DNA of 60,635 nucleotides from Acholeplasmataceae bacterium (GTDB taxonomy: Bacteria > Bacillota_I > Bacilli_A > ML615J-28 > CAG-313). Below the pieces are notes generated by a model. The model made no database searches. It had not been told where the DNA came from and saw nothing but the letters and a program-made list of their open reading frames with translations. A program made the position numbers and the translations under genes. Position 1 is the first letter of the stretch. Each line of letters starts with the position of its first letter. Below, in pieces: positions 1 to 60,635 of this stretch. The stretch covers positions 1-60,635 of the forward strand of contig DUPC01000035.1 in the NCBI GenBank assembly GCA_012838545.1, written 5' to 3'.

Positions 1-46
1 AAAGAAGCTTAATTTTTAAAAATATAAAATAAACATTTTTTTATGG

Positions 47-52
47 TACAAT
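47..52 (+). promoter_or_regulatory. Probable extended -10 promoter of the phosphoesterase gene
   Basis: A TACAAT hexamer preceded by TGG lies about 90 bases upstream of the first gene. The -35 region is AT-rich and has no clear consensus, so this is a tentative extended -10 promoter. Confidence 0.35.
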
Positions 53-139
53 AATGTGAATAAAAAAATCTTTATTTTTTTTGGATTTGCCAAAAAAGTG
101 ATATGAATAAATTTTATTTTGAATTTAGGGAGAAAAGAA

Positions 140-958
140 ATGAATTTTATCCAAGAAAATCTGGTTAGAATAGACTTGGGTTTATCCAAAGAATATTCTT
201 TAATTCAATTCAATGATGTTCATGTGGTTACATATGATAAACAAAGGGATGATTTGAAAGCAATAGAAAAGGCAATCCAACAGGAAAAAATTTGGATGAA
301 GCAAAGAATTGATTTTGCCCAAATATACAACGAACCGTTTGATTCAAAGTTAATGCTTTCCTCAACAGAGTGTCTTAATCAATTAATAAAGTATGCCAAT
401 GGGAATCAACCTGATTTGGTTATTTTGGCTGGGGATATAATTGATTATTACAGTCGGTCAAATTATGACTTTTTGGTTAAATCAATTAGAAAGCTAAAAA
501 GTCCCTACTTGTTTTTATGTGGAAATCATGAGTCTCCTTCGGAGAATTTTTTGGACATTTGTCAAGGAGACTGTGATTTTCAGTTTGTTGATTTAACGGA
601 ATTTCTTGTGGTTTCCCTCAATAATTCAAATAGAAAAATTAGTCAATATCAGTTTGAGTCATTTCAAAAAATACTTTCAATGAAAAAACCCATAATATTG
701 GTAATGCATGTGCCAATATTGACCGAATATAACCAAACTGAATTCCCAAAACTTGAGGCTTATTTCTCCATTAAGTATGACGATTGTGATGAAATCACGT
801 TAAATTTCATTGAATTGGTTTCTTCAAGCGCTGAAGTGAAAGCATTATTGTGTGGCCATACCCATGGCTCAATAACGTCATGGTTTGCGCCAAAGATAGT
901 TCAATATTGTTGTTCAAGCGGTCTAATTGGTTTTGTCAATAAAATCACCGTAGGCTAA
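140..958 (+). CDS. Calcineurin-like metallophosphoesterase
   Basis: This predicted cytoplasmic protein of about 272 residues belongs to the calcineurin-like phosphoesterase superfamily, two-metal enzymes that hydrolyse phosphomono- or diesters. The metal-binding blocks appear in order: an FNDVH block near the N-terminus (D-x-H), LAGDIID (GD), LCGNHES (GNH), a VMHVP histidine, and CGHTHGS (GHxH) near the C-terminus. There is no signal peptide. I chose the ATG at 140 because AGGGAG lies at 127-132; an in-frame TTG at 119 is possible but has no comparable ribosome-binding site. The length is normal for a stand-alone family member. The substrate cannot be read from the sequence. The next gene is far away, so this looks monocistronic. 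Confidence 0.85.
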   Translation: MNFIQENLVRIDLGLSKEYSLIQFNDVHVVTYDKQRDDLKAIEKAIQQEKIWMKQRIDFAQIYNEPFDSKLMLSSTECLNQLIKYANGNQPDLVILAGDIIDYYSRSNYDFLVKSIRKLKSPYLFLCGNHESPSENFLDICQGDCDFQFVDLTEFLVVSLNNSNRKISQYQFESFQKILSMKKPIILVMHVPILTEYNQTEFPKLEAYFSIKYDDCDEITLNFIELVSSSAEVKALLCGHTHGSITSWFAPKIVQYCCSSGLIGFVNKITVG

Positions 959-1131
959 GTTTAATAACAAAGAAAGAGTTGTTCTGTCGTTTTTTAAAAG
1001 ATGGTAAAGCCAACTCATAATCGCGATAGTTTAAGAGAGACTGGGAATAAATAGCCGAGTTCACTTTCCATAATCTTATTTAGCGGTTTAAAAAGTTAGG
1101 AGAATTAAGGTTATGGAAATCTTTTTATCAA

Positions 1132-1365
1132 ATGAATTTATTAGAAGAATTAAAGGAAATCATTATTGACCCTAACGTCTGCGTACGTTGGCTGAAAATG
1201 CCCGAAGATTACCAAGCTTTCTGTGAATGTCTGAAAGAAAATAATCCGAAAGCGGTAATCTCTTTACAAGATATTCGGGAATGGTAAAAGGAAGGTATTG
1301 TTTATGGTAATTTATTTAAAGAAGGCAAGATAATTGCCAAACCGCCTGTGAAAAATACTCTTTAG
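1132..1365 (+). pseudogene. Decayed small reading frame with an internal stop, unknown family
   Basis: A reading frame starting at the ATG at 1132 looks protein-like (charged, with segments such as WLKMPEDYQAF and ISLQDIREW). It is interrupted by TAA at 1285-1287 and then continues with equally protein-like sequence (KEGIVYGNLFKEGKIIAKPP) to a TAG at 1363. There is no ribosome-binding site at normal spacing. Open composition on both sides of a single stop suggests the tail of a dead gene. I do not recognise the family. Confidence 0.4.
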
Positions 1366-1485
1366 ACCGGAAATATTGGGGGGATGAATCATATGAGACA
1401 GAAAAACCGACCCCCAAAAATGAGATTCGGATTCCCGAAAAAGAAAAAACAAAAAAAAATAAATCCATTCTTTCATTTCATAAGG

Positions 1486-1532
1486 AAAGTCTACTCATTA
1501 CTTTAATAGTGTAATTAGTAGACTTTTTTTTC
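1486..1532 (+). terminator. Rho-independent terminator
   Basis: AAAGTCTACT (1486-1495) pairs with AGTAGACTTT (1517-1526). An inner ATTAC/GTAAT extension and a run of T from 1524 make a strong intrinsic terminator. Confidence 0.8.
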
Positions 1533-1741
1533 GTTACAATAATTCGTTACCTCTATTTTTCTCATTCTGCGTTTCATCTGCATTTTTGGGGTTGATTGTC
1601 GACAGTATTTTCAAAAGATTGGTAAGGGAGTAATAACCAAAAGTAAGTTTCTAATACCACTTAATGATTTTTCGAACCGTTGGAATTTTTAAAAAAAATG
1701 GTTTGCAAAAACAAAAAAATAAAAAAAAAAATAGGAAATTA

Positions 1742-1770
1742 TTGACAATCAAAAAAAAGTAAAGTATAAT
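1742..1770 (+). promoter_or_regulatory. Consensus sigma-A promoter of the giant subtilase gene
   Basis: TTGACA (1742-1747) and TATAAT (1765-1770) are separated by exactly 17 bases, a perfect consensus promoter. The expected leader is about 55 bases and ends in AAGGAGG (1823-1829), which suggests strong expression of the 9.5-kb gene. Confidence 0.85.
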
Positions 1771-1833
1771 GGGAACAACCGTAATACACGGGCAAATAAG
1801 CAAAATTAGGTATGTTTTGCAGAAGGAGGGATA

Positions 1834-4800
1834 ATGAATTTAATACCAAAACGATTTTTATCATGCATTTTATTTATTTGCATGATGTGTTTGTTGGCGA
1901 CTGGATGTGTTAAAAAACAGGATGAGGGTTATCTGCCACCTGATACTAATCCTGTTCAAGAAGAATTTACAGATGGTGTAGTAAATAAGAAGTCACTTTC
2001 ATTTAGTGAATTGTCAGATCTAAAAGCTATTGAAGAATTGTTAGAATTTACTAAGTCTAACTTTAATAATGAGGTGCTTTCATTATCAAAAGGAAAAATG
2101 AATCCTAACGAATTAGTTTGGGCAATCGTAAAAGTTGGAGATGACTCTCTTGTAAGTGAGTTTTTAAAACAAGGTCTTTATGATAACGTTGGGGAATTCG
2201 CAATTTCTCGCCACGGACAATCCAAAATAAGCGGAATGAGACAAAAACAATCCGAGGTTCAATTAAGAATTTCAACTTCGATTGTTCAAATTGAATTCAA
2301 GTACAGTTATACAACGCTTCTAAATGGGTTTGCCCTTAAACTCCCTTATAATCAAATCAAAGTGTTACAAGGAACAGAAGGGGTAAAAGGCGTGTATTTG
2401 TCGGAACAATATCAACTCCCAATGGTTAACGGTGACGACTATACCTTTAATGAAGATGGCGTTTTTGCCAATGATAGTGGTTTTTCTGGTGAAGGAATGT
2501 TGGTAGCGGTAGTTGATACCGGGGCCAATTACTATCATGAAGTATTTAATACCCCTTTGACTAATGTTGCCTATTCAGAGGAGCAAATTAATGATTTGGT
2601 AACACAAAAAGAATTGTCGGGAAAATACTACAACTCCAAGATTGTTTATGGGTACGATTTTGCCGATCAAGACGATGATATTTTTCCATTAAATGATCAC
2701 GGAACCCACACTTCGGGAATTGTGGCCGGTGATTCAGGTTCTTATTCGGGGGTTGCACCAAAGGCTCAACTAGCAATCATGAAAGTATTTTCGGATGTAA
2801 CAGATGGTGCTTATACGACCGATATTATCAAGGCTTTAGGCGAATGTGTGTTGTTGGGAGTTGATGCGATTAATCTTAGTTTAGGTATTCCGGTTGGCTT
2901 ATCCCAAGAAACCGATGAAGCAAATGATTATATTCAAACGATGTATGAAGAACTTGATGAACTGGGAATTATGGTTGTTTGCTCGGCGGGAAATACCTAT
3001 AATGGCGGTTTCCAATCACCATATGGCGGTACGCTGGCTCAGAACCCGGATAATGGGGTTGTTTCCGCACCTGGTTCTTATAAGCCTAATTTATCGGTTG
3101 CTTCCATCAATGTCGAAGACAGTTATTATTTACTTGCCAATGGTGTAACACGCTTTGGTTTTAATAATGCAGTTGATGCCGACGCCAATCCTTATGATTT
3201 CTTAACATCGTTCATAAATCTGTATGGTGAAGGTGAATTCGCCTATGTGGAAGTTCCCGGAATTGGAGCGGAAACAGATTATGAAAATATTGATGTTACA
3301 GGAAAAATCGCCTTAATTTCCCGAGGCACTTCCTCATTTGAAGAAAAGCAACACATTGCATTTCAAAAAGGGGCGATTGCGGCTATCATCTATAATAATG
3401 TAACCCAAAATATTAACATGCAAATATCAAACTTAGATATTCCTTGTATTTCTGTTTCTCAAGAAGTAGGGGATATTCTAAAAAGTACTGAGAATGGTTC
3501 AATTACTGTTTCCTTTGACAATACGTACGGGAAACTGATTTCTGACTTCTCATCCCTGGGCCCACTTGGCGATTTGACCCTAAAACCAGAGATTACTGCT
3601 CCAGGCGGAGGCGTCCGCTCTGCAAGCCTTGAAGGCTATAGTGCCATGAGCGGAACGAGTATGTCGAGCCCAAATCTGGCGGGACTAACGTTAATCCTAA
3701 AACAGAATCTATTGGCAAATAATCCTAATTATACCAATAAACAAATTAAAACAATTATTAATCAATTGCTGATGAGCACAGCCCGAATCATAAAAGATGA
3801 AAATGGCAATCCGGTACTCGTTAGAAAACAAGGCTCTGGGCTTGCCGATATAAAAGCTGCTTTAGAAACGCCTGCTTATTTGACGGTGACGGGAAGCGAT
3901 AAGACTAAGTTGGAATTAGGTGATGATCCTTTAAAAACCGGAATCTATTCCCTTGTTTTTAACCTTGTCAACAGGTCAAATGATGAATTAACGTATATTG
4001 TAAATCCGCTCACGATGAGTGAAGCACTATCGAGTGACGGAATTACTTTATCCGGACTTGCCCAGATGTTAAATGAATCAAATTTCGCGGTTTATGTCAA
4101 CAATGAATTGGTATCCGATCAAAAAGTAAAGGTAAATCCACAGGCGACTGTAAAAATAAAAGTGGTTGTTACGCTTTCCGAAACGGAAAAGCAAGAACTT
4201 TTGGCCCGGTTTGCCAACGGTATTTATGTGGAAGGATTTGTTGAACTGATTGCGGAAAAGGAAAACGGGGTAAATTTAAGTATTCCTTGGTTAGCCTTCT
4301 TGGGGGATTGGACTGCACAAAGTGTCTATGACGCCACCATTTACGACGATGTTGATCCATCTCAATGGGCTATTATGCCAGTTGCTTTTTTTGATGAAAA
4401 TTATATTTTACCAATTGGCACCTATGTGTTTAATTTACCGGAAGGATATGAAGCCATTGCTTCCAACGAAAAATATGCGGCGGTTTCCATTTTTTCCGAT
4501 ACCACAAGCTCGTTTTATTCGGTTTATTTTGGTCTCTTAAGAGATGTATCGGCGGTTAGTTATGTCTTTACCGACGCCAATACCAATGAATTGTTATTCG
4601 AATACACTGGGGGACCACTAACCAAGAGCTATTATAATACTAGTGCCCAAACGGTTGTTTTTTCGGGACATTCAATTGATTTCAACACTCTCCAAAATAA
4701 TCTTTATAATAATAGTGAAATCTTACTGACTATTTCCGCTCAATTTAATTATGAAGAGCGCACGAAAGAAGAAATCTTAACTTTTAAATATACGGTTGAT

Positions 4801-7800
4801 TACGAACAACCTAAAATGTTAAACTCTTCGCTTTATCAAGAAGATGATAAAACCTATTTAGAATTGGAAGTTTATGACAATCAATATTTACAAGCCATTC
4901 AATTGATGTCGACGAATGAAGACTATTCATCGTGGGTTCCGCTTGATATGCCGATTCCGGCTTATGATTTTCAAAAAGGTTATGCAAATACATTTACCTT
5001 TGATTTGACTCCGTACCTTGATATGATCTACAATGATTCGCTAGGGGTTTATTTATATGACTTTGCCATGAATCCAATGGCTTATGAAATAGATTATGAT
5101 CTTGATGAATCAAATTTGCCGGATATTCCTAATTTGCCGATTAATGAAGAAGATTATGAAATTGATTCGGAAAACCAATTGATGGCTTATCACGGAACGG
5201 CTACCGAAATCATGATTCCGGCTCGGGTCACCAAAATATTAGCTAATGCTTTCCAAGGAACAAGCGTGGAAAAAGTTTGGTTTGAAAATGGCTCAATGTT
5301 GCAAGAGGTCATGGACAATGCCTTTAATAATAGCACTGTAACGCATGTTTATTTTCATAATACCTCTTTGGAAAGAATAAACAATATGGCGTTTTCGGAA
5401 TGTCGAAACCTAATGGAGGTGTATTTCCCAAATACCGTTTCAGAATTTAGCGAAGATGTCTTTGTCGGCTGCAATAACCTCAGTTATCTCAATTTGGAGA
5501 ATACGGGGATTGCGGTATTGCCAAATCATCTTGTGATGAATAACGATATGTTAACTTCGATAATCGTACCTGCAACAGTCAATTTGGTTAGAAATAGTTT
5601 TGCAGAATGCCGTGGTTTAACTTCAATCATAATGCTAAGTACTACCCCGCCAATGATGGAAGGCGAGTTTATTGAAGGAGAACCAAATCCTAATCTCACT
5701 ATTTTTGTACCGGAGGATAGTCTTGATGCTTATCTGAATGCCGAGGGATGGCGCAATCTGCTTGACCGAGGTATCACCATCGTCGGTTCCTCTGAAATAG
5801 CGGAAATACCAGACATGAATGATTTTAATGAAAAATTTATAATTAACGATGGTCTGGTTTATATCCTGAATTATAAAAAAGCAGGTATTACCACATATAA
5901 CGAGGATGACTTCCAGATTTCATCCACTGGTGTTTTACTGAGTTATACGGGACCAGGCGGAGATATTATCATTCCTAGCAGTGTTACCTCAATTAATCAA
6001 AATGTCTTTTACGACAATCACTCGATTACATCGGTTACTATTCAAGAAGGTTGTGTTTCCATTGGCCGTCAAGCTTTTAGAGGTTGTATTAACCTAAAGA
6101 GCGTCACATTGCCGAGCACATTAACCTCACTTAATACGCTAACCTTTGGCATGTGCACTTCCTTAACCGATATTAACCTGGAAGATACATCAATTGTGTT
6201 TTTGACCAGTGTGTTTGATTCAAACACTTCTCTCAAAGAGATTCGTTTTCCTAAAACATTGGAGAAGTTAAGTTATTCGTTTGCGGAATGTCATGCCTTA
6301 AAGACGGTTTACTTTTATTCAACAAAAGTAACCACCAATGAATCGGGCTTTTTACGTAATACTAATCCAACCCAATTCTATGTTCCATACGGTTATGGTC
6401 CGGCTTATAAACTTGCTTGGCCAAACTATGCCCCATATATTACCGAAATGGAACCTGAAATCCCGGAAGGGATGTTGATTGAAAATGGTGTTTTGGTTGG
6501 TTATGAAGGAACCGCTACTGATCTTGTGATTCCAATTGTTGTTACTGCCATTGCGGATTATGCTTTAAGCAACAAAAATTTAACAAGCGTTGTTTTTGAA
6601 GCACGGGATTTAGTGTTAATTGGCGAACATGCTTTTTCGGGAAATAATTTTACGGAAATCGACTTAACGCCAACCATGGTAACCTCAATCGGCGCTAGTG
6701 CTTTTGAAAATTGTACGCAATTAGAAAAAGTCATTTTACCAACAAAAACTTTAACCGCTCTTGAAAGCAGAGCTTTCTATAACTGCCAATCCTTGCAAGA
6801 TATCAATTTATTTAATTCCCAAATAACGACCTATGAAGAAGGTGTCCTCGCTTATACCAATATATCCAGGATTGTCATTCCTAGAACAATTGGGGAAATC
6901 AAAGACTTAGCTTTGGCCATTGAATCGTTGGAAACAGTTGAGGTTGAAAGTCCAATCCCTTGTCAATTAGCCGATTCGGCCTTTATTCGCCCTGAGTTTG
7001 TTATTTATGTTCCTACCGACACTGCGGCGACTTATCAATCGGCACCGGGATGGAGTAATTTCTCTTCCCTAATTAAAGCGGTCAATGAAAATAGTGATTT
7101 TATCATTGTTAATAATACCTTGACGCGATATACCGGACAAAATCGGATAATTATCATTCCTCAAAATGTAACTTCAATCGCCGATCAAGCCTTTATGAAT
7201 AATACCGTGATTGAAGAAGTGGTTTTCCCGGATGGGTTGGAAATCATTGGCAGTGAAGCTTTTTCGGGATGCACAGCGCTCAGGAAGATTAACTTAATTT
7301 CCTCATCGGTTGTTGAAATCGGCAGTAAAGCCTTTAATAACTGTGCAGCCGTGGAAGCAATAAAACTGCCAAATACAACCTATTTTATTGGCAGTTATGC
7401 CTTTTATGGTTGTGCTTCATTAAAAGATATCAATCTTCAAAACACGAATGTTTCCACCCTTAGCTATGGTTTGATGCAAGGTTGTACCTCGCTTCCAACG
7501 CTTACCATACCGGCTTCCGTTAGGTTGATTGAATCATATGCTCTCTATTTATCGACTTATACCACCTATGCAATGTATTTATTGCCGAAGGTGCCACCGG
7601 TAGTCCAAAGCAATGCTTTCTATACCAATCCAATGTCACTATCCTTTAGGCTTTATGTCTTACCGGGTGTAAGCGAAGCTTATATGAATGCTGAATTTTG
7701 GATGATTTTCCGTAATCAAACAGTCGAACAGGATCAATTTGTCATAAATGACGGTGTTCTTGTGGAATATCTTGGTTCAGGAGGTATTGTGGAAATACCG

Positions 7801-10800
7801 TCAAATGTTGTTTCCATCGGCAACGACGTATTTAAAGACAATTGGGAAATTACAAGTGTAAGCATTCCGTCATCTGTTACTTCGATTGGCGATCGCGCCT
7901 TCATGAATGCTAAAAATTTGACCAAATTAGAAATGAGAGGAAAAGTACCTCCTCAAGTGGGAATTGATACTTTTGCTGGGGTAACATTAAAACATATTAG
8001 TATTCCTTTAGGAACTTTGGATTCCTATCGTACCGTTTGGAGCAAATATGAAGACATTTTGGAAGAATTGGAAACTTTCCATATTGTCAATCAAGTCTTG
8101 GTTGCTTACTATGGCGATGAAGAAGTTGTTACCATTCCGGACGGGGTTAATTCAATTTCCTCAACCGCTTTTAATGACAATACGGTGGTAAGAGAAATTT
8201 TCTTCCCGCTTGGCCTTACCCGGATTGAAGATAATGCCTTTACCGGTTGCCTTAATTTAGAAACGGTTCATCTTCCTGAATCGTTAACCTATATCGGTGC
8301 TAATGCCTTTTATGGCTGTCTTGCCCTTGGCGATATCGTTTTAGGAAGTCAGGTCAATCAGATTGGTAAACAAGCTTTTTCCTATAGCGGATTAACCAGC
8401 ATTGACATGAGTGTTACCTCATTATCAATGATTGAAGAAAAAACCTTTGAATACTGTCGGAGATTGGTGGAAGTTGTTTTACCGAAATCTTTAACGACCA
8501 TTAAACAAAATGCTTTTTATGAAAGCAATGCTTTAGAAAAGGTTAATTTTGAAGAAACATCATTAGTAACAATTCAAAGCAATGCCTTCAATCATTGTAA
8601 TTTACTGGTCATTACGTTCCCGAATACTTTGGATCGAATTGAAAACAGTGCCTTTATGTACAATATGGGCTTGTATGAGGTGCATTTTTCCAATTCCTTA
8701 ACTTATATCGGTGAATTGGCTTTCCATTACTGTCACTTTGTTAAAGAATTGGATTTATCAAATACCAAGATTATCGAAATTGGTCGAGAAGCTTTTTCGG
8801 AATGGCGCAGACTGGAGAAAATTTATTTCCCTGATACGCTAAGAACGATAAATGAAGCTGCTTTCCTATCTTGCTTGGAACTTGAGCAAATTGAAATACC
8901 GGAAGGTGTTGTGACCATCGGTGCTCAGGCTTTTGCCCAATGTTCAAAAATAACTTACGTCAGCATTTTTGCTAAAGTTGGCAATTTAGGGGTTCAAGCT
9001 TTCCATTCGGACAGCGGAATAAATGATCGCCCAAGAATCGTCAAGATTAATGGCGATATGTTACTGAATTCCGATATGTCCTTTGAACAGTATTTCCAAT
9101 ATAACGCCGAACTACCAATCAGTTCATATATTATTGTCGATGATGCTTTGTTAGAAGAATATCGGGCAAATTTCTCTGTTAACGAACAAACAGCTATCAT
9201 TGGTGTTTCGGAAATGTACACGATTAACGATGGTGTTTTAACCGCTTATAATGGACCAACCAATTATGTTGTTGTTCCTCATGGGGTTACGACCATTGGC
9301 GAAAACGTGTTTGAAAACTATTCCACAATGGTTGGACTGACTTTATCCAATACCGTTGAAGTAGTTGACAATTATGCCTTTAAAGGTTGCGTTTCCCTTG
9401 AACGGCTTAATTTGGGTCGAAATTTAGTTTACCTTGGGGATGAAGCATTTGCCAACTGTTATAACTTAAAAGATGTAAGGGTCGACCAAGTGGCACCAAT
9501 AGCTCTCGGTAAGAATGTTTTCAAAAACTGTCATGAAGATATGGTAATCTTTGTTCCTGAAAACACCATAGCTGCTTATCAAAACGCTTGGGGTTGGAAA
9601 ACATATGCCCATAATATTGTTGAAATAAGCGATTTTCTAATAATAGGCAATGTATTAATTGAGTATAACGGAAACCCAACCGGTGATGTTGTTGTGCCAA
9701 TGGGTGTCAAAGAAATCGGTGAAGAGGCCTTTAATTATTACCTTATCAAGAGCATCGTTTTACCAGACGGACTTACGACGATTAATAGAGCCGCTTTCCA
9801 ATTCTGCAATAACTTAACATCGATTAGTCTTCCAAGTACGATGACGATAATTGATGATGTTGCCTTTTATAATTGTGCGGCTTTAATTGAGATAACCTTG
9901 AACGAAGGTTTACTCTATCTTGGTCAAAGTATCTTTTCTTATTGCCATAGTTTAACCAGTGTGACAATTCCATCGACGGTGGTATATCTTGGTTTGAATG
10001 CTTTCACGGAATTGGAACAACTTGAAACCGTTATTGTTAATGCCAATTTGGATGAAATAGCGGGAAGTATTTATGGAGCAACTTTTGGAAAACTTCCAGC
10101 TTTGACAACCGTAATCTTTAACGGCAATATTGGTAATATTCAAGGAATTCAGTTCTATGAATGCGATAACCTAACGCAAGTCATTTTTAATGGCAGCATT
10201 AATAGTATTCAATATGCCAGTTTCACCTCCTTGCCAAAATTGGAAGAAGTCCATTTCCTTGGAGAAGTAGGAGAAATTGCTGATTTTGCCTTTAATTCTA
10301 ACCCTGCTTTACACAAGGTCATTTTTGGCAGTAGTCTTGGTGAAATATTCCCTATGGCCTTTGGCAATTGCCATAATCTAAAGAGTTGGCAAATTACCGA
10401 GGATAACACCGCTTTAACACTAATTGATAATATCTTATATGACGGTAATGTCACACATATTTATCGTCAACCCGCTGCTTTAGAAACTGTGGATATTTAT
10501 TATGTGCCAGAAACGGTAAAAACGATTGCTCCATATGCTTTCAGTTATTATAAGGAATATGCCCAAATTGCTTCTGCTTTCTATGAAATGTTATGGTTCG
10601 CCATGAGCAGTCCGATTAAGGTCGAAAATTATAAATTTAAAGAAATTTACTTCACAGGCAATATGGAAACGATTGGCGAATTTGCTTTCTCTTATCATCA
10701 TAATTTGGAAATAGTGGAATTTGCCGACTCCGTTACGAGTGAAGTAAACTTTGGACCATTTGCTTATTATGGCTGTAATAATCTTCACACCGTTATTATG

Positions 10801-11313
10801 CCAAAAAGGATGGGCGATTTTGATATCAGTGATGTTTTCGGAGCTTGTCCGCTATTAAAACACCTTGTTTTTGGGGAAGATAACGATAAATATGTCATTA
10901 TCGATGATGTTATTTATACGGCCGACCAAAAGATTTTAGTCAAATTCCTTAACGATTCAGTCAGCGAATTTACGGTTCCTGAAGGGGTTGTCAAAATCAG
11001 TTCCAGTGCCTTTATCAATTCTCTAACCCTAACCAAGATTACTTTGCCATCAACTTTATTAGTTATTGGCGATAAAGCTTTCTATGGTTGCGAAAATCTA
11101 ACAACCTACATTTTCTTGGGTAATAAGGCACCTATTTTGGAAACTTATATCGACCAATCCTATGAGTATTATTACGCCAACTTCCTAGCATACCTCGAAC
11201 ATTTACAAATTGAACTAACTCTATATTGTTGGGATGATAGTGAATTATACGATAGTTACATTTACACGCGGTATTTCCATAATTTCTTATCATTAAATAG
11301 TTATATGGAATAG
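1834..11313 (+). CDS. Giant surface lipoprotein: subtilisin-like protease with BspA-type LRR array
   Basis: This is a 3159-residue secreted serine protease. A signal peptide ends in the lipobox LATGC, so Cys25 is the likely lipidated residue. The S8 catalytic triad is Asp228 (VVDTG), His289 (HGTH) and Ser609 (GTSMSSP), with the oxyanion Asn387 (SAGN). A PA-type insertion lies at about residues 440-555. A lactocepin/C5a-peptidase-like beta domain follows at about 685-830, ending in SIPWLAFLGDW. From about residue 1104 to the end the protein is BspA-type LRR_5 repeats arranged as about ten larger modules, each opening with a motif like INDGVLxxYxG followed by IPxxVTSI. Several modules close with a VP…Y…A…W segment. 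There is no LPXTG motif or C-terminal membrane anchor. Substrate and binding partner are unknown; anchored extracellular proteolysis is the inferred role. Confidence 0.9.
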   Translation: MNLIPKRFLSCILFICMMCLLATGCVKKQDEGYLPPDTNPVQEEFTDGVVNKKSLSFSELSDLKAIEELLEFTKSNFNNEVLSLSKGKMNPNELVWAIVKVGDDSLVSEFLKQGLYDNVGEFAISRHGQSKISGMRQKQSEVQLRISTSIVQIEFKYSYTTLLNGFALKLPYNQIKVLQGTEGVKGVYLSEQYQLPMVNGDDYTFNEDGVFANDSGFSGEGMLVAVVDTGANYYHEVFNTPLTNVAYSEEQINDLVTQKELSGKYYNSKIVYGYDFADQDDDIFPLNDHGTHTSGIVAGDSGSYSGVAPKAQLAIMKVFSDVTDGAYTTDIIKALGECVLLGVDAINLSLGIPVGLSQETDEANDYIQTMYEELDELGIMVVCSAGNTYNGGFQSPYGGTLAQNPDNGVVSAPGSYKPNLSVASINVEDSYYLLANGVTRFGFNNAVDADANPYDFLTSFINLYGEGEFAYVEVPGIGAETDYENIDVTGKIALISRGTSSFEEKQHIAFQKGAIAAIIYNNVTQNINMQISNLDIPCISVSQEVGDILKSTENGSITVSFDNTYGKLISDFSSLGPLGDLTLKPEITAPGGGVRSASLEGYSAMSGTSMSSPNLAGLTLILKQNLLANNPNYTNKQIKTIINQLLMSTARIIKDENGNPVLVRKQGSGLADIKAALETPAYLTVTGSDKTKLELGDDPLKTGIYSLVFNLVNRSNDELTYIVNPLTMSEALSSDGITLSGLAQMLNESNFAVYVNNELVSDQKVKVNPQATVKIKVVVTLSETEKQELLARFANGIYVEGFVELIAEKENGVNLSIPWLAFLGDWTAQSVYDATIYDDVDPSQWAIMPVAFFDENYILPIGTYVFNLPEGYEAIASNEKYAAVSIFSDTTSSFYSVYFGLLRDVSAVSYVFTDANTNELLFEYTGGPLTKSYYNTSAQTVVFSGHSIDFNTLQNNLYNNSEILLTISAQFNYEERTKEEILTFKYTVDYEQPKMLNSSLYQEDDKTYLELEVYDNQYLQAIQLMSTNEDYSSWVPLDMPIPAYDFQKGYANTFTFDLTPYLDMIYNDSLGVYLYDFAMNPMAYEIDYDLDESNLPDIPNLPINEEDYEIDSENQLMAYHGTATEIMIPARVTKILANAFQGTSVEKVWFENGSMLQEVMDNAFNNSTVTHVYFHNTSLERINNMAFSECRNLMEVYFPNTVSEFSEDVFVGCNNLSYLNLENTGIAVLPNHLVMNNDMLTSIIVPATVNLVRNSFAECRGLTSIIMLSTTPPMMEGEFIEGEPNPNLTIFVPEDSLDAYLNAEGWRNLLDRGITIVGSSEIAEIPDMNDFNEKFIINDGLVYILNYKKAGITTYNEDDFQISSTGVLLSYTGPGGDIIIPSSVTSINQNVFYDNHSITSVTIQEGCVSIGRQAFRGCINLKSVTLPSTLTSLNTLTFGMCTSLTDINLEDTSIVFLTSVFDSNTSLKEIRFPKTLEKLSYSFAECHALKTVYFYSTKVTTNESGFLRNTNPTQFYVPYGYGPAYKLAWPNYAPYITEMEPEIPEGMLIENGVLVGYEGTATDLVIPIVVTAIADYALSNKNLTSVVFEARDLVLIGEHAFSGNNFTEIDLTPTMVTSIGASAFENCTQLEKVILPTKTLTALESRAFYNCQSLQDINLFNSQITTYEEGVLAYTNISRIVIPRTIGEIKDLALAIESLETVEVESPIPCQLADSAFIRPEFVIYVPTDTAATYQSAPGWSNFSSLIKAVNENSDFIIVNNTLTRYTGQNRIIIIPQNVTSIADQAFMNNTVIEEVVFPDGLEIIGSEAFSGCTALRKINLISSSVVEIGSKAFNNCAAVEAIKLPNTTYFIGSYAFYGCASLKDINLQNTNVSTLSYGLMQGCTSLPTLTIPASVRLIESYALYLSTYTTYAMYLLPKVPPVVQSNAFYTNPMSLSFRLYVLPGVSEAYMNAEFWMIFRNQTVEQDQFVINDGVLVEYLGSGGIVEIPSNVVSIGNDVFKDNWEITSVSIPSSVTSIGDRAFMNAKNLTKLEMRGKVPPQVGIDTFAGVTLKHISIPLGTLDSYRTVWSKYEDILEELETFHIVNQVLVAYYGDEEVVTIPDGVNSISSTAFNDNTVVREIFFPLGLTRIEDNAFTGCLNLETVHLPESLTYIGANAFYGCLALGDIVLGSQVNQIGKQAFSYSGLTSIDMSVTSLSMIEEKTFEYCRRLVEVVLPKSLTTIKQNAFYESNALEKVNFEETSLVTIQSNAFNHCNLLVITFPNTLDRIENSAFMYNMGLYEVHFSNSLTYIGELAFHYCHFVKELDLSNTKIIEIGREAFSEWRRLEKIYFPDTLRTINEAAFLSCLELEQIEIPEGVVTIGAQAFAQCSKITYVSIFAKVGNLGVQAFHSDSGINDRPRIVKINGDMLLNSDMSFEQYFQYNAELPISSYIIVDDALLEEYRANFSVNEQTAIIGVSEMYTINDGVLTAYNGPTNYVVVPHGVTTIGENVFENYSTMVGLTLSNTVEVVDNYAFKGCVSLERLNLGRNLVYLGDEAFANCYNLKDVRVDQVAPIALGKNVFKNCHEDMVIFVPENTIAAYQNAWGWKTYAHNIVEISDFLIIGNVLIEYNGNPTGDVVVPMGVKEIGEEAFNYYLIKSIVLPDGLTTINRAAFQFCNNLTSISLPSTMTIIDDVAFYNCAALIEITLNEGLLYLGQSIFSYCHSLTSVTIPSTVVYLGLNAFTELEQLETVIVNANLDEIAGSIYGATFGKLPALTTVIFNGNIGNIQGIQFYECDNLTQVIFNGSINSIQYASFTSLPKLEEVHFLGEVGEIADFAFNSNPALHKVIFGSSLGEIFPMAFGNCHNLKSWQITEDNTALTLIDNILYDGNVTHIYRQPAALETVDIYYVPETVKTIAPYAFSYYKEYAQIASAFYEMLWFAMSSPIKVENYKFKEIYFTGNMETIGEFAFSYHHNLEIVEFADSVTSEVNFGPFAYYGCNNLHTVIMPKRMGDFDISDVFGACPLLKHLVFGEDNDKYVIIDDVIYTADQKILVKFLNDSVSEFTVPEGVVKISSSAFINSLTLTKITLPSTLLVIGDKAFYGCENLTTYIFLGNKAPILETYIDQSYEYYYANFLAYLEHLQIELTLYCWDDSELYDSYIYTRYFHNFLSLNSYME

Positions 11314-11320
11314 TATTAAT

Positions 11321-11385
11321 TTATCGGCTGGGTAGCTGATAAAAGGAAAACTAATCAGCTTCCCTTCCCGATAAAAGCCTTTTTG
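11321..11385 (+). terminator. Two-tier inverted repeat after the protease gene
   Basis: TTATCGG (11321-11327) pairs with CCGATAA (11368-11374), and an inner AGCTGAT (11334-11340) pairs with ATCAGCT (11354-11360). A short T run at 11380-11384 follows. It is probably an intrinsic terminator, possibly leaky into the next gene, for which no clear promoter is visible. Confidence 0.65.
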
Positions 11386-11472
11386 TAAATTAACATTTTA
11401 TAGTAGTTTAAAATAAACAACAATTATTAGAGAAAGTATCAAAAAGAACTTTTAAATTTGGGAGGTAAAAAA

Positions 11473-14094
11473 ATGAAAATGCGAAAAATTAGGATTGTTT
11501 TTGTAATAATCCTCATGTTAATAATTATGGGCGGTTGTGATGTCGAATTAAAAAGACCATACCAAATCATCATGTTTGATGATTTGGGCTCCGTCTATGA
11601 GGTGATAGAATTTGCCGATTATTTAGGCGAACTGCCTATCCTTTCTAAAGATGGTTATGAGTTTTTAGGCTGGTATCTCGACGGTGAATTAATCGATCCC
11701 GAAACACTGGATATAAGAACCCGGAAAGAAAACCTTTATCTAATGCCTTGGTGGGAAAAGACTCCGGATGCCCCTTATACGATGACGTTAATTTTCGGTG
11801 ATTCGCAGGTAGAAATATCCTATTTGTATCATGATGATATTAGCCAGTGGCTGATTAATCCTTCGAAAGATGGTTATGTTTTTGAGGGGTGGTATCAAGG
11901 CGATGTGGAATTTGTCTTTGGTGTCAGTGAAGTAACCGACGGAATGGTTCTTACTGCTCGTTTAAGCAAACTTTTCCAAGTCAAATACCTTGATAACGGG
12001 GAAATTGTAAAAGAGTTAACCGTCAAAGAAAATGAATATGTTCCATTTGAACCAAGAGAAAGCACGGAACAACATGTCTTTATCGGATGGTACCTTGGCG
12101 AAGAACAATTTGATTTTGAAAATACCAAGATTTCCTCCGATCTTGAACTAATTGCCAAATACCTTGATTATCACAAAGTCGCTTTTTATGATGGTGAGGA
12201 ACTTGTTTTTGAAACCTTAATCGAAGACAAAGCCTATTTGGAACCATATGAACTTGGTTATGAGAAAGAAAACCTTATCTTCGGCGGTTGGGAATATCTA
12301 GGTGAAGTCTTTGATTTTGCCAATGTTCCGGTTACGAGCGATCTTGTAATGTATGCAATTTGGGAAGAAGATCCGGTAACTTTAGCAACCAAGTTGTTGG
12401 GGGAATTAACGAGCTTTGTGGTTGATTACCTATATCCTGCCGAAAACCTCCACCAAGTAAATGCGATTGTCAGTCAAGCAGCCGGTGCGATGTCGGCAAG
12501 TGAATCAGTCGCGGAAATAAGGTCAATCTATCAAGCGGCGCTGGCCGAACTCCAAGTAGTTCCCACTTATCCAAGTATGCTTGCTGATTTTGTGGCAGGT
12601 TTACGGGAAGAGGATTATTTTGAAAGGGAATGGCAGGAGATAACTCTAATCCAAAGCGAGGCTTTGAATGAGATGTATCATTATTCCGGTGGCGTACCAT
12701 CTGTTGAACGTCTTTATCAAAATGCCCTTTCTGCAATCAATAATGTTGTGACCAAAGCAGCGGATATTGAGAATGCCGAATATTTAAAAGCGATAAAGGT
12801 TCGTCAGTTGGAAAACTTAGTAGCTGAATTAAAACCTTATCAGTATCAAGAAGCAGATTGGGAATTAATTCAAACCTACAAAGGCCAAGGAATTGAGGCT
12901 ATTAATGAGGCTATCGGAACGGTAGCAGTGGGAGAAGCCTATGGGAATGCAGTAAATGCTATTCAATCGGTGGAAAAAAATGAACGTCGCCATTTTACGG
13001 TGAACTATCTTGTTGATGGTGATGTGTATAAAACCGCAGAAGTAATTGAAGGCGAACTTGCCCCGGTTCAAACCGCCCCTGACAAAGAAGGATATCACTT
13101 CTTAGGTTGGTATTTGGGTGAAGAAATGTATGATTTTGATACTCCGGTGTTGGCGGCTTTTGATCTTGTGGCTAAATACGAAAAAGACTTTGTCGAAACT
13201 TTTATCGTAACCTTTATGGTCGATAATCAAGTGTATGAAACCCAGGAAGTAGAAATTGGACTAATCGTTAAAGCCCCGCTTATTCAACCGGAACGGGAAG
13301 GTTTTGAATTTGTGGGTTGGTATCTTGAGGGTGAATTATACAATTTCTACACCCCAGTAACCCGAAACCTCGTTATCGAAGCTAGATTTGAGGAAAAATC
13401 GAGCTTACCGACTGTTCCTGATTTACCAATTAACGAAGGTGATTTTGAAATTACTCCGGAAAACTTTTTACTTGCCTATCGCGGAACAGCCACAGAAATA
13501 ATGGTTCCAGCCCGGGTTACAACAATTTTCCCTAATGCTTTCCAAGGTACCCCGGTGGAAAAAATATGGTTTGAAAATGGTTCTAATTTAACGGAAGTAT
13601 GGGATATGGGTTTCGCCAACAGTAATGTTACTCATGTTTATTTCCATAATACCCAGTTATTAAGAATCATGAATAATGCTTTTGTGAGTTGTCAAGCCTT
13701 AGAAGAAGTCTATTTTCCACAGTCATTAACCGAAATTGGCGATGATGTATTTGTTGATTGTCCTTACTTGCGTTATGTAAATTTAGAATATACTAGTATA
13801 ACCATTTTGCCAAACCATCTTTTTATGAATAATGATGCGCTTGTTTCCATCATTATTCCGGAAACCGTGATGTTGGTAAGAAATAGCTTCTTTGAATGTC
13901 ATTCCTTAATTTCAATTACTTTTTTAAGTATAAATCCACCGATGATAGAAGGCGAACTAATTGAAGGGCCACATCATCCGGATTTAGTTATTTATGTTCC
14001 CGCCGGAACACTGGATTTGTATGTGAATGCAGAACGATGGAAAGACCTTGCAAATAAAGGCATAATATTCTTGGAAACCAGTAACACCGACTAA
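11473..14094 (+). CDS. Surface lipoprotein with InlB-type repeats, helical insert and LRR_5 tail
   Basis: This 873-residue lipoprotein starts at the ATG at 11473 behind GGAGGT (11461-11466). Its lipobox IMGGC makes Cys22 the likely lipid anchor. Four InlB/Listeria-Bacteroides (Flg_new) repeats come first, each with a GxxFxGWYxxGE core. Next is a helical region of roughly 200 residues with weak internal repetition. Two more InlB repeats follow (HFLGWYLGEE, EFVGWYLEGE), and then about 220 residues of BspA-type LRR that closely match residues 1104-1330 of the upstream giant protease. No enzymatic domain is visible. Such repeats act in adhesion or protein binding in characterised families; a surface adhesin role here is inferred. 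Confidence 0.85.
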   Translation: MKMRKIRIVFVIILMLIIMGGCDVELKRPYQIIMFDDLGSVYEVIEFADYLGELPILSKDGYEFLGWYLDGELIDPETLDIRTRKENLYLMPWWEKTPDAPYTMTLIFGDSQVEISYLYHDDISQWLINPSKDGYVFEGWYQGDVEFVFGVSEVTDGMVLTARLSKLFQVKYLDNGEIVKELTVKENEYVPFEPRESTEQHVFIGWYLGEEQFDFENTKISSDLELIAKYLDYHKVAFYDGEELVFETLIEDKAYLEPYELGYEKENLIFGGWEYLGEVFDFANVPVTSDLVMYAIWEEDPVTLATKLLGELTSFVVDYLYPAENLHQVNAIVSQAAGAMSASESVAEIRSIYQAALAELQVVPTYPSMLADFVAGLREEDYFEREWQEITLIQSEALNEMYHYSGGVPSVERLYQNALSAINNVVTKAADIENAEYLKAIKVRQLENLVAELKPYQYQEADWELIQTYKGQGIEAINEAIGTVAVGEAYGNAVNAIQSVEKNERRHFTVNYLVDGDVYKTAEVIEGELAPVQTAPDKEGYHFLGWYLGEEMYDFDTPVLAAFDLVAKYEKDFVETFIVTFMVDNQVYETQEVEIGLIVKAPLIQPEREGFEFVGWYLEGELYNFYTPVTRNLVIEARFEEKSSLPTVPDLPINEGDFEITPENFLLAYRGTATEIMVPARVTTIFPNAFQGTPVEKIWFENGSNLTEVWDMGFANSNVTHVYFHNTQLLRIMNNAFVSCQALEEVYFPQSLTEIGDDVFVDCPYLRYVNLEYTSITILPNHLFMNNDALVSIIIPETVMLVRNSFFECHSLISITFLSINPPMIEGELIEGPHHPDLVIYVPAGTLDLYVNAERWKDLANKGIIFLETSNTD

Positions 14095-14431
14095 TAGCCC
14101 CAAAAACTACTATTCTTTTTAATGATAATGCTATCTAAAAAAGAAAGGGAAGTATAAGAATCCAGGGGGAAAAAACTCCGCTACAAAACCAAAAGTAGCG
14201 GGTTTTTTTATGATGAGAATTTTTTTAAAAAATTATTTGCAGTTTTATTTTTTTGTGGAATTTGACATGTAAAACCTTTTTTACTCCTCAATTATTTAAA
14301 CTATTGTTTAAAAACTTTTTTTACTAATCAAAACCAATTGAGGATTTTATTTGATATAATAAGGTAGTAGATAAATTTTTTTAAAAAATCAATTAAAAAA
14401 AGACTTGTTTTTGCATATGGTGATGAAAAAA
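14095..14431. other. Intergenic region with a terminator, an inverted repeat and a -10 element
   Basis: The stretch holds the terminator at 14178-14209 and a second inverted repeat, CCTCAATT (14286-14293) with AATTGAGG (14336-14343). A TATAAT at 14355-14360 probably serves the downstream acetyltransferase. No coding signal was seen. Confidence 0.5.
14178..14209 (+). terminator. Rho-independent terminator
   Basis: CCGCTAC (14178-14184) pairs with GTAGCGG (14195-14201), followed by seven T. It terminates the InlB/LRR lipoprotein transcript. Confidence 0.85.
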
Positions 14432-14947
14432 ATGATGCTTGAGACAGAAAGATTAATCATCAGAAGATTTACCGACGGGGATAGGGAAGATTTTGAAAGA
14501 TTGATTATCGATAAAATGAATTCAAAATATGCTATTTACGATCAGCAATTCCCCACTGATAAGGAGAGTTTACGCAAAGTTTTTGATTTTTTTAAGCAGT
14601 CAGATGAATTCTTTTCAGTTGAACTGAAAGAAAACCATCGGGTGATCGGCTTCTTAAGCTTAAATTATATTGACAATGATTCCCGTAATTTAGGCTATTG
14701 CCTTCATAGTGACTATCATAATCAGGAATTAGGTAAAGAGATGGCAACCGAGATTATCAAGTATGCCAAAGAGGTTCTTCAAATTAAAAAGTTAGTTTCC
14801 GGAACAGCCGAAGAAAACATTCCGTCAGTTAGACTATTACAAGGATTAGGATTTAAGATTGTAAAGAAAGAATTATCAAGTTTCGCAAATGATGAAAAGG
14901 GCAATCCCATAACTTTTGTTGGATGTTTGTTTGAATGTATTCTTTAA
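14432..14947 (+). CDS. GNAT family N-acetyltransferase (RimJ/RimL-like)
   Basis: The product of about 171 residues begins with the typical LETERLIIRRF strand of the Acetyltransf_3 (RimJ/RimL) type of GNAT enzymes, which transfer acetyl from acetyl-CoA to an amine. Later blocks fit the fold: GYCLHSDYHNQELGKEMATE covers the acetyl-CoA loop and helix, and SVRLLQGLGFKIV is the late helix-strand. The acetyl-CoA loop is divergent (NQELGKE rather than a classical RGxG). Several in-frame starts exist; I prefer 14432 because GGTGA (14419-14423) is well spaced before it. The acceptor is unknown. The gene seems monocistronic. Confidence 0.8.
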   Translation: MMLETERLIIRRFTDGDREDFERLIIDKMNSKYAIYDQQFPTDKESLRKVFDFFKQSDEFFSVELKENHRVIGFLSLNYIDNDSRNLGYCLHSDYHNQELGKEMATEIIKYAKEVLQIKKLVSGTAEENIPSVRLLQGLGFKIVKKELSSFANDEKGNPITFVGCLFECIL

Positions 14948-15045
14948 GCTGTTTTTCTTTTAAAAAAGTTTTGTTTTTATTGGTGAAATCTAGCACTTTG
15001 AAAAGTTTTTTCCTAGCATAAATATTAAACACAATTACAAACTTA

Positions 15046-15140
15046 AGTTAGGGAAAAAGGATATGCAGTTTTGAATCGATATTGCCTAACTGCTAAACAA
15101 ATAGGCAATCTAAGTAAACAAACCTTAATAATAGGTTTGT
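15046..15140 (+). promoter_or_regulatory. Candidate structured 5' leader with competing hairpins
   Basis: Several perfect complementary segments lie within 95 bases upstream of the next gene. AGTTAGG (15046-15052) pairs with CCTAACT (15085-15091). GCAGTT (15065-15070) pairs with AACTGC (15088-15093). ATTGCCTA (15081-15088) pairs with TAGGCAAT (15102-15109). ACAAACCT (15118-15125) pairs with AGGTTTGT (15133-15140). The first three overlap and exclude each other, as in switching leaders. It does not match a riboswitch class that I recognise. Confidence 0.35.
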
Positions 15141-15204
15141 ACTAAGAGAAATAAAAAAATCTTTTTATAAATATTGGCTTTGTTCAAACTTAAGGAGGAT
15201 AGGT

Positions 15205-15657
15205 ATGGTTCATTTAGTTTATTGTGATAATGTGTCAAAAGAATTATCCAAAATTTTAACGGGTAATAAAACAATGATTATTAGGGGAGCAACGGGAAGA
15301 AAGATCCCGCATAGCAGAGTGTTTAAAGATGAAATGCTTTATTTTATGGAAAAGGGAACAAAAAAGATTAGTGCAAAGGCTATTGTCACCAATGTTTTAA
15401 ACTATGTAAAATTATCAGATGAGGAAATAACCAATATTATTGAACGTAATAACGATAAATTGGTTTTGACGGATAAACAAAAGGAAAGATGGCACAAAAA
15501 ATGTTTATGCTTAGTTGAATTTGGCAACGTCGAAGCTATTGAGCCTTTAGATTTTGATCATCAAAGCAATATGGATGATTGGTTGATTCTTGAAAAAATA
15601 GAAGACGTTGTCGATGGAACGAGTATTAAGTTTAACTATGAAAAGTCAAAATTCTAA
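15205..15657 (+). CDS. PUA/ASCH-like small protein, function unknown
   Basis: This 150-residue soluble protein has no signal peptide or membrane segment. The pattern (IIRGATGRK near residue 30, a DEMLYFMEKG strand, an AKAIVTNVLNY strand, and a late LVEFGNVEAIEPLDF segment) resembles small PUA-like/ASCH-type proteins, which are mostly beta and often bind RNA or modified nucleotides. The assignment rests on pattern memory and is moderate. The start is well supported by AAGGAGG just upstream. The preceding leader contains several hairpins that could control it. Confidence 0.6.
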   Translation: MVHLVYCDNVSKELSKILTGNKTMIIRGATGRKIPHSRVFKDEMLYFMEKGTKKISAKAIVTNVLNYVKLSDEEITNIIERNNDKLVLTDKQKERWHKKCLCLVEFGNVEAIEPLDFDHQSNMDDWLILEKIEDVVDGTSIKFNYEKSKF

Positions 15658-15806
15658 AATTTATTTTGTTTCAATCTTTTTTTGTTAATGGTTTTTAAAA
15701 AGAATACCAATATCAAGAAACAAGCGATTTTTCTATTTTGCTAATGAAATGAGTCGTTTTAATAAATAATGGGGACCGAAATCGGATTTTGATTAAAGAG
15801 GTTGAG

Positions 15807-16565
15807 ATGGAAAATTTCAAAAACAAGATTGCCCCGTATAAAGAAAAGTTCTTTTTTGGGAAAGTATATGAGGTTATCAGAATATATGATGAGGATTTCG
15901 GCTTTTTTGTTGTTCACAAGAATCCGGATAATATTAATGAAGTGTTTTGGGCGGTAAATGATCTTGAAGATCTGAAAAGAGGTCTTGAATTGGCCAAACA
16001 GGATTTTTCCGGTTTTATTTTTCGGTACGGAAAAGAGTTCAACCAATTGATGCAAGATAAAGAAAAAATTAAACCATGGGGTTATCGCCTAAGCGATATT
16101 CATGTCGGTTTTCGTTTGGATTTGGGAAAAATAGCAAAGATTAAACCGAACATAAACATTGAATTGCTCACCTTGGCAGGCATTGATGAAGTAATGAGAC
16201 TGGATTACTCCATGTTTGATAATTTCAATGCTTCAAGAGAAGAACTTGTTGAGATGGTAAACAGCAAAAGCGACCAGGTGTTTATTGCGAAAGAAGAAGG
16301 CCATGCAATCGGCTTTATTATCATAAACGATATTCATGATAAACAGTGTTTTATCAGAAACCTGGGAGTTTGTGAAACCTGCCGCGGTAAGGGAATCGGA
16401 TATCAGTTGTTGATGTTCGCTTTGAATCAAGCCAAAGCAAAGGGTTCAAAAAGCTGCTTTTTATGGGTTGGTTATAACAACAAAGTCGCAATCAATCTAT
16501 ATAAAAAAGCAGGTTTTGTTCAAGATTTTCAAGAGGGGGAGGCCGTTTTTTCCTATTTTTTTTAA
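15807..16565 (+). CDS. GNAT acetyltransferase with N-terminal extension
   Basis: The 252-residue product has a GNAT domain in its C-terminal half: FIAKEEGHAIGFIII (beta strands), IRNLGVCETCRGKGIGYQLL (the acetyl-CoA loop, a good RxxGxG match), and NNKVAINLYKKAGFV (late helix and strand). The N-terminal 120 residues are less conserved and may form a second, degenerate GNAT-like half. I chose ATG 15807 because AAAGAGG lies at 15794-15800; the upstream TTG at 15789 is less likely. It is soluble and presumably cytoplasmic. The substrate cannot be inferred. The two following segments are decayed, so no operon partner is evident. Confidence 0.8.
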   Translation: MENFKNKIAPYKEKFFFGKVYEVIRIYDEDFGFFVVHKNPDNINEVFWAVNDLEDLKRGLELAKQDFSGFIFRYGKEFNQLMQDKEKIKPWGYRLSDIHVGFRLDLGKIAKIKPNINIELLTLAGIDEVMRLDYSMFDNFNASREELVEMVNSKSDQVFIAKEEGHAIGFIIINDIHDKQCFIRNLGVCETCRGKGIGYQLLMFALNQAKAKGSKSCFLWVGYNNKVAINLYKKAGFVQDFQEGEAVFSYFF

Positions 16566-16619
16566 AAAAGCTATAGTCAGTTAATTTGGAATTGAAGGAA
16601 AAATAGTGTATCAGGAAGG

Positions 16620-17102
16620 ATAAAAACACTTGCGCTGGTGATGATGTCAATTATTACAATAGGATTTTTTACGGGGATGACATATTTTTTTAGGGTTAAC
16701 AGCTTGCTTTGAGAATTCCGAAGAAAACATCAAACCAATAGCATTTAAATTGGCTAACAAAACTACTGATTATTTGGAAACAGACGAAAGAGAACAATTG
16801 CAGGTAATTATAAAAACACCAGAAGAAAAAGTCAAGAGTTTCTGGAAGAAAAACAGTTTTCGATTTCACCAGAAGATGAGGAAACCTTTTTTGAGGATCA
16901 TTCACTGATTTAATATTTTTTTGTTGCAGAAATATATAACGAACTAGAGTTAGAAGTTAAAGGAAAAGACGACACCTTATATCTAATAAAAGAATTTGAT
17001 TTGCCGAATGGTTCGGGGATTACAGCTGAGAGACCATGGATGTTTTTGATTAAGGTAAAAACGGCGGATATTATAAATTTATCAAATATCCAAGCACAAT
17101 AA
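16620..17102 (+). pseudogene. Decayed lipoprotein gene
   Basis: Three pieces join into one former lipoprotein of about 160 residues. The first, frame 0, reads from an ATA at 16620 (probably a former ATG behind GGAAGG) through a hydrophobic signal sequence. At the seven-T run near 16685 the frame shifts, giving a lipobox-like LGLTAC followed by a charged segment. A second shift near 16830 restores the first frame (EEKQFSISPEDEETFF). An in-frame TAA follows near 16910, and the frame then continues through ELELEVKGKDDTLYL to TAA at 17100. Start loss, two compensating shifts and a nonsense codon show it is dead. The family is not recognised. Confidence 0.6.
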
Positions 17103-17224
17103 TCAACATTAATTATTAAGGTGATATAGAAAGTTTGTTCAAAATTGCCTATGTTAATCAACTTAGCGATGTTAGTTAAAAAAAATTCCTAGAAAATTTC
17201 AAGTGGGTTAAATTATCAAAACGT

Positions 17225-17253
17225 TTGCTAATAAAAAATTTGTATGGTAGAAT
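17225..17253 (+). promoter_or_regulatory. Promoter of the small membrane protein/Lgt-like operon
   Basis: TTGCTA (17225-17230) and TAGAAT (17248-17253) are separated by 17 bases, with TGG preceding the -10. GGGAGG follows just before the start at 17282. Confidence 0.65.
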
Positions 17254-17281
17254 ATAGTAAATTTTTAAGGGAGGAAAAAAA

Positions 17282-17632
17282 ATGACGAAAAAATCAAATG
17301 TTGGACTAATTTTAGGAATTATCGGTGGAGTACTTTTAATTCCAGGGATTTTCTGTACAGCATGTATAGGAGCAGCAGCAGACATTGGTTCCGGCGGAAG
17401 TGGGGATGGTGGAGCAATCGTTGGTTACCTTATTGGAATCATTGGTGTAGTTCTATCATTTGTAGGTGCTGGTTTATCCAAAAGCATAGGCTTAATCGGT
17501 GGATCTCTCCTTATCGGGGCCGCTGTATTTGCCTTTATTGGATTAATTATGTCCCTATTCACATCCATTTTCCATTGGGCAGCATTAATTCTTTTAATTA
17601 TTGGAGCGGTTTACGCATTTAAAAACAAATAA
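17282..17632 (+). CDS. Small four-helix membrane protein, DUF4064-like
   Basis: This 116-residue integral membrane protein has about four hydrophobic helices: LILGIIGGVLLIPGIF, GYLIGIIGVVLSFVGAG, GLIGGSLLIGAAVFAFIGL and WAALILLIIGAVYAF. A Gly/Ser/Asp-rich loop follows the first helix, and the tail KNK is basic. The layout resembles DUF4064-type proteins of Firmicutes, whose function is unknown. It has a strong ribosome-binding site and a clear promoter. It is followed after six bases by the Lgt-like gene, so the two are probably co-transcribed up to the terminator at 18431. Confidence 0.7.
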   Translation: MTKKSNVGLILGIIGGVLLIPGIFCTACIGAAADIGSGGSGDGGAIVGYLIGIIGVVLSFVGAGLSKSIGLIGGSLLIGAAVFAFIGLIMSLFTSIFHWAALILLIIGAVYAFKNK

Positions 17633-17638
17633 GACCCG

Positions 17639-18394
17639 ATGTTAAAACCTATTATTGAATTTAATTATTTTGGAATAAACATTTATCAATTAATGGCTGT
17701 TATTGGGGTAATATTTTCAGTAGTGTTATTTTTAAAAAGATTAAAAAAAGCAGAATATACGGAAAAACAAGAGACAATTATAATTTTTGTTTGTTTGGGA
17801 TCAGCACTTTTTGGGTTGTTAATGGCAAACGTTACAAATTGGATATTTATGCCTGAGTTGTTTGTTTTGCCTCTTTTGAAAAGAATTGAAAGTGCCGGGT
17901 TCAATTTCTACGGCGGAATACTTTCTTTCTTGCTTTTAACCTTTATACTGTCCAAAATCTTTAAGATAGATTCCCAAAAACTATTAAATCAAATTGTTCC
18001 TTCAGTATTGATTTTTCATGCCTTCGGAAGACTGGGATGTTCCTTAGCTGGATGTTGTTATGGTATTGAGTTACATGACTATCCTCTTGTTGAACATACT
18101 CATTTGGAGTTATTCCCTGCAAGAGAGATAGAGTCAATAGTCTTATTCATAATGGCCTTAATTTTTAAAAAGAAAAATTTTCAAAATGCACTTCCTTTAT
18201 ACTTTTTATCTTACGGAACACTAAGATTTATTTTAGAATTCTTCCGAGGAGATTACAGAGGGCATTTATTAAATGCAAATTGGTCTCCTGCGCAAGTAAT
18301 ATCGACAGTATTGGTACTTTGTGCAACAGTCTATTTTTGCTTAGAGTTTTATAAGAAAAAAAGTCTTGGCTCAGAAAACGATATTGCTAATTAA
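17639..18394 (+). CDS. Prolipoprotein diacylglyceryl transferase (Lgt)-like membrane protein
   Basis: This 251-residue polytopic membrane protein resembles Lgt, which transfers diacylglycerol to the lipobox cysteine of prolipoproteins. Visible Lgt-like features are FNFYGGI, HAFGRLGCSLAGCCYG (equivalent of the H-x-x-GRxGNF region), LFPAREIES, and the C-terminal LRFILEFFRGDYRG arginine block. The signature reads GRLGCSLAGCCYG instead of the canonical GRxGNFxNxE, a variant I associate with Lgt-like paralogues, so it may not be the housekeeping enzyme. There is no obvious Shine-Dalgarno, so translation is probably coupled to the preceding gene six bases upstream. It could serve the many lipoproteins in this window, but that is inference. 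Confidence 0.75.
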   Translation: MLKPIIEFNYFGINIYQLMAVIGVIFSVVLFLKRLKKAEYTEKQETIIIFVCLGSALFGLLMANVTNWIFMPELFVLPLLKRIESAGFNFYGGILSFLLLTFILSKIFKIDSQKLLNQIVPSVLIFHAFGRLGCSLAGCCYGIELHDYPLVEHTHLELFPAREIESIVLFIMALIFKKKNFQNALPLYFLSYGTLRFILEFFRGDYRGHLLNANWSPAQVISTVLVLCATVYFCLEFYKKKSLGSENDIAN

Positions 18395-18430
18395 CATTAA
18401 ATACTTTTTGAAATGAAAATTTAATTTACA

Positions 18431-18469
18431 AAACGGTAGAACTCATCGAGTGATTCTACCGTTTTTTTT
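18431..18469 (+). terminator. Rho-independent terminator
   Basis: AAACGGTAGAA (18431-18441) pairs with TTCTACCGTTT (18454-18464), and the T run continues to 18469. It ends the DUF4064-like/Lgt-like operon. Confidence 0.9.
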
Positions 18470-18744
18470 GGACTCTATTTAGAATTTTGGTGCATTTTCC
18501 CAATTACTTTAACAAAGCTTTTTTTTTAAAATTCAGATGAAAAACCAAATATGAAAATGGAACAGATTAAAGAAGAAGATGGGCGGGATCAATTTTTTAA
18601 AAATTCCTAGTCGCAAAAATTAGAGAATAGATACGAATTAACCAAAAAAGGATGACTGCTTTTCAAGCTAAACTGTGCTGGTCCCATTTATCGGTCATTT
18701 TATTCCTTATTAATAAAGCTGTTTTCTAAAGATGTGCCAAAAAA

Positions 18745-18773
18745 AGAAAAAAAAGGCGAAATGAATCGCCTTT
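18745..18773 (-). terminator. Rho-independent terminator of the amylase operon
   Basis: Read on the minus strand, AAAGGCGA pairs with TCGCCTTT (18752-18759 and 18766-18773) and is followed by a T-rich run. It lies just after the DUF1189 gene. Confidence 0.85.
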
Positions 18774-18789
18774 AATTGATTGAGTTATA

Positions 18790-19656
18790 TTACATTGAAT
18801 CCCGGAGTTTCTTTGCAGGGGGTATTTCTGCCTTACTACCTTTATAAATAGTTCCTATCATCATCAGGGCTGTACCCATTTGTAAAATGACTGGAGTCAG
18901 AGCGGCAGTGGAAGCATTGATTAGTCCGATTAAAACCGATACAATTGTCGGTATGACAAAACACCCCACATACATTTTCAAATACTCGCGATAAGTGGCA
19001 ACTTTTTGAAAATTAATTCTAACCAACAAAAAGATACCCGAAATTGCAAACATCAAAACGGTTTGCATGAAGATATTGGCTATAGTCCAAATTAAAACAG
19101 ATGAGAAGATGTAAGGTCCGGAAAAAACCGCCTCAATGATTTCGATTAAAGCCTTTTTGGCATCCGTTTCGGTGCTGATGCGATCGAAATGAATCGGTTC
19201 GCCTAAACGCGAATAGGAACCGATTAATTCCTTACCATTATCACGGTAAAAAAGGGCATCTTCTTTGGTTAGGACAACTACATTGCCTTTTTCAATTTCT
19301 TCATTGGTTGGTACTTGGTTGATATAGAATTTAAAGGTGCTGGTTTGGAAAAAGTAAGGAGTTCCATCGCTGATGATTCCTTCTTTTTTAAAGGTGAGTT
19401 TGCTGAAGTAAAGGAATTTCTCTTCCCCATTTTCAAGGTATTTTTCCACGGGAAGCACAAAGGTATCGAACTCAAGTTCCAATTCGTTTACGATAGGGTT
19501 AAACTTCCATCCCTTGGTTCTTATGATTAAAATGTTTAAGGGCAAGGAACTGATAAGGGTCAACAAGAAAAACAGAAAGATAAAACTTTTGCTTTTGATT
19601 TTGCGTAAAGCAAAAAGATTGGCAAAGCGAAAGCTTTTGGCGATTATGGTTTTCAT
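18790..19656 (-). CDS. DUF1189 (YvdJ/MalA-type) membrane protein of maltodextrin loci
   Basis: This 288-residue protein has one N-terminal membrane helix (FIFLFFLLTLISSLPLNIL), an extracytoplasmic domain of about 140 residues, and a cluster of about four helices at the C-terminus. The FANLFALRKIKSKS start and this topology fit DUF1189, which occurs in maltodextrin operons of Bacillus (YvdJ) and streptococci (MalA). Its molecular role is not established. It overlaps the amylase stop codon by four bases (ATGA), so translation should be coupled. It is the last gene of the minus-strand operon, and the location supports a role in alpha-glucan use. Confidence 0.75.
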   Translation of the reverse strand: MKTIIAKSFRFANLFALRKIKSKSFIFLFFLLTLISSLPLNILIIRTKGWKFNPIVNELELEFDTFVLPVEKYLENGEEKFLYFSKLTFKKEGIISDGTPYFFQTSTFKFYINQVPTNEEIEKGNVVVLTKEDALFYRDNGKELIGSYSRLGEPIHFDRISTETDAKKALIEIIEAVFSGPYIFSSVLIWTIANIFMQTVLMFAISGIFLLVRINFQKVATYREYLKMYVGCFVIPTIVSVLIGLINASTAALTPVILQMGTALMMIGTIYKGSKAEIPPAKKLRDSM

Positions 19657-21209
19657 GATGCACCAGTTACATCAACGATTACGGTTGTTTTGGGTGGAAG
19701 TACCGTAACGGTAGATGGCGCTGTTTCCTGATTTGTTAAATATAATATTCTTCCAGATACGGAAATGTCTTGCGGAGTGATATCGAGATTGTGAATGATT
19801 AATACTTTTTGGGTTTCGCTTCCGTTCGTATAAGTGCGATAGTACCCTTGAAGGCGATAATTGTTAAGTTCGTATGGTTCTAAGGTGTTTCCGTAATGCA
19901 AGGCTTTATTCTCGGCTCTTACCTTTAATATTCTTCGGTAAGTATTCCATAAGGAGTTGGCATCACCTGCTTGAACGGTCGGTGATTTTACATCCTTGTT
20001 AATGTTGGTTGAAATCCAAAAAGTTTCGCTTGCATCTGCCCAAGGTAGCGGCAAGCGTCTTGTTTCGTCATACCATCCGTGGGTACCGTCGGTTTTCCAC
20101 CCCAGCATGCCGATTTCTTCACCGTAATAGATGATTGGGTTTCCCGGAAGCGTTAAAAGCATTTCAGCTGCCATGCGCATCTTGGCAAGGTTGTTATCGA
20201 TGCCCGGAATGCTTGCTAAACGGTCCATGTCATGATTGCGAAGGAACGGGGCCCCGATAAAGTCCGGGTTTTGTTCCCGATATAAGTTATAGAGTTTAAC
20301 TATACGATTTACATAGTTGTCGTTTCCGTTTTTGGAAGCGGTGTCAACCAATAAATTGGAGATGTCAAAATCAACCGCGGAGTCTAAACCTTGATAATAT
20401 AAGGAATAAGCATTGGCATCAGTCCACACTTCCCCCAAGGTGTAGAAGTCAGGATCTTTTTTTCGCATTTCGGTCCTTAGTTTATGGAGAAAAAGCACAT
20501 TGTCAAACCAATTGTAGGCTTGATCCGGGTATTCTCTGGTAGCGTATAAATGCATGGCGCCGTCTATCCGGAAGCCCTTCACTCCTAGGTTAACCCAGAA
20601 TTTACCGATGTTGATAAGTTCTTCTTGAACTTCAGGGTTAAAGAAGTTGAGGTCAGGTTGCGTATAGAAGAAGTATGCATAGTAACTGTATTTGCCGTTT
20701 TGGTGCCACACCTGTTTACCGTCCACGGTATCGCTCATGCTTTTGGTGGTGGTGACATAGTAGTTTAAATATTTGGGGTCTCCCTTCATCGCTTCGATAA
20801 ACCAAGGATGTTTGTGGGAGGAATGGTTAATGACCATATCGAGGATGATTTCGATTCCTTTTTCTTTGGCTTTATTGACTAAATTTTGGAAATCATCCAT
20901 GGTGCCGTATTCGGGGTTGATGCCGTAATAATCGGTCACTTCATATCCGTGATAAGCAGAATTAGGTTGAATCGGCATTAGCCATAAAGCTTTGACATTT
21001 AGGGATTGCAAATAGTCTAGTTTTTGGGTTATACCGTTAAGATCGCCTATCCCATCACCGTCGCTATCTGCAAAACTTCTAACAAAAATTTGATAAATCG
21101 TTCCATGCAAACCGGTTATTTCCTTAGGTGTTTCGGTTTGAGGAGTTGTGCAACCGGATAAAACCACTAAGGATAAAAAAGTCACAAGTAATAACAATTT
21201 TTTAATCAT
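19653..21209 (-). CDS. Surface lipoprotein alpha-amylase (GH13)
   Basis: This 518-residue GH13 enzyme carries a signal peptide ending in VLSGC, so it should be lipid-anchored outside the membrane and cut alpha-1,4 linkages in starch or maltodextrins. The (beta/alpha)8 regions are clear: DMVINHSS (region I), GFRIDGAMH with nucleophile Asp216, LGEVW with acid/base Glu260, and LRNHDMDR with Asp327. A calcium-type loop motif, DSDGDGIGDLNG, follows the first strand. A C-terminal beta-domain ends at VIVDVTGAS. Its ribosome-binding site (AAAGGATGG) lies inside the end of the upstream RDD gene, with an 8-base overlap. It would release oligosaccharides for MalEFG import. Confidence 0.93.
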   Translation of the reverse strand: MIKKLLLLVTFLSLVVLSGCTTPQTETPKEITGLHGTIYQIFVRSFADSDGDGIGDLNGITQKLDYLQSLNVKALWLMPIQPNSAYHGYEVTDYYGINPEYGTMDDFQNLVNKAKEKGIEIILDMVINHSSHKHPWFIEAMKGDPKYLNYYVTTTKSMSDTVDGKQVWHQNGKYSYYAYFFYTQPDLNFFNPEVQEELINIGKFWVNLGVKGFRIDGAMHLYATREYPDQAYNWFDNVLFLHKLRTEMRKKDPDFYTLGEVWTDANAYSLYYQGLDSAVDFDISNLLVDTASKNGNDNYVNRIVKLYNLYREQNPDFIGAPFLRNHDMDRLASIPGIDNNLAKMRMAAEMLLTLPGNPIIYYGEEIGMLGWKTDGTHGWYDETRRLPLPWADASETFWISTNINKDVKSPTVQAGDANSLWNTYRRILKVRAENKALHYGNTLEPYELNNYRLQGYYRTYTNGSETQKVLIIHNLDITPQDISVSGRILYLTNQETAPSTVTVLPPKTTVIVDVTGAS

Positions 21210-21699
21210 GGGAATTCCATCCTTTCAATTGATCATTTACATATCCTGTTGATTTGTTTAAATAAGAACCGCTTACGGTTGGGGTTAAGCAAATCACTTT
21301 TGTGCGAAAAATAAAATCATGGATTGTCCTGCCGTCGCGTCTGTTGTTGGTGATGATTCCGCCAACAAAAGAATAAAGGCCAAAGGTTATAAAGATTGAG
21401 GTCATTTTAAAGATTTCCCTCAAAAGCAAAAGCCATAAAGGGGGGACGGAATCTAATGAATCTTTCCTAACAATAAGCATTTTTTGCGTGCGTTTTCCGA
21501 ATGATTGGCCTTTTTTTAAGAAATGAGGAACAATCATAACCAAATAGATGATTCCAACCGCGATAAACGCTTTTGTTTGATTGGGCATCTGTTCAAAGTT
21601 GTAGGCAAGAATGAGCCAACAAAAAATCAATAGAAAAGCCAGCGAGATATCGATGGAAAAAGCGCGAAGACGCCTTTCAAAATTGTGCAAATCTATCAC
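21202..21699 (-). CDS. RDD family membrane protein
   Basis: This 165-residue protein has three hydrophobic segments (LAFLLIFCWLILAYNF, AFIAVGIIYLVMIVPHF, ITFGLYSFVGGII). The RDD-type arginine and aspartate residues are present (RRLRAFSIDI near the start; RRDGRTIHDF near the end), with the GQSFGKRTQKMLIV loop usual in the family. RDD proteins are poorly understood; some are ion transporters. It starts with GTG at 21699 and is the first gene of the RDD-amylase-DUF1189 operon, overlapping the amylase start. A role in the envelope is all that can be inferred. Confidence 0.8.
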   Translation of the reverse strand: MIDLHNFERRLRAFSIDISLAFLLIFCWLILAYNFEQMPNQTKAFIAVGIIYLVMIVPHFLKKGQSFGKRTQKMLIVRKDSLDSVPPLWLLLLREIFKMTSIFITFGLYSFVGGIITNNRRDGRTIHDFIFRTKVICLTPTVSGSYLNKSTGYVNDQLKGWNSHD

Positions 21700-21727
21700 T
21701 TCTTTCTGTCATGCGAGTTTCTCTTAT

Positions 21728-21756
21728 ATTTTATCTTATGTCCTCCTTTTTGTCAA
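21728..21756 (-). promoter_or_regulatory. Promoter of the amylase operon with overlapping LacI-type palindrome
   Basis: On the minus strand, TTGACA (21756-21751) and TAAAAT (21733-21728) are separated by 17 bases, a near-consensus promoter. The palindrome AAACGTTT overlaps the -35 on its upstream side (about 21754-21761), a LacI/MalR-family type centre suggesting maltose or carbon control. Confidence 0.75.
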
Positions 21757-21824
21757 ACGTTTTCCTTTTTTTGCTCGTTGGGTAAAATCTAAGCCTGTTT
21801 TTTAAGAACCGCCTTCCTTTTCTT

Positions 21825-21853
21825 TTGCGAAAGAGGGTACTTTTTGATATAAT
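21825..21853 (+). promoter_or_regulatory. Promoter of the neopullulanase gene
   Basis: TTGCGA (21825-21830) and TATAAT (21848-21853) are 17 bases apart. An imperfect palindrome TCTTT-TGCG-AAAGA (21821-21834) covers the -35 and may be an operator. GAGGAGG lies just before the start at 21884. Confidence 0.75.
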
Positions 21854-21883
21854 AATTATAACTAATCGAGGAGGAAATAAACC

Positions 21884-23752
21884 ATGAATCGCGCTGCAAT
21901 CAAACACATTCCCAAAAGCAATATGGCTTATGCAAAAGATTTTAACCATTTGGAGTTGGTACTTCAAGCCGGTAAAGGGGATCTTGAAAAGGTAGAATTG
22001 ATTATTGGCGACCCTTTCCATTACACGAAGGTTGAAACAAAAACAGGAAACGAATGGATTTGGGAAGGTCGAAAAGGTCCTTTTATTACCATGGATAAAG
22101 TTTATTCGACGAAAGATTATGACTTTTTTCGAACAACTTATTACACAAAAACGAAACGCAGTAAATATGCATTTTTACTTTATACAAAAGGTGAAGTATA
22201 TTTTTATGGCTGTCGCGCTTTAAAAAGGGTTGGCCCCCGAGAACAATTTGAAAATAATGGGGAAATTGCCGCTGACCCCAATTTGCTTTTCAATCTTTTT
22301 GATTACTATAATTATCCTTATATCAATGAAGAAGATGTTTATGTTGCCCCTAGTTGGGTGAAAGACACGGTTTGGTATGAAATATTTCCTGACCGTTTTT
22401 ATCCCGGCTCAAAACCCCGGGAAGGATTTTTACCATTTGGTTCGGTATCCGAAGGGATTACAAATGACCAGTTTTTTGGTGGTTCGCTTAAAGGAATTAC
22501 GGAGAAAATCCCTTATCTAAAAGAGCTGGGAATCACCGGAATTTACTTTACACCTTTGTTTGAAGCCTATAGTGCGCACAAATACGATACCAAGGATTAC
22601 TTTAAAATCGATCCGCAATTCGGTACCAATGAAGACTTTTATAACCTTGTGCAAACCGCTCACCAAGCGGGGATTAGAGTGGTATTGGATGCGGTATTCA
22701 ATCACTGTGGATGGGATTTTGCCTTTTTTCAGGATGTGGTAAAAAACAAAAAAGCTTCGCTTTATTATGATTGTTTTTATATCGAGGATGAAGATTTCAT
22801 AAATTTTCCTTTGGATAAAGAGGGCCGTCCTTTACTAAGAAGCCATAATGAACCGTTAAAATTCCGCACCTTTGCGATGACGCCTTTTATGCCGAAATTA
22901 AAGCAATCGCATCCCATTATTGAAGAATATTTGTTAAATGTTGTGCGCTATTGGATGGAAAACTACCATATCGATGGTTGGCGGCTTGATGTATGCAATG
23001 AAGTGAGCCATAGTTTTTGGCGTAAATTTCGTACCTTGGTTAAAAGCATCAATCCGGATAGCTATATCCTAGGCGAAAATTGGGACGATTCCACAGCATG
23101 GCTGATGGGAGATCAGTTGGATGGGGTTATGAATTACGAGTTGGCTTATCCTGTCTGGCAGTTTTTTGGCCAAAGCAAGACGGATTTCCACATCGATGCT
23201 AGCGACTTTAAGGATTTAATCAGTCAACTTTTGGTGCGTTATCCTACCCACGTAACCCCGAATTTGTTTAATCTTTTGGACTCGCATGATACCATGCGTA
23301 TTTTAAATCGCATGGGGATGAATAAAGATTTAGTGAAATTATCGTTTGTCTTTCTCTTCAGCATGTCCGGTGCTCCCGTCCTTTATTACGGAACCGAAGT
23401 GGGAATGGAAGGCGGTCATGATCCTGATTGTCGCCGCTGCATGATTTGGAATGAGGAAGAACAGGATTTGGCTCTTTTGGCTTTCTTTAAAAGATTGATT
23501 GTTTTACGCCAAGAAAATCCCGAAATGAAAGATGTCGACATGGTTTGGCATTATGCTTTAGAGGATACAATTATCTATCAAAAGGGTAGTCTATTCTTCC
23601 TTTTACATAAAGGAAACTATAATAAAGAAATCAATTTGCCTAGTGGTTTAGCCGAAAAAACGGTGAAAAATCTAATTGAAAACAAGAAAGAATCGCTTGG
23701 AAAAAGTCTGGTTTTAAACCCTTATCAATACTTTATTTTCCAAGTTTTATAG
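21884..23752 (+). CDS. Neopullulanase/cyclomaltodextrinase-type GH13 enzyme
   Basis: This 622-residue cytoplasmic enzyme has no signal peptide. An N-terminal beta-domain of about 120 residues (CBM34-like) precedes WYEIFPDRFYPG, the usual start of the catalytic barrel in the GH13_20 group (neopullulanase, cyclomaltodextrinase, maltogenic amylase). Catalytic blocks are DAVFNHCG, GWRLDVCNEVSH with nucleophile Asp369, ILGENW with Glu398, and LLDSHDT with Asp469. These enzymes hydrolyse cyclodextrins, pullulan and imported maltodextrins. It has its own promoter, divergent from the amylase operon. The length matches the family. Confidence 0.9.
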   Translation: MNRAAIKHIPKSNMAYAKDFNHLELVLQAGKGDLEKVELIIGDPFHYTKVETKTGNEWIWEGRKGPFITMDKVYSTKDYDFFRTTYYTKTKRSKYAFLLYTKGEVYFYGCRALKRVGPREQFENNGEIAADPNLLFNLFDYYNYPYINEEDVYVAPSWVKDTVWYEIFPDRFYPGSKPREGFLPFGSVSEGITNDQFFGGSLKGITEKIPYLKELGITGIYFTPLFEAYSAHKYDTKDYFKIDPQFGTNEDFYNLVQTAHQAGIRVVLDAVFNHCGWDFAFFQDVVKNKKASLYYDCFYIEDEDFINFPLDKEGRPLLRSHNEPLKFRTFAMTPFMPKLKQSHPIIEEYLLNVVRYWMENYHIDGWRLDVCNEVSHSFWRKFRTLVKSINPDSYILGENWDDSTAWLMGDQLDGVMNYELAYPVWQFFGQSKTDFHIDASDFKDLISQLLVRYPTHVTPNLFNLLDSHDTMRILNRMGMNKDLVKLSFVFLFSMSGAPVLYYGTEVGMEGGHDPDCRRCMIWNEEEQDLALLAFFKRLIVLRQENPEMKDVDMVWHYALEDTIIYQKGSLFFLLHKGNYNKEINLPSGLAEKTVKNLIENKKESLGKSLVLNPYQYFIFQVL

Positions 23753-23764
23753 TCCGATTTTTTT

Positions 23765-23825
23765 AAAAAGCGTTTGATAGAAAATTAGTAATTTTAAAGA
23801 AAATTTAAGCGCTTCATGTTATAAT
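23765..23825 (+). promoter_or_regulatory. pulA promoter with two operator-like palindromes
   Basis: An extended -10 (TGTTATAAT, hexamer at 23820-23825) lies 25 bases before the start. Two CcpA/LacI-like elements occur: AAAAAGCGTTTGAT (23765-23778) and TTTAAGCGCTTCAT (23804-23817). The second matches 12 of 14 positions of the cre consensus and sits between the -35 and -10 positions. Their centres are 39 bases apart. Confidence 0.55.
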
Positions 23826-23850
23826 TTATTTACCAAAATAGGAGGACAAA

Positions 23851-26667
23851 ATGAAAAAAATTCTTTTTATCTTTTTTTTGTTTTTATTTACCTTTATTCC
23901 CGCGCTGCAGGTTAGTGCGGAAGAAAAGGCAACCGACACTTTGGTTGTTCACTATTACCGCTATCAAAACGATTACAATGGCTGGAACTTTTGGATTTGG
24001 CCATATGCGCCCGTAAACGGAGATGGTTACGCTTATCAGTTAGCGAAGGAAGGTACGACCTTTATGGTAGACGATTTTGGGGCATATTCGGTTATTAAAT
24101 TAAGCGAAACCACTATTACCCCTAATTCCACCGCTGGCATCATTGTGCGTCGGGGCGAATGGGTGGAAAAAGACATTTCCATTGACCGCCATTTCTTTAT
24201 TCCGGCCACAAGCGAAAACGGCGAACATCATATTTATTTGGTGCAAAACGATACGCGGATAGGCACCTCGTTAAATGATCCGAACGGTCCCGACAAGTCC
24301 CATCGAATTTTATCCGCTTATTTCAATACGGCCCAAACCATCCGTTTCAACACCACGAAAAGTTTAACCAAAGAAGATTTGGTTTTAACCGAAGACGGTA
24401 TCCCGCTCGACTTTACGTTAAGCTTAAATGGTTTTGTGGGAACGATTACTCTATCCAAAAATGTGGATTTATCAAAAACTTACGTTTTAACTCCAACCTT
24501 TGACGGTGAGGAAAAACCTTATACCGTAACTTTTGACGGTATTTACGATTCGCCGGAATTTGAAGAAGCTTTCGGTTACGCGGGGGACGATTTGGGGGCG
24601 ATTGTAACGGATAATCAAACTGCTTTCCGTCTTTGGGCACCGATTTCCAGTTCCGTTACGCTCAATATTTATAGTACCGGTACACCCGCAAGTTTACCGG
24701 GCGGTTCTAATACGCCAATCCAGCAAATCCCGATGACCAAAGACGTTAAGGGCACCTGGGTGGCAACCGTCAATGAAAATCTTCATGGAAAGTACTATAC
24801 TTATTCGGTTACCAACGGCAACGCCACCCACGAAGTGATTGACCCGTATGCCAAGTCCGCAGGGGTTAACGGTGTTCGCGGCATGGTGGTCGATTTTTCC
24901 GAAGTCAATCCCTTAGAATTTGAATATGGCAAGCGAGCAAACAATATCACCAATCCGACCGATGCCATCATTTATGAACTTCATGTGCGCGACTTAACTA
25001 CCCATTCCAGTTGGAACGGTTCAGAAGTAAATCGCGGCAAATACCTAGGCTTAATTGAAGAAGGCACGACATACAACGGCGTAACGACCGGTTTTGACCA
25101 CATCAAAGAACTTGGGGTTACCCATGTTCAACTCCTTCCTTTCTTTGATTTTGGCGTTGTTGACGAATCCCAAGTCAATAACCCTGGTTACAAAAATGCT
25201 TTTAACTGGGGCTATATGCCGCTTAACTTTAATGTTCTTGAGGGGTCATATTCGGCCAATCCTTATGACGGCAGCATTCGCATTCGCGAAATGAAACAAG
25301 CCGTAACGGCTTTCACTAAAAACAATATCCGTTTGGTCATGGACGTCGTTTACAATCACACCGGTTTAAGCGCCGATTCCAATTTCCATTTGATTTTACC
25401 GGGCTATTACCACCGGATGACTTCCGCCGGAGCTTTCAGTAACGGTTCCGGTACCGGAAACGAAACAGCTTCCGAACGGTTTATGATGCGTAAATTCATC
25501 GTCGATTCGGTAAAATTCTGGGCGACCGAATATAATATTTCCGGTTTCCGATTTGACTTAATGGCTCTTCATGATCTTGAAACCATGAAACTGGTCGAAC
25601 AGGAATTGCGTAAAATCGATTCGACAATCTTGGTTTATGGCGAGCCTTGGATGGGCGGAACATCCACTTTACCGGGCAACTTAGCATCCGATAAACAAAA
25701 CCTGGCACAAATACCAAATGTTGCAGCATTCAATGATGATTTTAGGGACGGCGTAAGGGGATCGGTGTTTGACGGAGCCGATACCGGTTTTGTTCAAGGC
25801 AACGCCAACGCTCGCAATATTGAACGCATTAAATACGGTATTGTCGGGGGAATCGCTTATCCAGGGCTAGCTACCGGAAACTTAAGTTATCAAAAAATTT
25901 GGCATACTTCCCCAAGCAAAACCATCAATTATGTGAGCGCCCACGATAACAACACGCTCCACGATAAATTGCGCTTGTCCACCGCTTCCAATCAAAAGAG
26001 TTCAATTCCTTTCATGGCGGAACAAGCAGGTGCGTTTGTCTTAACTTCCCAAGGCATTCCGTTTATTCATGCAGGGGCGGAGATGCTTAGGTCCAAACCG
26101 AAAGAGGGCGGCGGATATGACGAAAACAGTTATGAATCGCCAGATTCGGTAAATCAAATCCGTTGGGATTTGAAAGCCAAACAAGAAAACCTGGATGTCT
26201 TCAATTACTATAAAGGCTTAATCGCGCTTCGAAAAGCCCATCCGGCTTTCCGAATGACTTCTGCTGGGGATGTAAGCGCCAATTTGGAATTTGTTTATCA
26301 AAACCAACCAAAATTAATTGCTTACATGATAAACAACAATGCCAATGGTGATTCCTGGGATAAGATTTTGGTGGTCCACAATTCGTCCTTTGACGAAGAC
26401 ATTGTGCTTCCTGGTACCGGCAAATGGTATTTGGTGGGGGCGCAAAACAAAGTGGGAACCGATGTCATTCGGACCTTTAGTGCAGGAGAAACGGTTTCGG
26501 TATGGCAATACGAAACTAAGATTTTCTTTCAAGATGCCGATTACAATCCTAATCAAGGGGATGAACCACCGGTTAAAAAAGGCTGCAGTTTTGGTGCGAC
26601 GGTAATTTTCCTAAATTTGATGTCGCTAGGAGCTTTATCCGTTTACGTTCTTCGCCGTAAACATTGA
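23851..26667 (+). CDS. pulA: Secreted type I pullulanase (GH13_14) with C-terminal anchor
   Basis: This 938-residue enzyme cleaves alpha-1,6 branches of pullulan, starch or glycogen. A type I signal peptide ends near QVSA. A CBM41-type starch-binding domain (LVVHYYRYQNDYNGWNFWIW) comes first, then an Ig-like domain at about 145-240, a CBM48-like domain at about 240-350, and the catalytic barrel from about 370. Key residues are Asp569 (FRFDLMALHD), Glu598 (YGEPW) and Asp699 (SAHDNNTL); FNWGYMPLNF corresponds to the type I pullulanase YNWGY motif. The C-terminus has Gly-Cys-Ser, a hydrophobic helix and VLRRKH, a tail shared with the next protein. It ends in TGA before a strong terminator. Confidence 0.93.
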   Translation: MKKILFIFFLFLFTFIPALQVSAEEKATDTLVVHYYRYQNDYNGWNFWIWPYAPVNGDGYAYQLAKEGTTFMVDDFGAYSVIKLSETTITPNSTAGIIVRRGEWVEKDISIDRHFFIPATSENGEHHIYLVQNDTRIGTSLNDPNGPDKSHRILSAYFNTAQTIRFNTTKSLTKEDLVLTEDGIPLDFTLSLNGFVGTITLSKNVDLSKTYVLTPTFDGEEKPYTVTFDGIYDSPEFEEAFGYAGDDLGAIVTDNQTAFRLWAPISSSVTLNIYSTGTPASLPGGSNTPIQQIPMTKDVKGTWVATVNENLHGKYYTYSVTNGNATHEVIDPYAKSAGVNGVRGMVVDFSEVNPLEFEYGKRANNITNPTDAIIYELHVRDLTTHSSWNGSEVNRGKYLGLIEEGTTYNGVTTGFDHIKELGVTHVQLLPFFDFGVVDESQVNNPGYKNAFNWGYMPLNFNVLEGSYSANPYDGSIRIREMKQAVTAFTKNNIRLVMDVVYNHTGLSADSNFHLILPGYYHRMTSAGAFSNGSGTGNETASERFMMRKFIVDSVKFWATEYNISGFRFDLMALHDLETMKLVEQELRKIDSTILVYGEPWMGGTSTLPGNLASDKQNLAQIPNVAAFNDDFRDGVRGSVFDGADTGFVQGNANARNIERIKYGIVGGIAYPGLATGNLSYQKIWHTSPSKTINYVSAHDNNTLHDKLRLSTASNQKSSIPFMAEQAGAFVLTSQGIPFIHAGAEMLRSKPKEGGGYDENSYESPDSVNQIRWDLKAKQENLDVFNYYKGLIALRKAHPAFRMTSAGDVSANLEFVYQNQPKLIAYMINNNANGDSWDKILVVHNSSFDEDIVLPGTGKWYLVGAQNKVGTDVIRTFSAGETVSVWQYETKIFFQDADYNPNQGDEPPVKKGCSFGATVIFLNLMSLGALSVYVLRRKH

Positions 26668-26726
26668 TCATTAACCATTGGTTATAATCAAAAAACAAAA
26701 CTGGTTTACCTTCGCCTTTCTTGCTT

Positions 26727-26765
26727 AAAGTTAAGAAAAATTGAGTTTTTTCTTAACTTTTTTTT
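26727..26765 (+). terminator. Rho-independent terminator after pulA
   Basis: AAAGTTAAGAAAA (26727-26739) pairs with TTTTCTTAACTTT (26748-26760), followed by more T. It separates pulA from the next operon. Confidence 0.88.
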
Positions 26766-26806
26766 GAAGAAATTTACAAAATTAACGAAGTCTTAATACT
26801 AATTAG

Positions 26807-26855
26807 TTGCGTGAAAACGATTTTTATTGTATAATAATGGATGTAAACGCATACA
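26807..26855 (+). promoter_or_regulatory. Promoter and cre-like operator of the mal operon
   Basis: TTGCGT (26807-26812) and TATAAT (26830-26835) are 17 bases apart. TGTAAACGCATACA (26842-26855) follows at the expected transcription start and matches 13 of 14 positions of the CcpA cre consensus TGWAARCGYTWNCW. A repressor bound here would block initiation, fitting catabolite or maltose control of the downstream import operon. Confidence 0.75.
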
Positions 26856-26891
26856 AAAAGATGCGTAAATTGAAAGAAAGAGAGGATAAAA

Positions 26892-28856
26892 ATGAAAAAA
26901 CCATTTTATGTGTTATTGCTTGTTTTCTTGTCAGTATTCATGATTGGTTCGTTTAAACAAACTGATTATGTTCATGCAGAAGGCGAAGTGGAATACACAT
27001 TTACTGTTAATGTTACTGTTCCTGAAAATACACCAACAAATGTGGCCAAAGCCAAAGTAGCCTTAGTTGGAACAGTAAATGGTTGGACCCCAGGTCATGC
27101 CGATTGGATTTTGACAAAAGACGCTGAAAATGATTACTTATACTCAATTACCAAAACAATTACTTTGACTGACCCAACAATTAAGTTTAAGTTTGTCATT
27201 GGCGACGATTGGTCTTTTGTTGAAAAAACAGCTGATGATGAGGACGTTCCAGATCGTGAGTTCACTTTGTCGGCTACCGAACCAAATGTCTTCAACTTAA
27301 CCGTTGAAAAATGGGCAGCAATTCCAACCGATGACCCGGTTTCGAAAATTGGTACCGTGGTTGTTCACTACCAAAACTTCCTTGGTGAATATGATGATTC
27401 TGGCGCGCATTCTTGGAATTTCGGTTCAATTGAAACCCAATCTTATCCAAGAAGAGCTGACGGAGTTGATCCCTTTGGCGCATATTGGGAAATTCCTATT
27501 GGCTCGGATTCGCAAGATCAAATCGGTTTAATCCTTCTCAAGAAGGGTATGGATAGCGGAACACAATGGGATCATAAAGAATACTCCCAAGATTTATTTG
27601 TTCCTCTAAAAGCGATTAAGGATAATTGGGCTACTAATCAAACCGAAATGACCATGCATGTTTACTATTTCCAAGGCACCGATCAGTTCTTCATTGCTCG
27701 TCCTGATGTTGTTAATGTTTTAGTAGCTTATTATGACCCTACCGGCGCTTATGAAGAAAACCTCGGCTTGCACCTTTGGGAAGGCTGGGTTGGCGCTTAT
27801 GGCGATCCAGACTTTAGTCTTGATGCCATCACTTGGGACAAACCATATGAAATGAAAAATGGCTTTAAGTCGGATGCAGATGTTGACGGAAAAGTTGCCA
27901 TGCTTTACTTAACACCAGGCTCAAATGCCGGTTTAATTGTTCATGCAGGCGACGATAAGAAATCCGGCGGCGCCGACGTTATGATTTTCCAAGATTATGA
28001 AGCAGGCGAAGTTGTTCAATTATACGTTATCGGCGGACAATATTTTGTCGGGGAAAATGCGGCTGAAGATTTCCGCGAAGCAGCTTTCACTTTTGGATTT
28101 GTACCTATAAGCATTGGCGATAAAGGCCTAAATGGAACATATGCACCAAATCCAAAATCGGTTATTGTCAAGTTCTCGCTAGCGGTTCCTACCGTACAAC
28201 TTGACGAAGAAGGCAAACCTGTTTTAGATGAAACAACGAAACTTCCTATTCCGCTTGATGTCAAAGCTTTCTTCAAAGTGTACGAAGCCGAAGAAGTAGA
28301 CGGCGTATTGACACCTAAAGGAAATCCGCTTACCATTGAACGCATCGACTACAATCAATCTCCTTCGACAACTTCCGTAAAAGAATTTGTTGTTCAACTT
28401 GCGGAAGGAGCTACTCTAGATAATACGAAACGCTATATCATTACTTTTGAAAATGAAGATTATGATGCTTCTATTGAAATTGACCTCGACCGTCAAGCAC
28501 CAAATCTAACATTTGCGGACATTACCTTTGACGGTTTGATTAAGATTACCCAAGGTTCTAAATGGGACCAAGCTTTATTCCCAAGTTACCGCGCAATGGA
28601 TGTTCGTGATGGCGACGTTAGCAAGTATGTTTATGTAAAAGAAGGCGAAGGTATCCTCAATACCGACGAAGTTGGCGAATACACCATCAAATTAACAGCC
28701 ATTGATAACTGGGGCAACGAAACCCAAATTTCCTTCGTAGTCCAAGTTGTAGAAGGCTCATCTTCTGATTGTTCATCTGCTTCTGCTATCTACATCCTCA
28801 ATTTACTTGCTATTGTTTCTGTGTTAGCCTTCGTACTGAGAAAGAGAAATGCGTAG
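26892..28856 (+). CDS. Secreted non-catalytic starch-binding protein with C-terminal anchor
   Basis: This 654-residue secreted protein has a signal peptide ending near YVHA. A starch-binding-like beta-sandwich (about residues 33-135, with VNGWTPGHADW) is followed by two CBM41/pullulanase-type domains (TVVVHYQNF… and NVLVAYYDP…). An Ig-like domain resembling the one in pulA follows, then a DUF5011-type Ig domain (QAPNLTFADITFDG… to FVVQVVEG). No glycosidase motif is present. The tail has Asp-Cys-Ser, a hydrophobic helix and VLRKRNA, like pulA. Eleven bases separate it from malE. I infer a surface glucan receptor that feeds pullulanase and MalE, an analogue of Sus binding proteins without homology. 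Confidence 0.8.
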   Translation: MKKPFYVLLLVFLSVFMIGSFKQTDYVHAEGEVEYTFTVNVTVPENTPTNVAKAKVALVGTVNGWTPGHADWILTKDAENDYLYSITKTITLTDPTIKFKFVIGDDWSFVEKTADDEDVPDREFTLSATEPNVFNLTVEKWAAIPTDDPVSKIGTVVVHYQNFLGEYDDSGAHSWNFGSIETQSYPRRADGVDPFGAYWEIPIGSDSQDQIGLILLKKGMDSGTQWDHKEYSQDLFVPLKAIKDNWATNQTEMTMHVYYFQGTDQFFIARPDVVNVLVAYYDPTGAYEENLGLHLWEGWVGAYGDPDFSLDAITWDKPYEMKNGFKSDADVDGKVAMLYLTPGSNAGLIVHAGDDKKSGGADVMIFQDYEAGEVVQLYVIGGQYFVGENAAEDFREAAFTFGFVPISIGDKGLNGTYAPNPKSVIVKFSLAVPTVQLDEEGKPVLDETTKLPIPLDVKAFFKVYEAEEVDGVLTPKGNPLTIERIDYNQSPSTTSVKEFVVQLAEGATLDNTKRYIITFENEDYDASIEIDLDRQAPNLTFADITFDGLIKITQGSKWDQALFPSYRAMDVRDGDVSKYVYVKEGEGILNTDEVGEYTIKLTAIDNWGNETQISFVVQVVEGSSSDCSSASAIYILNLLAIVSVLAFVLRKRNA

Positions 28857-28866
28857 GAGGTAACGA

Positions 28867-30255
28867 ATGATGAAAAAATATGTAAGCATTTTATTAGTTT
28901 TTAGTTTTATCTTTATTTTGGTAGGCTGTGTTGGTTCAAAAGGTGAAGTAATTGACTTCAGTGATACCTTTGGCAAAAAGACCAAATTAGTTATTTGGTT
29001 GGATGATGACGACAATAACTATATGGAAGCATTAGCCGCTGCCTTTACCGGAAAAAACCCTAATATTGTTGTTGAATTCATGCATCAATCAACCGTTGAT
29101 GCTCGGGAAAGATTAAAGACTTACGGGCAATCGGATAACGGTGCCGATATCTTCCAATTCCCACATGACCATATGGCACAAGCTATTTTGGAAGATCTAG
29201 TCTATCCATTACCATCAACTTTAAAAGCAACGCTTGAAGAATCGATTCTTCCGATTGCGCTTGATATTGCTACCGTGGCCTTTGATCCTGAAACCAAAGA
29301 ATTTGGCTCGGGAACACCACAATTGTATGCGGTGCCAATTTCCATTGAATCGGTTGGTTTATATTATAATATCGACTTACTCAACAATATTCATGGCGAA
29401 GGCAATTGGGAACTCCCAACTACCATGGAACAATTAATCGAAGAAGCGCAATTCTACATGGATTCGGCTAATTTAGGAAAAACAGGCGGAAGATACATGA
29501 TTGCGGAAGACGACGGTTCTGGCAACCCGGTTTACAGTTCCAACTACTACTTTGTAACTGGATCGCACTGGGCTGACGCTTATTTCAATCAATTCGTCTA
29601 TTCCGCATTCGGTTGGCGTCCATTTGGCGAAAATGGCGATGACGACAGCGCTGTAGGTTTCAGCAATCCTAACCTGGAAGCTGCTTTAAAATATTTAAGA
29701 GACACTATTAAACCGATTGCCACCGGAACAGGTAACCATAACTCTGTTGCTGGTCAAAACCTATTCGAAGAAGGCAAACAACCATATGTCTTAACCGGAC
29801 CATGGGCTATTTCGACCTTTAAAAAAGCTGGCGTAAACTTTGGCATAGCTCAATTACCAACTATAAACGGTAACCCAACCAGAACGTATGCTGGTGCACA
29901 AATGCTAGCTGTTTACAAGCATTCTCGCAATAAAGAAGCTGCAATTAAATTCATGGAATTCTTAGGAACTCCGGAAGCTGCGGAAATTCTTTACAAAGAA
30001 GAAGGCGACTTACCAGCTTTGAAAGCATCGTATTTTGATCAAATCGAAGGTTTAGCAGACGATGATCTTGCCCGTGCTATCACAAAACAATTAGAAACTT
30101 CCATTCCGATGCCAACCATTCCAGCGGTAACTTATTACTGGGGACCAGCTGAAACCATGGTTATCAACATTTGGAACAGTTCGAAAGACATAGCCGAAGA
30201 AGCCATAGCTGCAGAAAATAGTTATCGGGCACGCATGGGATTTGCGACTGATTAA
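28867..30255 (+). CDS. malE: Maltodextrin ABC transporter substrate-binding lipoprotein
   Basis: This 462-residue solute-binding protein of the maltose/CUT1 group has the lipobox ILVGC with Cys21 as anchor. The mature part fits family 1 extracellular binding proteins: LVIWLDDDDNNYMEAL at the first strand, PNIVVEFMHQ, ADIFQFPHDHMAQ, YAVPISIESVGLYYN, PYVLTGPWAISTFKKAGV, and a C-terminal IPAVTYYWGPAE. It captures maltodextrins for MalF/MalG. Two ATG codons (28867, 28870) follow AGGAGG. A strong hairpin directly after the gene probably lets malE be made in excess over the permeases. Confidence 0.9.
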   Translation: MMKKYVSILLVFSFIFILVGCVGSKGEVIDFSDTFGKKTKLVIWLDDDDNNYMEALAAAFTGKNPNIVVEFMHQSTVDARERLKTYGQSDNGADIFQFPHDHMAQAILEDLVYPLPSTLKATLEESILPIALDIATVAFDPETKEFGSGTPQLYAVPISIESVGLYYNIDLLNNIHGEGNWELPTTMEQLIEEAQFYMDSANLGKTGGRYMIAEDDGSGNPVYSSNYYFVTGSHWADAYFNQFVYSAFGWRPFGENGDDDSAVGFSNPNLEAALKYLRDTIKPIATGTGNHNSVAGQNLFEEGKQPYVLTGPWAISTFKKAGVNFGIAQLPTINGNPTRTYAGAQMLAVYKHSRNKEAAIKFMEFLGTPEAAEILYKEEGDLPALKASYFDQIEGLADDDLARAITKQLETSIPMPTIPAVTYYWGPAETMVINIWNSSKDIAEEAIAAENSYRARMGFATD

Positions 30256-30271
30256 ACAAGAGTATGCGACG

Positions 30272-30303
30272 ATTTAGGTGACCAATTGGTCACCTAAATT
30301 TTT
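30272..30303 (+). terminator. Intercistronic hairpin between malE and malF
   Basis: ATTTAGGTGACC (30272-30283) and its exact complement GGTCACCTAAAT (30288-30299) flank AATT, followed by five T (30299-30303). As there is no promoter before malF, this is probably a partial terminator or mRNA-stabilising element that raises malE over malFG. Confidence 0.8.
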
Positions 30304-30317
30304 AAGGAGGAAATTAG

Positions 30318-32966
30318 ATGGAAAACCAATTAAAATTTAAACAAAAAATCATCCCAATCATAAAAGCGATTGCCTCCGGCCTAATTTGGGGACTGGGTCA
30401 GGTGTTTAACCGCCAGTTTCGCAAAGCTCTTTTCTTCTTTCTCTTCTTTGGGTGCCTACTCGGAATTGAACTAACTACCAGCCGGTATTTTGAGCCTTAT
30501 GATGCTTTCACGGACAAAATCGACGGCGAAATGTTTACGGATAACATTGTAAAGAATAAAATACTTCCTCATTATTACGACGCAATCGGAAATCCGGATG
30601 CCCAAGAAATTTACGGTATTTTTGGGTACGATGACGATGTCAACCAACCTGGAAAAAAGATTGCCAAATCCTATCCTGCTTTTGACGCATTTTTAGCGGA
30701 CCATTCCGGGCAATTGACGATAGATGATTTGATTACTTTTATTGCCCGGGATTTAACGGAAAATAATCCGTCGCGTTTCTTTGATATTGTTTCCAATAAG
30801 GATAATCAAACGAAAACTGAGGATGTTATATATCAAAAAGACCGTGACATATCGCTCGAAACAGTAAACGAAATCATCGTGGTCGATGAATTCTTTAAGT
30901 CAAAGCTTGACGGAGCCATCTACCACCGCGTCGTGGAACGGGTGGATGGAGTTTCGGTCGAACATTACATAAAAGACGATGATAAAAGTGTCGTCTTAAC
31001 CAAAGAAGAACTATTCGGCTATACCACAGAAATTGTTAAAACAGAAACCGGAAACGAAGTTCGCTATTATAAAAACGATAAAGTTTATCGTAGAGTTGTG
31101 GAAGGAGGAATTTTCGGAGAAACCCGTTTCTTCGAAACTATCGACAAAAGCGAAAAAATACCGGAACACGAATTTTACGATGTAGAGCATTTGCAAAAAA
31201 ACAAAGCAATTTATTACAAGGATAATAAATTATACGTTGAAGTCATTGACAAAATTAAGACGGAAAACAATAAAACCTATTGGAGTTTACTTCCTAATGA
31301 ATTAGGCGAGATTGACATCCTCAATACGATGTCAAACTTCCAAAAAATAGAAGTAAAATACCGTTTGTTTAAAGTCGATGTTGAAAAAGACGGCAAAACC
31401 GAGACACGGGTTTATGAATGGTTTAATCCGGAAGCTTATCAGGTAGGTTATCAAACGACACCGTTCACCGAATTTATCAAAAAGTGTTTTGAAGATAAAA
31501 TTTATTCAGGACCCGGCAGCAATCTATTTACCAAGGATGACTATACTAAATTCCTGATTTCTATTTACTTTAAAATACATCCGGAAATGCAAGAAGATTT
31601 TATCAAACGGTTTGATAATTTTTACTTTGACCATGCGGGATTCTTTGTCAAAGGCGTTTGGAGTTTAATTACTTTGGGCGATACTGACAACATGGAGTAC
31701 GACCAACACCAATTGATTGCCCAACATGCTTTAGGCTTTAAAGCGAACGGTTCCAACCAATGGATGGAATTAATCACCGTCAAAGGTCATGATTCCGCTT
31801 ATCTCATGATTCGCGGCATCATTTCCACTTTGTTGCTTTTGTTCTTTATGATTATTATGGTATGGAACATTCGCGATGCTTATTTATCGGGAATTGCTTT
31901 AGCAAAAACGAAAAAACGCGCAAGCGATCGCCACTACTTTAAAGAAGTATACGAACGGTCGTTTGAGTACATCATTTTATTCCCGGCGATTTTCCTTGTC
32001 ACCTTTATTTCCATCATGCCGATAATATTCGGCTTCCTTGCGGCCTTCACCAATTACAAATCGAACATCCGTTTGTTCGACTGGGTTGGCTTCAGTAATT
32101 TCGTCAATATCTTTAGCTTTGGCCAGGTGGGCGATATCACCATTCCGTTCGGCAAAGTCTTCTGGAGCGTATTCCTTTGGACCGTCATTTGGGCGGTATT
32201 CTCTACCGTTACGGTTTTCTTTGGGGGGTTCTTCCAAGCTTTGATTATCAATAACGATCATGTTCCGTTTAAGAAATTCTGGCGCACCTTGCTCATCTTG
32301 CCGTGGGCGGTTCCGGCCATTATTTCCCAAATGGTCTTCAATATGATTTTTAACGAAACGGGCGTGCTGAATGCCACTTTGGAATCGATTGGTGTATATG
32401 ATTTATTGAAACAACTGGGAATGCTCGGTCGAAACATCACTGAATATCCGTCCGCTTTCTCGAAACTCTTCTATTGGGGTGAAGAAAACATCCAGTGGTT
32501 CCATAATCCGCACAACAAATGGTTTGTGCGCTCGACTTTGATTGTGGTAAATATCTGGCTTGGTTTCCCATATTATATGGCCTTAATGAGCGGGGTAATG
32601 GTCGGTATCGACCGCACCCTTTATGAGGCAGCGGAAATCGACGGTGCCACCAAAGGTCAACGGTTCCGTTACATCACGTTTCCGCTTGTCATGTATTCGA
32701 CGGCACCGCTGCTTGTCATGAGTTTCTCGGGGAACTTTAACAACTTCGGGGTCATCTACTTTATCACCGAAGGAGGAGCCAATGCGGGATCACTGCAGAC
32801 CGCGTATGCGGGGGACACGGATATTTTGATTTCTTGGATGTATACCCTGACGGTCGATCAGAAAATTTACAATATGGCGAGCGTCTTTTCGATTTTGATC
32901 TTTATTGTCGTAGGTTCCATCGCCGCTTGGAACTATTCGCAGACAAGAGCATTTAAGGAGGATTAG
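30318..32966 (+). CDS. malF: Maltodextrin ABC permease MalF with very large extracytoplasmic insertion
   Basis: This 882-residue permease is twice the usual length. An N-terminal segment (GLIWGLGQVFNRQFRKALFF and a hydrophobic helix to about residue 55) is followed by about 430 residues with no membrane helix, predicted extracytoplasmic. A second helix comes near residues 494-520. From about 550 the standard MetI-like permease domain runs to the end, with the EAA loop EAAEIDGATKGQRFRYITFP. The insertion contains three similar segments around GAIYHRVVERVDG, VRYYKNDKVYRRVVEGG and AIYYKDNKLYVEVIDK. In E. coli MalF the P2 loop (about 180 residues) docks MalE; this larger one may do the same. malG follows after three bases. 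Confidence 0.88.
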   Translation: MENQLKFKQKIIPIIKAIASGLIWGLGQVFNRQFRKALFFFLFFGCLLGIELTTSRYFEPYDAFTDKIDGEMFTDNIVKNKILPHYYDAIGNPDAQEIYGIFGYDDDVNQPGKKIAKSYPAFDAFLADHSGQLTIDDLITFIARDLTENNPSRFFDIVSNKDNQTKTEDVIYQKDRDISLETVNEIIVVDEFFKSKLDGAIYHRVVERVDGVSVEHYIKDDDKSVVLTKEELFGYTTEIVKTETGNEVRYYKNDKVYRRVVEGGIFGETRFFETIDKSEKIPEHEFYDVEHLQKNKAIYYKDNKLYVEVIDKIKTENNKTYWSLLPNELGEIDILNTMSNFQKIEVKYRLFKVDVEKDGKTETRVYEWFNPEAYQVGYQTTPFTEFIKKCFEDKIYSGPGSNLFTKDDYTKFLISIYFKIHPEMQEDFIKRFDNFYFDHAGFFVKGVWSLITLGDTDNMEYDQHQLIAQHALGFKANGSNQWMELITVKGHDSAYLMIRGIISTLLLLFFMIIMVWNIRDAYLSGIALAKTKKRASDRHYFKEVYERSFEYIILFPAIFLVTFISIMPIIFGFLAAFTNYKSNIRLFDWVGFSNFVNIFSFGQVGDITIPFGKVFWSVFLWTVIWAVFSTVTVFFGGFFQALIINNDHVPFKKFWRTLLILPWAVPAIISQMVFNMIFNETGVLNATLESIGVYDLLKQLGMLGRNITEYPSAFSKLFYWGEENIQWFHNPHNKWFVRSTLIVVNIWLGFPYYMALMSGVMVGIDRTLYEAAEIDGATKGQRFRYITFPLVMYSTAPLLVMSFSGNFNNFGVIYFITEGGANAGSLQTAYAGDTDILISWMYTLTVDQKIYNMASVFSILIFIVVGSIAAWNYSQTRAFKED

Positions 32967-32969
32967 ACG

Positions 32970-34319
32970 ATGTGGTTTATTATCTCTATCGTTGTCATCG
33001 GTGTAGTTGTTGTTCCGGGCTTGACGCTAGCGAAAAGAATCTATGACCGGAAAAAACACAAACACGCAAGTCCTTTGCCAACCGTAACCGAGATAAGGAT
33101 ATTTGAAGACGATACCGTAAGGGATCGAAGATATTATCTGAATATTTGGATTAAGGTTGCAGTTATTGGGATAATTGCTCTTTTGGCCTTATATGTGGTT
33201 TTCGTCCATAAGTGGATTTTTGGCACTAGACCGCCAAAAATTCTTGTTTGGTTAAGTTGGTTCTATTTGATTGTAACCTATTTTGTCCAAGATGCGTTAG
33301 CCGCGGATTTTGCGGAAAAGAAAGGTTATGGCAAAACAAACGGCGCTTTTTGGGGATTAATCCCGATTTACGGTTTGCTCCGTTATGCCAAAAAACCTAA
33401 ACGCAAAAATGTTCAATCTACGACCATTAAGAAAATTTACGGTTCTAAGTCACTCTTTGTCAAATATTTGCTTTTTTCGGAACTTGTGGGCTTAGGCATC
33501 GTGGTATTGTTACCGATTATTTATATCGTCGGTTCCTCTTTTGCCAAACAGAGCGGACTTCCGACGACCTTCTGGCCAAGGAATTTGACCTTGGATAATT
33601 ATCGCGTCCTTTTCGACGAAAGCGAAACGATGTTTGTCCATTGGTACAAGAATACCTTCTACCTTGCCCTCTTAAACATGGTCTTCGGCGTGCTCTTTAT
33701 AACTGGCGCAGCTTACATTTTTGCCCGCTTTAAGTTCAAAGGCAAAAAGGTAGGGCTTATTTCCATCTTGGTATTGCAAGTCTTCCCATCTTTCATGGGA
33801 ATGGTTGCGCTCTTCACGCTTTATCAAACCTTTAACCTCGTGGGTAGACCCCTTGCTTTAACCTTCATTTATGTGGGCGGAAGCGTTCCGTTCAATTTGT
33901 GGCTAATCAAAGGGTACCTTCAACAAATACCGCGCGACCTCGATGAGTCAGCTATGCTCGATGGGGCCAACAAAGCGCAGATTTTCTTTAAGATAATTTT
34001 GCCATTATCAGTGCCGATTTTGAGTTTTGTTGCGGTATCGCAATTTATGGCGCCATGGATGGATTACATCTTGCCAAGCTTCCTATTGAATATCGTTCCG
34101 CGCAACGCCAATATTCCGGCGGGCATGAATCTTGCGGAATACACGAAGATGCAATGGACGCTTGCGGTGGGCTTGTTTGAATTCATCAGCGGCACCAACA
34201 GCGAGTATACGACTTTTGCGGCGGGTGCCATTATCGTAGCCTTGCCGATTACAGTCGTATACATGCTCTTCCAACGGTTCCTCATTCAGGGAATTACCGC
34301 TGGCGCAACCAAAGGTTAA
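32970..34319 (+). CDS. malG: Maltodextrin ABC permease MalG with N-terminal membrane extension
   Basis: This 449-residue permease is longer than the usual 280 or so. The first 150 residues form an extra region with about three hydrophobic segments and a basic linker (RYAKKPKRK). The MetI-like permease core starts at about residue 160. The EAA loop reads DESAMLDGANKAQIFFKIILP, and the C-terminus is QGITAGATKG as in CUT1 MalG proteins. It pairs with MalF to form the channel. No ATP-binding subunit is encoded in this window, so a shared MsmX/MalK-type ATPase elsewhere is expected. Confidence 0.9.
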   Translation: MWFIISIVVIGVVVVPGLTLAKRIYDRKKHKHASPLPTVTEIRIFEDDTVRDRRYYLNIWIKVAVIGIIALLALYVVFVHKWIFGTRPPKILVWLSWFYLIVTYFVQDALAADFAEKKGYGKTNGAFWGLIPIYGLLRYAKKPKRKNVQSTTIKKIYGSKSLFVKYLLFSELVGLGIVVLLPIIYIVGSSFAKQSGLPTTFWPRNLTLDNYRVLFDESETMFVHWYKNTFYLALLNMVFGVLFITGAAYIFARFKFKGKKVGLISILVLQVFPSFMGMVALFTLYQTFNLVGRPLALTFIYVGGSVPFNLWLIKGYLQQIPRDLDESAMLDGANKAQIFFKIILPLSVPILSFVAVSQFMAPWMDYILPSFLLNIVPRNANIPAGMNLAEYTKMQWTLAVGLFEFISGTNSEYTTFAAGAIIVALPITVVYMLFQRFLIQGITAGATKG

Positions 34320-34332
34320 TAGAAAAGCAATG

Positions 34333-34356
34333 GATATGGCAAATATTTGCCATATC
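34333..34356 (+). repeat. Perfect palindrome between malG and the glucosidase gene
   Basis: GATATGGCAAAT is followed directly by its exact complement ATTTGCCATATC, giving a 24-base palindrome without a strong T run. It may protect or process the polycistronic mRNA, or it may be an operator. Confidence 0.7.
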
Positions 34357-34377
34357 TATTTTCAAGAGGATGGTACA

Positions 34378-36087
34378 ATGAACAACAATAAGTGGTGGAA
34401 AGAAGCCTTTGGCTATCAGATTTACATTCGCAGTTTCTATGATGCCAATAATGACGGAATCGGGGATTTGCAAGGGATTACCGAGAAACTTCCTTATCTA
34501 TCCTATTTGGGGGTTAACCTAATCTGGATTTGTCCGTTTTACAAATCTCCCATGGACGACAACGGTTATGATGTGATGGATTTTTATGCGGTGGATAAGA
34601 CTTACGGAACCCTTGAGGACTTTAAAGTGCTTGTGGAAGAAGCACATAAACGGGGGATTAGGGTTATCATAGACCTAATCCTAAACCATACATCCGATGA
34701 ACATTCGTGGTTTATCGAAAGCCGGAAAAGCAAGGATAATCCCTACCGGGATTATTACATTTGGCGTCCTCCCCGTTATGATGAACTGGGAAACCGTAAA
34801 GAACCGACTAACTGGGCTTCCTTTTTTGGGGGCGGTTGTTGGGAATACGATGAACAAACCGATGAATATTACATGAAAATCTTTTCAAAAAAAATGCCCG
34901 ATTTAAATTGGGAAAACCATCAAGTACAAGAGGAAATGGTTAAGGTGGCCAAATACTGGTTGGACCTTGGCGTGGACGGTTTTCGGGTGGATGCGGTGGC
35001 GCATTTGGCGAAAGCTCCGTTTGTGGATTCCGACATGCCCACCAATTATCGATATACCCCGGATTGGGGCAGATTTTCCAATCTTCCCAAACTTCATGAG
35101 TATCTGAAAATGATGCGAAAGAAAGCTTTTTCGGGTTATGACTTGATGGTTGTGGGGGAAGTTGGCGGAGGAGCCTTGGTAGAAGATGCCTTAAAGTATT
35201 CCGCTCCCGAAGAAGAGGAATTAGACATGGTTTTCAATTTTGACCACAATTGGTGCAATAACTCCTGGAGCGCCAAAGATCGCACGGAGTTAAAAATCAA
35301 TGTTCCTCATTTAAAAGAAATGTTCGATAAATGGCAAACAGGTCTTTTCGGTAAAGCTTGGAATGCTATTTACTGGTTGAATCACGATCAACCTCGCGTG
35401 GTTACCCATTACGGCGACGATGAAGGGCCTTTACACGACCGAAGTGCCAAAGCTTTGGCAGTCGCCCTCTATTTTATGTGGGGTACGCCTTTTATCTATA
35501 ATGGTGAAGAAATCGGGATGACCAATCCTCATTTTAAATCAATTGCCGATTTCCAAGATGTTTCTTTTATCACCCAATATTATCTTAATATCCAAAATGG
35601 AACTGATCCTGAGGCTTACATTGCTCATGCGTCGCTATCCACCAGAGATAATGCCAGGACGCTGATGCAATGGAATGATGGTTTGCATGGCGGATTTACG
35701 AAAGGGACCCCCTGGAATTTAATCAATGAAAACTACCGAACCATCAATGTGGAAAGCCAAATAAAAGATCCTAATTCAATCCTTAATTTTTACCGAAAAA
35801 TTATTGAAATTCGGACAAAATCGCCATTTCGTAATATAATTATCTATGGTAGTTATGAACTTATCGAAAAAGAACATAACCAAATTTATGCCTATCTTAG
35901 ACGCTTTGAGGGTCGTAATTTGCTTGTCTTATGCAATCTCACAAAAGAAGCAGCAACAGTGGACAAGCTCCCTTACACTTTGGAAGAGCGCGTCTTGGGA
36001 ACCATGGATAAACAAATCAATATCAATAAAAAAATGGTTTTGGAACCTTACGAAGCTTATGTCTTGGAAATTAAGGAGGAAATATAA
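34378..36087 (+). CDS. malL: Oligo-1,6-glucosidase/alpha-glucosidase (GH13_31-like)
   Basis: This 569-residue cytoplasmic GH13 enzyme begins KWWKEAFGYQIYIRSF, typical of oligo-1,6-glucosidases. I start it at 34378, behind AAGAGG, rather than at an in-frame ATG at 34330 whose extra codons read through a palindrome. Catalytic residues are Asp205 (GFRVDAVAH), Glu261 (VGEVGG) and Asp337 (NHDQPR). The calcium-loop-like DANNDGIGDLQG is present. It would hydrolyse imported isomalto- and maltooligosaccharides from the non-reducing end. Its stop codon is immediately followed by the malQ start. The exact linkage preference is not certain. Confidence 0.88.
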   Translation: MNNNKWWKEAFGYQIYIRSFYDANNDGIGDLQGITEKLPYLSYLGVNLIWICPFYKSPMDDNGYDVMDFYAVDKTYGTLEDFKVLVEEAHKRGIRVIIDLILNHTSDEHSWFIESRKSKDNPYRDYYIWRPPRYDELGNRKEPTNWASFFGGGCWEYDEQTDEYYMKIFSKKMPDLNWENHQVQEEMVKVAKYWLDLGVDGFRVDAVAHLAKAPFVDSDMPTNYRYTPDWGRFSNLPKLHEYLKMMRKKAFSGYDLMVVGEVGGGALVEDALKYSAPEEEELDMVFNFDHNWCNNSWSAKDRTELKINVPHLKEMFDKWQTGLFGKAWNAIYWLNHDQPRVVTHYGDDEGPLHDRSAKALAVALYFMWGTPFIYNGEEIGMTNPHFKSIADFQDVSFITQYYLNIQNGTDPEAYIAHASLSTRDNARTLMQWNDGLHGGFTKGTPWNLINENYRTINVESQIKDPNSILNFYRKIIEIRTKSPFRNIIIYGSYELIEKEHNQIYAYLRRFEGRNLLVLCNLTKEAATVDKLPYTLEERVLGTMDKQININKKMVLEPYEAYVLEIKEEI

Positions 36088-37566
36088 ATGAGAGCAAGCG
36101 GAATCCTTTTACCGATTAGCAGTTTGCCGAGTCCTTATGGAATCGGTACTTTGGGCAAAGAAGCTTTTGAATTTGTTGATTTTTTGAAAAAAGCCGGCCA
36201 ATCTTATTGGCAAGTCTTGCCGCTCGGTCCGACGTCTTACGGTGATTCGCCTTACCAAACATTTTCGGCCTTCGCAGGAAATCCATATTTCATCGATTTG
36301 GACCTATTGGCGAAAGAAGGGCTTTTAAAACAAAACGAATATCGTCATTTGGAAACACCTAATCCCGAACTCGTGGATTATGAGTACCAGTATTTTAACC
36401 GTTTCAAAGTTTTGCGTCTTGCCTATTCGCGTTTTAACCCCCCAAAAGAGTCGGACTTTGAAAAGTTTATAGAAGATAATAAAAAGTGGTTGGACGATTA
36501 TGCACTCTTTATGAGTATCAAAGGCCTTCACAACGACCAAAGTTGGTGGCTTTGGGAGGAAAAGTATAAAAAACGCAATCGCGAAGCTTTGGAGGAGTTT
36601 ATCGAGACACATCAATCGGACATCGGTTTTTGGAAGTTTGTTCAATATTATTTCTTTAAGCAATGGTTAGCCTTAAAAAATTATGCTAATCAAAAGGGCA
36701 TTGAAATCATCGGGGATATTCCGATTTATGTAGCTCAGGACAGTAGCGACGTTTGGTCAAATCCTCTCGACTGGCAATTGGACGAAAACTTGGATCCGAT
36801 TGACGTAGCGGGTTGTCCGCCCGATGCTTTTGCCATCACCGGCCAGCTTTGGGGAAACCCAATCTATAATTATGAGAAAATGGAAAAAGAGGGTTTTGGT
36901 TGGTGGATTGAACGCATCAAGGAATCGTTTAAACTCTATGACGTCGTGCGGATTGACCATTTCCGGGGGTTTGAAGCTTATTACGCTATTCCTTACGGAC
37001 ATCCAACCGCCGAATTCGGCAGATGGGTAAAAGGCCCCGGCATGAAGTTATTCCAAAGAGTAAAAGATGTTTTGGGGGATGTAAGGATTATTGCGGAGGA
37101 CTTAGGGTTCTTGACCCCGGAAGTATACCAGTTGCTTGCGGATACGGGGTATCCGGGCATGAAAATCCTGCAATTTGGTTTTGATCCTTACAATGACAGC
37201 GAATATTTGCCTCATAACTATAAACGAAACAGTTTCGTTTATACTGGTACCCATGACAATATGACGGTGCGTTCTTGGTTTAAAATCTTAAACGAAGCGG
37301 AAAAAGCTTTTGTTAAAGCTTATTTGGACTTTGAGGATGACGAAAAAGTCGCAGAAAAAATGATTAAAGTATGTCTAGCCTCGGTGTGCAAAGTGGCGGT
37401 TATTCCGCTTCAAGACTACCTGGAACAAGGCGATGAAGGACGCATCAATGTTCCTTCCACCCTGGGCGGAAACTGGGTTTGGCGAATTAAGAGCGATGTC
37501 CTTACCGAAGAACTTCACCAAAAAATCTATTCTTGGTGCAAGACTTATCGCCGGGCAAGATACTAA
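36088..37566 (+). CDS. malQ: 4-alpha-glucanotransferase (amylomaltase, GH77)
   Basis: This 492-residue GH77 enzyme disproportionates maltodextrins by transferring glucan segments between chains. The start (RASGILLPISSLPSPYGIG) is characteristic. Active-site residues are Asp290 (VRIDHFRGFEAYYA), Glu337 (IIAEDLGFLTPEV) and Asp390 (YTGTHDNMT). Length is standard. It abuts the glucosidase stop codon directly, with AAGGAGG upstream, so the two are translationally coupled. It is cytoplasmic. Confidence 0.96.
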   Translation: MRASGILLPISSLPSPYGIGTLGKEAFEFVDFLKKAGQSYWQVLPLGPTSYGDSPYQTFSAFAGNPYFIDLDLLAKEGLLKQNEYRHLETPNPELVDYEYQYFNRFKVLRLAYSRFNPPKESDFEKFIEDNKKWLDDYALFMSIKGLHNDQSWWLWEEKYKKRNREALEEFIETHQSDIGFWKFVQYYFFKQWLALKNYANQKGIEIIGDIPIYVAQDSSDVWSNPLDWQLDENLDPIDVAGCPPDAFAITGQLWGNPIYNYEKMEKEGFGWWIERIKESFKLYDVVRIDHFRGFEAYYAIPYGHPTAEFGRWVKGPGMKLFQRVKDVLGDVRIIAEDLGFLTPEVYQLLADTGYPGMKILQFGFDPYNDSEYLPHNYKRNSFVYTGTHDNMTVRSWFKILNEAEKAFVKAYLDFEDDEKVAEKMIKVCLASVCKVAVIPLQDYLEQGDEGRINVPSTLGGNWVWRIKSDVLTEELHQKIYSWCKTYRRARY

Positions 37567-37577
37567 AAGGAGAGGTA

Positions 37578-39056
37578 ATGAAAAAAAGCTTAATTCTTTG
37601 TTTATTGTTCGTTAGTTTGTTTTTAAGTTCCTGTGTAAACAACAATCCTCAAATTGTTGACGATCCCACAGATGAAATCATCGAAACCAATTATTCTTTG
37701 GAAGATTTTTTTAGTTTGGAAAAACCATTGACTATTGATATCATCATCTCCGACGATGAGTTGGAAAAAATCAACCAGGATTATTACGATTTTTCCGCTT
37801 TCGGTTCCAAATCGCCGATTTATCGGATGTGCGATTTAGTGATTACTTATGGCGAAGAAACGGTTACCATCAAAGAAGTGGGAATCCGCATGAAAGGAAA
37901 TACCTCCAGGAGGGATTTCTTCAGTAAAAAAGAAGGAATATATAATTTGATTCATTTCAAATTATCTTTCCAGGAAACCTTTGATGATGAAGACGAATAC
38001 GACCAACCAAAAATTTGGACTGATTCTTCCCAAAGAGAACAACGGAAAAAACGCACCTTTTTGGGCATGAAAGCTTTTGACCTAAAGTGGAACAAGAACT
38101 ATGACGCAACCCATGTCAGACAAATCTATGCTTTTGACAAATTTCGCGAGAATGGCTTGCTTGCTCCTCATGTTACGCTTGCCACGGTTAAAGTAAAGGG
38201 TTCAAGTCTCGGTTTGTATGAAGTATTGGAACCGATTGATAAAGAATTTATTGAACGTTACTTACCGGAAAAAGATTGGGGCGGCGATCTATATAAAGTT
38301 GGATGGAACAACTATAAAGGCGGGGATTTTACCCCTCTTCAAAACCCTAATGAAGTTGGCGTCGAAGATGAAATGATTGCTTATTTTCCTAACTACGACT
38401 TAAAGACCAACAAAAAGAAAAGCAATCATCAGGATATGTTGAATCTCTTGGACCGTTTAAACAATACGTCTGTTAAAGACTTGGATGTGGTTGTTGGGGA
38501 TATTTTGGATATGAATTACTGGACCATGTTTGAAGCAGTTAATTATTTGGTCGGCAATCCTGATGACATTCGCAATCATTACAACAATTATTATCTGTAT
38601 TTTATGGGTTCAACCCATAAAGCGATAATCATCCCTTATGATTACGATCGGATTTTGGGAATTACCAAAGATTGGAACCCAAATGGTGACGCCATGACAA
38701 AAATGGAACCAAATTCGCTTGCCAATACGATGCAAAACGGCACTCAGCAGATAAATCCGCTTTATAAACAGGTTTTGTTGAATCCAAATTCGGTTTGGAA
38801 TAGAGGGTATCTCAACCGATTAATAGAAATCGTTCAAACCGCTCAATTTACGCTGGCAGACTTTTTACCGTATTATGAGAAAGCCAAAGCGCTTTATCAA
38901 AATAAGGTTGTTCCCGATATCAAAAAGGTGAAATCGTCCTATATCGCTTTCTCTTTGACGGAAAGCAACCAAATAAACCGTACGGATGTCAATTTAAGCA
39001 TTGAACTTTATTTTTCCTTAAAGCGCGAAACAATAGAACAAAACATTAATAAATAG
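37578..39056 (+). CDS. CotH-like protein kinase lipoprotein
   Basis: This 492-residue lipoprotein (lipobox LSSC, Cys19) starts at the ATG at 37578 behind AGGAGAGG. The remainder matches the CotH family, secreted atypical kinases known from spore coats and from fungal invasins. Visible features are GIRMKGNTSRR near residue 110, KLSF, RQIYAFDKFRENG, the strand LGLYEVLEPIDKEFI, DMNYWTMFEAVNYLVGNPD (helix with metal/nucleotide residues) and IIPYDYDRILG. Located inside the maltodextrin operon, between malQ and another GH13 gene, it presumably modifies or binds cell-surface proteins of this system. The substrate is unknown, and spores are not implied. Confidence 0.85.
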   Translation: MKKSLILCLLFVSLFLSSCVNNNPQIVDDPTDEIIETNYSLEDFFSLEKPLTIDIIISDDELEKINQDYYDFSAFGSKSPIYRMCDLVITYGEETVTIKEVGIRMKGNTSRRDFFSKKEGIYNLIHFKLSFQETFDDEDEYDQPKIWTDSSQREQRKKRTFLGMKAFDLKWNKNYDATHVRQIYAFDKFRENGLLAPHVTLATVKVKGSSLGLYEVLEPIDKEFIERYLPEKDWGGDLYKVGWNNYKGGDFTPLQNPNEVGVEDEMIAYFPNYDLKTNKKKSNHQDMLNLLDRLNNTSVKDLDVVVGDILDMNYWTMFEAVNYLVGNPDDIRNHYNNYYLYFMGSTHKAIIIPYDYDRILGITKDWNPNGDAMTKMEPNSLANTMQNGTQQINPLYKQVLLNPNSVWNRGYLNRLIEIVQTAQFTLADFLPYYEKAKALYQNKVVPDIKKVKSSYIAFSLTESNQINRTDVNLSIELYFSLKRETIEQNINK

Positions 39057-39066
39057 AGGTGTAAAA

Positions 39067-40353
39067 ATGGCAAAAGAAACTCCTGTAAATTTACGGAACT
39101 GGCAATTTTACCAAATCTTTATTCGTCAGTTTTCTTCGCCCCATGATTTTAAAGGTGCGATTCCCAAATTACCATATGTAAAATCCCTGGGAACCGATTG
39201 TATTCAATTAGTTCCGTTTCACCCTATTGGAGTGTTTCGGCGTAAGGGTACTGTCGGAAGCCCTTATTCAATAAAAGATTATTATAGCGTCGATTCTCTA
39301 AATGGCAACCTAGAAGATTTTAAAACTTTTTTAGAAGAAGCCCATCGCTTAGGAATGAAAGTACTCATGGATATTGTCTTTAACCATACTTCGCACGATG
39401 CGAATTACACTAAAACGCATCCGGATTGGTATTATCAGGATGATTTAGGTAATTTCCAAAACCGTGTAGGCGATTGGTGGGATATCGCCGATTTGAAGAT
39501 TGAGGGTAATCAAGAACTTCAAGACGAACTGCTCAATGTTTTAACCTATTGGGTAAAACAAGGTATTGATGGGTTTAGATGCGATGTCGCGCCTTTGATT
39601 CCGCTGGAATTTTGGGCAAGAGCCCGAAAAGAATTATCAATCCTTAACCCTAATTTGCTTTGGGTAGCCGAAAGCGTGCATCGCAGTTTTATTAAATATC
39701 TTCGTGATTTAGGCTATGAAGCATCAAGCGACGGAGAAATCTATCAAGTTTTCGATATTTGTTATGATTACGATATTTTTGACCATTTTGAAAATTATTT
39801 GTTGGGAAAAGAGCCATTGCAAACTTGGGTTGATAATCTTCTTGACCAAGAGATGATTTATCCGAAAAATTATGTTAAATACCGTTACTTGGAAAATCAC
39901 GATTTTAAACGGATTGCTTCCTATGCGACAACAAATACCCAATTAAGAAACTTTAATGCCATGCTTTTTTTGCTTCGGGGAAGTGTTTTCCTTTTCAACG
40001 GTCAAGAATTAGGCATTGCCCATCATCCAAATCTATTTGAAATTGATGAAGTTGATTGGAATACCAATGATGAAGCAAACCTAACGAGTTTAATCAAAAC
40101 TTTATCCAAATTCAAAAAAGCAACCGGTTATATCAATGATCCGATGAATATTGAAGTTCTAGGCAATGATGTCATAAAAATCGAATACAAACAGCTTGGT
40201 GGCAAACGCACCGTTACTGGTATTTTTAACTTAGGCAAAACCCCGCAAGCGGTTGAAACCCAAGTGAAAGGCAAAAATGTTTTAACCGGTCAAGAAATTG
40301 ACGAGACTGAAATAACCGTTGACGAACCGCTAATTCTTATTAGAAGCGAATAG
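39067..40353 (+). CDS. Cytoplasmic GH13 alpha-amylase-family enzyme
   Basis: This 428-residue GH13 protein has no signal peptide and is shorter than its neighbours. The barrel regions are present: MDIVFNHTSHD (region I), GFRCDVAPLIP with nucleophile Asp173, WVAESVH with Glu202, and LENHDFKRI with Asp279. Region II lacks the usual histidine after the nucleophile, reading CDVAPL. A short C-terminal beta-domain follows. It likely acts on imported maltodextrins or malto-oligosaccharides; hydrolase versus transferase activity cannot be decided from sequence. It is the last gene of the mal operon, followed by a terminator. Confidence 0.85.
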   Translation: MAKETPVNLRNWQFYQIFIRQFSSPHDFKGAIPKLPYVKSLGTDCIQLVPFHPIGVFRRKGTVGSPYSIKDYYSVDSLNGNLEDFKTFLEEAHRLGMKVLMDIVFNHTSHDANYTKTHPDWYYQDDLGNFQNRVGDWWDIADLKIEGNQELQDELLNVLTYWVKQGIDGFRCDVAPLIPLEFWARARKELSILNPNLLWVAESVHRSFIKYLRDLGYEASSDGEIYQVFDICYDYDIFDHFENYLLGKEPLQTWVDNLLDQEMIYPKNYVKYRYLENHDFKRIASYATTNTQLRNFNAMLFLLRGSVFLFNGQELGIAHHPNLFEIDEVDWNTNDEANLTSLIKTLSKFKKATGYINDPMNIEVLGNDVIKIEYKQLGGKRTVTGIFNLGKTPQAVETQVKGKNVLTGQEIDETEITVDEPLILIRSE

Positions 40354-40392
40354 GTTATTTAAACCAACCATAGAAACAAACATTGATTATGT

Positions 40393-40420
40393 AATCCCTA
40401 CTTTTTAGGGATTTTCTTTT
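40393..40420 (+). terminator. Rho-independent terminator of the mal operon
   Basis: AATCCCTA (40393-40400) pairs with TAGGGATT (40406-40413), followed by a T-rich tract. Confidence 0.85.
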
Positions 40421-40447
40421 ATTTTTATTCTTTTTCGTGATTTATGG

Positions 40448-40453
40448 TATAAT
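40448..40453 (+). promoter_or_regulatory. Extended -10 element upstream of the dead GNAT gene
   Basis: TATAAT preceded by TGG lies about 40 bases before the remnant's ATG. No good -35 hexamer is visible. Confidence 0.45.
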
Positions 40454-40492
40454 TTACAATATTAAAAAAAAAAAATTAAGCGAAGTGAGAAC

Positions 40493-41074
40493 ATGAATAA
40501 ACCGATTGACATAGCCAATGTAACCTTAAAAACCGAAAGATTAATTCTTTGGCCTTGGAGATATGAAGACCTTGATTTTTTTTGCCTATGCCAGGGTTGA
40601 CGGAGTCGGTCAAATGGCAGGTTGGACTCCTCACAAAACCAAAGAAGATTCCTTGTACATTTTGGAAAAGTTTATTGAAGGGAAATAAACTTTTGCCCTA
40701 GAATAGGAAGGCAAAGCAATTGGTTCTTTAGGGGTAGAAACCTCCAATGAAATTGTGTTTTGGGAATTTCGGGATAAAAGGGGACGCGCTTTAGGTTTTG
40801 TGCTTTCCCAAGATTATTGGGAAAGGGGTCTAATGAACGAGCGCGGTGAAAGAAGTAATCCGTTATTTATTTGAAGTGGAAAAATTGGATTTTTTTCTTT
40901 TGGGGCCATTATATTGATAATTTCGCATCGATGCGCTTGCAGCAGAAATGTGGGTTCAAACCATACAAATTAATTAAATTACCAACTCCTGATGGGGGTT
41001 TTAAAGACGGAATATATAATATTTTGGATAGAGTTAAATTTGAAAAAAAGGTAGGAGTCAGGGAGGGGATTTAG
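40493..41074 (+). pseudogene. Decayed GNAT acetyltransferase gene
   Basis: The first codons at 40493 encode a normal GNAT start (LKTERLILWPWRYEDLDFF). The frame then shifts at the T run near 40575. It continues as RVDGVGQMAGWTPHKTKEDS… with two in-frame stops (near 40686 and 40704), then IGSLGVETSNE. It shifts again near 40845 and ends with the late GNAT segment SMRLQQKCGFKPYKL up to TAG at 41074. Full length would be about 190 residues of the Acetyltransf_3 type. Several independent lesions, not just homopolymer shifts, show real decay. Confidence 0.85.
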
Positions 41075-41118
41075 AATCAATTGCTTCTTTCCTTTAATTT
41101 TTTAAATCAAATGAAAAA

Positions 41119-41149
41119 AAACTTGTTTCCAAATAGCGAAAACAAGTTT
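41119..41149. terminator. Bidirectional terminator
   Basis: AAACTTGTTT (41119-41128) pairs with AAACAAGTTT (41140-41149). It ends the minus-strand three-gene module and could stop plus-strand transcription of the dead GNAT gene too. Confidence 0.75.
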
Positions 41150-41155
41150 TATTAA

Positions 41156-41902
41156 TTAACCGATTCCGTAATAACCGGTGCCGGATTGTTCGGGAATGAA
41201 TGAACCAAATCCGCCGGTGGAATTGCGTTTTAATTTTAACATTACTAAAAAGCGGTATCCTAAATTCTTAAATCTTGACGGTTTTCTTATCTTAACCCTT
41301 TCGGGAAGGTGTTTGGCGCTTTTACTATGGAGAATCAGCAAACCGTCTTTTTGGTAACGGTAGAGGATGTGCGCCAAATCATTTTGGATTTGATTGCTAT
41401 GCACAATGATTTTGGTGATGCGGTTTTGTTTTAAGAAGTTGCTGGAAGGCATATCTTGAGGAAAGATGGTCCAGCGATTATCGAAAACGCCGCGTTTTTT
41501 TGTTTTTGATTGCATTCTTTTAGAATCAAGTAGAAATACCGGAGGAGCATCGGGGGGAATATCCAATTCTTTCAAAATTCTTGCTCCTGCAAACAAACAA
41601 TTTTGCAAATCCTCCCCATCGATTAAATTATAATGTTTATCGCCGCGCACTCCATTGTATAAAGGAACGGGGCGATAGCCCAGTTTAGCATAAGCCAAAC
41701 CTTCTCTTATGCTTTCTCTTCCTTCCGTATCAACAATAATCATCGTGTTTCTTTCTGATTGATCTGTCCATTCAATTTTTAATTCATCCATTTGCACGAC
41801 TGATTTTTCCGGAAGGGTGGAAAACAAAACCGGTTTTGCCCATTGGGTCCATTTTAACCCATAGGGTGCCCATGTTTCAAATGCTTCGATTCGACGGTCC
41901 AT
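41156..41902 (-). CDS. Unknown protein with Gly/Tyr-rich GGFG tail, partner of ATP-grasp enzyme
   Basis: This 248-residue protein is not a family I can name. The body (about 1-220) is soluble and mixed alpha/beta (MIIVDTEGRESIREGLAYAK, PPVFLLDSKRM, IIVHSNQIQNDL). It ends in a basic stretch and the low-complexity tail GGFGSFIPEQSGTGYYGIG. YgiC/YjfC-type ATP-grasp ligases in proteobacteria are, from memory, encoded beside DUF1190 proteins with comparable Gly/Ser-rich ends. By analogy this tail may be the modified substrate. The last codons of the ATP-grasp gene (AAGGAGTGA) contain its ribosome-binding site, so the two are coupled. The function is inferred only. Confidence 0.65.
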   Translation of the reverse strand: MDRRIEAFETWAPYGLKWTQWAKPVLFSTLPEKSVVQMDELKIEWTDQSERNTMIIVDTEGRESIREGLAYAKLGYRPVPLYNGVRGDKHYNLIDGEDLQNCLFAGARILKELDIPPDAPPVFLLDSKRMQSKTKKRGVFDNRWTIFPQDMPSSNFLKQNRITKIIVHSNQIQNDLAHILYRYQKDGLLILHSKSAKHLPERVKIRKPSRFKNLGYRFLVMLKLKRNSTGGFGSFIPEQSGTGYYGIG

Positions 41903-41908
41903 ATATTG

Positions 41909-43108
41909 TCACTCCTTCAAAATTAAAATGGGAATATCTTTGGCGTTGGCATCAATCCTTGGATAGGGACTTATGCGACCATAGAAACCGGCTCTTTTAC
42001 CGTTTACGGTAAATGCGCCAATGCATAAATGCATCTCTTCGTTTTCTGCGGTTTTTAAAGGCATGCTTTTAAACATTTCTTGGGCCACCCAATACTTGGG
42101 AGCTTTTTTTACCGCTTTGAGGATTTTTTGAAATTCTTTTTCGGTTAGCGCTTTTTTGATGGAAATAGCTTCGCCCACTCGGCCCAGCACCGGTTTATAG
42201 ATCCAATTGCCTTTAACGTTTTTGACGAGTTTAGGGTCAATAGTTTTGGGAAGCAGTTTCTTCCAAGTGTCAATCTTTACGTTTAATTTATCCCATATCA
42301 GAGGAAGCCGCTTGGACTGGGTAAGAATCGCAATCGGATGATTGCAACTGGTAATTGTTTTTTGGAAATAATTTTGCCAATGGGTTTTATGGGGAAGGGA
42401 TGTAAGCCATTCAAGGGGAAAAAACCTCAAAATGGCAGCGATTTTAATTTTCGGAGTAAGCATACTTGATACTCCTTGTTCATTCCAGGTTAAGTGATCC
42501 GGCGCTAAATAGTGCGCAAAGCGGTTGTTTTTATCCAGTAAATCCCCGAAAAATTGCATAACTTGAGAATCGTCCGAATAGGAAGTGGCATAAACTAAGC
42601 CGATATGACCATTTTCGGGAACTTTTTGCATAAACGCTTTTAACAGTTCGTTTCCCAAATGAAAGTGGGGTTTGACGTTTGTTAGGTATTTGCAGGCAAT
42701 TTCCGGTAATATACTCCCTTCTGCATACCCACCCGGAACATCGCTGTTTACTTCGGAAATCATCCAACCGTTGGTTGTGGGATGAAAGTCAAAACGCATT
42801 AAACGAATATTATCCTTTTTTGAATAGTTATTAATCTTTAACATGGCTTTTTCGATTTTTCGGGGCAGTCCCAATTTTTTAATCAAATCCGGTTGCTTAA
42901 GCAAGGCTTCCTCGAGTTCCATGGTTTCTTGGGATAGTTTCTCCGCTTGTTCATCCAAATAATCTGCCGTTCTTTGATCCATTACCAGAACATAGTTTGA
43001 TATCGTATTGTGGTCGCCAACTTGAGGATCCCATTTATAACCGTTGAAGATAACGTCGCTTCGGTAGGTGGGGTAGATTTCATCAGGTATTTTGACTAGT
43101 TTTATCAT
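41909..43108 (-). CDS. Glutathionylspermidine synthase-like ATP-grasp ligase (YgiC/YjfC type)
   Basis: This 399-residue soluble protein fits the ATP-grasp ligase domain family of glutathionylspermidine synthase (PF03738). Supporting segments are RFDFHPTTNGWMISEVNSD (substrate/Mg region), VPGGYAEGS, the SKRLPLIWDKL helix matching the family's SNKAILPLLWEL block, WIYKPVLGRVGEAISI (ATP-binding strand and Gly-rich loop) and YWVAQEMF. It lacks the N-terminal amidase domain of the bifunctional E. coli enzyme. Stand-alone members are proposed to ligate an amine or peptide to a partner protein. It lies one base after the membrane gene and is coupled to the downstream tail protein. Confidence 0.8.
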   Translation of the reverse strand: MIKLVKIPDEIYPTYRSDVIFNGYKWDPQVGDHNTISNYVLVMDQRTADYLDEQAEKLSQETMELEEALLKQPDLIKKLGLPRKIEKAMLKINNYSKKDNIRLMRFDFHPTTNGWMISEVNSDVPGGYAEGSILPEIACKYLTNVKPHFHLGNELLKAFMQKVPENGHIGLVYATSYSDDSQVMQFFGDLLDKNNRFAHYLAPDHLTWNEQGVSSMLTPKIKIAAILRFFPLEWLTSLPHKTHWQNYFQKTITSCNHPIAILTQSKRLPLIWDKLNVKIDTWKKLLPKTIDPKLVKNVKGNWIYKPVLGRVGEAISIKKALTEKEFQKILKAVKKAPKYWVAQEMFKSMPLKTAENEEMHLCIGAFTVNGKRAGFYGRISPYPRIDANAKDIPILILKE

Positions 43109-43109
43109 T

Positions 43110-43934
43110 TTAAAAGCCTTTCAAAATGATTGAATAAAAGGGGTTTTCGGGTAGTGACGGTAAAAAAAATAGAGCGACGATGGCAAGTGCCAAATAAACG
43201 ATTCCCCAAAAGACGCTTATTCCCAAAGGGCCTTTTGTTTTATTTTTCAAATTCCCTTCCACTATTAAAGCAATCAACATCAGGGGTAGCATTGGCCAGG
43301 CTACCCAAAAATCGATAACGGTTTGGGATAAAGAAATCCAATCCCCTCCGGAAGCTCTGCCAAGAATCACTCCGCTTGCAAGGAGAAAGAAGCCCATCCT
43401 AATCCCCGCATTCATATCGCGGTCAATGGTTATTTTTTCGATAACCCCAGTAAGTTTATGAAAAATGATGTTTATGACGAAGAAGAGGATTAACCCCATT
43501 CCTCCAGCAAAGATTACGCACCACCATCCCGGTCCATCGCCAATATTGGCCCCGGCATAGATTAAACTAACCGCTAAATAAGCCCCGAAGATGGTAGGAA
43601 GCGCCGCTTTGTTGTTAAGATGGAAGATATCGTCTTTCCATGATAACCCCAAGAAAAGGGAAACCAAAATCAGGGAAATAAAAATCCAAGCATACCCAAG
43701 CACGATATAAAACATTTGATAAATTGGATTACTTACAACATCGAAAGAAGCCAGATAATTGACCGTAATGATAAAAATAATTAGGGCAATTAAAGGCATA
43801 AGAAAAAAAGCAAACCGCGCAAATGATACTCTTGATGGCGGCCATATTGAGTACAATGGGTAGAACCATTGAACCAAATAGAAGCCACATAAAATTAGGG
43901 AAATGATGAAGATAATGATTTCAAATTCTGACAT
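43110..43934 (-). CDS. Polytopic membrane protein, tandem DUF350-like
   Basis: This 274-residue membrane protein has about eight hydrophobic helices. Two halves each contain an A-x-x-G-x-x-LA-x-x-x-I pattern, AALPTIFGAYLAVSLIYAGANIGDG and NAGIRMGFFLLASGVILGRA followed by SGGDW. This is the kind of pattern seen in DUF350 proteins, which accompany YgiC/YjfC-type ligases. It is the first gene of the three-gene module and is translated from ATG 43934 behind GGGAGGG. It probably anchors or exports the modified product. DUF350 identity should be treated as likely, not certain. Confidence 0.6.
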   Translation of the reverse strand: MSEFEIIIFIISLILCGFYLVQWFYPLYSIWPPSRVSFARFAFFLMPLIALIIFIITVNYLASFDVVSNPIYQMFYIVLGYAWIFISLILVSLFLGLSWKDDIFHLNNKAALPTIFGAYLAVSLIYAGANIGDGPGWWCVIFAGGMGLILFFVINIIFHKLTGVIEKITIDRDMNAGIRMGFFLLASGVILGRASGGDWISLSQTVIDFWVAWPMLPLMLIALIVEGNLKNKTKGPLGISVFWGIVYLALAIVALFFLPSLPENPFYSIILKGF

Positions 43935-43960
43935 ATTGCCCTCCCTTGTTGCTAATGTTT

Positions 43961-43966
43961 ATTATA
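43961..43966 (-). promoter_or_regulatory. -10 element of the three-gene ATP-grasp module
   Basis: On the minus strand TATAAT is preceded by TGC (extended -10), 27 bases before the start codon. The -35 region is weak. Confidence 0.55.
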
Positions 43967-44107
43967 GCATAACTTATTTAAAAAAAGTTTTAAATAATAA
44001 AGGGATTTGGGTTGATTGGCTTGGGGTAAAAAATGCAGGAAATCTTGAAAAAAGCTAAAATTGCAAGTATCCTTATAATATTTGCTAAAAATTGTCTTGT
44101 TATTTGA

Positions 44108-44113
44108 TATAAT
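44108..44113 (+). promoter_or_regulatory. -10 element upstream of the decayed small gene
   Basis: TATAAT lies about 40 bases before the ATG at 44153. No -35 hexamer sits at normal spacing. It may still drive the downstream HEAT and AlkD-like genes. Confidence 0.4.
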
Positions 44114-44152
44114 GTGGTAAAGTAATCGATATTTGCTAAAGGAAAAGAAAGT

Positions 44153-44329
44153 ATGAGCAAATATGATCTGGTATGGAAATTCATTCAAAGTAAGGATGTT
44201 GAAAAGCTTGATTTTTTGTTTTACGGAAGCGAAAGATAAATTGAGTTTTTCGCTTGATTAGTTAATGGATATCAAGCAATTAAAATATCCCTAAAAACAG
44301 ACAATTATCATTGAGAAGGTGAAACAATA
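44153..44329 (+). pseudogene. Remnant of a short conserved Firmicutes protein gene
   Basis: MSKYDLVWKFIQSKDVEKL is followed, after a frame change, by KDKLSFSLD, and after a further gap by GYQAIKISLK and TIIIEKVKQ in shifted frames. From memory, small Firmicutes proteins of about 70-85 residues have the same order (KYxxLWKYI…LTFDEIEKI…GYQVxKISxKxKTVxFEK). The middle block is missing, so this looks like a deletion plus frameshifts. The identification is tentative. Confidence 0.45.
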
Positions 44330-44758
44330 ATGGATGTAATCACGGGTTTACAAAACAAAGACGATAAAAAAGCTTATGAGCTTTTTCAAGAAATGGCTGT
44401 CCAATCGGCCGAATCTGACCTTTATTACCCACTATTCGATGATTTTGTGGGGTTAATAAATCACGATAGTTCCTATGTCCGCACCAGGGGGTTTTGTATG
44501 GCATGTGCTCAGAGTAGGTGGGATGAGGAAAACAAAATTAAAAACAATTGGGATAAACTAAAAACCATGTTGCATGATGAAAAGCCGATAGCAGTTAGGC
44601 AATGCTTAAAGGCGCTTCAAGAAGTGGTTTTGTTCAAACCGGATTTAATCGATTTGATAAAAGAGGAACTAGCCAAAATCGATTTGTCAAAATACAAAAA
44701 CACAATGTCGCCTTTAATCAAAAAAGATATTGAGGCTCTTTTTAAAGTAATGATTTAG
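44330..44758 (+). CDS. HEAT-repeat-like small protein
   Basis: This 142-residue, all-helical soluble protein has about three helix pairs of HEAT type (DDFVGLINHDSSYVRTRGFCMACA; LKTMLHDEKPIAVRQCLKALQEV). It resembles small HEAT-type proteins of Firmicutes often annotated as SufBD-like, of unknown function. The ribosome-binding site GAAGGTG is well placed. An AlkD-like HEAT gene follows after 21 bases, suggesting a shared transcript. It likely acts in protein-protein contacts. Confidence 0.65.
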   Translation: MDVITGLQNKDDKKAYELFQEMAVQSAESDLYYPLFDDFVGLINHDSSYVRTRGFCMACAQSRWDEENKIKNNWDKLKTMLHDEKPIAVRQCLKALQEVVLFKPDLIDLIKEELAKIDLSKYKNTMSPLIKKDIEALFKVMI

Positions 44759-44779
44759 TGATTAGGGAAGGTATAAACG

Positions 44780-45490
44780 ATGATTTTAAATAGAACAAAG
44801 TGGTTAGATGAAGATAAACAGGCGTTTTTAGATTTCCTCAAAGCCAAAGGAAATCCCCATAAAGTTGCTTGGTCGCAAAACATTTTGCAAACCCCCTCGC
44901 CTGTTTTAGCGATTGCTACCAAAGAGCAGGTTGGTATTTGTAAGGAAATAATGAAAGGCAATTATCAATCATTTTTAGATTTACAGATTTTTGATTTTTA
45001 TGAAACAATAGCCCTTTTTGGAATGATACTTTCCCGGATGAAATCTCTGGCGGAATTTAAACATTATTTTGATGTTTATCTTGACCAAATGAACTGCTGG
45101 GCTCATTGCGATTTGCTAAACTTCCCGTTATTAAGGGAAGAAAAAGCCTATTATTTGGATTTGTCGGAAAAATTTTATACCGATAAACGAGTAATGGTTA
45201 GACGCCTAAGTCTTTTTATTCTCTTCAAATGTGTAAATGAAAAAGAATTTCTTCCTCATATCTTTAACCGGATTAAATCGTTTCAAGATGAAAAGGAATA
45301 TTATGTCATTATGATGGCGGGATGGTTGTTGTGCGAGTGCATTATTAAACATAAAGATGAAACATTGGCCTTTATGGAGAATAATGTTATTAATAAAAAG
45401 ATCCAAAACAAAGCGATTCAAAAATGTCGGGAAAGCAATCGCTTTACCAAAGAAGAAAAAGATTTCCTTTGGAAATATAAGGTAAAATAA
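44780..45490 (+). CDS. DNA alkylation repair protein, AlkD-like
   Basis: This 236-residue all-alpha protein fits the AlkD/AlkC HEAT-like family (PF08713), whose members excise N3- and N7-alkylated bases. Typical parts are FLKAKGNPHKVAWSQ near the N-terminus, DFYETIALFGMIL, WAHCDLLNF (the W/D region), RRLSLFILF and a C-terminal block YYVIMMAGWLLCECI followed by NKAIQKCRES. Activity is plausible but not proved by sequence. It follows a HEAT-like gene by 21 bases and precedes glycerate kinase by 33, so the three may be co-transcribed. Confidence 0.8.
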   Translation: MILNRTKWLDEDKQAFLDFLKAKGNPHKVAWSQNILQTPSPVLAIATKEQVGICKEIMKGNYQSFLDLQIFDFYETIALFGMILSRMKSLAEFKHYFDVYLDQMNCWAHCDLLNFPLLREEKAYYLDLSEKFYTDKRVMVRRLSLFILFKCVNEKEFLPHIFNRIKSFQDEKEYYVIMMAGWLLCECIIKHKDETLAFMENNVINKKIQNKAIQKCRESNRFTKEEKDFLWKYKVK

Positions 45491-45523
45491 TTTTTCGGTA
45501 TTACGGAAAATTAGGTGATAAAC

Positions 45524-46633
45524 ATGAGAGTTTTATCCATTATTGACTCCTTTAAAGGAACCCTCACATCCGTTCAGCTGGGGCAAATTGCCACAAGTGT
45601 CTTTACAAAAAAAGGAATTGACGCGAAGTGGTTACCGATTTCGGATGGCGGGGATGGCTTTTTGGATACGATTGAGAATATTGTTAAAACCAAAAGGGTT
45701 AAAATAAAGGTTTTGGATCCTTTGGGAAGAGCAACAGAAACCTATTATCTGTTGGATGAAAATAAAAGGGAAGCCTATATTGAAATGGCGAAATGCAGCG
45801 GGATTAATTTATTGGTCAAAGAAGAGCTTAATCCCTTTATAACTTCTACCTATGGACTAGGGCAAGCAATTCATCATGCTATTGCCCAAGGCATTCCATC
45901 AATAACCGTTGGCATAGGCGGCAGTGCCACCAATGATGGCGGTTCCGGCATGTTGGAAGCTTTGGGGTGCAAGTTTTATGACAAAAACCGGCAACTTATT
46001 AAAAACATGTGCGGGGGAAAACTCGATTTAGTTCAATCAATTGATCCAAGTGCTTTGTTTGAAACAATCAAAGGGGTTGAGTTTATTGTTTTAAGCGATG
46101 TTACCAATCCCCTTTTAAAAGAAAAAGGAGCTTCCTTTGTTTACGCCAAACAAAAAGGGGCTAGTGTGGAAGACCTTCCTATTCTTGAGGCCAAGATGGA
46201 AAACTATGCCCTTGTTATGGAAACCTATTTTAAAAAGCAATTTCGCGACAAACCCGGTGCGGGAGCAGCGGGAGGTGTGGGATATGCTTTCCATAGTTTA
46301 TTTAAGGCTGAGTTCCATTCCGGAATCGATTACATTCTTGATTTGGTCGATTTTGAAAATTTAATTAAAGATTTTGATTATTTAATTACCGGAGAGGGCA
46401 AAATCGATAGGCAAAGCTTAGCAGGAAAAGTCATAATAGGTATTACAAAAAGAGCAATCAGTAAAAAAATAATTTGTGTTTGTGCCCTAAGTGAAATCAG
46501 TTTGAGTGATTTAAACAATCCCAACATTGTGGGAATCTATTCCATTGTGGGAAGAATTGCCTCAAAGGAAGAATCAATGCAAAATCCCCAAAAATATTTT
46601 GCAAAGCTTTGCGAGGAGATAATATTCGCTTAA
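45524..46633 (+). CDS. Glycerate kinase (GK family, PF02595)
   Basis: This 369-residue cytoplasmic kinase phosphorylates glycerate. The start DSFKGTLTS and the segments PISDGGDGFLDT, IEMAKCSGINL, TYGLGQAIHHA, VGIGGSATNDGGSGMLEALG, FIVLSDVTNPL, PGAGAAGGVGYA and LITGEGKIDRQSLAGK are all hallmarks of this family. I start at ATG 45524 because AGGTGA (45513-45518) is correctly spaced; a GTG three codons earlier overlaps that site. The length matches the family. The reaction product enters lower glycolysis. Confidence 0.93.
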   Translation: MRVLSIIDSFKGTLTSVQLGQIATSVFTKKGIDAKWLPISDGGDGFLDTIENIVKTKRVKIKVLDPLGRATETYYLLDENKREAYIEMAKCSGINLLVKEELNPFITSTYGLGQAIHHAIAQGIPSITVGIGGSATNDGGSGMLEALGCKFYDKNRQLIKNMCGGKLDLVQSIDPSALFETIKGVEFIVLSDVTNPLLKEKGASFVYAKQKGASVEDLPILEAKMENYALVMETYFKKQFRDKPGAGAAGGVGYAFHSLFKAEFHSGIDYILDLVDFENLIKDFDYLITGEGKIDRQSLAGKVIIGITKRAISKKIICVCALSEISLSDLNNPNIVGIYSIVGRIASKEESMQNPQKYFAKLCEEIIFA

Positions 46634-46685
46634 AAAGTATTGTGAAATATAGGGTGGATAATATAAAACAAAAAAGGAGGGGCCT

Positions 46686-47190
46686 ATGCCCTTTCCAAAT
46701 GTTGAGCAACCAGAAATAATAATGTTATCAGACACCGTAAGATTGCGAAAATATGACGGTAACTATGAAATTGGACTTCCTTGGTATCAAGACCCCGAAG
46801 TATTTCCTAATTCGGAAGGAATACTTGATGATAGAAAAGTCCTCGATTTAAAATATGTTCAAGAAATGTATGAGTGGTTAGACGAGAATGGCGAACTGTA
46901 CTTTATTGAAGTACGGGAAAATGATGTTTTTATTTCAATCGGTGACATCACCATTAAACCAGAAAATCCTCCCATCGCCATCGGGGGGGATCGATATAGG
47001 GGAAAAGGAATGGGAACATTGGTAATGAAAGCGGTAATTGAGCGTTTAAAAAACGTTAGGATATAAAAAAATAACCAATTCCCCGATTTACAAAGGAAAT
47101 AAAATCTCGCAAAAAATGCATGAGAATTTAGGATTCGTCAAGGTTGGCGAAACAGATACCGAATATTTATTTGAGTTAGGATTGAATTAA
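46686..47190 (+). pseudogene. Frameshifted GNAT acetyltransferase gene
   Basis: A frame from ATG 46686 (strong GGAGG upstream) encodes the first 126 residues of a GNAT enzyme, through RYRGKGMGTLVMKAVIERL (the acetyl-CoA loop). It then hits a TAA at 47064. Just before it, after the A run near 47050, another frame continues perfectly as GYKKITNSPIYKGNKISQKM and ENLGFVKVGETDTEYLFEL to TAA at 47188. The join restores a normal protein of about 167 residues. A single indel separates the halves, so a recent mutation or a sequencing error in the A run are both possible. Confidence 0.8.
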
Positions 47191-47311
47191 TCAGTATCTC
47201 GGTTTTTATTAGGTAATAAAAACCAGCTCATTTTTAACGAAAAAAGTACCAGGGTAAATATAAATAGATAATAAATAATTTTTGTGCCTTATAATAATTA
47301 ACAAAGAAAAA

Positions 47312-47348
47312 CGAGCAAATGTTTCGAAACACTTGCTCGCTTTTTTTT
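47312..47348. terminator. Bidirectional terminator between GNAT remnant and dps
   Basis: CGAGCAA (47312-47318) pairs with TTGCTCG (47333-47339) with a TGTTTCGAAACA-like inner arm. T runs lie on both strands, so it serves dps (minus) and the plus-strand gene. Confidence 0.85.
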
Positions 47349-47369
47349 GCTTTAAATTATGAATGATAT

Positions 47370-47804
47370 TTAAGCCAACATTGATTTTACAAACCAAATG
47401 TGTTTATTGTACTCAGCAATGTGATCTTCAAATTCATTGGCGGTTACAAAGTCATCTTCCTTACCGGCTAGTTCTCTAATCTCTAAGGCTAGGGTTTTCA
47501 TGTGGTTGAGATAGTCTAAGACAATTTGAAGAACTTCTTTTGTATTGAAGACATCTTTATCCAATTCTTTGATTGATGCGTTTTTGAGATAATCGCTTAA
47601 TTTGACCAAAGGTTTTTCGCCTTGCATTTTTAAAATTTCTGCGACTGAATCATATTTTTCAAAGAATTCATCATAAAGTTGTTCTGTAAATTCATGAAGT
47701 TGAACAAATTGCACACCCACAACATTCCAATGTAGGTTATGGAGATTAACATTTAATACCGCTAAATTTGATAAATATTCATTCATTTTGGGGATTTTTT
47801 CCAT
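47370..47804 (-). CDS. dps: Dps-like ferritin, DNA protection during starvation
   Basis: This 144-residue protein is a Dps/miniferritin, which stores iron at the subunit interface and protects DNA from oxidants. The diagnostic motif NLHNLHWNVVGVQFVQLHE contains the ferroxidase histidines and the downstream acidic residues, followed by YDEFFEKYDSVAE. The length fits a dodecameric Dps. The ribosome-binding site AGGAGGT is strong. There is no long basic N-terminal tail, so direct DNA binding is doubtful. Confidence 0.93.
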   Translation of the reverse strand: MEKIPKMNEYLSNLAVLNVNLHNLHWNVVGVQFVQLHEFTEQLYDEFFEKYDSVAEILKMQGEKPLVKLSDYLKNASIKELDKDVFNTKEVLQIVLDYLNHMKTLALEIRELAGKEDDFVTANEFEDHIAEYNKHIWFVKSMLA

Positions 47805-47838
47805 TATTACCTCCTTATTTAATTTTTCTTACAATATC

Positions 47839-47866
47839 ATTATACCATGTTTAAAAAGTAATTCAA
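47839..47866 (-). promoter_or_regulatory. dps promoter
   Basis: On the minus strand TTGAAT (47866-47861) and TATAAT (47844-47839) are 16 bases apart, with TGG before the -10. No obvious PerR or Fur box was identified. Confidence 0.7.
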
Positions 47867-48686
47867 CTTTATTGCTTTTTTACCCAAATAGTTTACCCCA
47901 TTTTTTATCAGTTACTATAGTTTTTTTGTAGTTTTTGGGAAAAAAATTCCTAGAAGATTCTAATCCTAAGAATTAATAAAATTTGTTTTAGAAGTAAAAA
48001 AGTTTTGGATGGTTCAGGATTTAAGTGGATAGTAAAATGTTTTTTTAAAAAAAGATAGGATAGTCTTTTTTTTTATTTTGGTAAAGCCCAAAGTAATAGA
48101 ATTACCTTTATTTATAAATAAACTTTCCAATAAGCAACTTAACAAGGCGATGCGATACACCTTGTCCCACTCTCGTATAAGCAAATAATTAATGGGTTGA
48201 TACTAACAGATTTCGTAGGTTTTAGACAATCCATTTTTTCCTAGAGTTAGTAAAAAAAATCCTATAAATTTCCTTGCTTGACGTATTTTTTATGGTATAA
48301 TCTAGTTGAAGCAAAAATAGAATACTGCAAGATGTTTATGACCCAAATTGATTTAAATGAGGGTTTTTTTCCTTTTTTAGGAATAGGGTTTAAATGCTTT
48401 TTTTGGAAAAAGGGGGGGATTATTTTTAGAAAAACAAAATTAAGCAAATGGTAAAAGTCTTTGTTTTAGTTTATTTGCCCATGTTTAGCAGAAGCAGTAT
48501 CTTGCTTTTTTAAAAAATCAGTTGTTAATAACAGACATTTTTAAGTAACTGAATTCATTTTTTGATAAATGGCTTTTCTAAAACAAAAATTGTTTTTTAG
48601 CTTTATTCAAAAATTACCATAGGGGGAATGTGAAAAAAGAAAAAAGCTGCTTTTTTTGTTTTTTTTAAAAATGAAGGGAGGAAATT
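47867..48686. other. Long AT-rich intergenic region with orphan promoter
   Basis: About 820 bases without a supported gene. It contains an inverted repeat ACAAGG (48142-48147) with CCTTGT (48160-48165). An orphan promoter (TTGCTT 48274-48279, 16 bases, TATAAT 48296-48301) is followed by a weak hairpin AAGCA (48492-48496) with TGCTT (48503-48507) and T run. A transcript of about 200 bases with no convincing reading frame could be made. GGGAGG lies before the next gene. Confidence 0.4.
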
Positions 48687-51600
48687 ATGATAAGAAAAAT
48701 ATTTCTGTTTTTTGCAATATGCTTGTGTTTATTCGGATTAACGTCATGTAAAAAAAGCGTGGAAATTATTTTTGATTCCCAAGGGGGTTCGTTCGTTGCT
48801 TCGATAAACGATAAAGATGATTTTGACGTAAACAATCTTCCGGTACCGACCAAAGAGGGTCACACTTTTTTAGGTTGGTTCTTAGATCTAAATTATGAAA
48901 CAAATATCGTCGGCAATGTTCCGGATAAACTCAAATTTACCCTTTATGCCAAATGGGAAGTAAATTCTTATACGATTTACTTTAATACCAATGGCGGAAC
49001 CGCAATCTCGGAACAAACACATGTTTATGGCTCGACTATTTCAGCCCCGATTCCGCCGACCAAAGAAGGAAATGATTTCTTCGGTTGGTATCTTGATGAG
49101 GAATTGAGCCAAGCTTTTGAATTTACCACCATGCCGGCGGGAGATTTAAATCTTTATGCCAAATGGGAGGTTCAATCCTTTACTATCACTTTTGACAGTA
49201 AAGGTGGAAGTGTGGTTAATCCTATTACCGCCGCATACGGTTCGCCGATTACCGAACCTAATCAACCGGAAAAAGTTGGATATAACTTCCTCGGGTGGTT
49301 CCTGGATGAAGAATACACAACCTTGTTTGAATTTACCACCATGCCTTTGAATGGGGCGAAAGTTTATGCCAAATGGGAAAAACTTTCCTATAAACTTATT
49401 TTCCACTCGAATGGCGGAACGGATATTCCGGAATCGATCCATCTTTTTGGCGATGCAATCACTGAACCTAATGCACCGGTAAAAGAAGGGTTTGATTTTG
49501 ACGGTTGGTATACCGATGCCAATTTAACAAACAAGTTTACTTTCAGTACCATGCCAGCACAGGATATCCATTTATATGCGAAATGGACTCCGATAACTTA
49601 CACCATTACGTTTGATAGTCAAGGGGGAAGTTTAGTAGAACCAATCAGCACCGGATACGGTATGAGCATTCAACTTCCAACACCGGAAAAAGAAGGTTTT
49701 GTATTTGTCGGTTGGTTCTTGGATGAGGGCTTTACCCAAAGCTTTACTTCTGCCACCATGCCTTTAGGCGGAGCGCATCTATATGCCAAATGGGCTTTGG
49801 AACCAAATACGATTACATTCGTAACTGGTTTTGAAGATTTGGCTGTAGATCCAATAACCGCCTATCCAGGGGAAGAAATCAATCTTCCGGCACCACAATA
49901 TGTAGGGTATGATTTTGCCGGATGGTTCTTGGATGAAAACCATGCAACCAAGTTTGAAGATGCTCTAATGCCTGAAGAAAGCATTACCCTTTATGCCAAA
50001 TGGGAGCCCAAATGGGTAGCGTATACTGTGTTGCATTATGCGGAACATCCGGAAATCGAAGGTTTGTTTGAAGTAGTTAGATCTGATAATAAATATGATT
50101 ATACCGGAACTGTTGTTGAAGCAAGCCTTTTGCCGAATACTTATGCGGAAATAACCGACCATCCCAATCGGGTATTTAGCGGAACCGTCAAAGGTGACGG
50201 CAGTTTGGTTCTAAGCGTCTATTATCTCAGAAACACTTACACCTTAACCGTTTACGGCGATGGCGGTGTTGACGAAGCCGGCAATGATGTCGTAACCCTC
50301 ACCGCAAAATTTGGGGCTACTATTATTCCGCCAAGTTTCACCAAGAAAGGTTATCGCTTTACCGGTTGGAGTTCCTTATTCCCAGAAACGATGCCGGGGT
50401 ACAATCAATCGATTGAAGCACAATGGGAAGCCGTGTATGTCAATTACAAAGTCGAGCATTATCACGAAAATGCGCTTGACGATGACTATTCTTTAATTAC
50501 CACCGAAAGTTTTAGCGAACTAATTGACCATGAAGTAGAAGCGGTAATGAAGACTTATTTAGGCTTTAGCGTCAATAGCGAACATCCGGATAGCAAGCAT
50601 TCCGGTATTACCTTAGAAAATGATGCATTGGTCTTAAAAGTCTATTACAAACGCAATGTTTACCAAATCACTTTCAAGGATACCGACGGTACACCGCTTG
50701 ACATCCCAGCCATTAGTGCTAAATTCGATGCACCGATTAATGCACCGACGGAACCGACAAAAGAAGGCTATGTTTTCCTTGGCTGGTTTGTTTCTTTAGA
50801 AGCTACCGAAGCGTTCGAATTTACCGCCATGCCGCTGGGGGGCGCAACGCTTTATGCCAAATATCAGGTTAGACTTTATAAGATTACCTTTGTGAGTTAT
50901 GCAGAAATCGGGGTTACGGAAATAACCGCCGAATACGGCACGCCGATTAACCCTCCGACCGATCCAATCCGTCAAGGTTATACCTTTAAGGGTTGGTATC
51001 TCGATGAAGAAACAACCATTCCATATGAATTTACCGTCATGCCGGCGGAAGACATTACCCTATATGCCAAATGGGAACCAAATGTCGTAACGGTTACTTT
51101 CGTTTACCTGGACGGTTCGGATAATACCGTGATTACCGGTAATGTCGGAGATACTTTAACCGAAATAACGCCAACCAAAGACGGTTATACTTTCGACGGT
51201 TGGTATACTGATATTTATTTTGACAATAAATTCACGGAATTTATTTTTCCTGTATCAAACATCACTCTATACGCTTTGTGGATACCGATTGATTATACTA
51301 TCGAATTTGTTACCGGTTTTGAAGACGTTACTCTCGAACCGTTAATCGCCCCGTTTGAATCATGGCTTGATTTGCCGATTCCGGTCAAGGAGGGCTATCG
51401 ATTTGACGGTTGGTACGAGGATGAAGCAAGAACGCTCGAGTTTACCAGCAATTTGATGCCTTTAGGCGGAATCACTTTGTATGCCAAATGGGTGGAGAGT
51501 GCGGAAGAATCGACAATTGCCTATGCCTTGGAACAAGGTCAAGGAGCTAATGTTTCCATCAAAGGCATTGTTTATGCAAAAGTCGTAAACCCATATGTGG

Positions 51601-54600
51601 GATTCTATATCAAGGATGCGAAAAACCAAATTTTCTGTTTAGCGGATCAAGAAACGGTGAATATCGGCGATGAAGTCATGGTTACCGGTTATTTCGAACG
51701 GTGGAACGAAGCGCCGATGCTTGTGGGTATTTCTAATGTGGAAGTTCTATCCAGCGATGCCCCGGTTACCGAGCCAGTCGAATTAACCTTTGCTGATTTA
51801 GAGACTCTTTATCCGTTGGACGAGAACTTCGGCAAACATGTCGTCTTAACCGGAGTCTTGACCAATGTCGAAGGTCAGCTTTACTTGGTAAATCCAAATA
51901 ACTTTAAACAAGTGCCGATTTTCCATCCAAGCTATGATCGTTTTGCTATTATGTTTGAAGTAAACAACTTGCACAAAGGGGAATTCGTTTTAAGCCAATA
52001 TGATGATTCCCTTGGGTGGACATTAGCGCTTGATGACGGCGATTTGGAACTAATTCCTTTAACCGACGAAGAAAAAGCTGCCTACATCAAAACTTATCTG
52101 GAAAACTTAGGAATCGAACCTCATTATCCGCTGGAAAGTTTTGATCTTCCGACTGCCGATTTATTTGGTTGGAGCGAAATCCAAGCTACTTTACAACCGG
52201 AAAGCGAATTATTCTATGATGAAGAAACCGGCGTGTTCGCGGATACAGAAGAAGCTTATGATGTTTTGTTTGACATTGTATTGACGGTTGGTGAATATAC
52301 GGATAGTTTCACTTTAACTGTTTCGGTTAATCCTTATCCGATAATTTCGTTCTATGATTTCTATCAAATTGCCGAATTAGGGGTTTATTTCTTTAAGGCA
52401 ACTGTTATTTATAATCTTGATTATATGACCATATTAGAAGACGAAACCGGAACCCTAGTGTTATGGGATGAAGGTGAAGGGTTGGAAATCGGTTGGGAAG
52501 TAATTATAAAATTTGATTTTTGGGACTATGGTTATTATTCCTTTGAATTGATTCGTTTGCTTTCTAGCGAAAAACAACCGCCAGCTGCTGTTAAAGTAAC
52601 GGAAACGGAGCTGCTCGAACGCGAAGAAGATGATAATTATTTATATCAAGGACAATATGTCGAGTTAAGAGGTATTTTCTCGTACGAGTATGACGATTAT
52701 TATGGGGAATTGAACGCATCCCTTAAGGTAGGCAATACAAGAGTATTTATATTGGATGAATTTGGAATGATTGATAAAACCTTCCCATTCAATAATATGG
52801 AAGTCATAATTAGGGGTTATCTCTATTACGATTATGACTGCTGGGTTTTGACTTTCGTCGTTAATCGCGGTGACTTCCAAATCCCAGATTATACGGATAT
52901 TGAACTTGTGACCGCTTTGCAACAAGAAATCATTGCCCGTTACCAAGAACATACTTTCCATTCCTTTACGAGTATGGACCTTCCAAAATCGCATCCGATT
53001 TTAGGCGGAAGAATCACTTGGAAGATGGCTAGCGGTTATGAAGATAAATACGACCTGGAGAAAAATTGTTTTGTTGAAGTTTTACAACCGACGCCGATTG
53101 TCATCGACATCAGCATCAGTTACAATGAAGTCAATATCAACTTCACCATCAATACAGTTCTTTATCCAGAAGAAGTCTTCTCAATCGAAGAACTTCCAGA
53201 ACTTAATGACGGCCAACTCGTAACTGTTAAAGGCCTGGTTGTATATAAGTGGTTTAACTGGCTTTACCTCAGGGATGAAACCGGTATAATCAGGGTAACA
53301 TGGTATGAAAATACGGTTCAGAGGGGCGATTATATTCGTTTGACTGCCCAAAAAGACACCAGAGACTATATGGCTGCCCTTTACTTTGAGGAAGATGAAC
53401 ACAGTTTCGAAATAATCTCCACGGATAATCCGGTTGATATTCCGCTTTCTCCGCTGACCTTGTTAGATCTTTTGCAAACCGAAGCATATGACATAAATTT
53501 AATTTCCTATTATGTGGAAGTAACCGGAGAATTAAAAATGGATAGCGGAGACCGCTTATACTTCGGTGAAGAATTTATTTATGTCAGTACACCGGATTCA
53601 TACACTTGGACAGAACTAAAAGAATATGACGGAAAAATAGTAACAATTAAAGGTTACCTTGACGATTTCTATTATTGGGATGACACTTGGTATGTGATGT
53701 TCACCGGTATGCCGGGGGATATTTTCGAATCAACCCTTTCGGCTGATGACAAGATTGCTTATGTCAAAGCTTTATTGGAAGATAGGTTTGAGCCTTGGTC
53801 AGCAAGCGATTCATATTTCACCCTCTTAACATCCTACCCTCAATTCGACATTACGATTTCCTACGAAATCCTTAAGGATGAGTTTAACTGTTACAATATC
53901 GAAACCGGTTATCTCAGTCCAATTGAGGAAGATTCACTAATTGAATTCGAAGCAACAATTACTTTGGGCGAAATCCAAGAAGAAGTCCAGTTAACCTTAA
54001 AAGTCGATAGTTACGGCTCAACCACTGATACTCCAACGGTTACAATTTCCGAGTTTAAGAATTCCCATGGCGAAACCTTAAAGGTTGTCGGAAAAGTAAT
54101 GGAAATTTATTCCAATTATGTTTTAATAGAAGACGAGACCGGAATGCTCTTTGTCCGGACTACTTCTTTCCTTTACAACTACAATTACTTTATCAATCGC
54201 AAATTAGTCTTTACGGGACAGTTAAACAATCATCGTGGACGTTTGGAAATGCTCTATAACCGTTATGAAAGTTTTGAGGCAGCGACTGCCCCTGAGGTAA
54301 TCTTTGAACCGAGGACTTTAGCGGAAATTGTTTCCCTGGATCCGTATGACGATGCCGTTTATGGTTTACCGGTTGAAATTACCGGCTTGCTTTACAGCGA
54401 AACGGACGAAACTTCCTATAATACGGAATACTATATCACCGATGGATTTGATAGGATTCGTTTGAAAAATTTCGAATACATACCTAATACGGAAATCGCA
54501 AATTATGTCGGTATGGAAATCACCGTTAAGGGAAGAATCTTTGGTCTTGACCCATATTATTATGGTAATGATGTGTGGACGATTCAAATTTCTCGCCTTC

Positions 54601-56393
54601 CCCTTGTTACCCAAGAATATGACGAAGAAGCAATTGTAGCTAAGATAAAAGGCATGTTAATCCAAAACTACGATCAAGCGACTTATCAATACATTGATTA
54701 TCTTTATTTCGATTACAACCAATATGCCTACTCGATGGCGGATGTTTATTTTGATATCATCAGTGGGTCTGAAGCGATTGATTTCTATAGCTATAGCAAT
54801 TCCGGTAATTTCTATTGGGTCGAAGAAGATGTAGAAATCGTCTTTAAGGTAACGATTAATTGTGGCGAGGCGCATGATGAGTTCAATTTAACCATTATTC
54901 TAAAAGCTATGGAATTGAATACTTATGAAGATATCTTTGACGAAACAGGCGGCTTTAAGCTCTTATTCTTAAAGGGAGTGTTGTTTCATAGAGCTCCTGA
55001 CGGTCTTTACTTCTTAATTGACGATAAAGTTTATTTCCTTGCCAATGTTCCTTATGCTTATGACTATTATGAAGAAATTGAGTACTTGTTCACCGGTTAC
55101 CGAGCTACGGTTGACGGCAAGACGAACATTTGGACAAATGCCAGCGTCTACCAAGAACTAGGCTATTTCTACGAGGATTATCCAGAACCACAACCAATCA
55201 CCATTCAGGAAATTTATGCTAGAGATTTTTCGGAAATATTGACCAAAATTCATTCAATTAGCGGTACCTTGGGTCATGATGCCGATTCAGGACTTTATTA
55301 TCTGGAAAACTTGGGCGAACGGGTTTACTTAAGATTCTTATTTCCTGAGGCTAGACGCTCAAGCGAAATGGGGATTCGCAACGGTTATCTTCCATCCTAC
55401 CTCATCGGTAAAGAAGTCATGGTTCGGAGTTTGTTCCCGGGTAAAACGATTAAAGGCAAATATCTCTTTGATGTTTACGGCGACCCATATCAAGCAATCG
55501 AAGAACCAGAATATACGCCAAGCGAAAGAGTGGCAGCGGTAGTGGATTATTTGAACCTTGAATACCATAATGTGACCTTCTATTCGTTTGAAAGTCCATG
55601 GTTGCCAGAATATGTCGATATTTGCTCCTTGATATGGGAATATCTTAACCCTGAAGATGAACAATACTTCTACTATGATAATTACGGTTATTACATTAAG
55701 TGGTTAACCGAACCGGTTACCGTATCCTATAATGTCACCATTACTTACGAAGATTACGAAATGGATCCTATCACCACAAGTATTAGGGTTGATATAATCC
55801 TTAAACCGAGGGAAATAATCACAATCGAAGATTTGCATCGTGCCAAACAGAATGAATACTACACCGTAAAAGGTATTGTTCAAGAAGTTCAACAAGATAA
55901 TAGCGGTTGGATTATCATTAAAGACGAAACCGGTATGTTTAAGATTGATACTTCCGGAACTTACTACGACAATCTGCCATTTGAAGTTGGCGACGAAGTA
56001 GTTGCTTATGGCTCTTACGTATATCGTTCCTTTCAAGCAAATCCGTACTTCGAATATACAAGCGAAATTGTCATTCTTTCCCGGGATAATCCGGTTACCA
56101 TTCCACCTGCAACCACATACACCATTGAGGAAATCTTTGCGTTAGACTATTTCGATTTATCCCTGGTAGGAACATACATCACTACAACCGGAACCCTCAA
56201 GCGAGTTGGCAGCAACTACTACCTATACGTTGGTTCCCGAGAAATCGAACTTCTTTATGCCACCGACATTCTCTATCAATATGTCGACTCGGAAGTTCAA
56301 ATCAGCGGCTACTTGATGGGCTTGGTCAGTTCGCAAACTTCCATTCCAAGATGGTACTTGACGGTAAGGGATCAAATAACGGAACTAAATTAA
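48687..56393 (+). CDS. Giant lipoprotein: InlB-type repeats followed by OB-fold-like pairs
   Basis: This 2568-residue lipoprotein has the lipobox GLTSC (Cys21). Residues 22-935 hold about eleven InlB/Listeria-Bacteroides repeats, each with a core like GxxFxGWYxD and an ending LYAKWE. Two MucBP-like modules (VAYTVLHYAEHPEIEG and VNYKVEHYHENAL) are interspersed. From about 938 to the end come six units of about 265 residues. Each unit has two OB-fold-like domains (V-x-G-x-V … IxDETGxxxV … GDxVxVxG), and the units are separated by five helix-plus-beta domains of about 95 residues (KIxxVKxLL… then an Ig-like strand set ending LTLxV). No catalytic residues are visible. Surface adhesion or scaffolding is likely; ligand unknown. 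Confidence 0.85.
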   Translation: MIRKIFLFFAICLCLFGLTSCKKSVEIIFDSQGGSFVASINDKDDFDVNNLPVPTKEGHTFLGWFLDLNYETNIVGNVPDKLKFTLYAKWEVNSYTIYFNTNGGTAISEQTHVYGSTISAPIPPTKEGNDFFGWYLDEELSQAFEFTTMPAGDLNLYAKWEVQSFTITFDSKGGSVVNPITAAYGSPITEPNQPEKVGYNFLGWFLDEEYTTLFEFTTMPLNGAKVYAKWEKLSYKLIFHSNGGTDIPESIHLFGDAITEPNAPVKEGFDFDGWYTDANLTNKFTFSTMPAQDIHLYAKWTPITYTITFDSQGGSLVEPISTGYGMSIQLPTPEKEGFVFVGWFLDEGFTQSFTSATMPLGGAHLYAKWALEPNTITFVTGFEDLAVDPITAYPGEEINLPAPQYVGYDFAGWFLDENHATKFEDALMPEESITLYAKWEPKWVAYTVLHYAEHPEIEGLFEVVRSDNKYDYTGTVVEASLLPNTYAEITDHPNRVFSGTVKGDGSLVLSVYYLRNTYTLTVYGDGGVDEAGNDVVTLTAKFGATIIPPSFTKKGYRFTGWSSLFPETMPGYNQSIEAQWEAVYVNYKVEHYHENALDDDYSLITTESFSELIDHEVEAVMKTYLGFSVNSEHPDSKHSGITLENDALVLKVYYKRNVYQITFKDTDGTPLDIPAISAKFDAPINAPTEPTKEGYVFLGWFVSLEATEAFEFTAMPLGGATLYAKYQVRLYKITFVSYAEIGVTEITAEYGTPINPPTDPIRQGYTFKGWYLDEETTIPYEFTVMPAEDITLYAKWEPNVVTVTFVYLDGSDNTVITGNVGDTLTEITPTKDGYTFDGWYTDIYFDNKFTEFIFPVSNITLYALWIPIDYTIEFVTGFEDVTLEPLIAPFESWLDLPIPVKEGYRFDGWYEDEARTLEFTSNLMPLGGITLYAKWVESAEESTIAYALEQGQGANVSIKGIVYAKVVNPYVGFYIKDAKNQIFCLADQETVNIGDEVMVTGYFERWNEAPMLVGISNVEVLSSDAPVTEPVELTFADLETLYPLDENFGKHVVLTGVLTNVEGQLYLVNPNNFKQVPIFHPSYDRFAIMFEVNNLHKGEFVLSQYDDSLGWTLALDDGDLELIPLTDEEKAAYIKTYLENLGIEPHYPLESFDLPTADLFGWSEIQATLQPESELFYDEETGVFADTEEAYDVLFDIVLTVGEYTDSFTLTVSVNPYPIISFYDFYQIAELGVYFFKATVIYNLDYMTILEDETGTLVLWDEGEGLEIGWEVIIKFDFWDYGYYSFELIRLLSSEKQPPAAVKVTETELLEREEDDNYLYQGQYVELRGIFSYEYDDYYGELNASLKVGNTRVFILDEFGMIDKTFPFNNMEVIIRGYLYYDYDCWVLTFVVNRGDFQIPDYTDIELVTALQQEIIARYQEHTFHSFTSMDLPKSHPILGGRITWKMASGYEDKYDLEKNCFVEVLQPTPIVIDISISYNEVNINFTINTVLYPEEVFSIEELPELNDGQLVTVKGLVVYKWFNWLYLRDETGIIRVTWYENTVQRGDYIRLTAQKDTRDYMAALYFEEDEHSFEIISTDNPVDIPLSPLTLLDLLQTEAYDINLISYYVEVTGELKMDSGDRLYFGEEFIYVSTPDSYTWTELKEYDGKIVTIKGYLDDFYYWDDTWYVMFTGMPGDIFESTLSADDKIAYVKALLEDRFEPWSASDSYFTLLTSYPQFDITISYEILKDEFNCYNIETGYLSPIEEDSLIEFEATITLGEIQEEVQLTLKVDSYGSTTDTPTVTISEFKNSHGETLKVVGKVMEIYSNYVLIEDETGMLFVRTTSFLYNYNYFINRKLVFTGQLNNHRGRLEMLYNRYESFEAATAPEVIFEPRTLAEIVSLDPYDDAVYGLPVEITGLLYSETDETSYNTEYYITDGFDRIRLKNFEYIPNTEIANYVGMEITVKGRIFGLDPYYYGNDVWTIQISRLPLVTQEYDEEAIVAKIKGMLIQNYDQATYQYIDYLYFDYNQYAYSMADVYFDIISGSEAIDFYSYSNSGNFYWVEEDVEIVFKVTINCGEAHDEFNLTIILKAMELNTYEDIFDETGGFKLLFLKGVLFHRAPDGLYFLIDDKVYFLANVPYAYDYYEEIEYLFTGYRATVDGKTNIWTNASVYQELGYFYEDYPEPQPITIQEIYARDFSEILTKIHSISGTLGHDADSGLYYLENLGERVYLRFLFPEARRSSEMGIRNGYLPSYLIGKEVMVRSLFPGKTIKGKYLFDVYGDPYQAIEEPEYTPSERVAAVVDYLNLEYHNVTFYSFESPWLPEYVDICSLIWEYLNPEDEQYFYYDNYGYYIKWLTEPVTVSYNVTITYEDYEMDPITTSIRVDIILKPREIITIEDLHRAKQNEYYTVKGIVQEVQQDNSGWIIIKDETGMFKIDTSGTYYDNLPFEVGDEVVAYGSYVYRSFQANPYFEYTSEIVILSRDNPVTIPPATTYTIEEIFALDYFDLSLVGTYITTTGTLKRVGSNYYLYVGSREIELLYATDILYQYVDSEVQISGYLMGLVSSQTSIPRWYLTVRDQITELN

Positions 56394-56445
56394 GCCAATT
56401 GTTATAGCAATTGCCAAAAAGGATAAAAAACATATCACCATTAAC

Positions 56446-56487
56446 AAAACGGGTAAAATGCCAAAAAGCATAATACCCGTTTTCCTT
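56446..56487 (+). terminator. Rho-independent terminator
   Basis: AAAACGGGTA (56446-56455) pairs with TACCCGTTTT (56474-56483), with an inner ATGC/GCAT arm. It ends the giant lipoprotein transcript. Confidence 0.85.
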
Positions 56488-56671
56488 TTGGGAGTAATTT
56501 TTAAAAAAATAGGCCGTTTTCCTTCATTTTGTTAAACGATTTGGAAAAAGGTTAGACTTCCTACCAAAACGATAAAAATTTTTTTTCAAATAACTGTTTG
56601 TGGTAAAGGAAACCAATAAGGGGTAGTTAATTTTACCTAGGTTAAGCAAATCACTTTTTCATAGATAATGA

Positions 56672-56700
56672 TTGCAAAATAAACTTAATTACTGTATAAT
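56672..56700 (+). promoter_or_regulatory. Promoter of the ADP-ribosylglycohydrolase gene
   Basis: TTGCAA (56672-56677) and TATAAT (56695-56700) are separated by 17 bases. Confidence 0.75.
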
Positions 56701-56730
56701 GAAACTATAATAAAAAATGAGGTGGATGAT

Positions 56731-57552
56731 ATGATAGGGGCAATAATTGGGGATTTAATCGGTTCGGTTTATGAATACAGGGAACTCAAAACCAAGGATT
56801 TCCCTTTGTTTACCGCTTATTCGGATATTACCGATGACTCAATCTTGACGTTTGCGGTATATGAAGCATTGGAAAAATGTAATGGTGTATATGATGATTT
56901 AGGTAAAAAAACCATTAGGGAATTCGTGCGCTATTATGCAAGGTATCCCAATCCTACCGGGGGATACGGTGGCAGTTTCCTAGCATGGGTAGATAAAATT
57001 TATCGCACCCAAAAAATTGCCCCCCCTTACTATAGCTACGGTAACGGTTCCGCAATGCGCATCAGTCCTGTTGCTTATTTTGCGCGTAGTTTGGAACATT
57101 GCCTTGATTTGGCCCGAAAAGTCACCGAAGTTACCCACAACCATCCGGAAGGCTTAAAAGGAGCCGAAGCTACGGCTGCTGCCGTTTATTTAGCTTTACA
57201 GGGGAAATCCAAAGAAGCGATAAAGGAGTATATTCAAAAACATTACTATTCCTTGAATAAAACATGCGATGAGATTAGGCAAACCTATGGTTTTGCGATT
57301 GAATGCGAGCGGACTGTTCCCGAAAGCATTCAAGCCTTTTGGGAATCAAGTGACTTTGAGGATGCCATAAGACTTACCGTATCTTTGGGTGGGGATGCAG
57401 ATACGATGGGAGCAATCACAGGAGCAATCGCCGGAGCTTATTATGGTGTTCCTAGCAGTTTCGTTGACAAACTCTTTGAGTATTTGGATGACTTTTGCAC
57501 GGATGTTGCAAAACGCATGTTAAAAAGGATAGAAGAGGTTAAACCCTTTTAG
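56731..57552 (+). CDS. ADP-ribosylglycohydrolase (DraG/ARH family)
   Basis: This 273-residue soluble enzyme belongs to the ADP-ribosylglycohydrolases, which remove ADP-ribose from proteins or other targets using two Mg ions. The start MIGAIIGDLIGSVYE, the metal motif SDITDDSILT, GNGSAMRISPVAYFA, THNHPEGLKGAEATA and the C-terminal GGDADTMGAITGAIAGAYYG carry the metal-binding acidic residues. ATG 56731 is preferred because GAGGTGG (56719-56725) is five bases upstream; a GTG at 56722 falls within that site. It has its own promoter and terminator. The ADP-ribosylated target is unknown; no transferase is in this window. Confidence 0.92.
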   Translation: MIGAIIGDLIGSVYEYRELKTKDFPLFTAYSDITDDSILTFAVYEALEKCNGVYDDLGKKTIREFVRYYARYPNPTGGYGGSFLAWVDKIYRTQKIAPPYYSYGNGSAMRISPVAYFARSLEHCLDLARKVTEVTHNHPEGLKGAEATAAAVYLALQGKSKEAIKEYIQKHYYSLNKTCDEIRQTYGFAIECERTVPESIQAFWESSDFEDAIRLTVSLGGDADTMGAITGAIAGAYYGVPSSFVDKLFEYLDDFCTDVAKRMLKRIEEVKPF

Positions 57553-57582
57553 TGATAAGCTGTTTAGGGATAAATTTTAGAG

Positions 57583-57617
57583 AAAAATGGTATTTTTGGA
57601 AAAAATATCATTTTTTT
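57583..57617 (+). terminator. Rho-independent terminator
   Basis: AAAATGGTATTTTT (57584-57597) pairs with AAAAATATCATTTT (57601-57614), with more T. It is AU-rich but long. Confidence 0.65.
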
Positions 57618-57639
57618 AGGGTTAAGTGGTCGAATATGG

Positions 57640-57645
57640 TATAAT
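57640..57645 (+). promoter_or_regulatory. Extended -10 promoter of the SEC-C gene
   Basis: TATAAT preceded by TGG lies about 40 bases before the start. The -35 region is not consensus. Confidence 0.55.
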
Positions 57646-57687
57646 AAGTAATAAGAAAATAAAGAAACTAGAAAAGGAATGATTACG

Positions 57688-59037
57688 ATGAAAAAAGAAG
57701 ACAACAAAACTTTATTCGAAAAATATAATTCGCCTAGTGAAGTGGTTCGTTGTCCCTTACGATATTTGAAATGGCGAAAAAAGCTTAACACCTACGCGAT
57801 TGCGGCGGTGAATTTATACGGTCTTATTAGTTTGTTTGATTTTACCATCATTTTCAACAAATTCTTCAGGGTGGAATTAACCACTGAAGTGGTTAAAAAA
57901 ATCCTTTTGCCTTTTGTTTTTAAGCATCGGCGCTTTGGTTTTTATGAAGACTATTTGGTGCATTATGTGATACTGGATGATTTTGAATGGGTTGATTATT
58001 TAATCGAAGAACAAGGAATGAAACCGCGCTATGTTCCTGAAAGAGCCACCTTTGCCAATTATACGAACGAGGTATATGAAGAAGCGGATAACTGGGAAAC
58101 TGTTTTCCAATTTATGATTGGAAAATTCGGTGACACCAAAGAAACCTTCACTGCTTTCTTTGATATCCGCAATTACGTGCTAGGCAGTTTCGACTTATTT
58201 GAGTTAAAAGAAACGATTGAAAAAAGCGGAATCAAGTTTGATGACGAAAAAGAGTTGGTTGAGTTTTTTGACATGTTGGTGAAAGCCAAGAACAACAGTA
58301 GAATGTGGGAACACAAAGGTTATACTTCGCTTGAATTGATGGAAATCTTAAAAAACGGCGAACCGGTTATTTCGGATTTGTTTGCAACAGTTGAGTATGA
58401 TCCCGAAACAGAATGCCACTGTGGCAGTGGCATCAAATACCAAAGATGTTGCATGTTGGTAGAACTTAGCGAGGATAACCATTTAACCAAAGAAGAAAGT
58501 GATTTTTTCTATAATCTTTGGTTACAACTGCTTGACTTTGTCAATCGAAGACTAAAGGTAACCGATTCAGTAATCAATGTAACCAATCCTACCGACAATG
58601 ATCCCAAGGTATTAATGAAGGTAAGAGATAAGCTTTGGGAAGATACTGACATTATCAGAGAATTTATCCATAACACACCGTCCTTATCTTTTGAAGAAAG
58701 AAAGCACCTGCATGGTTGGGAATTTAATTCGATAAAAGGTACTTTTGTCCTTTACCAACAAACAGAAGAGATTGCGTTAATGGTAAAAATGTTTCAATTT
58801 GATGATGGTTACTATGGCGTTAAGGGTCTATCCACGGCAATTTCCACAACCCTTAATGAAAGTATGCCGGTAATGGTTGATACCGTATTGTTGCCATTTG
58901 GCAATAGAATCATTTATGATGGATTTCTATTCAAATTTCCCTTCAACTTTAAAGCAAAATCACAAAAAAGGTTAAAACGACCATTTAAAAAAGCAATAAA
59001 AAGGGAAGGTATCATTACAGATTTAACTGAATATTAA
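57688..59037 (+). CDS. SEC-C zinc-motif protein of unknown function
   Basis: This 449-residue soluble protein starts at 57688, ten bases after AAAGGA; an ATG at 57679 is too close to that site. The N-terminal 230 residues are mostly helical and unrecognised (KYNSPSEVVRCPLRYLKW, then HYVILDDFEWVDYLIEE). A SEC-C zinc motif sits near residue 245 (CHCGSGIKYQRCCM), as in SecA C-termini and many proteins of mixed function. About 190 residues follow it, again mostly helical with some strands. The N-terminal half has a decayed copy immediately downstream. The function is unknown. Confidence 0.75.
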   Translation: MKKEDNKTLFEKYNSPSEVVRCPLRYLKWRKKLNTYAIAAVNLYGLISLFDFTIIFNKFFRVELTTEVVKKILLPFVFKHRRFGFYEDYLVHYVILDDFEWVDYLIEEQGMKPRYVPERATFANYTNEVYEEADNWETVFQFMIGKFGDTKETFTAFFDIRNYVLGSFDLFELKETIEKSGIKFDDEKELVEFFDMLVKAKNNSRMWEHKGYTSLELMEILKNGEPVISDLFATVEYDPETECHCGSGIKYQRCCMLVELSEDNHLTKEESDFFYNLWLQLLDFVNRRLKVTDSVINVTNPTDNDPKVLMKVRDKLWEDTDIIREFIHNTPSLSFEERKHLHGWEFNSIKGTFVLYQQTEEIALMVKMFQFDDGYYGVKGLSTAISTTLNESMPVMVDTVLLPFGNRIIYDGFLFKFPFNFKAKSQKRLKRPFKKAIKREGIITDLTEY

Positions 59038-59046
59038 ACCCAAACC

Positions 59047-59078
59047 AAAGCCAGACCGAACCGTCTGGCTTTTGCTTT
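59047..59078 (+). terminator. Rho-independent terminator after the SEC-C gene
   Basis: AAAGCCAGAC (59047-59056) pairs with GTCTGGCTTT (59063-59072), followed by TGCTTT. It is GC-rich with a six-base loop. Confidence 0.85.
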
Positions 59079-59126
59079 AGGCATTAGGCAAACAATTCTT
59101 CAAAATTGAATAAAAAGGGAAGGTTT

Positions 59127-59913
59127 ATGGCGATGGCCCAAATGACCAATCAAGAAATATTTTAAAAAAAATACAATTCCGTTAAGGATGTTGCAAGATG
59201 CCCCAACGGTTATGCCGAATGGTGGGAAACCTTGGATACTTTTGCCAGTGCGTCAGTTAATCTATATAAGGTTATTAAGTTATCTGAGTTTGTGAAAATA
59301 TTAAATAATTATTTTGAGGAATCCTTTCCTGCGGAACTGGTAAAGAGCTTGCTTTTACCAAAAATATTAAAGGTAAGCCTTTATGCTTTCTCCAAAGATT
59401 ATTTAATACATATAATGATTTATGATGACCTAAGCGAATTAAAAACGATTATCGCCAAACAAGAAGGTAAACCAAGATATTTACCCGACAAGGAAGAGTT
59501 TGCCAAATCTGAGGACGAATGGTATGACGATCATGATTGTTGGGATAAAGCATTCGATTACTTGTTAAAAACATTTGGTCCAAAACCAGAAGTATTTATT
59601 GTCCTAATTGTGATAAAAGTTTACTTAACCAGAGGCAATGATCCAACCCAAATTGGGGAAATCTTGGAAAACCATGATCTTTATTTTGATAATTCGGATC
59701 GGTTTGAAGAATTTTATAAAATGAGCCTTGAAGCATATAATCATTTCCGGATTTGGGAAAACAATGGGCATACCCCTAAGGAATTGTATAAAAGGGGAAA
59801 AGTAGAGTCAGAAAAGAATACCTTCCCAAAATAAATATACCAATTAAAAAAGCAAAAGAATTGGTCCAAATGACCCCTGTCCATGGGGAAGCGGTTTAAA
59901 GTGTAAGAGTTGA
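59127..59913 (+). pseudogene. Decayed paralogue of the SEC-C protein
   Basis: From ATG 59127 (GGGAAGG upstream) the frame reads MAMAQMTNQEIF, stops at TAA 59163-59165, and continues KKYNSVKDVARCPNGYAEWW and on for about 220 codons. Much of this parallels the upstream gene (KYNSPSEVVRCP, ASVNLYKVIKLSEF, SKDYLIHIMIYDDL, GKPRYLPDKEEF). It stops at 59834. A shifted frame then encodes a degenerate SEC-C motif, NDPCPWGSGLKCKS, ending at 59913; one zinc cysteine is now Trp. A tandem duplication followed by decay explains this. A TTG restart at 59232 could still express about 200 residues. Confidence 0.75.
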
Positions 59914-60306
59914 CTTTTGGATAATAAGAGTTAATGCCATTTAAATAAAAAAAAAAGTGAACATGGATAAAAAATCTGTTAATAAAGAGTTTTTAAAACC
60001 TTGTAGTAGTTTAAAGGGGAGGTTGGTTGGGAAAAATTTGTGAGAAATTTAATTTCTTGCTTGAAATGTTTTAGGTTAAAAAATAAGCAATTTTTTCGAA
60101 AACTAAAAAAATTTGGGTTTAATTTTATTTAAACGAATCTAAATGATAATGACATATAAATTAAATTAAAGAATATAATTATTTAGCATGTCCAAATGGC
60201 AAGATTAACAATATTGCTTTTTTTTCATTGATTGCCAAAAAAAGGTAGAAAAATCTAAAAAAAAAGATTTTTTTCTAAAAATTTTGATAAAAAATGAAAA
60301 AACGCT

Positions 60307-60394
60307 TTATAAACTACTACACTTAGTCAAAAAAAGTCGCTTTTTGTTGATAAAGTCAACTAATATTAGTAGGAGTCAATTGTAGTAGTTATAA
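60307..60394. repeat. Inverted repeat around a promoter-like region
   Basis: TTATAAACTACTACA (60307-60321) is complementary, with one base missing, to TGTAGTAGTTATAA (60381-60394). A shorter pair, GTTGA/TCAAC, lies between them (60346-60360). A TATAAT follows at 60406-60411, so it could be a regulatory site or a remnant of a small mobile element. Confidence 0.5.
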
Positions 60395-60465
60395 AATATC
60401 TTATCGTATAATTAAAGTGCAATCCTGGAAGTAGGTTTTTTGATTAACTCCAAGGAGAGTATATT

Positions 60466-60570
60466 ATGTATTGAGACGGTGTATTTAGAAAAATATCCAA
60501 AAATGGTTACGAAGTGATGATTCGTAACGGTAAAAAGGAGAGGATGCTTATTGTTTGTAGGGAAATATGA
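60466..60570 (+). other. Short reading frame with in-frame TGA at codon 3
   Basis: A strong AAGGAG (60452-60457) precedes ATG TAT TGA. The frame then continues DGVFRKISKNGYEVMIRNGK and further, 35 codons in all, ending in TGA at 60568. Codon 3 stops translation under the standard code used elsewhere in this window. An inverted repeat GTTACGAA/TTCGTAAC lies inside (60506-60528). It is probably a dead gene or leader. Confidence 0.35.
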
Positions 60571-60612
60571 CATCTCAAGTTAATACAAAAAAGAAAGGAG
60601 TAATGTAATGTA

Positions 60613-60635
60613 ATGAAAGTATTAAAGAAAAACAA
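60613..60635 (+). CDS. Start of a gene cut by the window end
   Basis: The ATG at 60613 begins MKVLKKN, preceded by GAAAGGAG at 60593-60600 and two other ATG codons in the repeated ATGTAATGTAATGAAA string, each immediately followed by a stop. Only seven codons are visible, and no identity can be given. Confidence 0.4.

Follow-up and report, generated by a model that had tools for sequence, protein, structure and literature searches.

A lipid-anchored giant protein from an Acholeplasmataceae bacterium predicted to carry six tandem OB-fold pairs on an InlB-repeat stalk

The window, meaning the whole 60,635-nt stretch of DNA that was analysed, contains a complete ORF on the + strand that encodes a lipoprotein of 2568 amino acids. 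A lipobox (LTSC, residues 18-21) near the N-terminus predicts lipidation, and the orthologues described below also have a lipobox-like sequence. Residues ~25-937 consist of InlB B-repeats (PF09479; 458 bits, E=1e-140, Pfam), and residues 941-2568 comprise six tandem pairs of OB domains (OBa followed by OBb), with five small Ig-like (aBig-like) domains between them. The features are as follows.

48674..48681, +, Shine-Dalgarno-like AAGGGAGG, 5 nt ahead of the ATG at 48687
48687..56393, +, complete ORF, 2568-aa lipoprotein
48687..48749, +, signal peptide and lipobox (LTSC, Cys21), from sequence
48759..51497, +, InlB B-repeat (Flg_new) stalk, 11 stretches (Pfam); their number differs among orthologues
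51507..51776, +, OB1a (residues 941-1030), AlphaFold2 and profile HMM
51777..52061, +, OB1b (1031-1125), AlphaFold2 and profile HMM
52062..52325, +, Ig1, aBig-like with an N-terminal helix (1126-1213), hhalign, AlphaFold2 and profile HMM
52326..52592, +, OB2a (1214-1302), AlphaFold2 and profile HMM
52593..52892, +, OB2b (1303-1402), AlphaFold2 and profile HMM; with Ig2, the most conserved among orthologues
52893..53144, +, Ig2 (1403-1486), AlphaFold2, profile HMM and orthologue conservation
53145..53426, +, OB3a (1487-1580), AlphaFold2 and profile HMM; weak Pfam tRNA_anti-codon and NCBIfam stress_OB_fold matches
53427..53744, +, OB3b (1581-1686), AlphaFold2 and profile HMM
53745..54014, +, Ig3 (1687-1776), AlphaFold2 and profile HMM
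54015..54311, +, OB4a (1777-1875), AlphaFold2 and profile HMM
54312..54620, +, OB4b (1876-1978), AlphaFold2 and profile HMM
54621..54887, +, Ig4 (1979-2067), AlphaFold2 and profile HMM
54888..55193, +, OB5a (2068-2169), AlphaFold2 and weak HMM match; unlike the other pairs, kept among orthologues
55194..55532, +, OB5b (2170-2282), model and alignment; unlike the other pairs, kept among orthologues
55533..55799, +, Ig5 (2283-2371), AlphaFold2 and profile HMM
55800..56090, +, OB6a (2372-2468), AlphaFold2 and profile HMM
56091..56390, +, OB6b (2469-2568), AlphaFold2 and profile HMM

The stalk repeats resemble those of InlB B-repeat surface proteins (E 1e-140), but the giant lipoprotein has no LRR domain by Pfam or NCBIfam, and its distal part is wholly different. 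Homology to internalins was rejected, as the class 1 internalin model of NCBIfam scores 243 against a cut-off of 1600 bits and matches the B-repeats only. No catalytic domain, nuclease included, is detected by Pfam or NCBIfam. The window also encodes two further giant surface proteins, a BspA-type LRR_5 protein of 3159 aa (1834-11313) and one of 878 aa that combines InlB repeats with LRR_5 (11458-14094). Elsewhere in the window's genome (G000), contig C10 encodes a 2629-aa lipoprotein with InlB-like motifs beside aBig_2 proteins (L094:2183-10072).

An earlier note on this DNA had described the C-terminal part of the protein as a repeat of about 265 residues, an Ig-like domain followed by two OB-like domains. 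The domain order agrees with the profile HMMs and the periodicity is real, but the length was underestimated: units start at residues 1126, 1403, 1688, 1979 and 2283, giving periods of 277, 285, 291 and 304, with a last unit of 286. Self-BLASTP of the OB/Ig region finds no repeats because they are too divergent, and profile-profile comparison is required. Unit-versus-unit hhalign E values are mostly 1e-18 to 1e-5, with some pairs weaker (5e-4 to 1e-3). Scores of real unit pairs lie at 31-128, against no more than 22 in 60 column-shuffled control comparisons, except for u0-u4, whose non-significant score of 12.5 falls inside the control range. Pair 5 is the most divergent of the six by profile HMM, and OB5b has no HMM match within the window's protein. 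OBa and OBb are distinct yet related (hhalign 94%, E 9e-8), and the recurring IxDETGxxxV motif pointed out in the same note corresponds, in the prediction, to the hairpin between beta2 and beta3 of OBa in every pair.

The fold of these domains was assessed by structure prediction, structural search and profile search. AlphaFold2 models residues 941-1402 with a pLDDT of 88.5 and a pTM of 0.78 (32-sequence alignment), and residues 1403-2568 with a pLDDT of 78.5 and a pTM of 0.53 (nine sequences), the latter value making the relative placement of domains uncertain; confidence is lowest around pair 5. The five-strand order of the OB topology is predicted at all 12 positions, with a helix joining strand 3 to strand 4 in the OBb domains of residues 941-1402, the better model. 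Against the PDB, the OBa profile matches YgiW (4e-5), RPA32 (2e-4), archaeal RPA (2e-3) and RPA14 (5e-3), its hits being mainly OB proteins; OBb reaches the fold only through OBa. Foldseek matches include YgiW (TM 0.69, rmsd 2.5), RPA14/32, STN1, RADX, viral LEF-3 and the OB domains of tRNA synthetases. Among matches about one pair long, the tandem OBs of HIN-200 proteins come first (p204-dsDNA at 5e-6, p202, AIM2/IFI16; probability 1.00), with a loose superposition of the pair (TM ~0.45 of the target, rmsd 7-8 A). Many long cadherin and nuclear-pore matches, with rmsd values of tens of Angstrom, were discounted as not meaningful.

Single-sequence evidence is less direct, and could be taken to mean that the OB resemblance is superficial and that the domains are small beta barrels of a different type. 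Within residues 941-2568 all Pfam and NCBIfam models stay below their cut-offs; PF01336 (tRNA_anti-codon) scores 18.1 bits against a gathering threshold of 27, and Pfam gives no OB match for OBb itself. A shorter relative in G004, described below, does reach PF01336, at 108 bits. Given the confident models with their strand order and intervening helix, the close YgiW superposition, the predominance of OB proteins among the profile hits and the kinship of OBa with OBb, an unrelated barrel is highly improbable. The earlier suggestion of OB barrels is therefore upheld by structure prediction, Foldseek (which returned HIN-200, RPA, STN1 and YgiW) and the OBa profile search alike, and the distal part of the protein is strongly predicted to be a chain of exactly 12 OB folds. 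The five spacers match PF20578 aBig_2, the atrophied bacterial Ig domain, by hhalign (63%, E 7e-5); they differ from that family in missing the Pfam cut-off, which short relatives exceed, and in bearing an N-terminal helix.

The arrangement is shared by other genomes. A search of 395 genomes of the host's class yields complete co-linear orthologues in G082 (Haloplasma), G149, G137, G307, G194 and G176; G005 and G343 contain fragments. At least five families, that of Haloplasma among them, are represented by co-linear orthologues, each with exactly six pairs. The more divergent relatives in G153 and G164 likewise have six pairs and five Ig-like domains; a relative in G329, whose gene is cut by the contig at its 5' end, has four pairs and then continues into sequence of another kind. 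A stretch of G188 (C1:1683270-1683875) that matches the giant family at E=8e-35 contains two in-frame TGA codons and is probably a gene remnant (family f15). Plasmid sequences searched with tblastn contain no match.

A maximum-likelihood tree of 49 units requires 7 changes of position label, against 30.5 expected when labels are shuffled (0 of 200 shuffles as low). Units of the eight closest proteins cluster by position, apart from the long-branched u3 of G176, and those of G153 and G164 form position pairs of their own. This clustering implies that the array predates the split of the families and has not been homogenised; it is ancient and fixed, and does not recombine. Across seven complete sequences OB2b-Ig2 is the most conserved segment (34-35% mean identity), followed by pair 5 (29-30%), which is thus both well conserved among orthologues and least like the other pairs. 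Such conservation suggests specialised sites.

These observations bear on an alternative in which the ligands of the array are proteins or other cells, or in which it bears load as a scaffold or spacer, with the OB pairs acting as assembly platforms, for example for other surface lipoproteins. Cadherin and S-layer rods are among the Foldseek matches of the whole chain, and the YgiW/BOF family, to which OBa is related, is not defined by the binding of nucleic acids. A spacer, however, should vary in copy number and lose per-position conservation, and here it is the stalk that varies, with 5 to 11 InlB-like motifs among relatives, while the OB array stays constant at six pairs. The acidic surface of the region (see below) is ill suited to polyanions, whereas a fusion of OBa to a nuclease in relatives points to nucleic acids. 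On balance we regard a role of this kind as rather unlikely.

The OB barrel is most familiar from proteins that bind DNA or RNA, and OB folds bind sugars, peptides and proteins as well. The composition of the array does not resemble that of a conventional nucleic-acid-binding surface: the OB/Ig region has a net charge of -174 over 1631 residues (pI 4.1), all 12 OBs are net negative, and the corresponding regions of the orthologues range from -163 to -200. Residues conserved in at least six of the seven orthologues are Gly, Tyr and Asp, with Lys depleted (0.3x). Strong acidity weakens the case for nucleic-acid binding. However, this genome encodes other acidic extracellular proteins, at -5 to -10 per 100 residues (nucleases -5 to -8), and acidity by itself does not exclude it, although the OB/Ig region lies at the acidic extreme. 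Together with the conservation of Gly, Tyr and Asp, the charge suggests that any binding of nucleic acids would proceed through stacking or divalent cations rather than through backbone charge, the mode of HIN domains.

The gene itself is solitary, with a Dps/ferritin-like gene upstream and an ADP-ribosylglycohydrolase gene downstream, and its flanking genes differ in each orthologue family. Further downstream lie a SEC-C motif protein (452 aa) and a 200-aa frame like its N-terminal part, possibly a truncated tandem duplicate (57679-59834). No nuclease genes were noticed in the flanks of the window's copy or of its six complete orthologues, so that the giant gene lies outside any co-located nuclease and importer of the kind that defines a DNA-degradation locus. 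Its shorter relatives do occupy such loci. Across the class, shorter lipoproteins with OBa/OBb and aBig domains recur beside an SNase and an ABC importer, often with a DHH (NrnA-like) gene. The neighbouring SNase is verified by Pfam in nine genomes (G004, G014, G016, G070, G082, G091, G099, G107 and G331) and assigned by resemblance in three (G005, G030 and G248). In two of the nine, G091 and the orthologue-bearing Haloplasma genome G082, OBa is fused to SNase in one protein. The C-terminal half of an SNase lipoprotein of G091 (L127:3607-4884) matches DUF5689 (PF18942, E 8e-6, just below the cut-off) as well as the OBa profile, which by sequence may link DUF5689 to this OB type. In G013, G026 and contig C11 of G000 (L027, L032 and L096), another recurrent locus has OB/aBig lipoproteins of 901-1261 aa next to an aspartoacylase/M14-like lipoprotein and other conserved lipoproteins, without SNase.

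In the window's genome the same importer and an SNase lipoprotein are encoded in an operon that the end of contig C3 truncates in its next gene, and four EndA genes lie on contigs that also bear aBig_2 domains. EndA is present in all 12 genomes with long members, against 201 of 395 overall (hypergeometric 2.6e-4, with kinship ignored), a co-occurrence that lends weak support. No fusion of an OB pair to EndA occurs in 17 loci with large EndA genes, except for split frames in G028 (L125:1040-5002, contig C36), where one in-frame TGA lies between an OB-pair/aBig frame and an aBig plus Endonuclease_1 frame that lacks its own signal peptide. The two may be neighbouring genes, a fusion that has been broken, or the product of misassembly.

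It is also conceivable that the ligands of the OB pairs are oligosaccharides or polymers, for instance exopolysaccharide or glycans of the host or sediment, which would make the protein a glycan adhesin or capture arm. OB is an oligosaccharide-binding fold as well, the conserved aromatic and acidic residues (Tyr, Trp, Asp) are typical of sugar sites, and the InlB stalk would be in keeping with this role. An alpha-glucan gene set also lies about 8 kb upstream of the giant gene. This run of large + strand genes (26892-40353) is likely an alpha-glucan utilisation cluster, with a pullulanase-associated-domain protein (26892-28856) and an alpha-amylase (34330-36087). Inspection of the regions flanking the orthologues, however, revealed no consistent glycan set and no recognisable glycan genes apart from uronate-type genes near the G082 copy; the nearest domain relatives sit in nuclease rather than sugar loci, and no carbohydrate-binding OB structure is among the top profile and fold matches listed. 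Glycan binding accordingly seems unlikely.

Comparison with described systems places the protein near several of them. Ca. Izemoplasmatales DNA-degradation loci, which include a large nucleic-acid-binding protein (PMC8289736), and the Hujiaoplasma nucleic-acid-degradation locus (PMC10470597) come from related wall-less bacteria and combine secreted nucleases, an ABC importer, NrnA-type DHH enzymes and large nucleic-acid-binding proteins. The short OB/aBig relatives sit in loci of matching make-up, whereas the giant protein is a solitary gene with 12 OBs and without a nuclease or lamin-tail domain. Extracellular nucleases of the ExeM/YhcR type (PMC6085458, PMC4118848) are likewise secreted or surface proteins with OB folds in tandem, and ExeM loses nearly all of its nuclease activity when a region containing two putative OB folds is deleted (PMC6085458); compared by description rather than sequence, the giant protein differs in having six pairs where they have one and in lacking a catalytic domain.

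HIN-200 proteins (p204, p202, AIM2, IFI16) provide the best tandem-OB fold match and share the paired arrangement, but they are eukaryotic cytosolic or nuclear sensors with basic DNA faces; the pairs described here are extracellular and acidic, lacking a basic dsDNA-binding surface as judged by composition, and sequence similarity (E 0.39) does not support homology. RPA32, STN1 and YgiW (BOF) resemble OBa in sequence profile and single-barrel structure, but are single or heterotrimeric intracellular or periplasmic proteins that form no arrays. OB pairs on extracellular proteins are thus already known from YhcR, ExeM and the OB proteins of DNA-degradation loci; what is new is the occurrence of co-linear six-pair orthologues in at least five families, in fixed order and on an InlB stalk of variable length. 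A licence-limited literature collection yielded no description of OB folds combined with InlB repeats in a lipoprotein, nor of a non-enzymatic lipid-anchored 12-OB array with a length-variable stalk. With no single-sequence PDB match for the OB/Ig region either, and no family model at cut-off, the earlier impression that OB-like repeats at this scale are unusual holds.

Wall-less bacteria of the host's branch include dedicated eaters of environmental DNA. Taking the SNase/ABC loci of the short relatives together with the OBa-SNase fusions and the EndA and SNase-ABC genes of the genome itself, nucleic-acid capture is the best guess, and of the two ligands suggested in the earlier note, extracellular DNA is made plausible by these relatives, while glycans gain no specific support. 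The protein would then be a stalked, lipid-anchored surface receptor whose OB pairs bind extracellular nucleic acids or oligonucleotides for salvage, a reading that we prefer tentatively, at close to an even chance. The InlB repeats would hold the chain of OB pairs and aBig-like spacers off the membrane, the pairs, perhaps several jointly, would capture the ligand, and the captured nucleic acids would be kept near surface nucleases and the ABC importer. The nature of the ligand is here suggested by the domain relatives, as is cooperation with the nuclease/importer locus; acidity, conservation of Gly, Tyr and Asp rather than Lys, and the position of the giant gene outside a nuclease locus count against it. 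A more elaborate form of nucleic-acid capture, in which the six pairs would be six separately specialised sites kept in order since before the family split, forming an extended nucleic-acid track or multi-site receptor and an acidic, cation- or stacking-dependent analogue of RPA and HIN proteins, is doubtful.

Per-position conservation indicates that the array is not a generic repeat adhesin, and the conserved 12-OB arm with its variable stalk is a concrete, testable candidate for polymer capture at the surface of these bacteria. If the ligand is not nucleic acid, the family would be a clear case of OB tandems reused outside the cell for another purpose.
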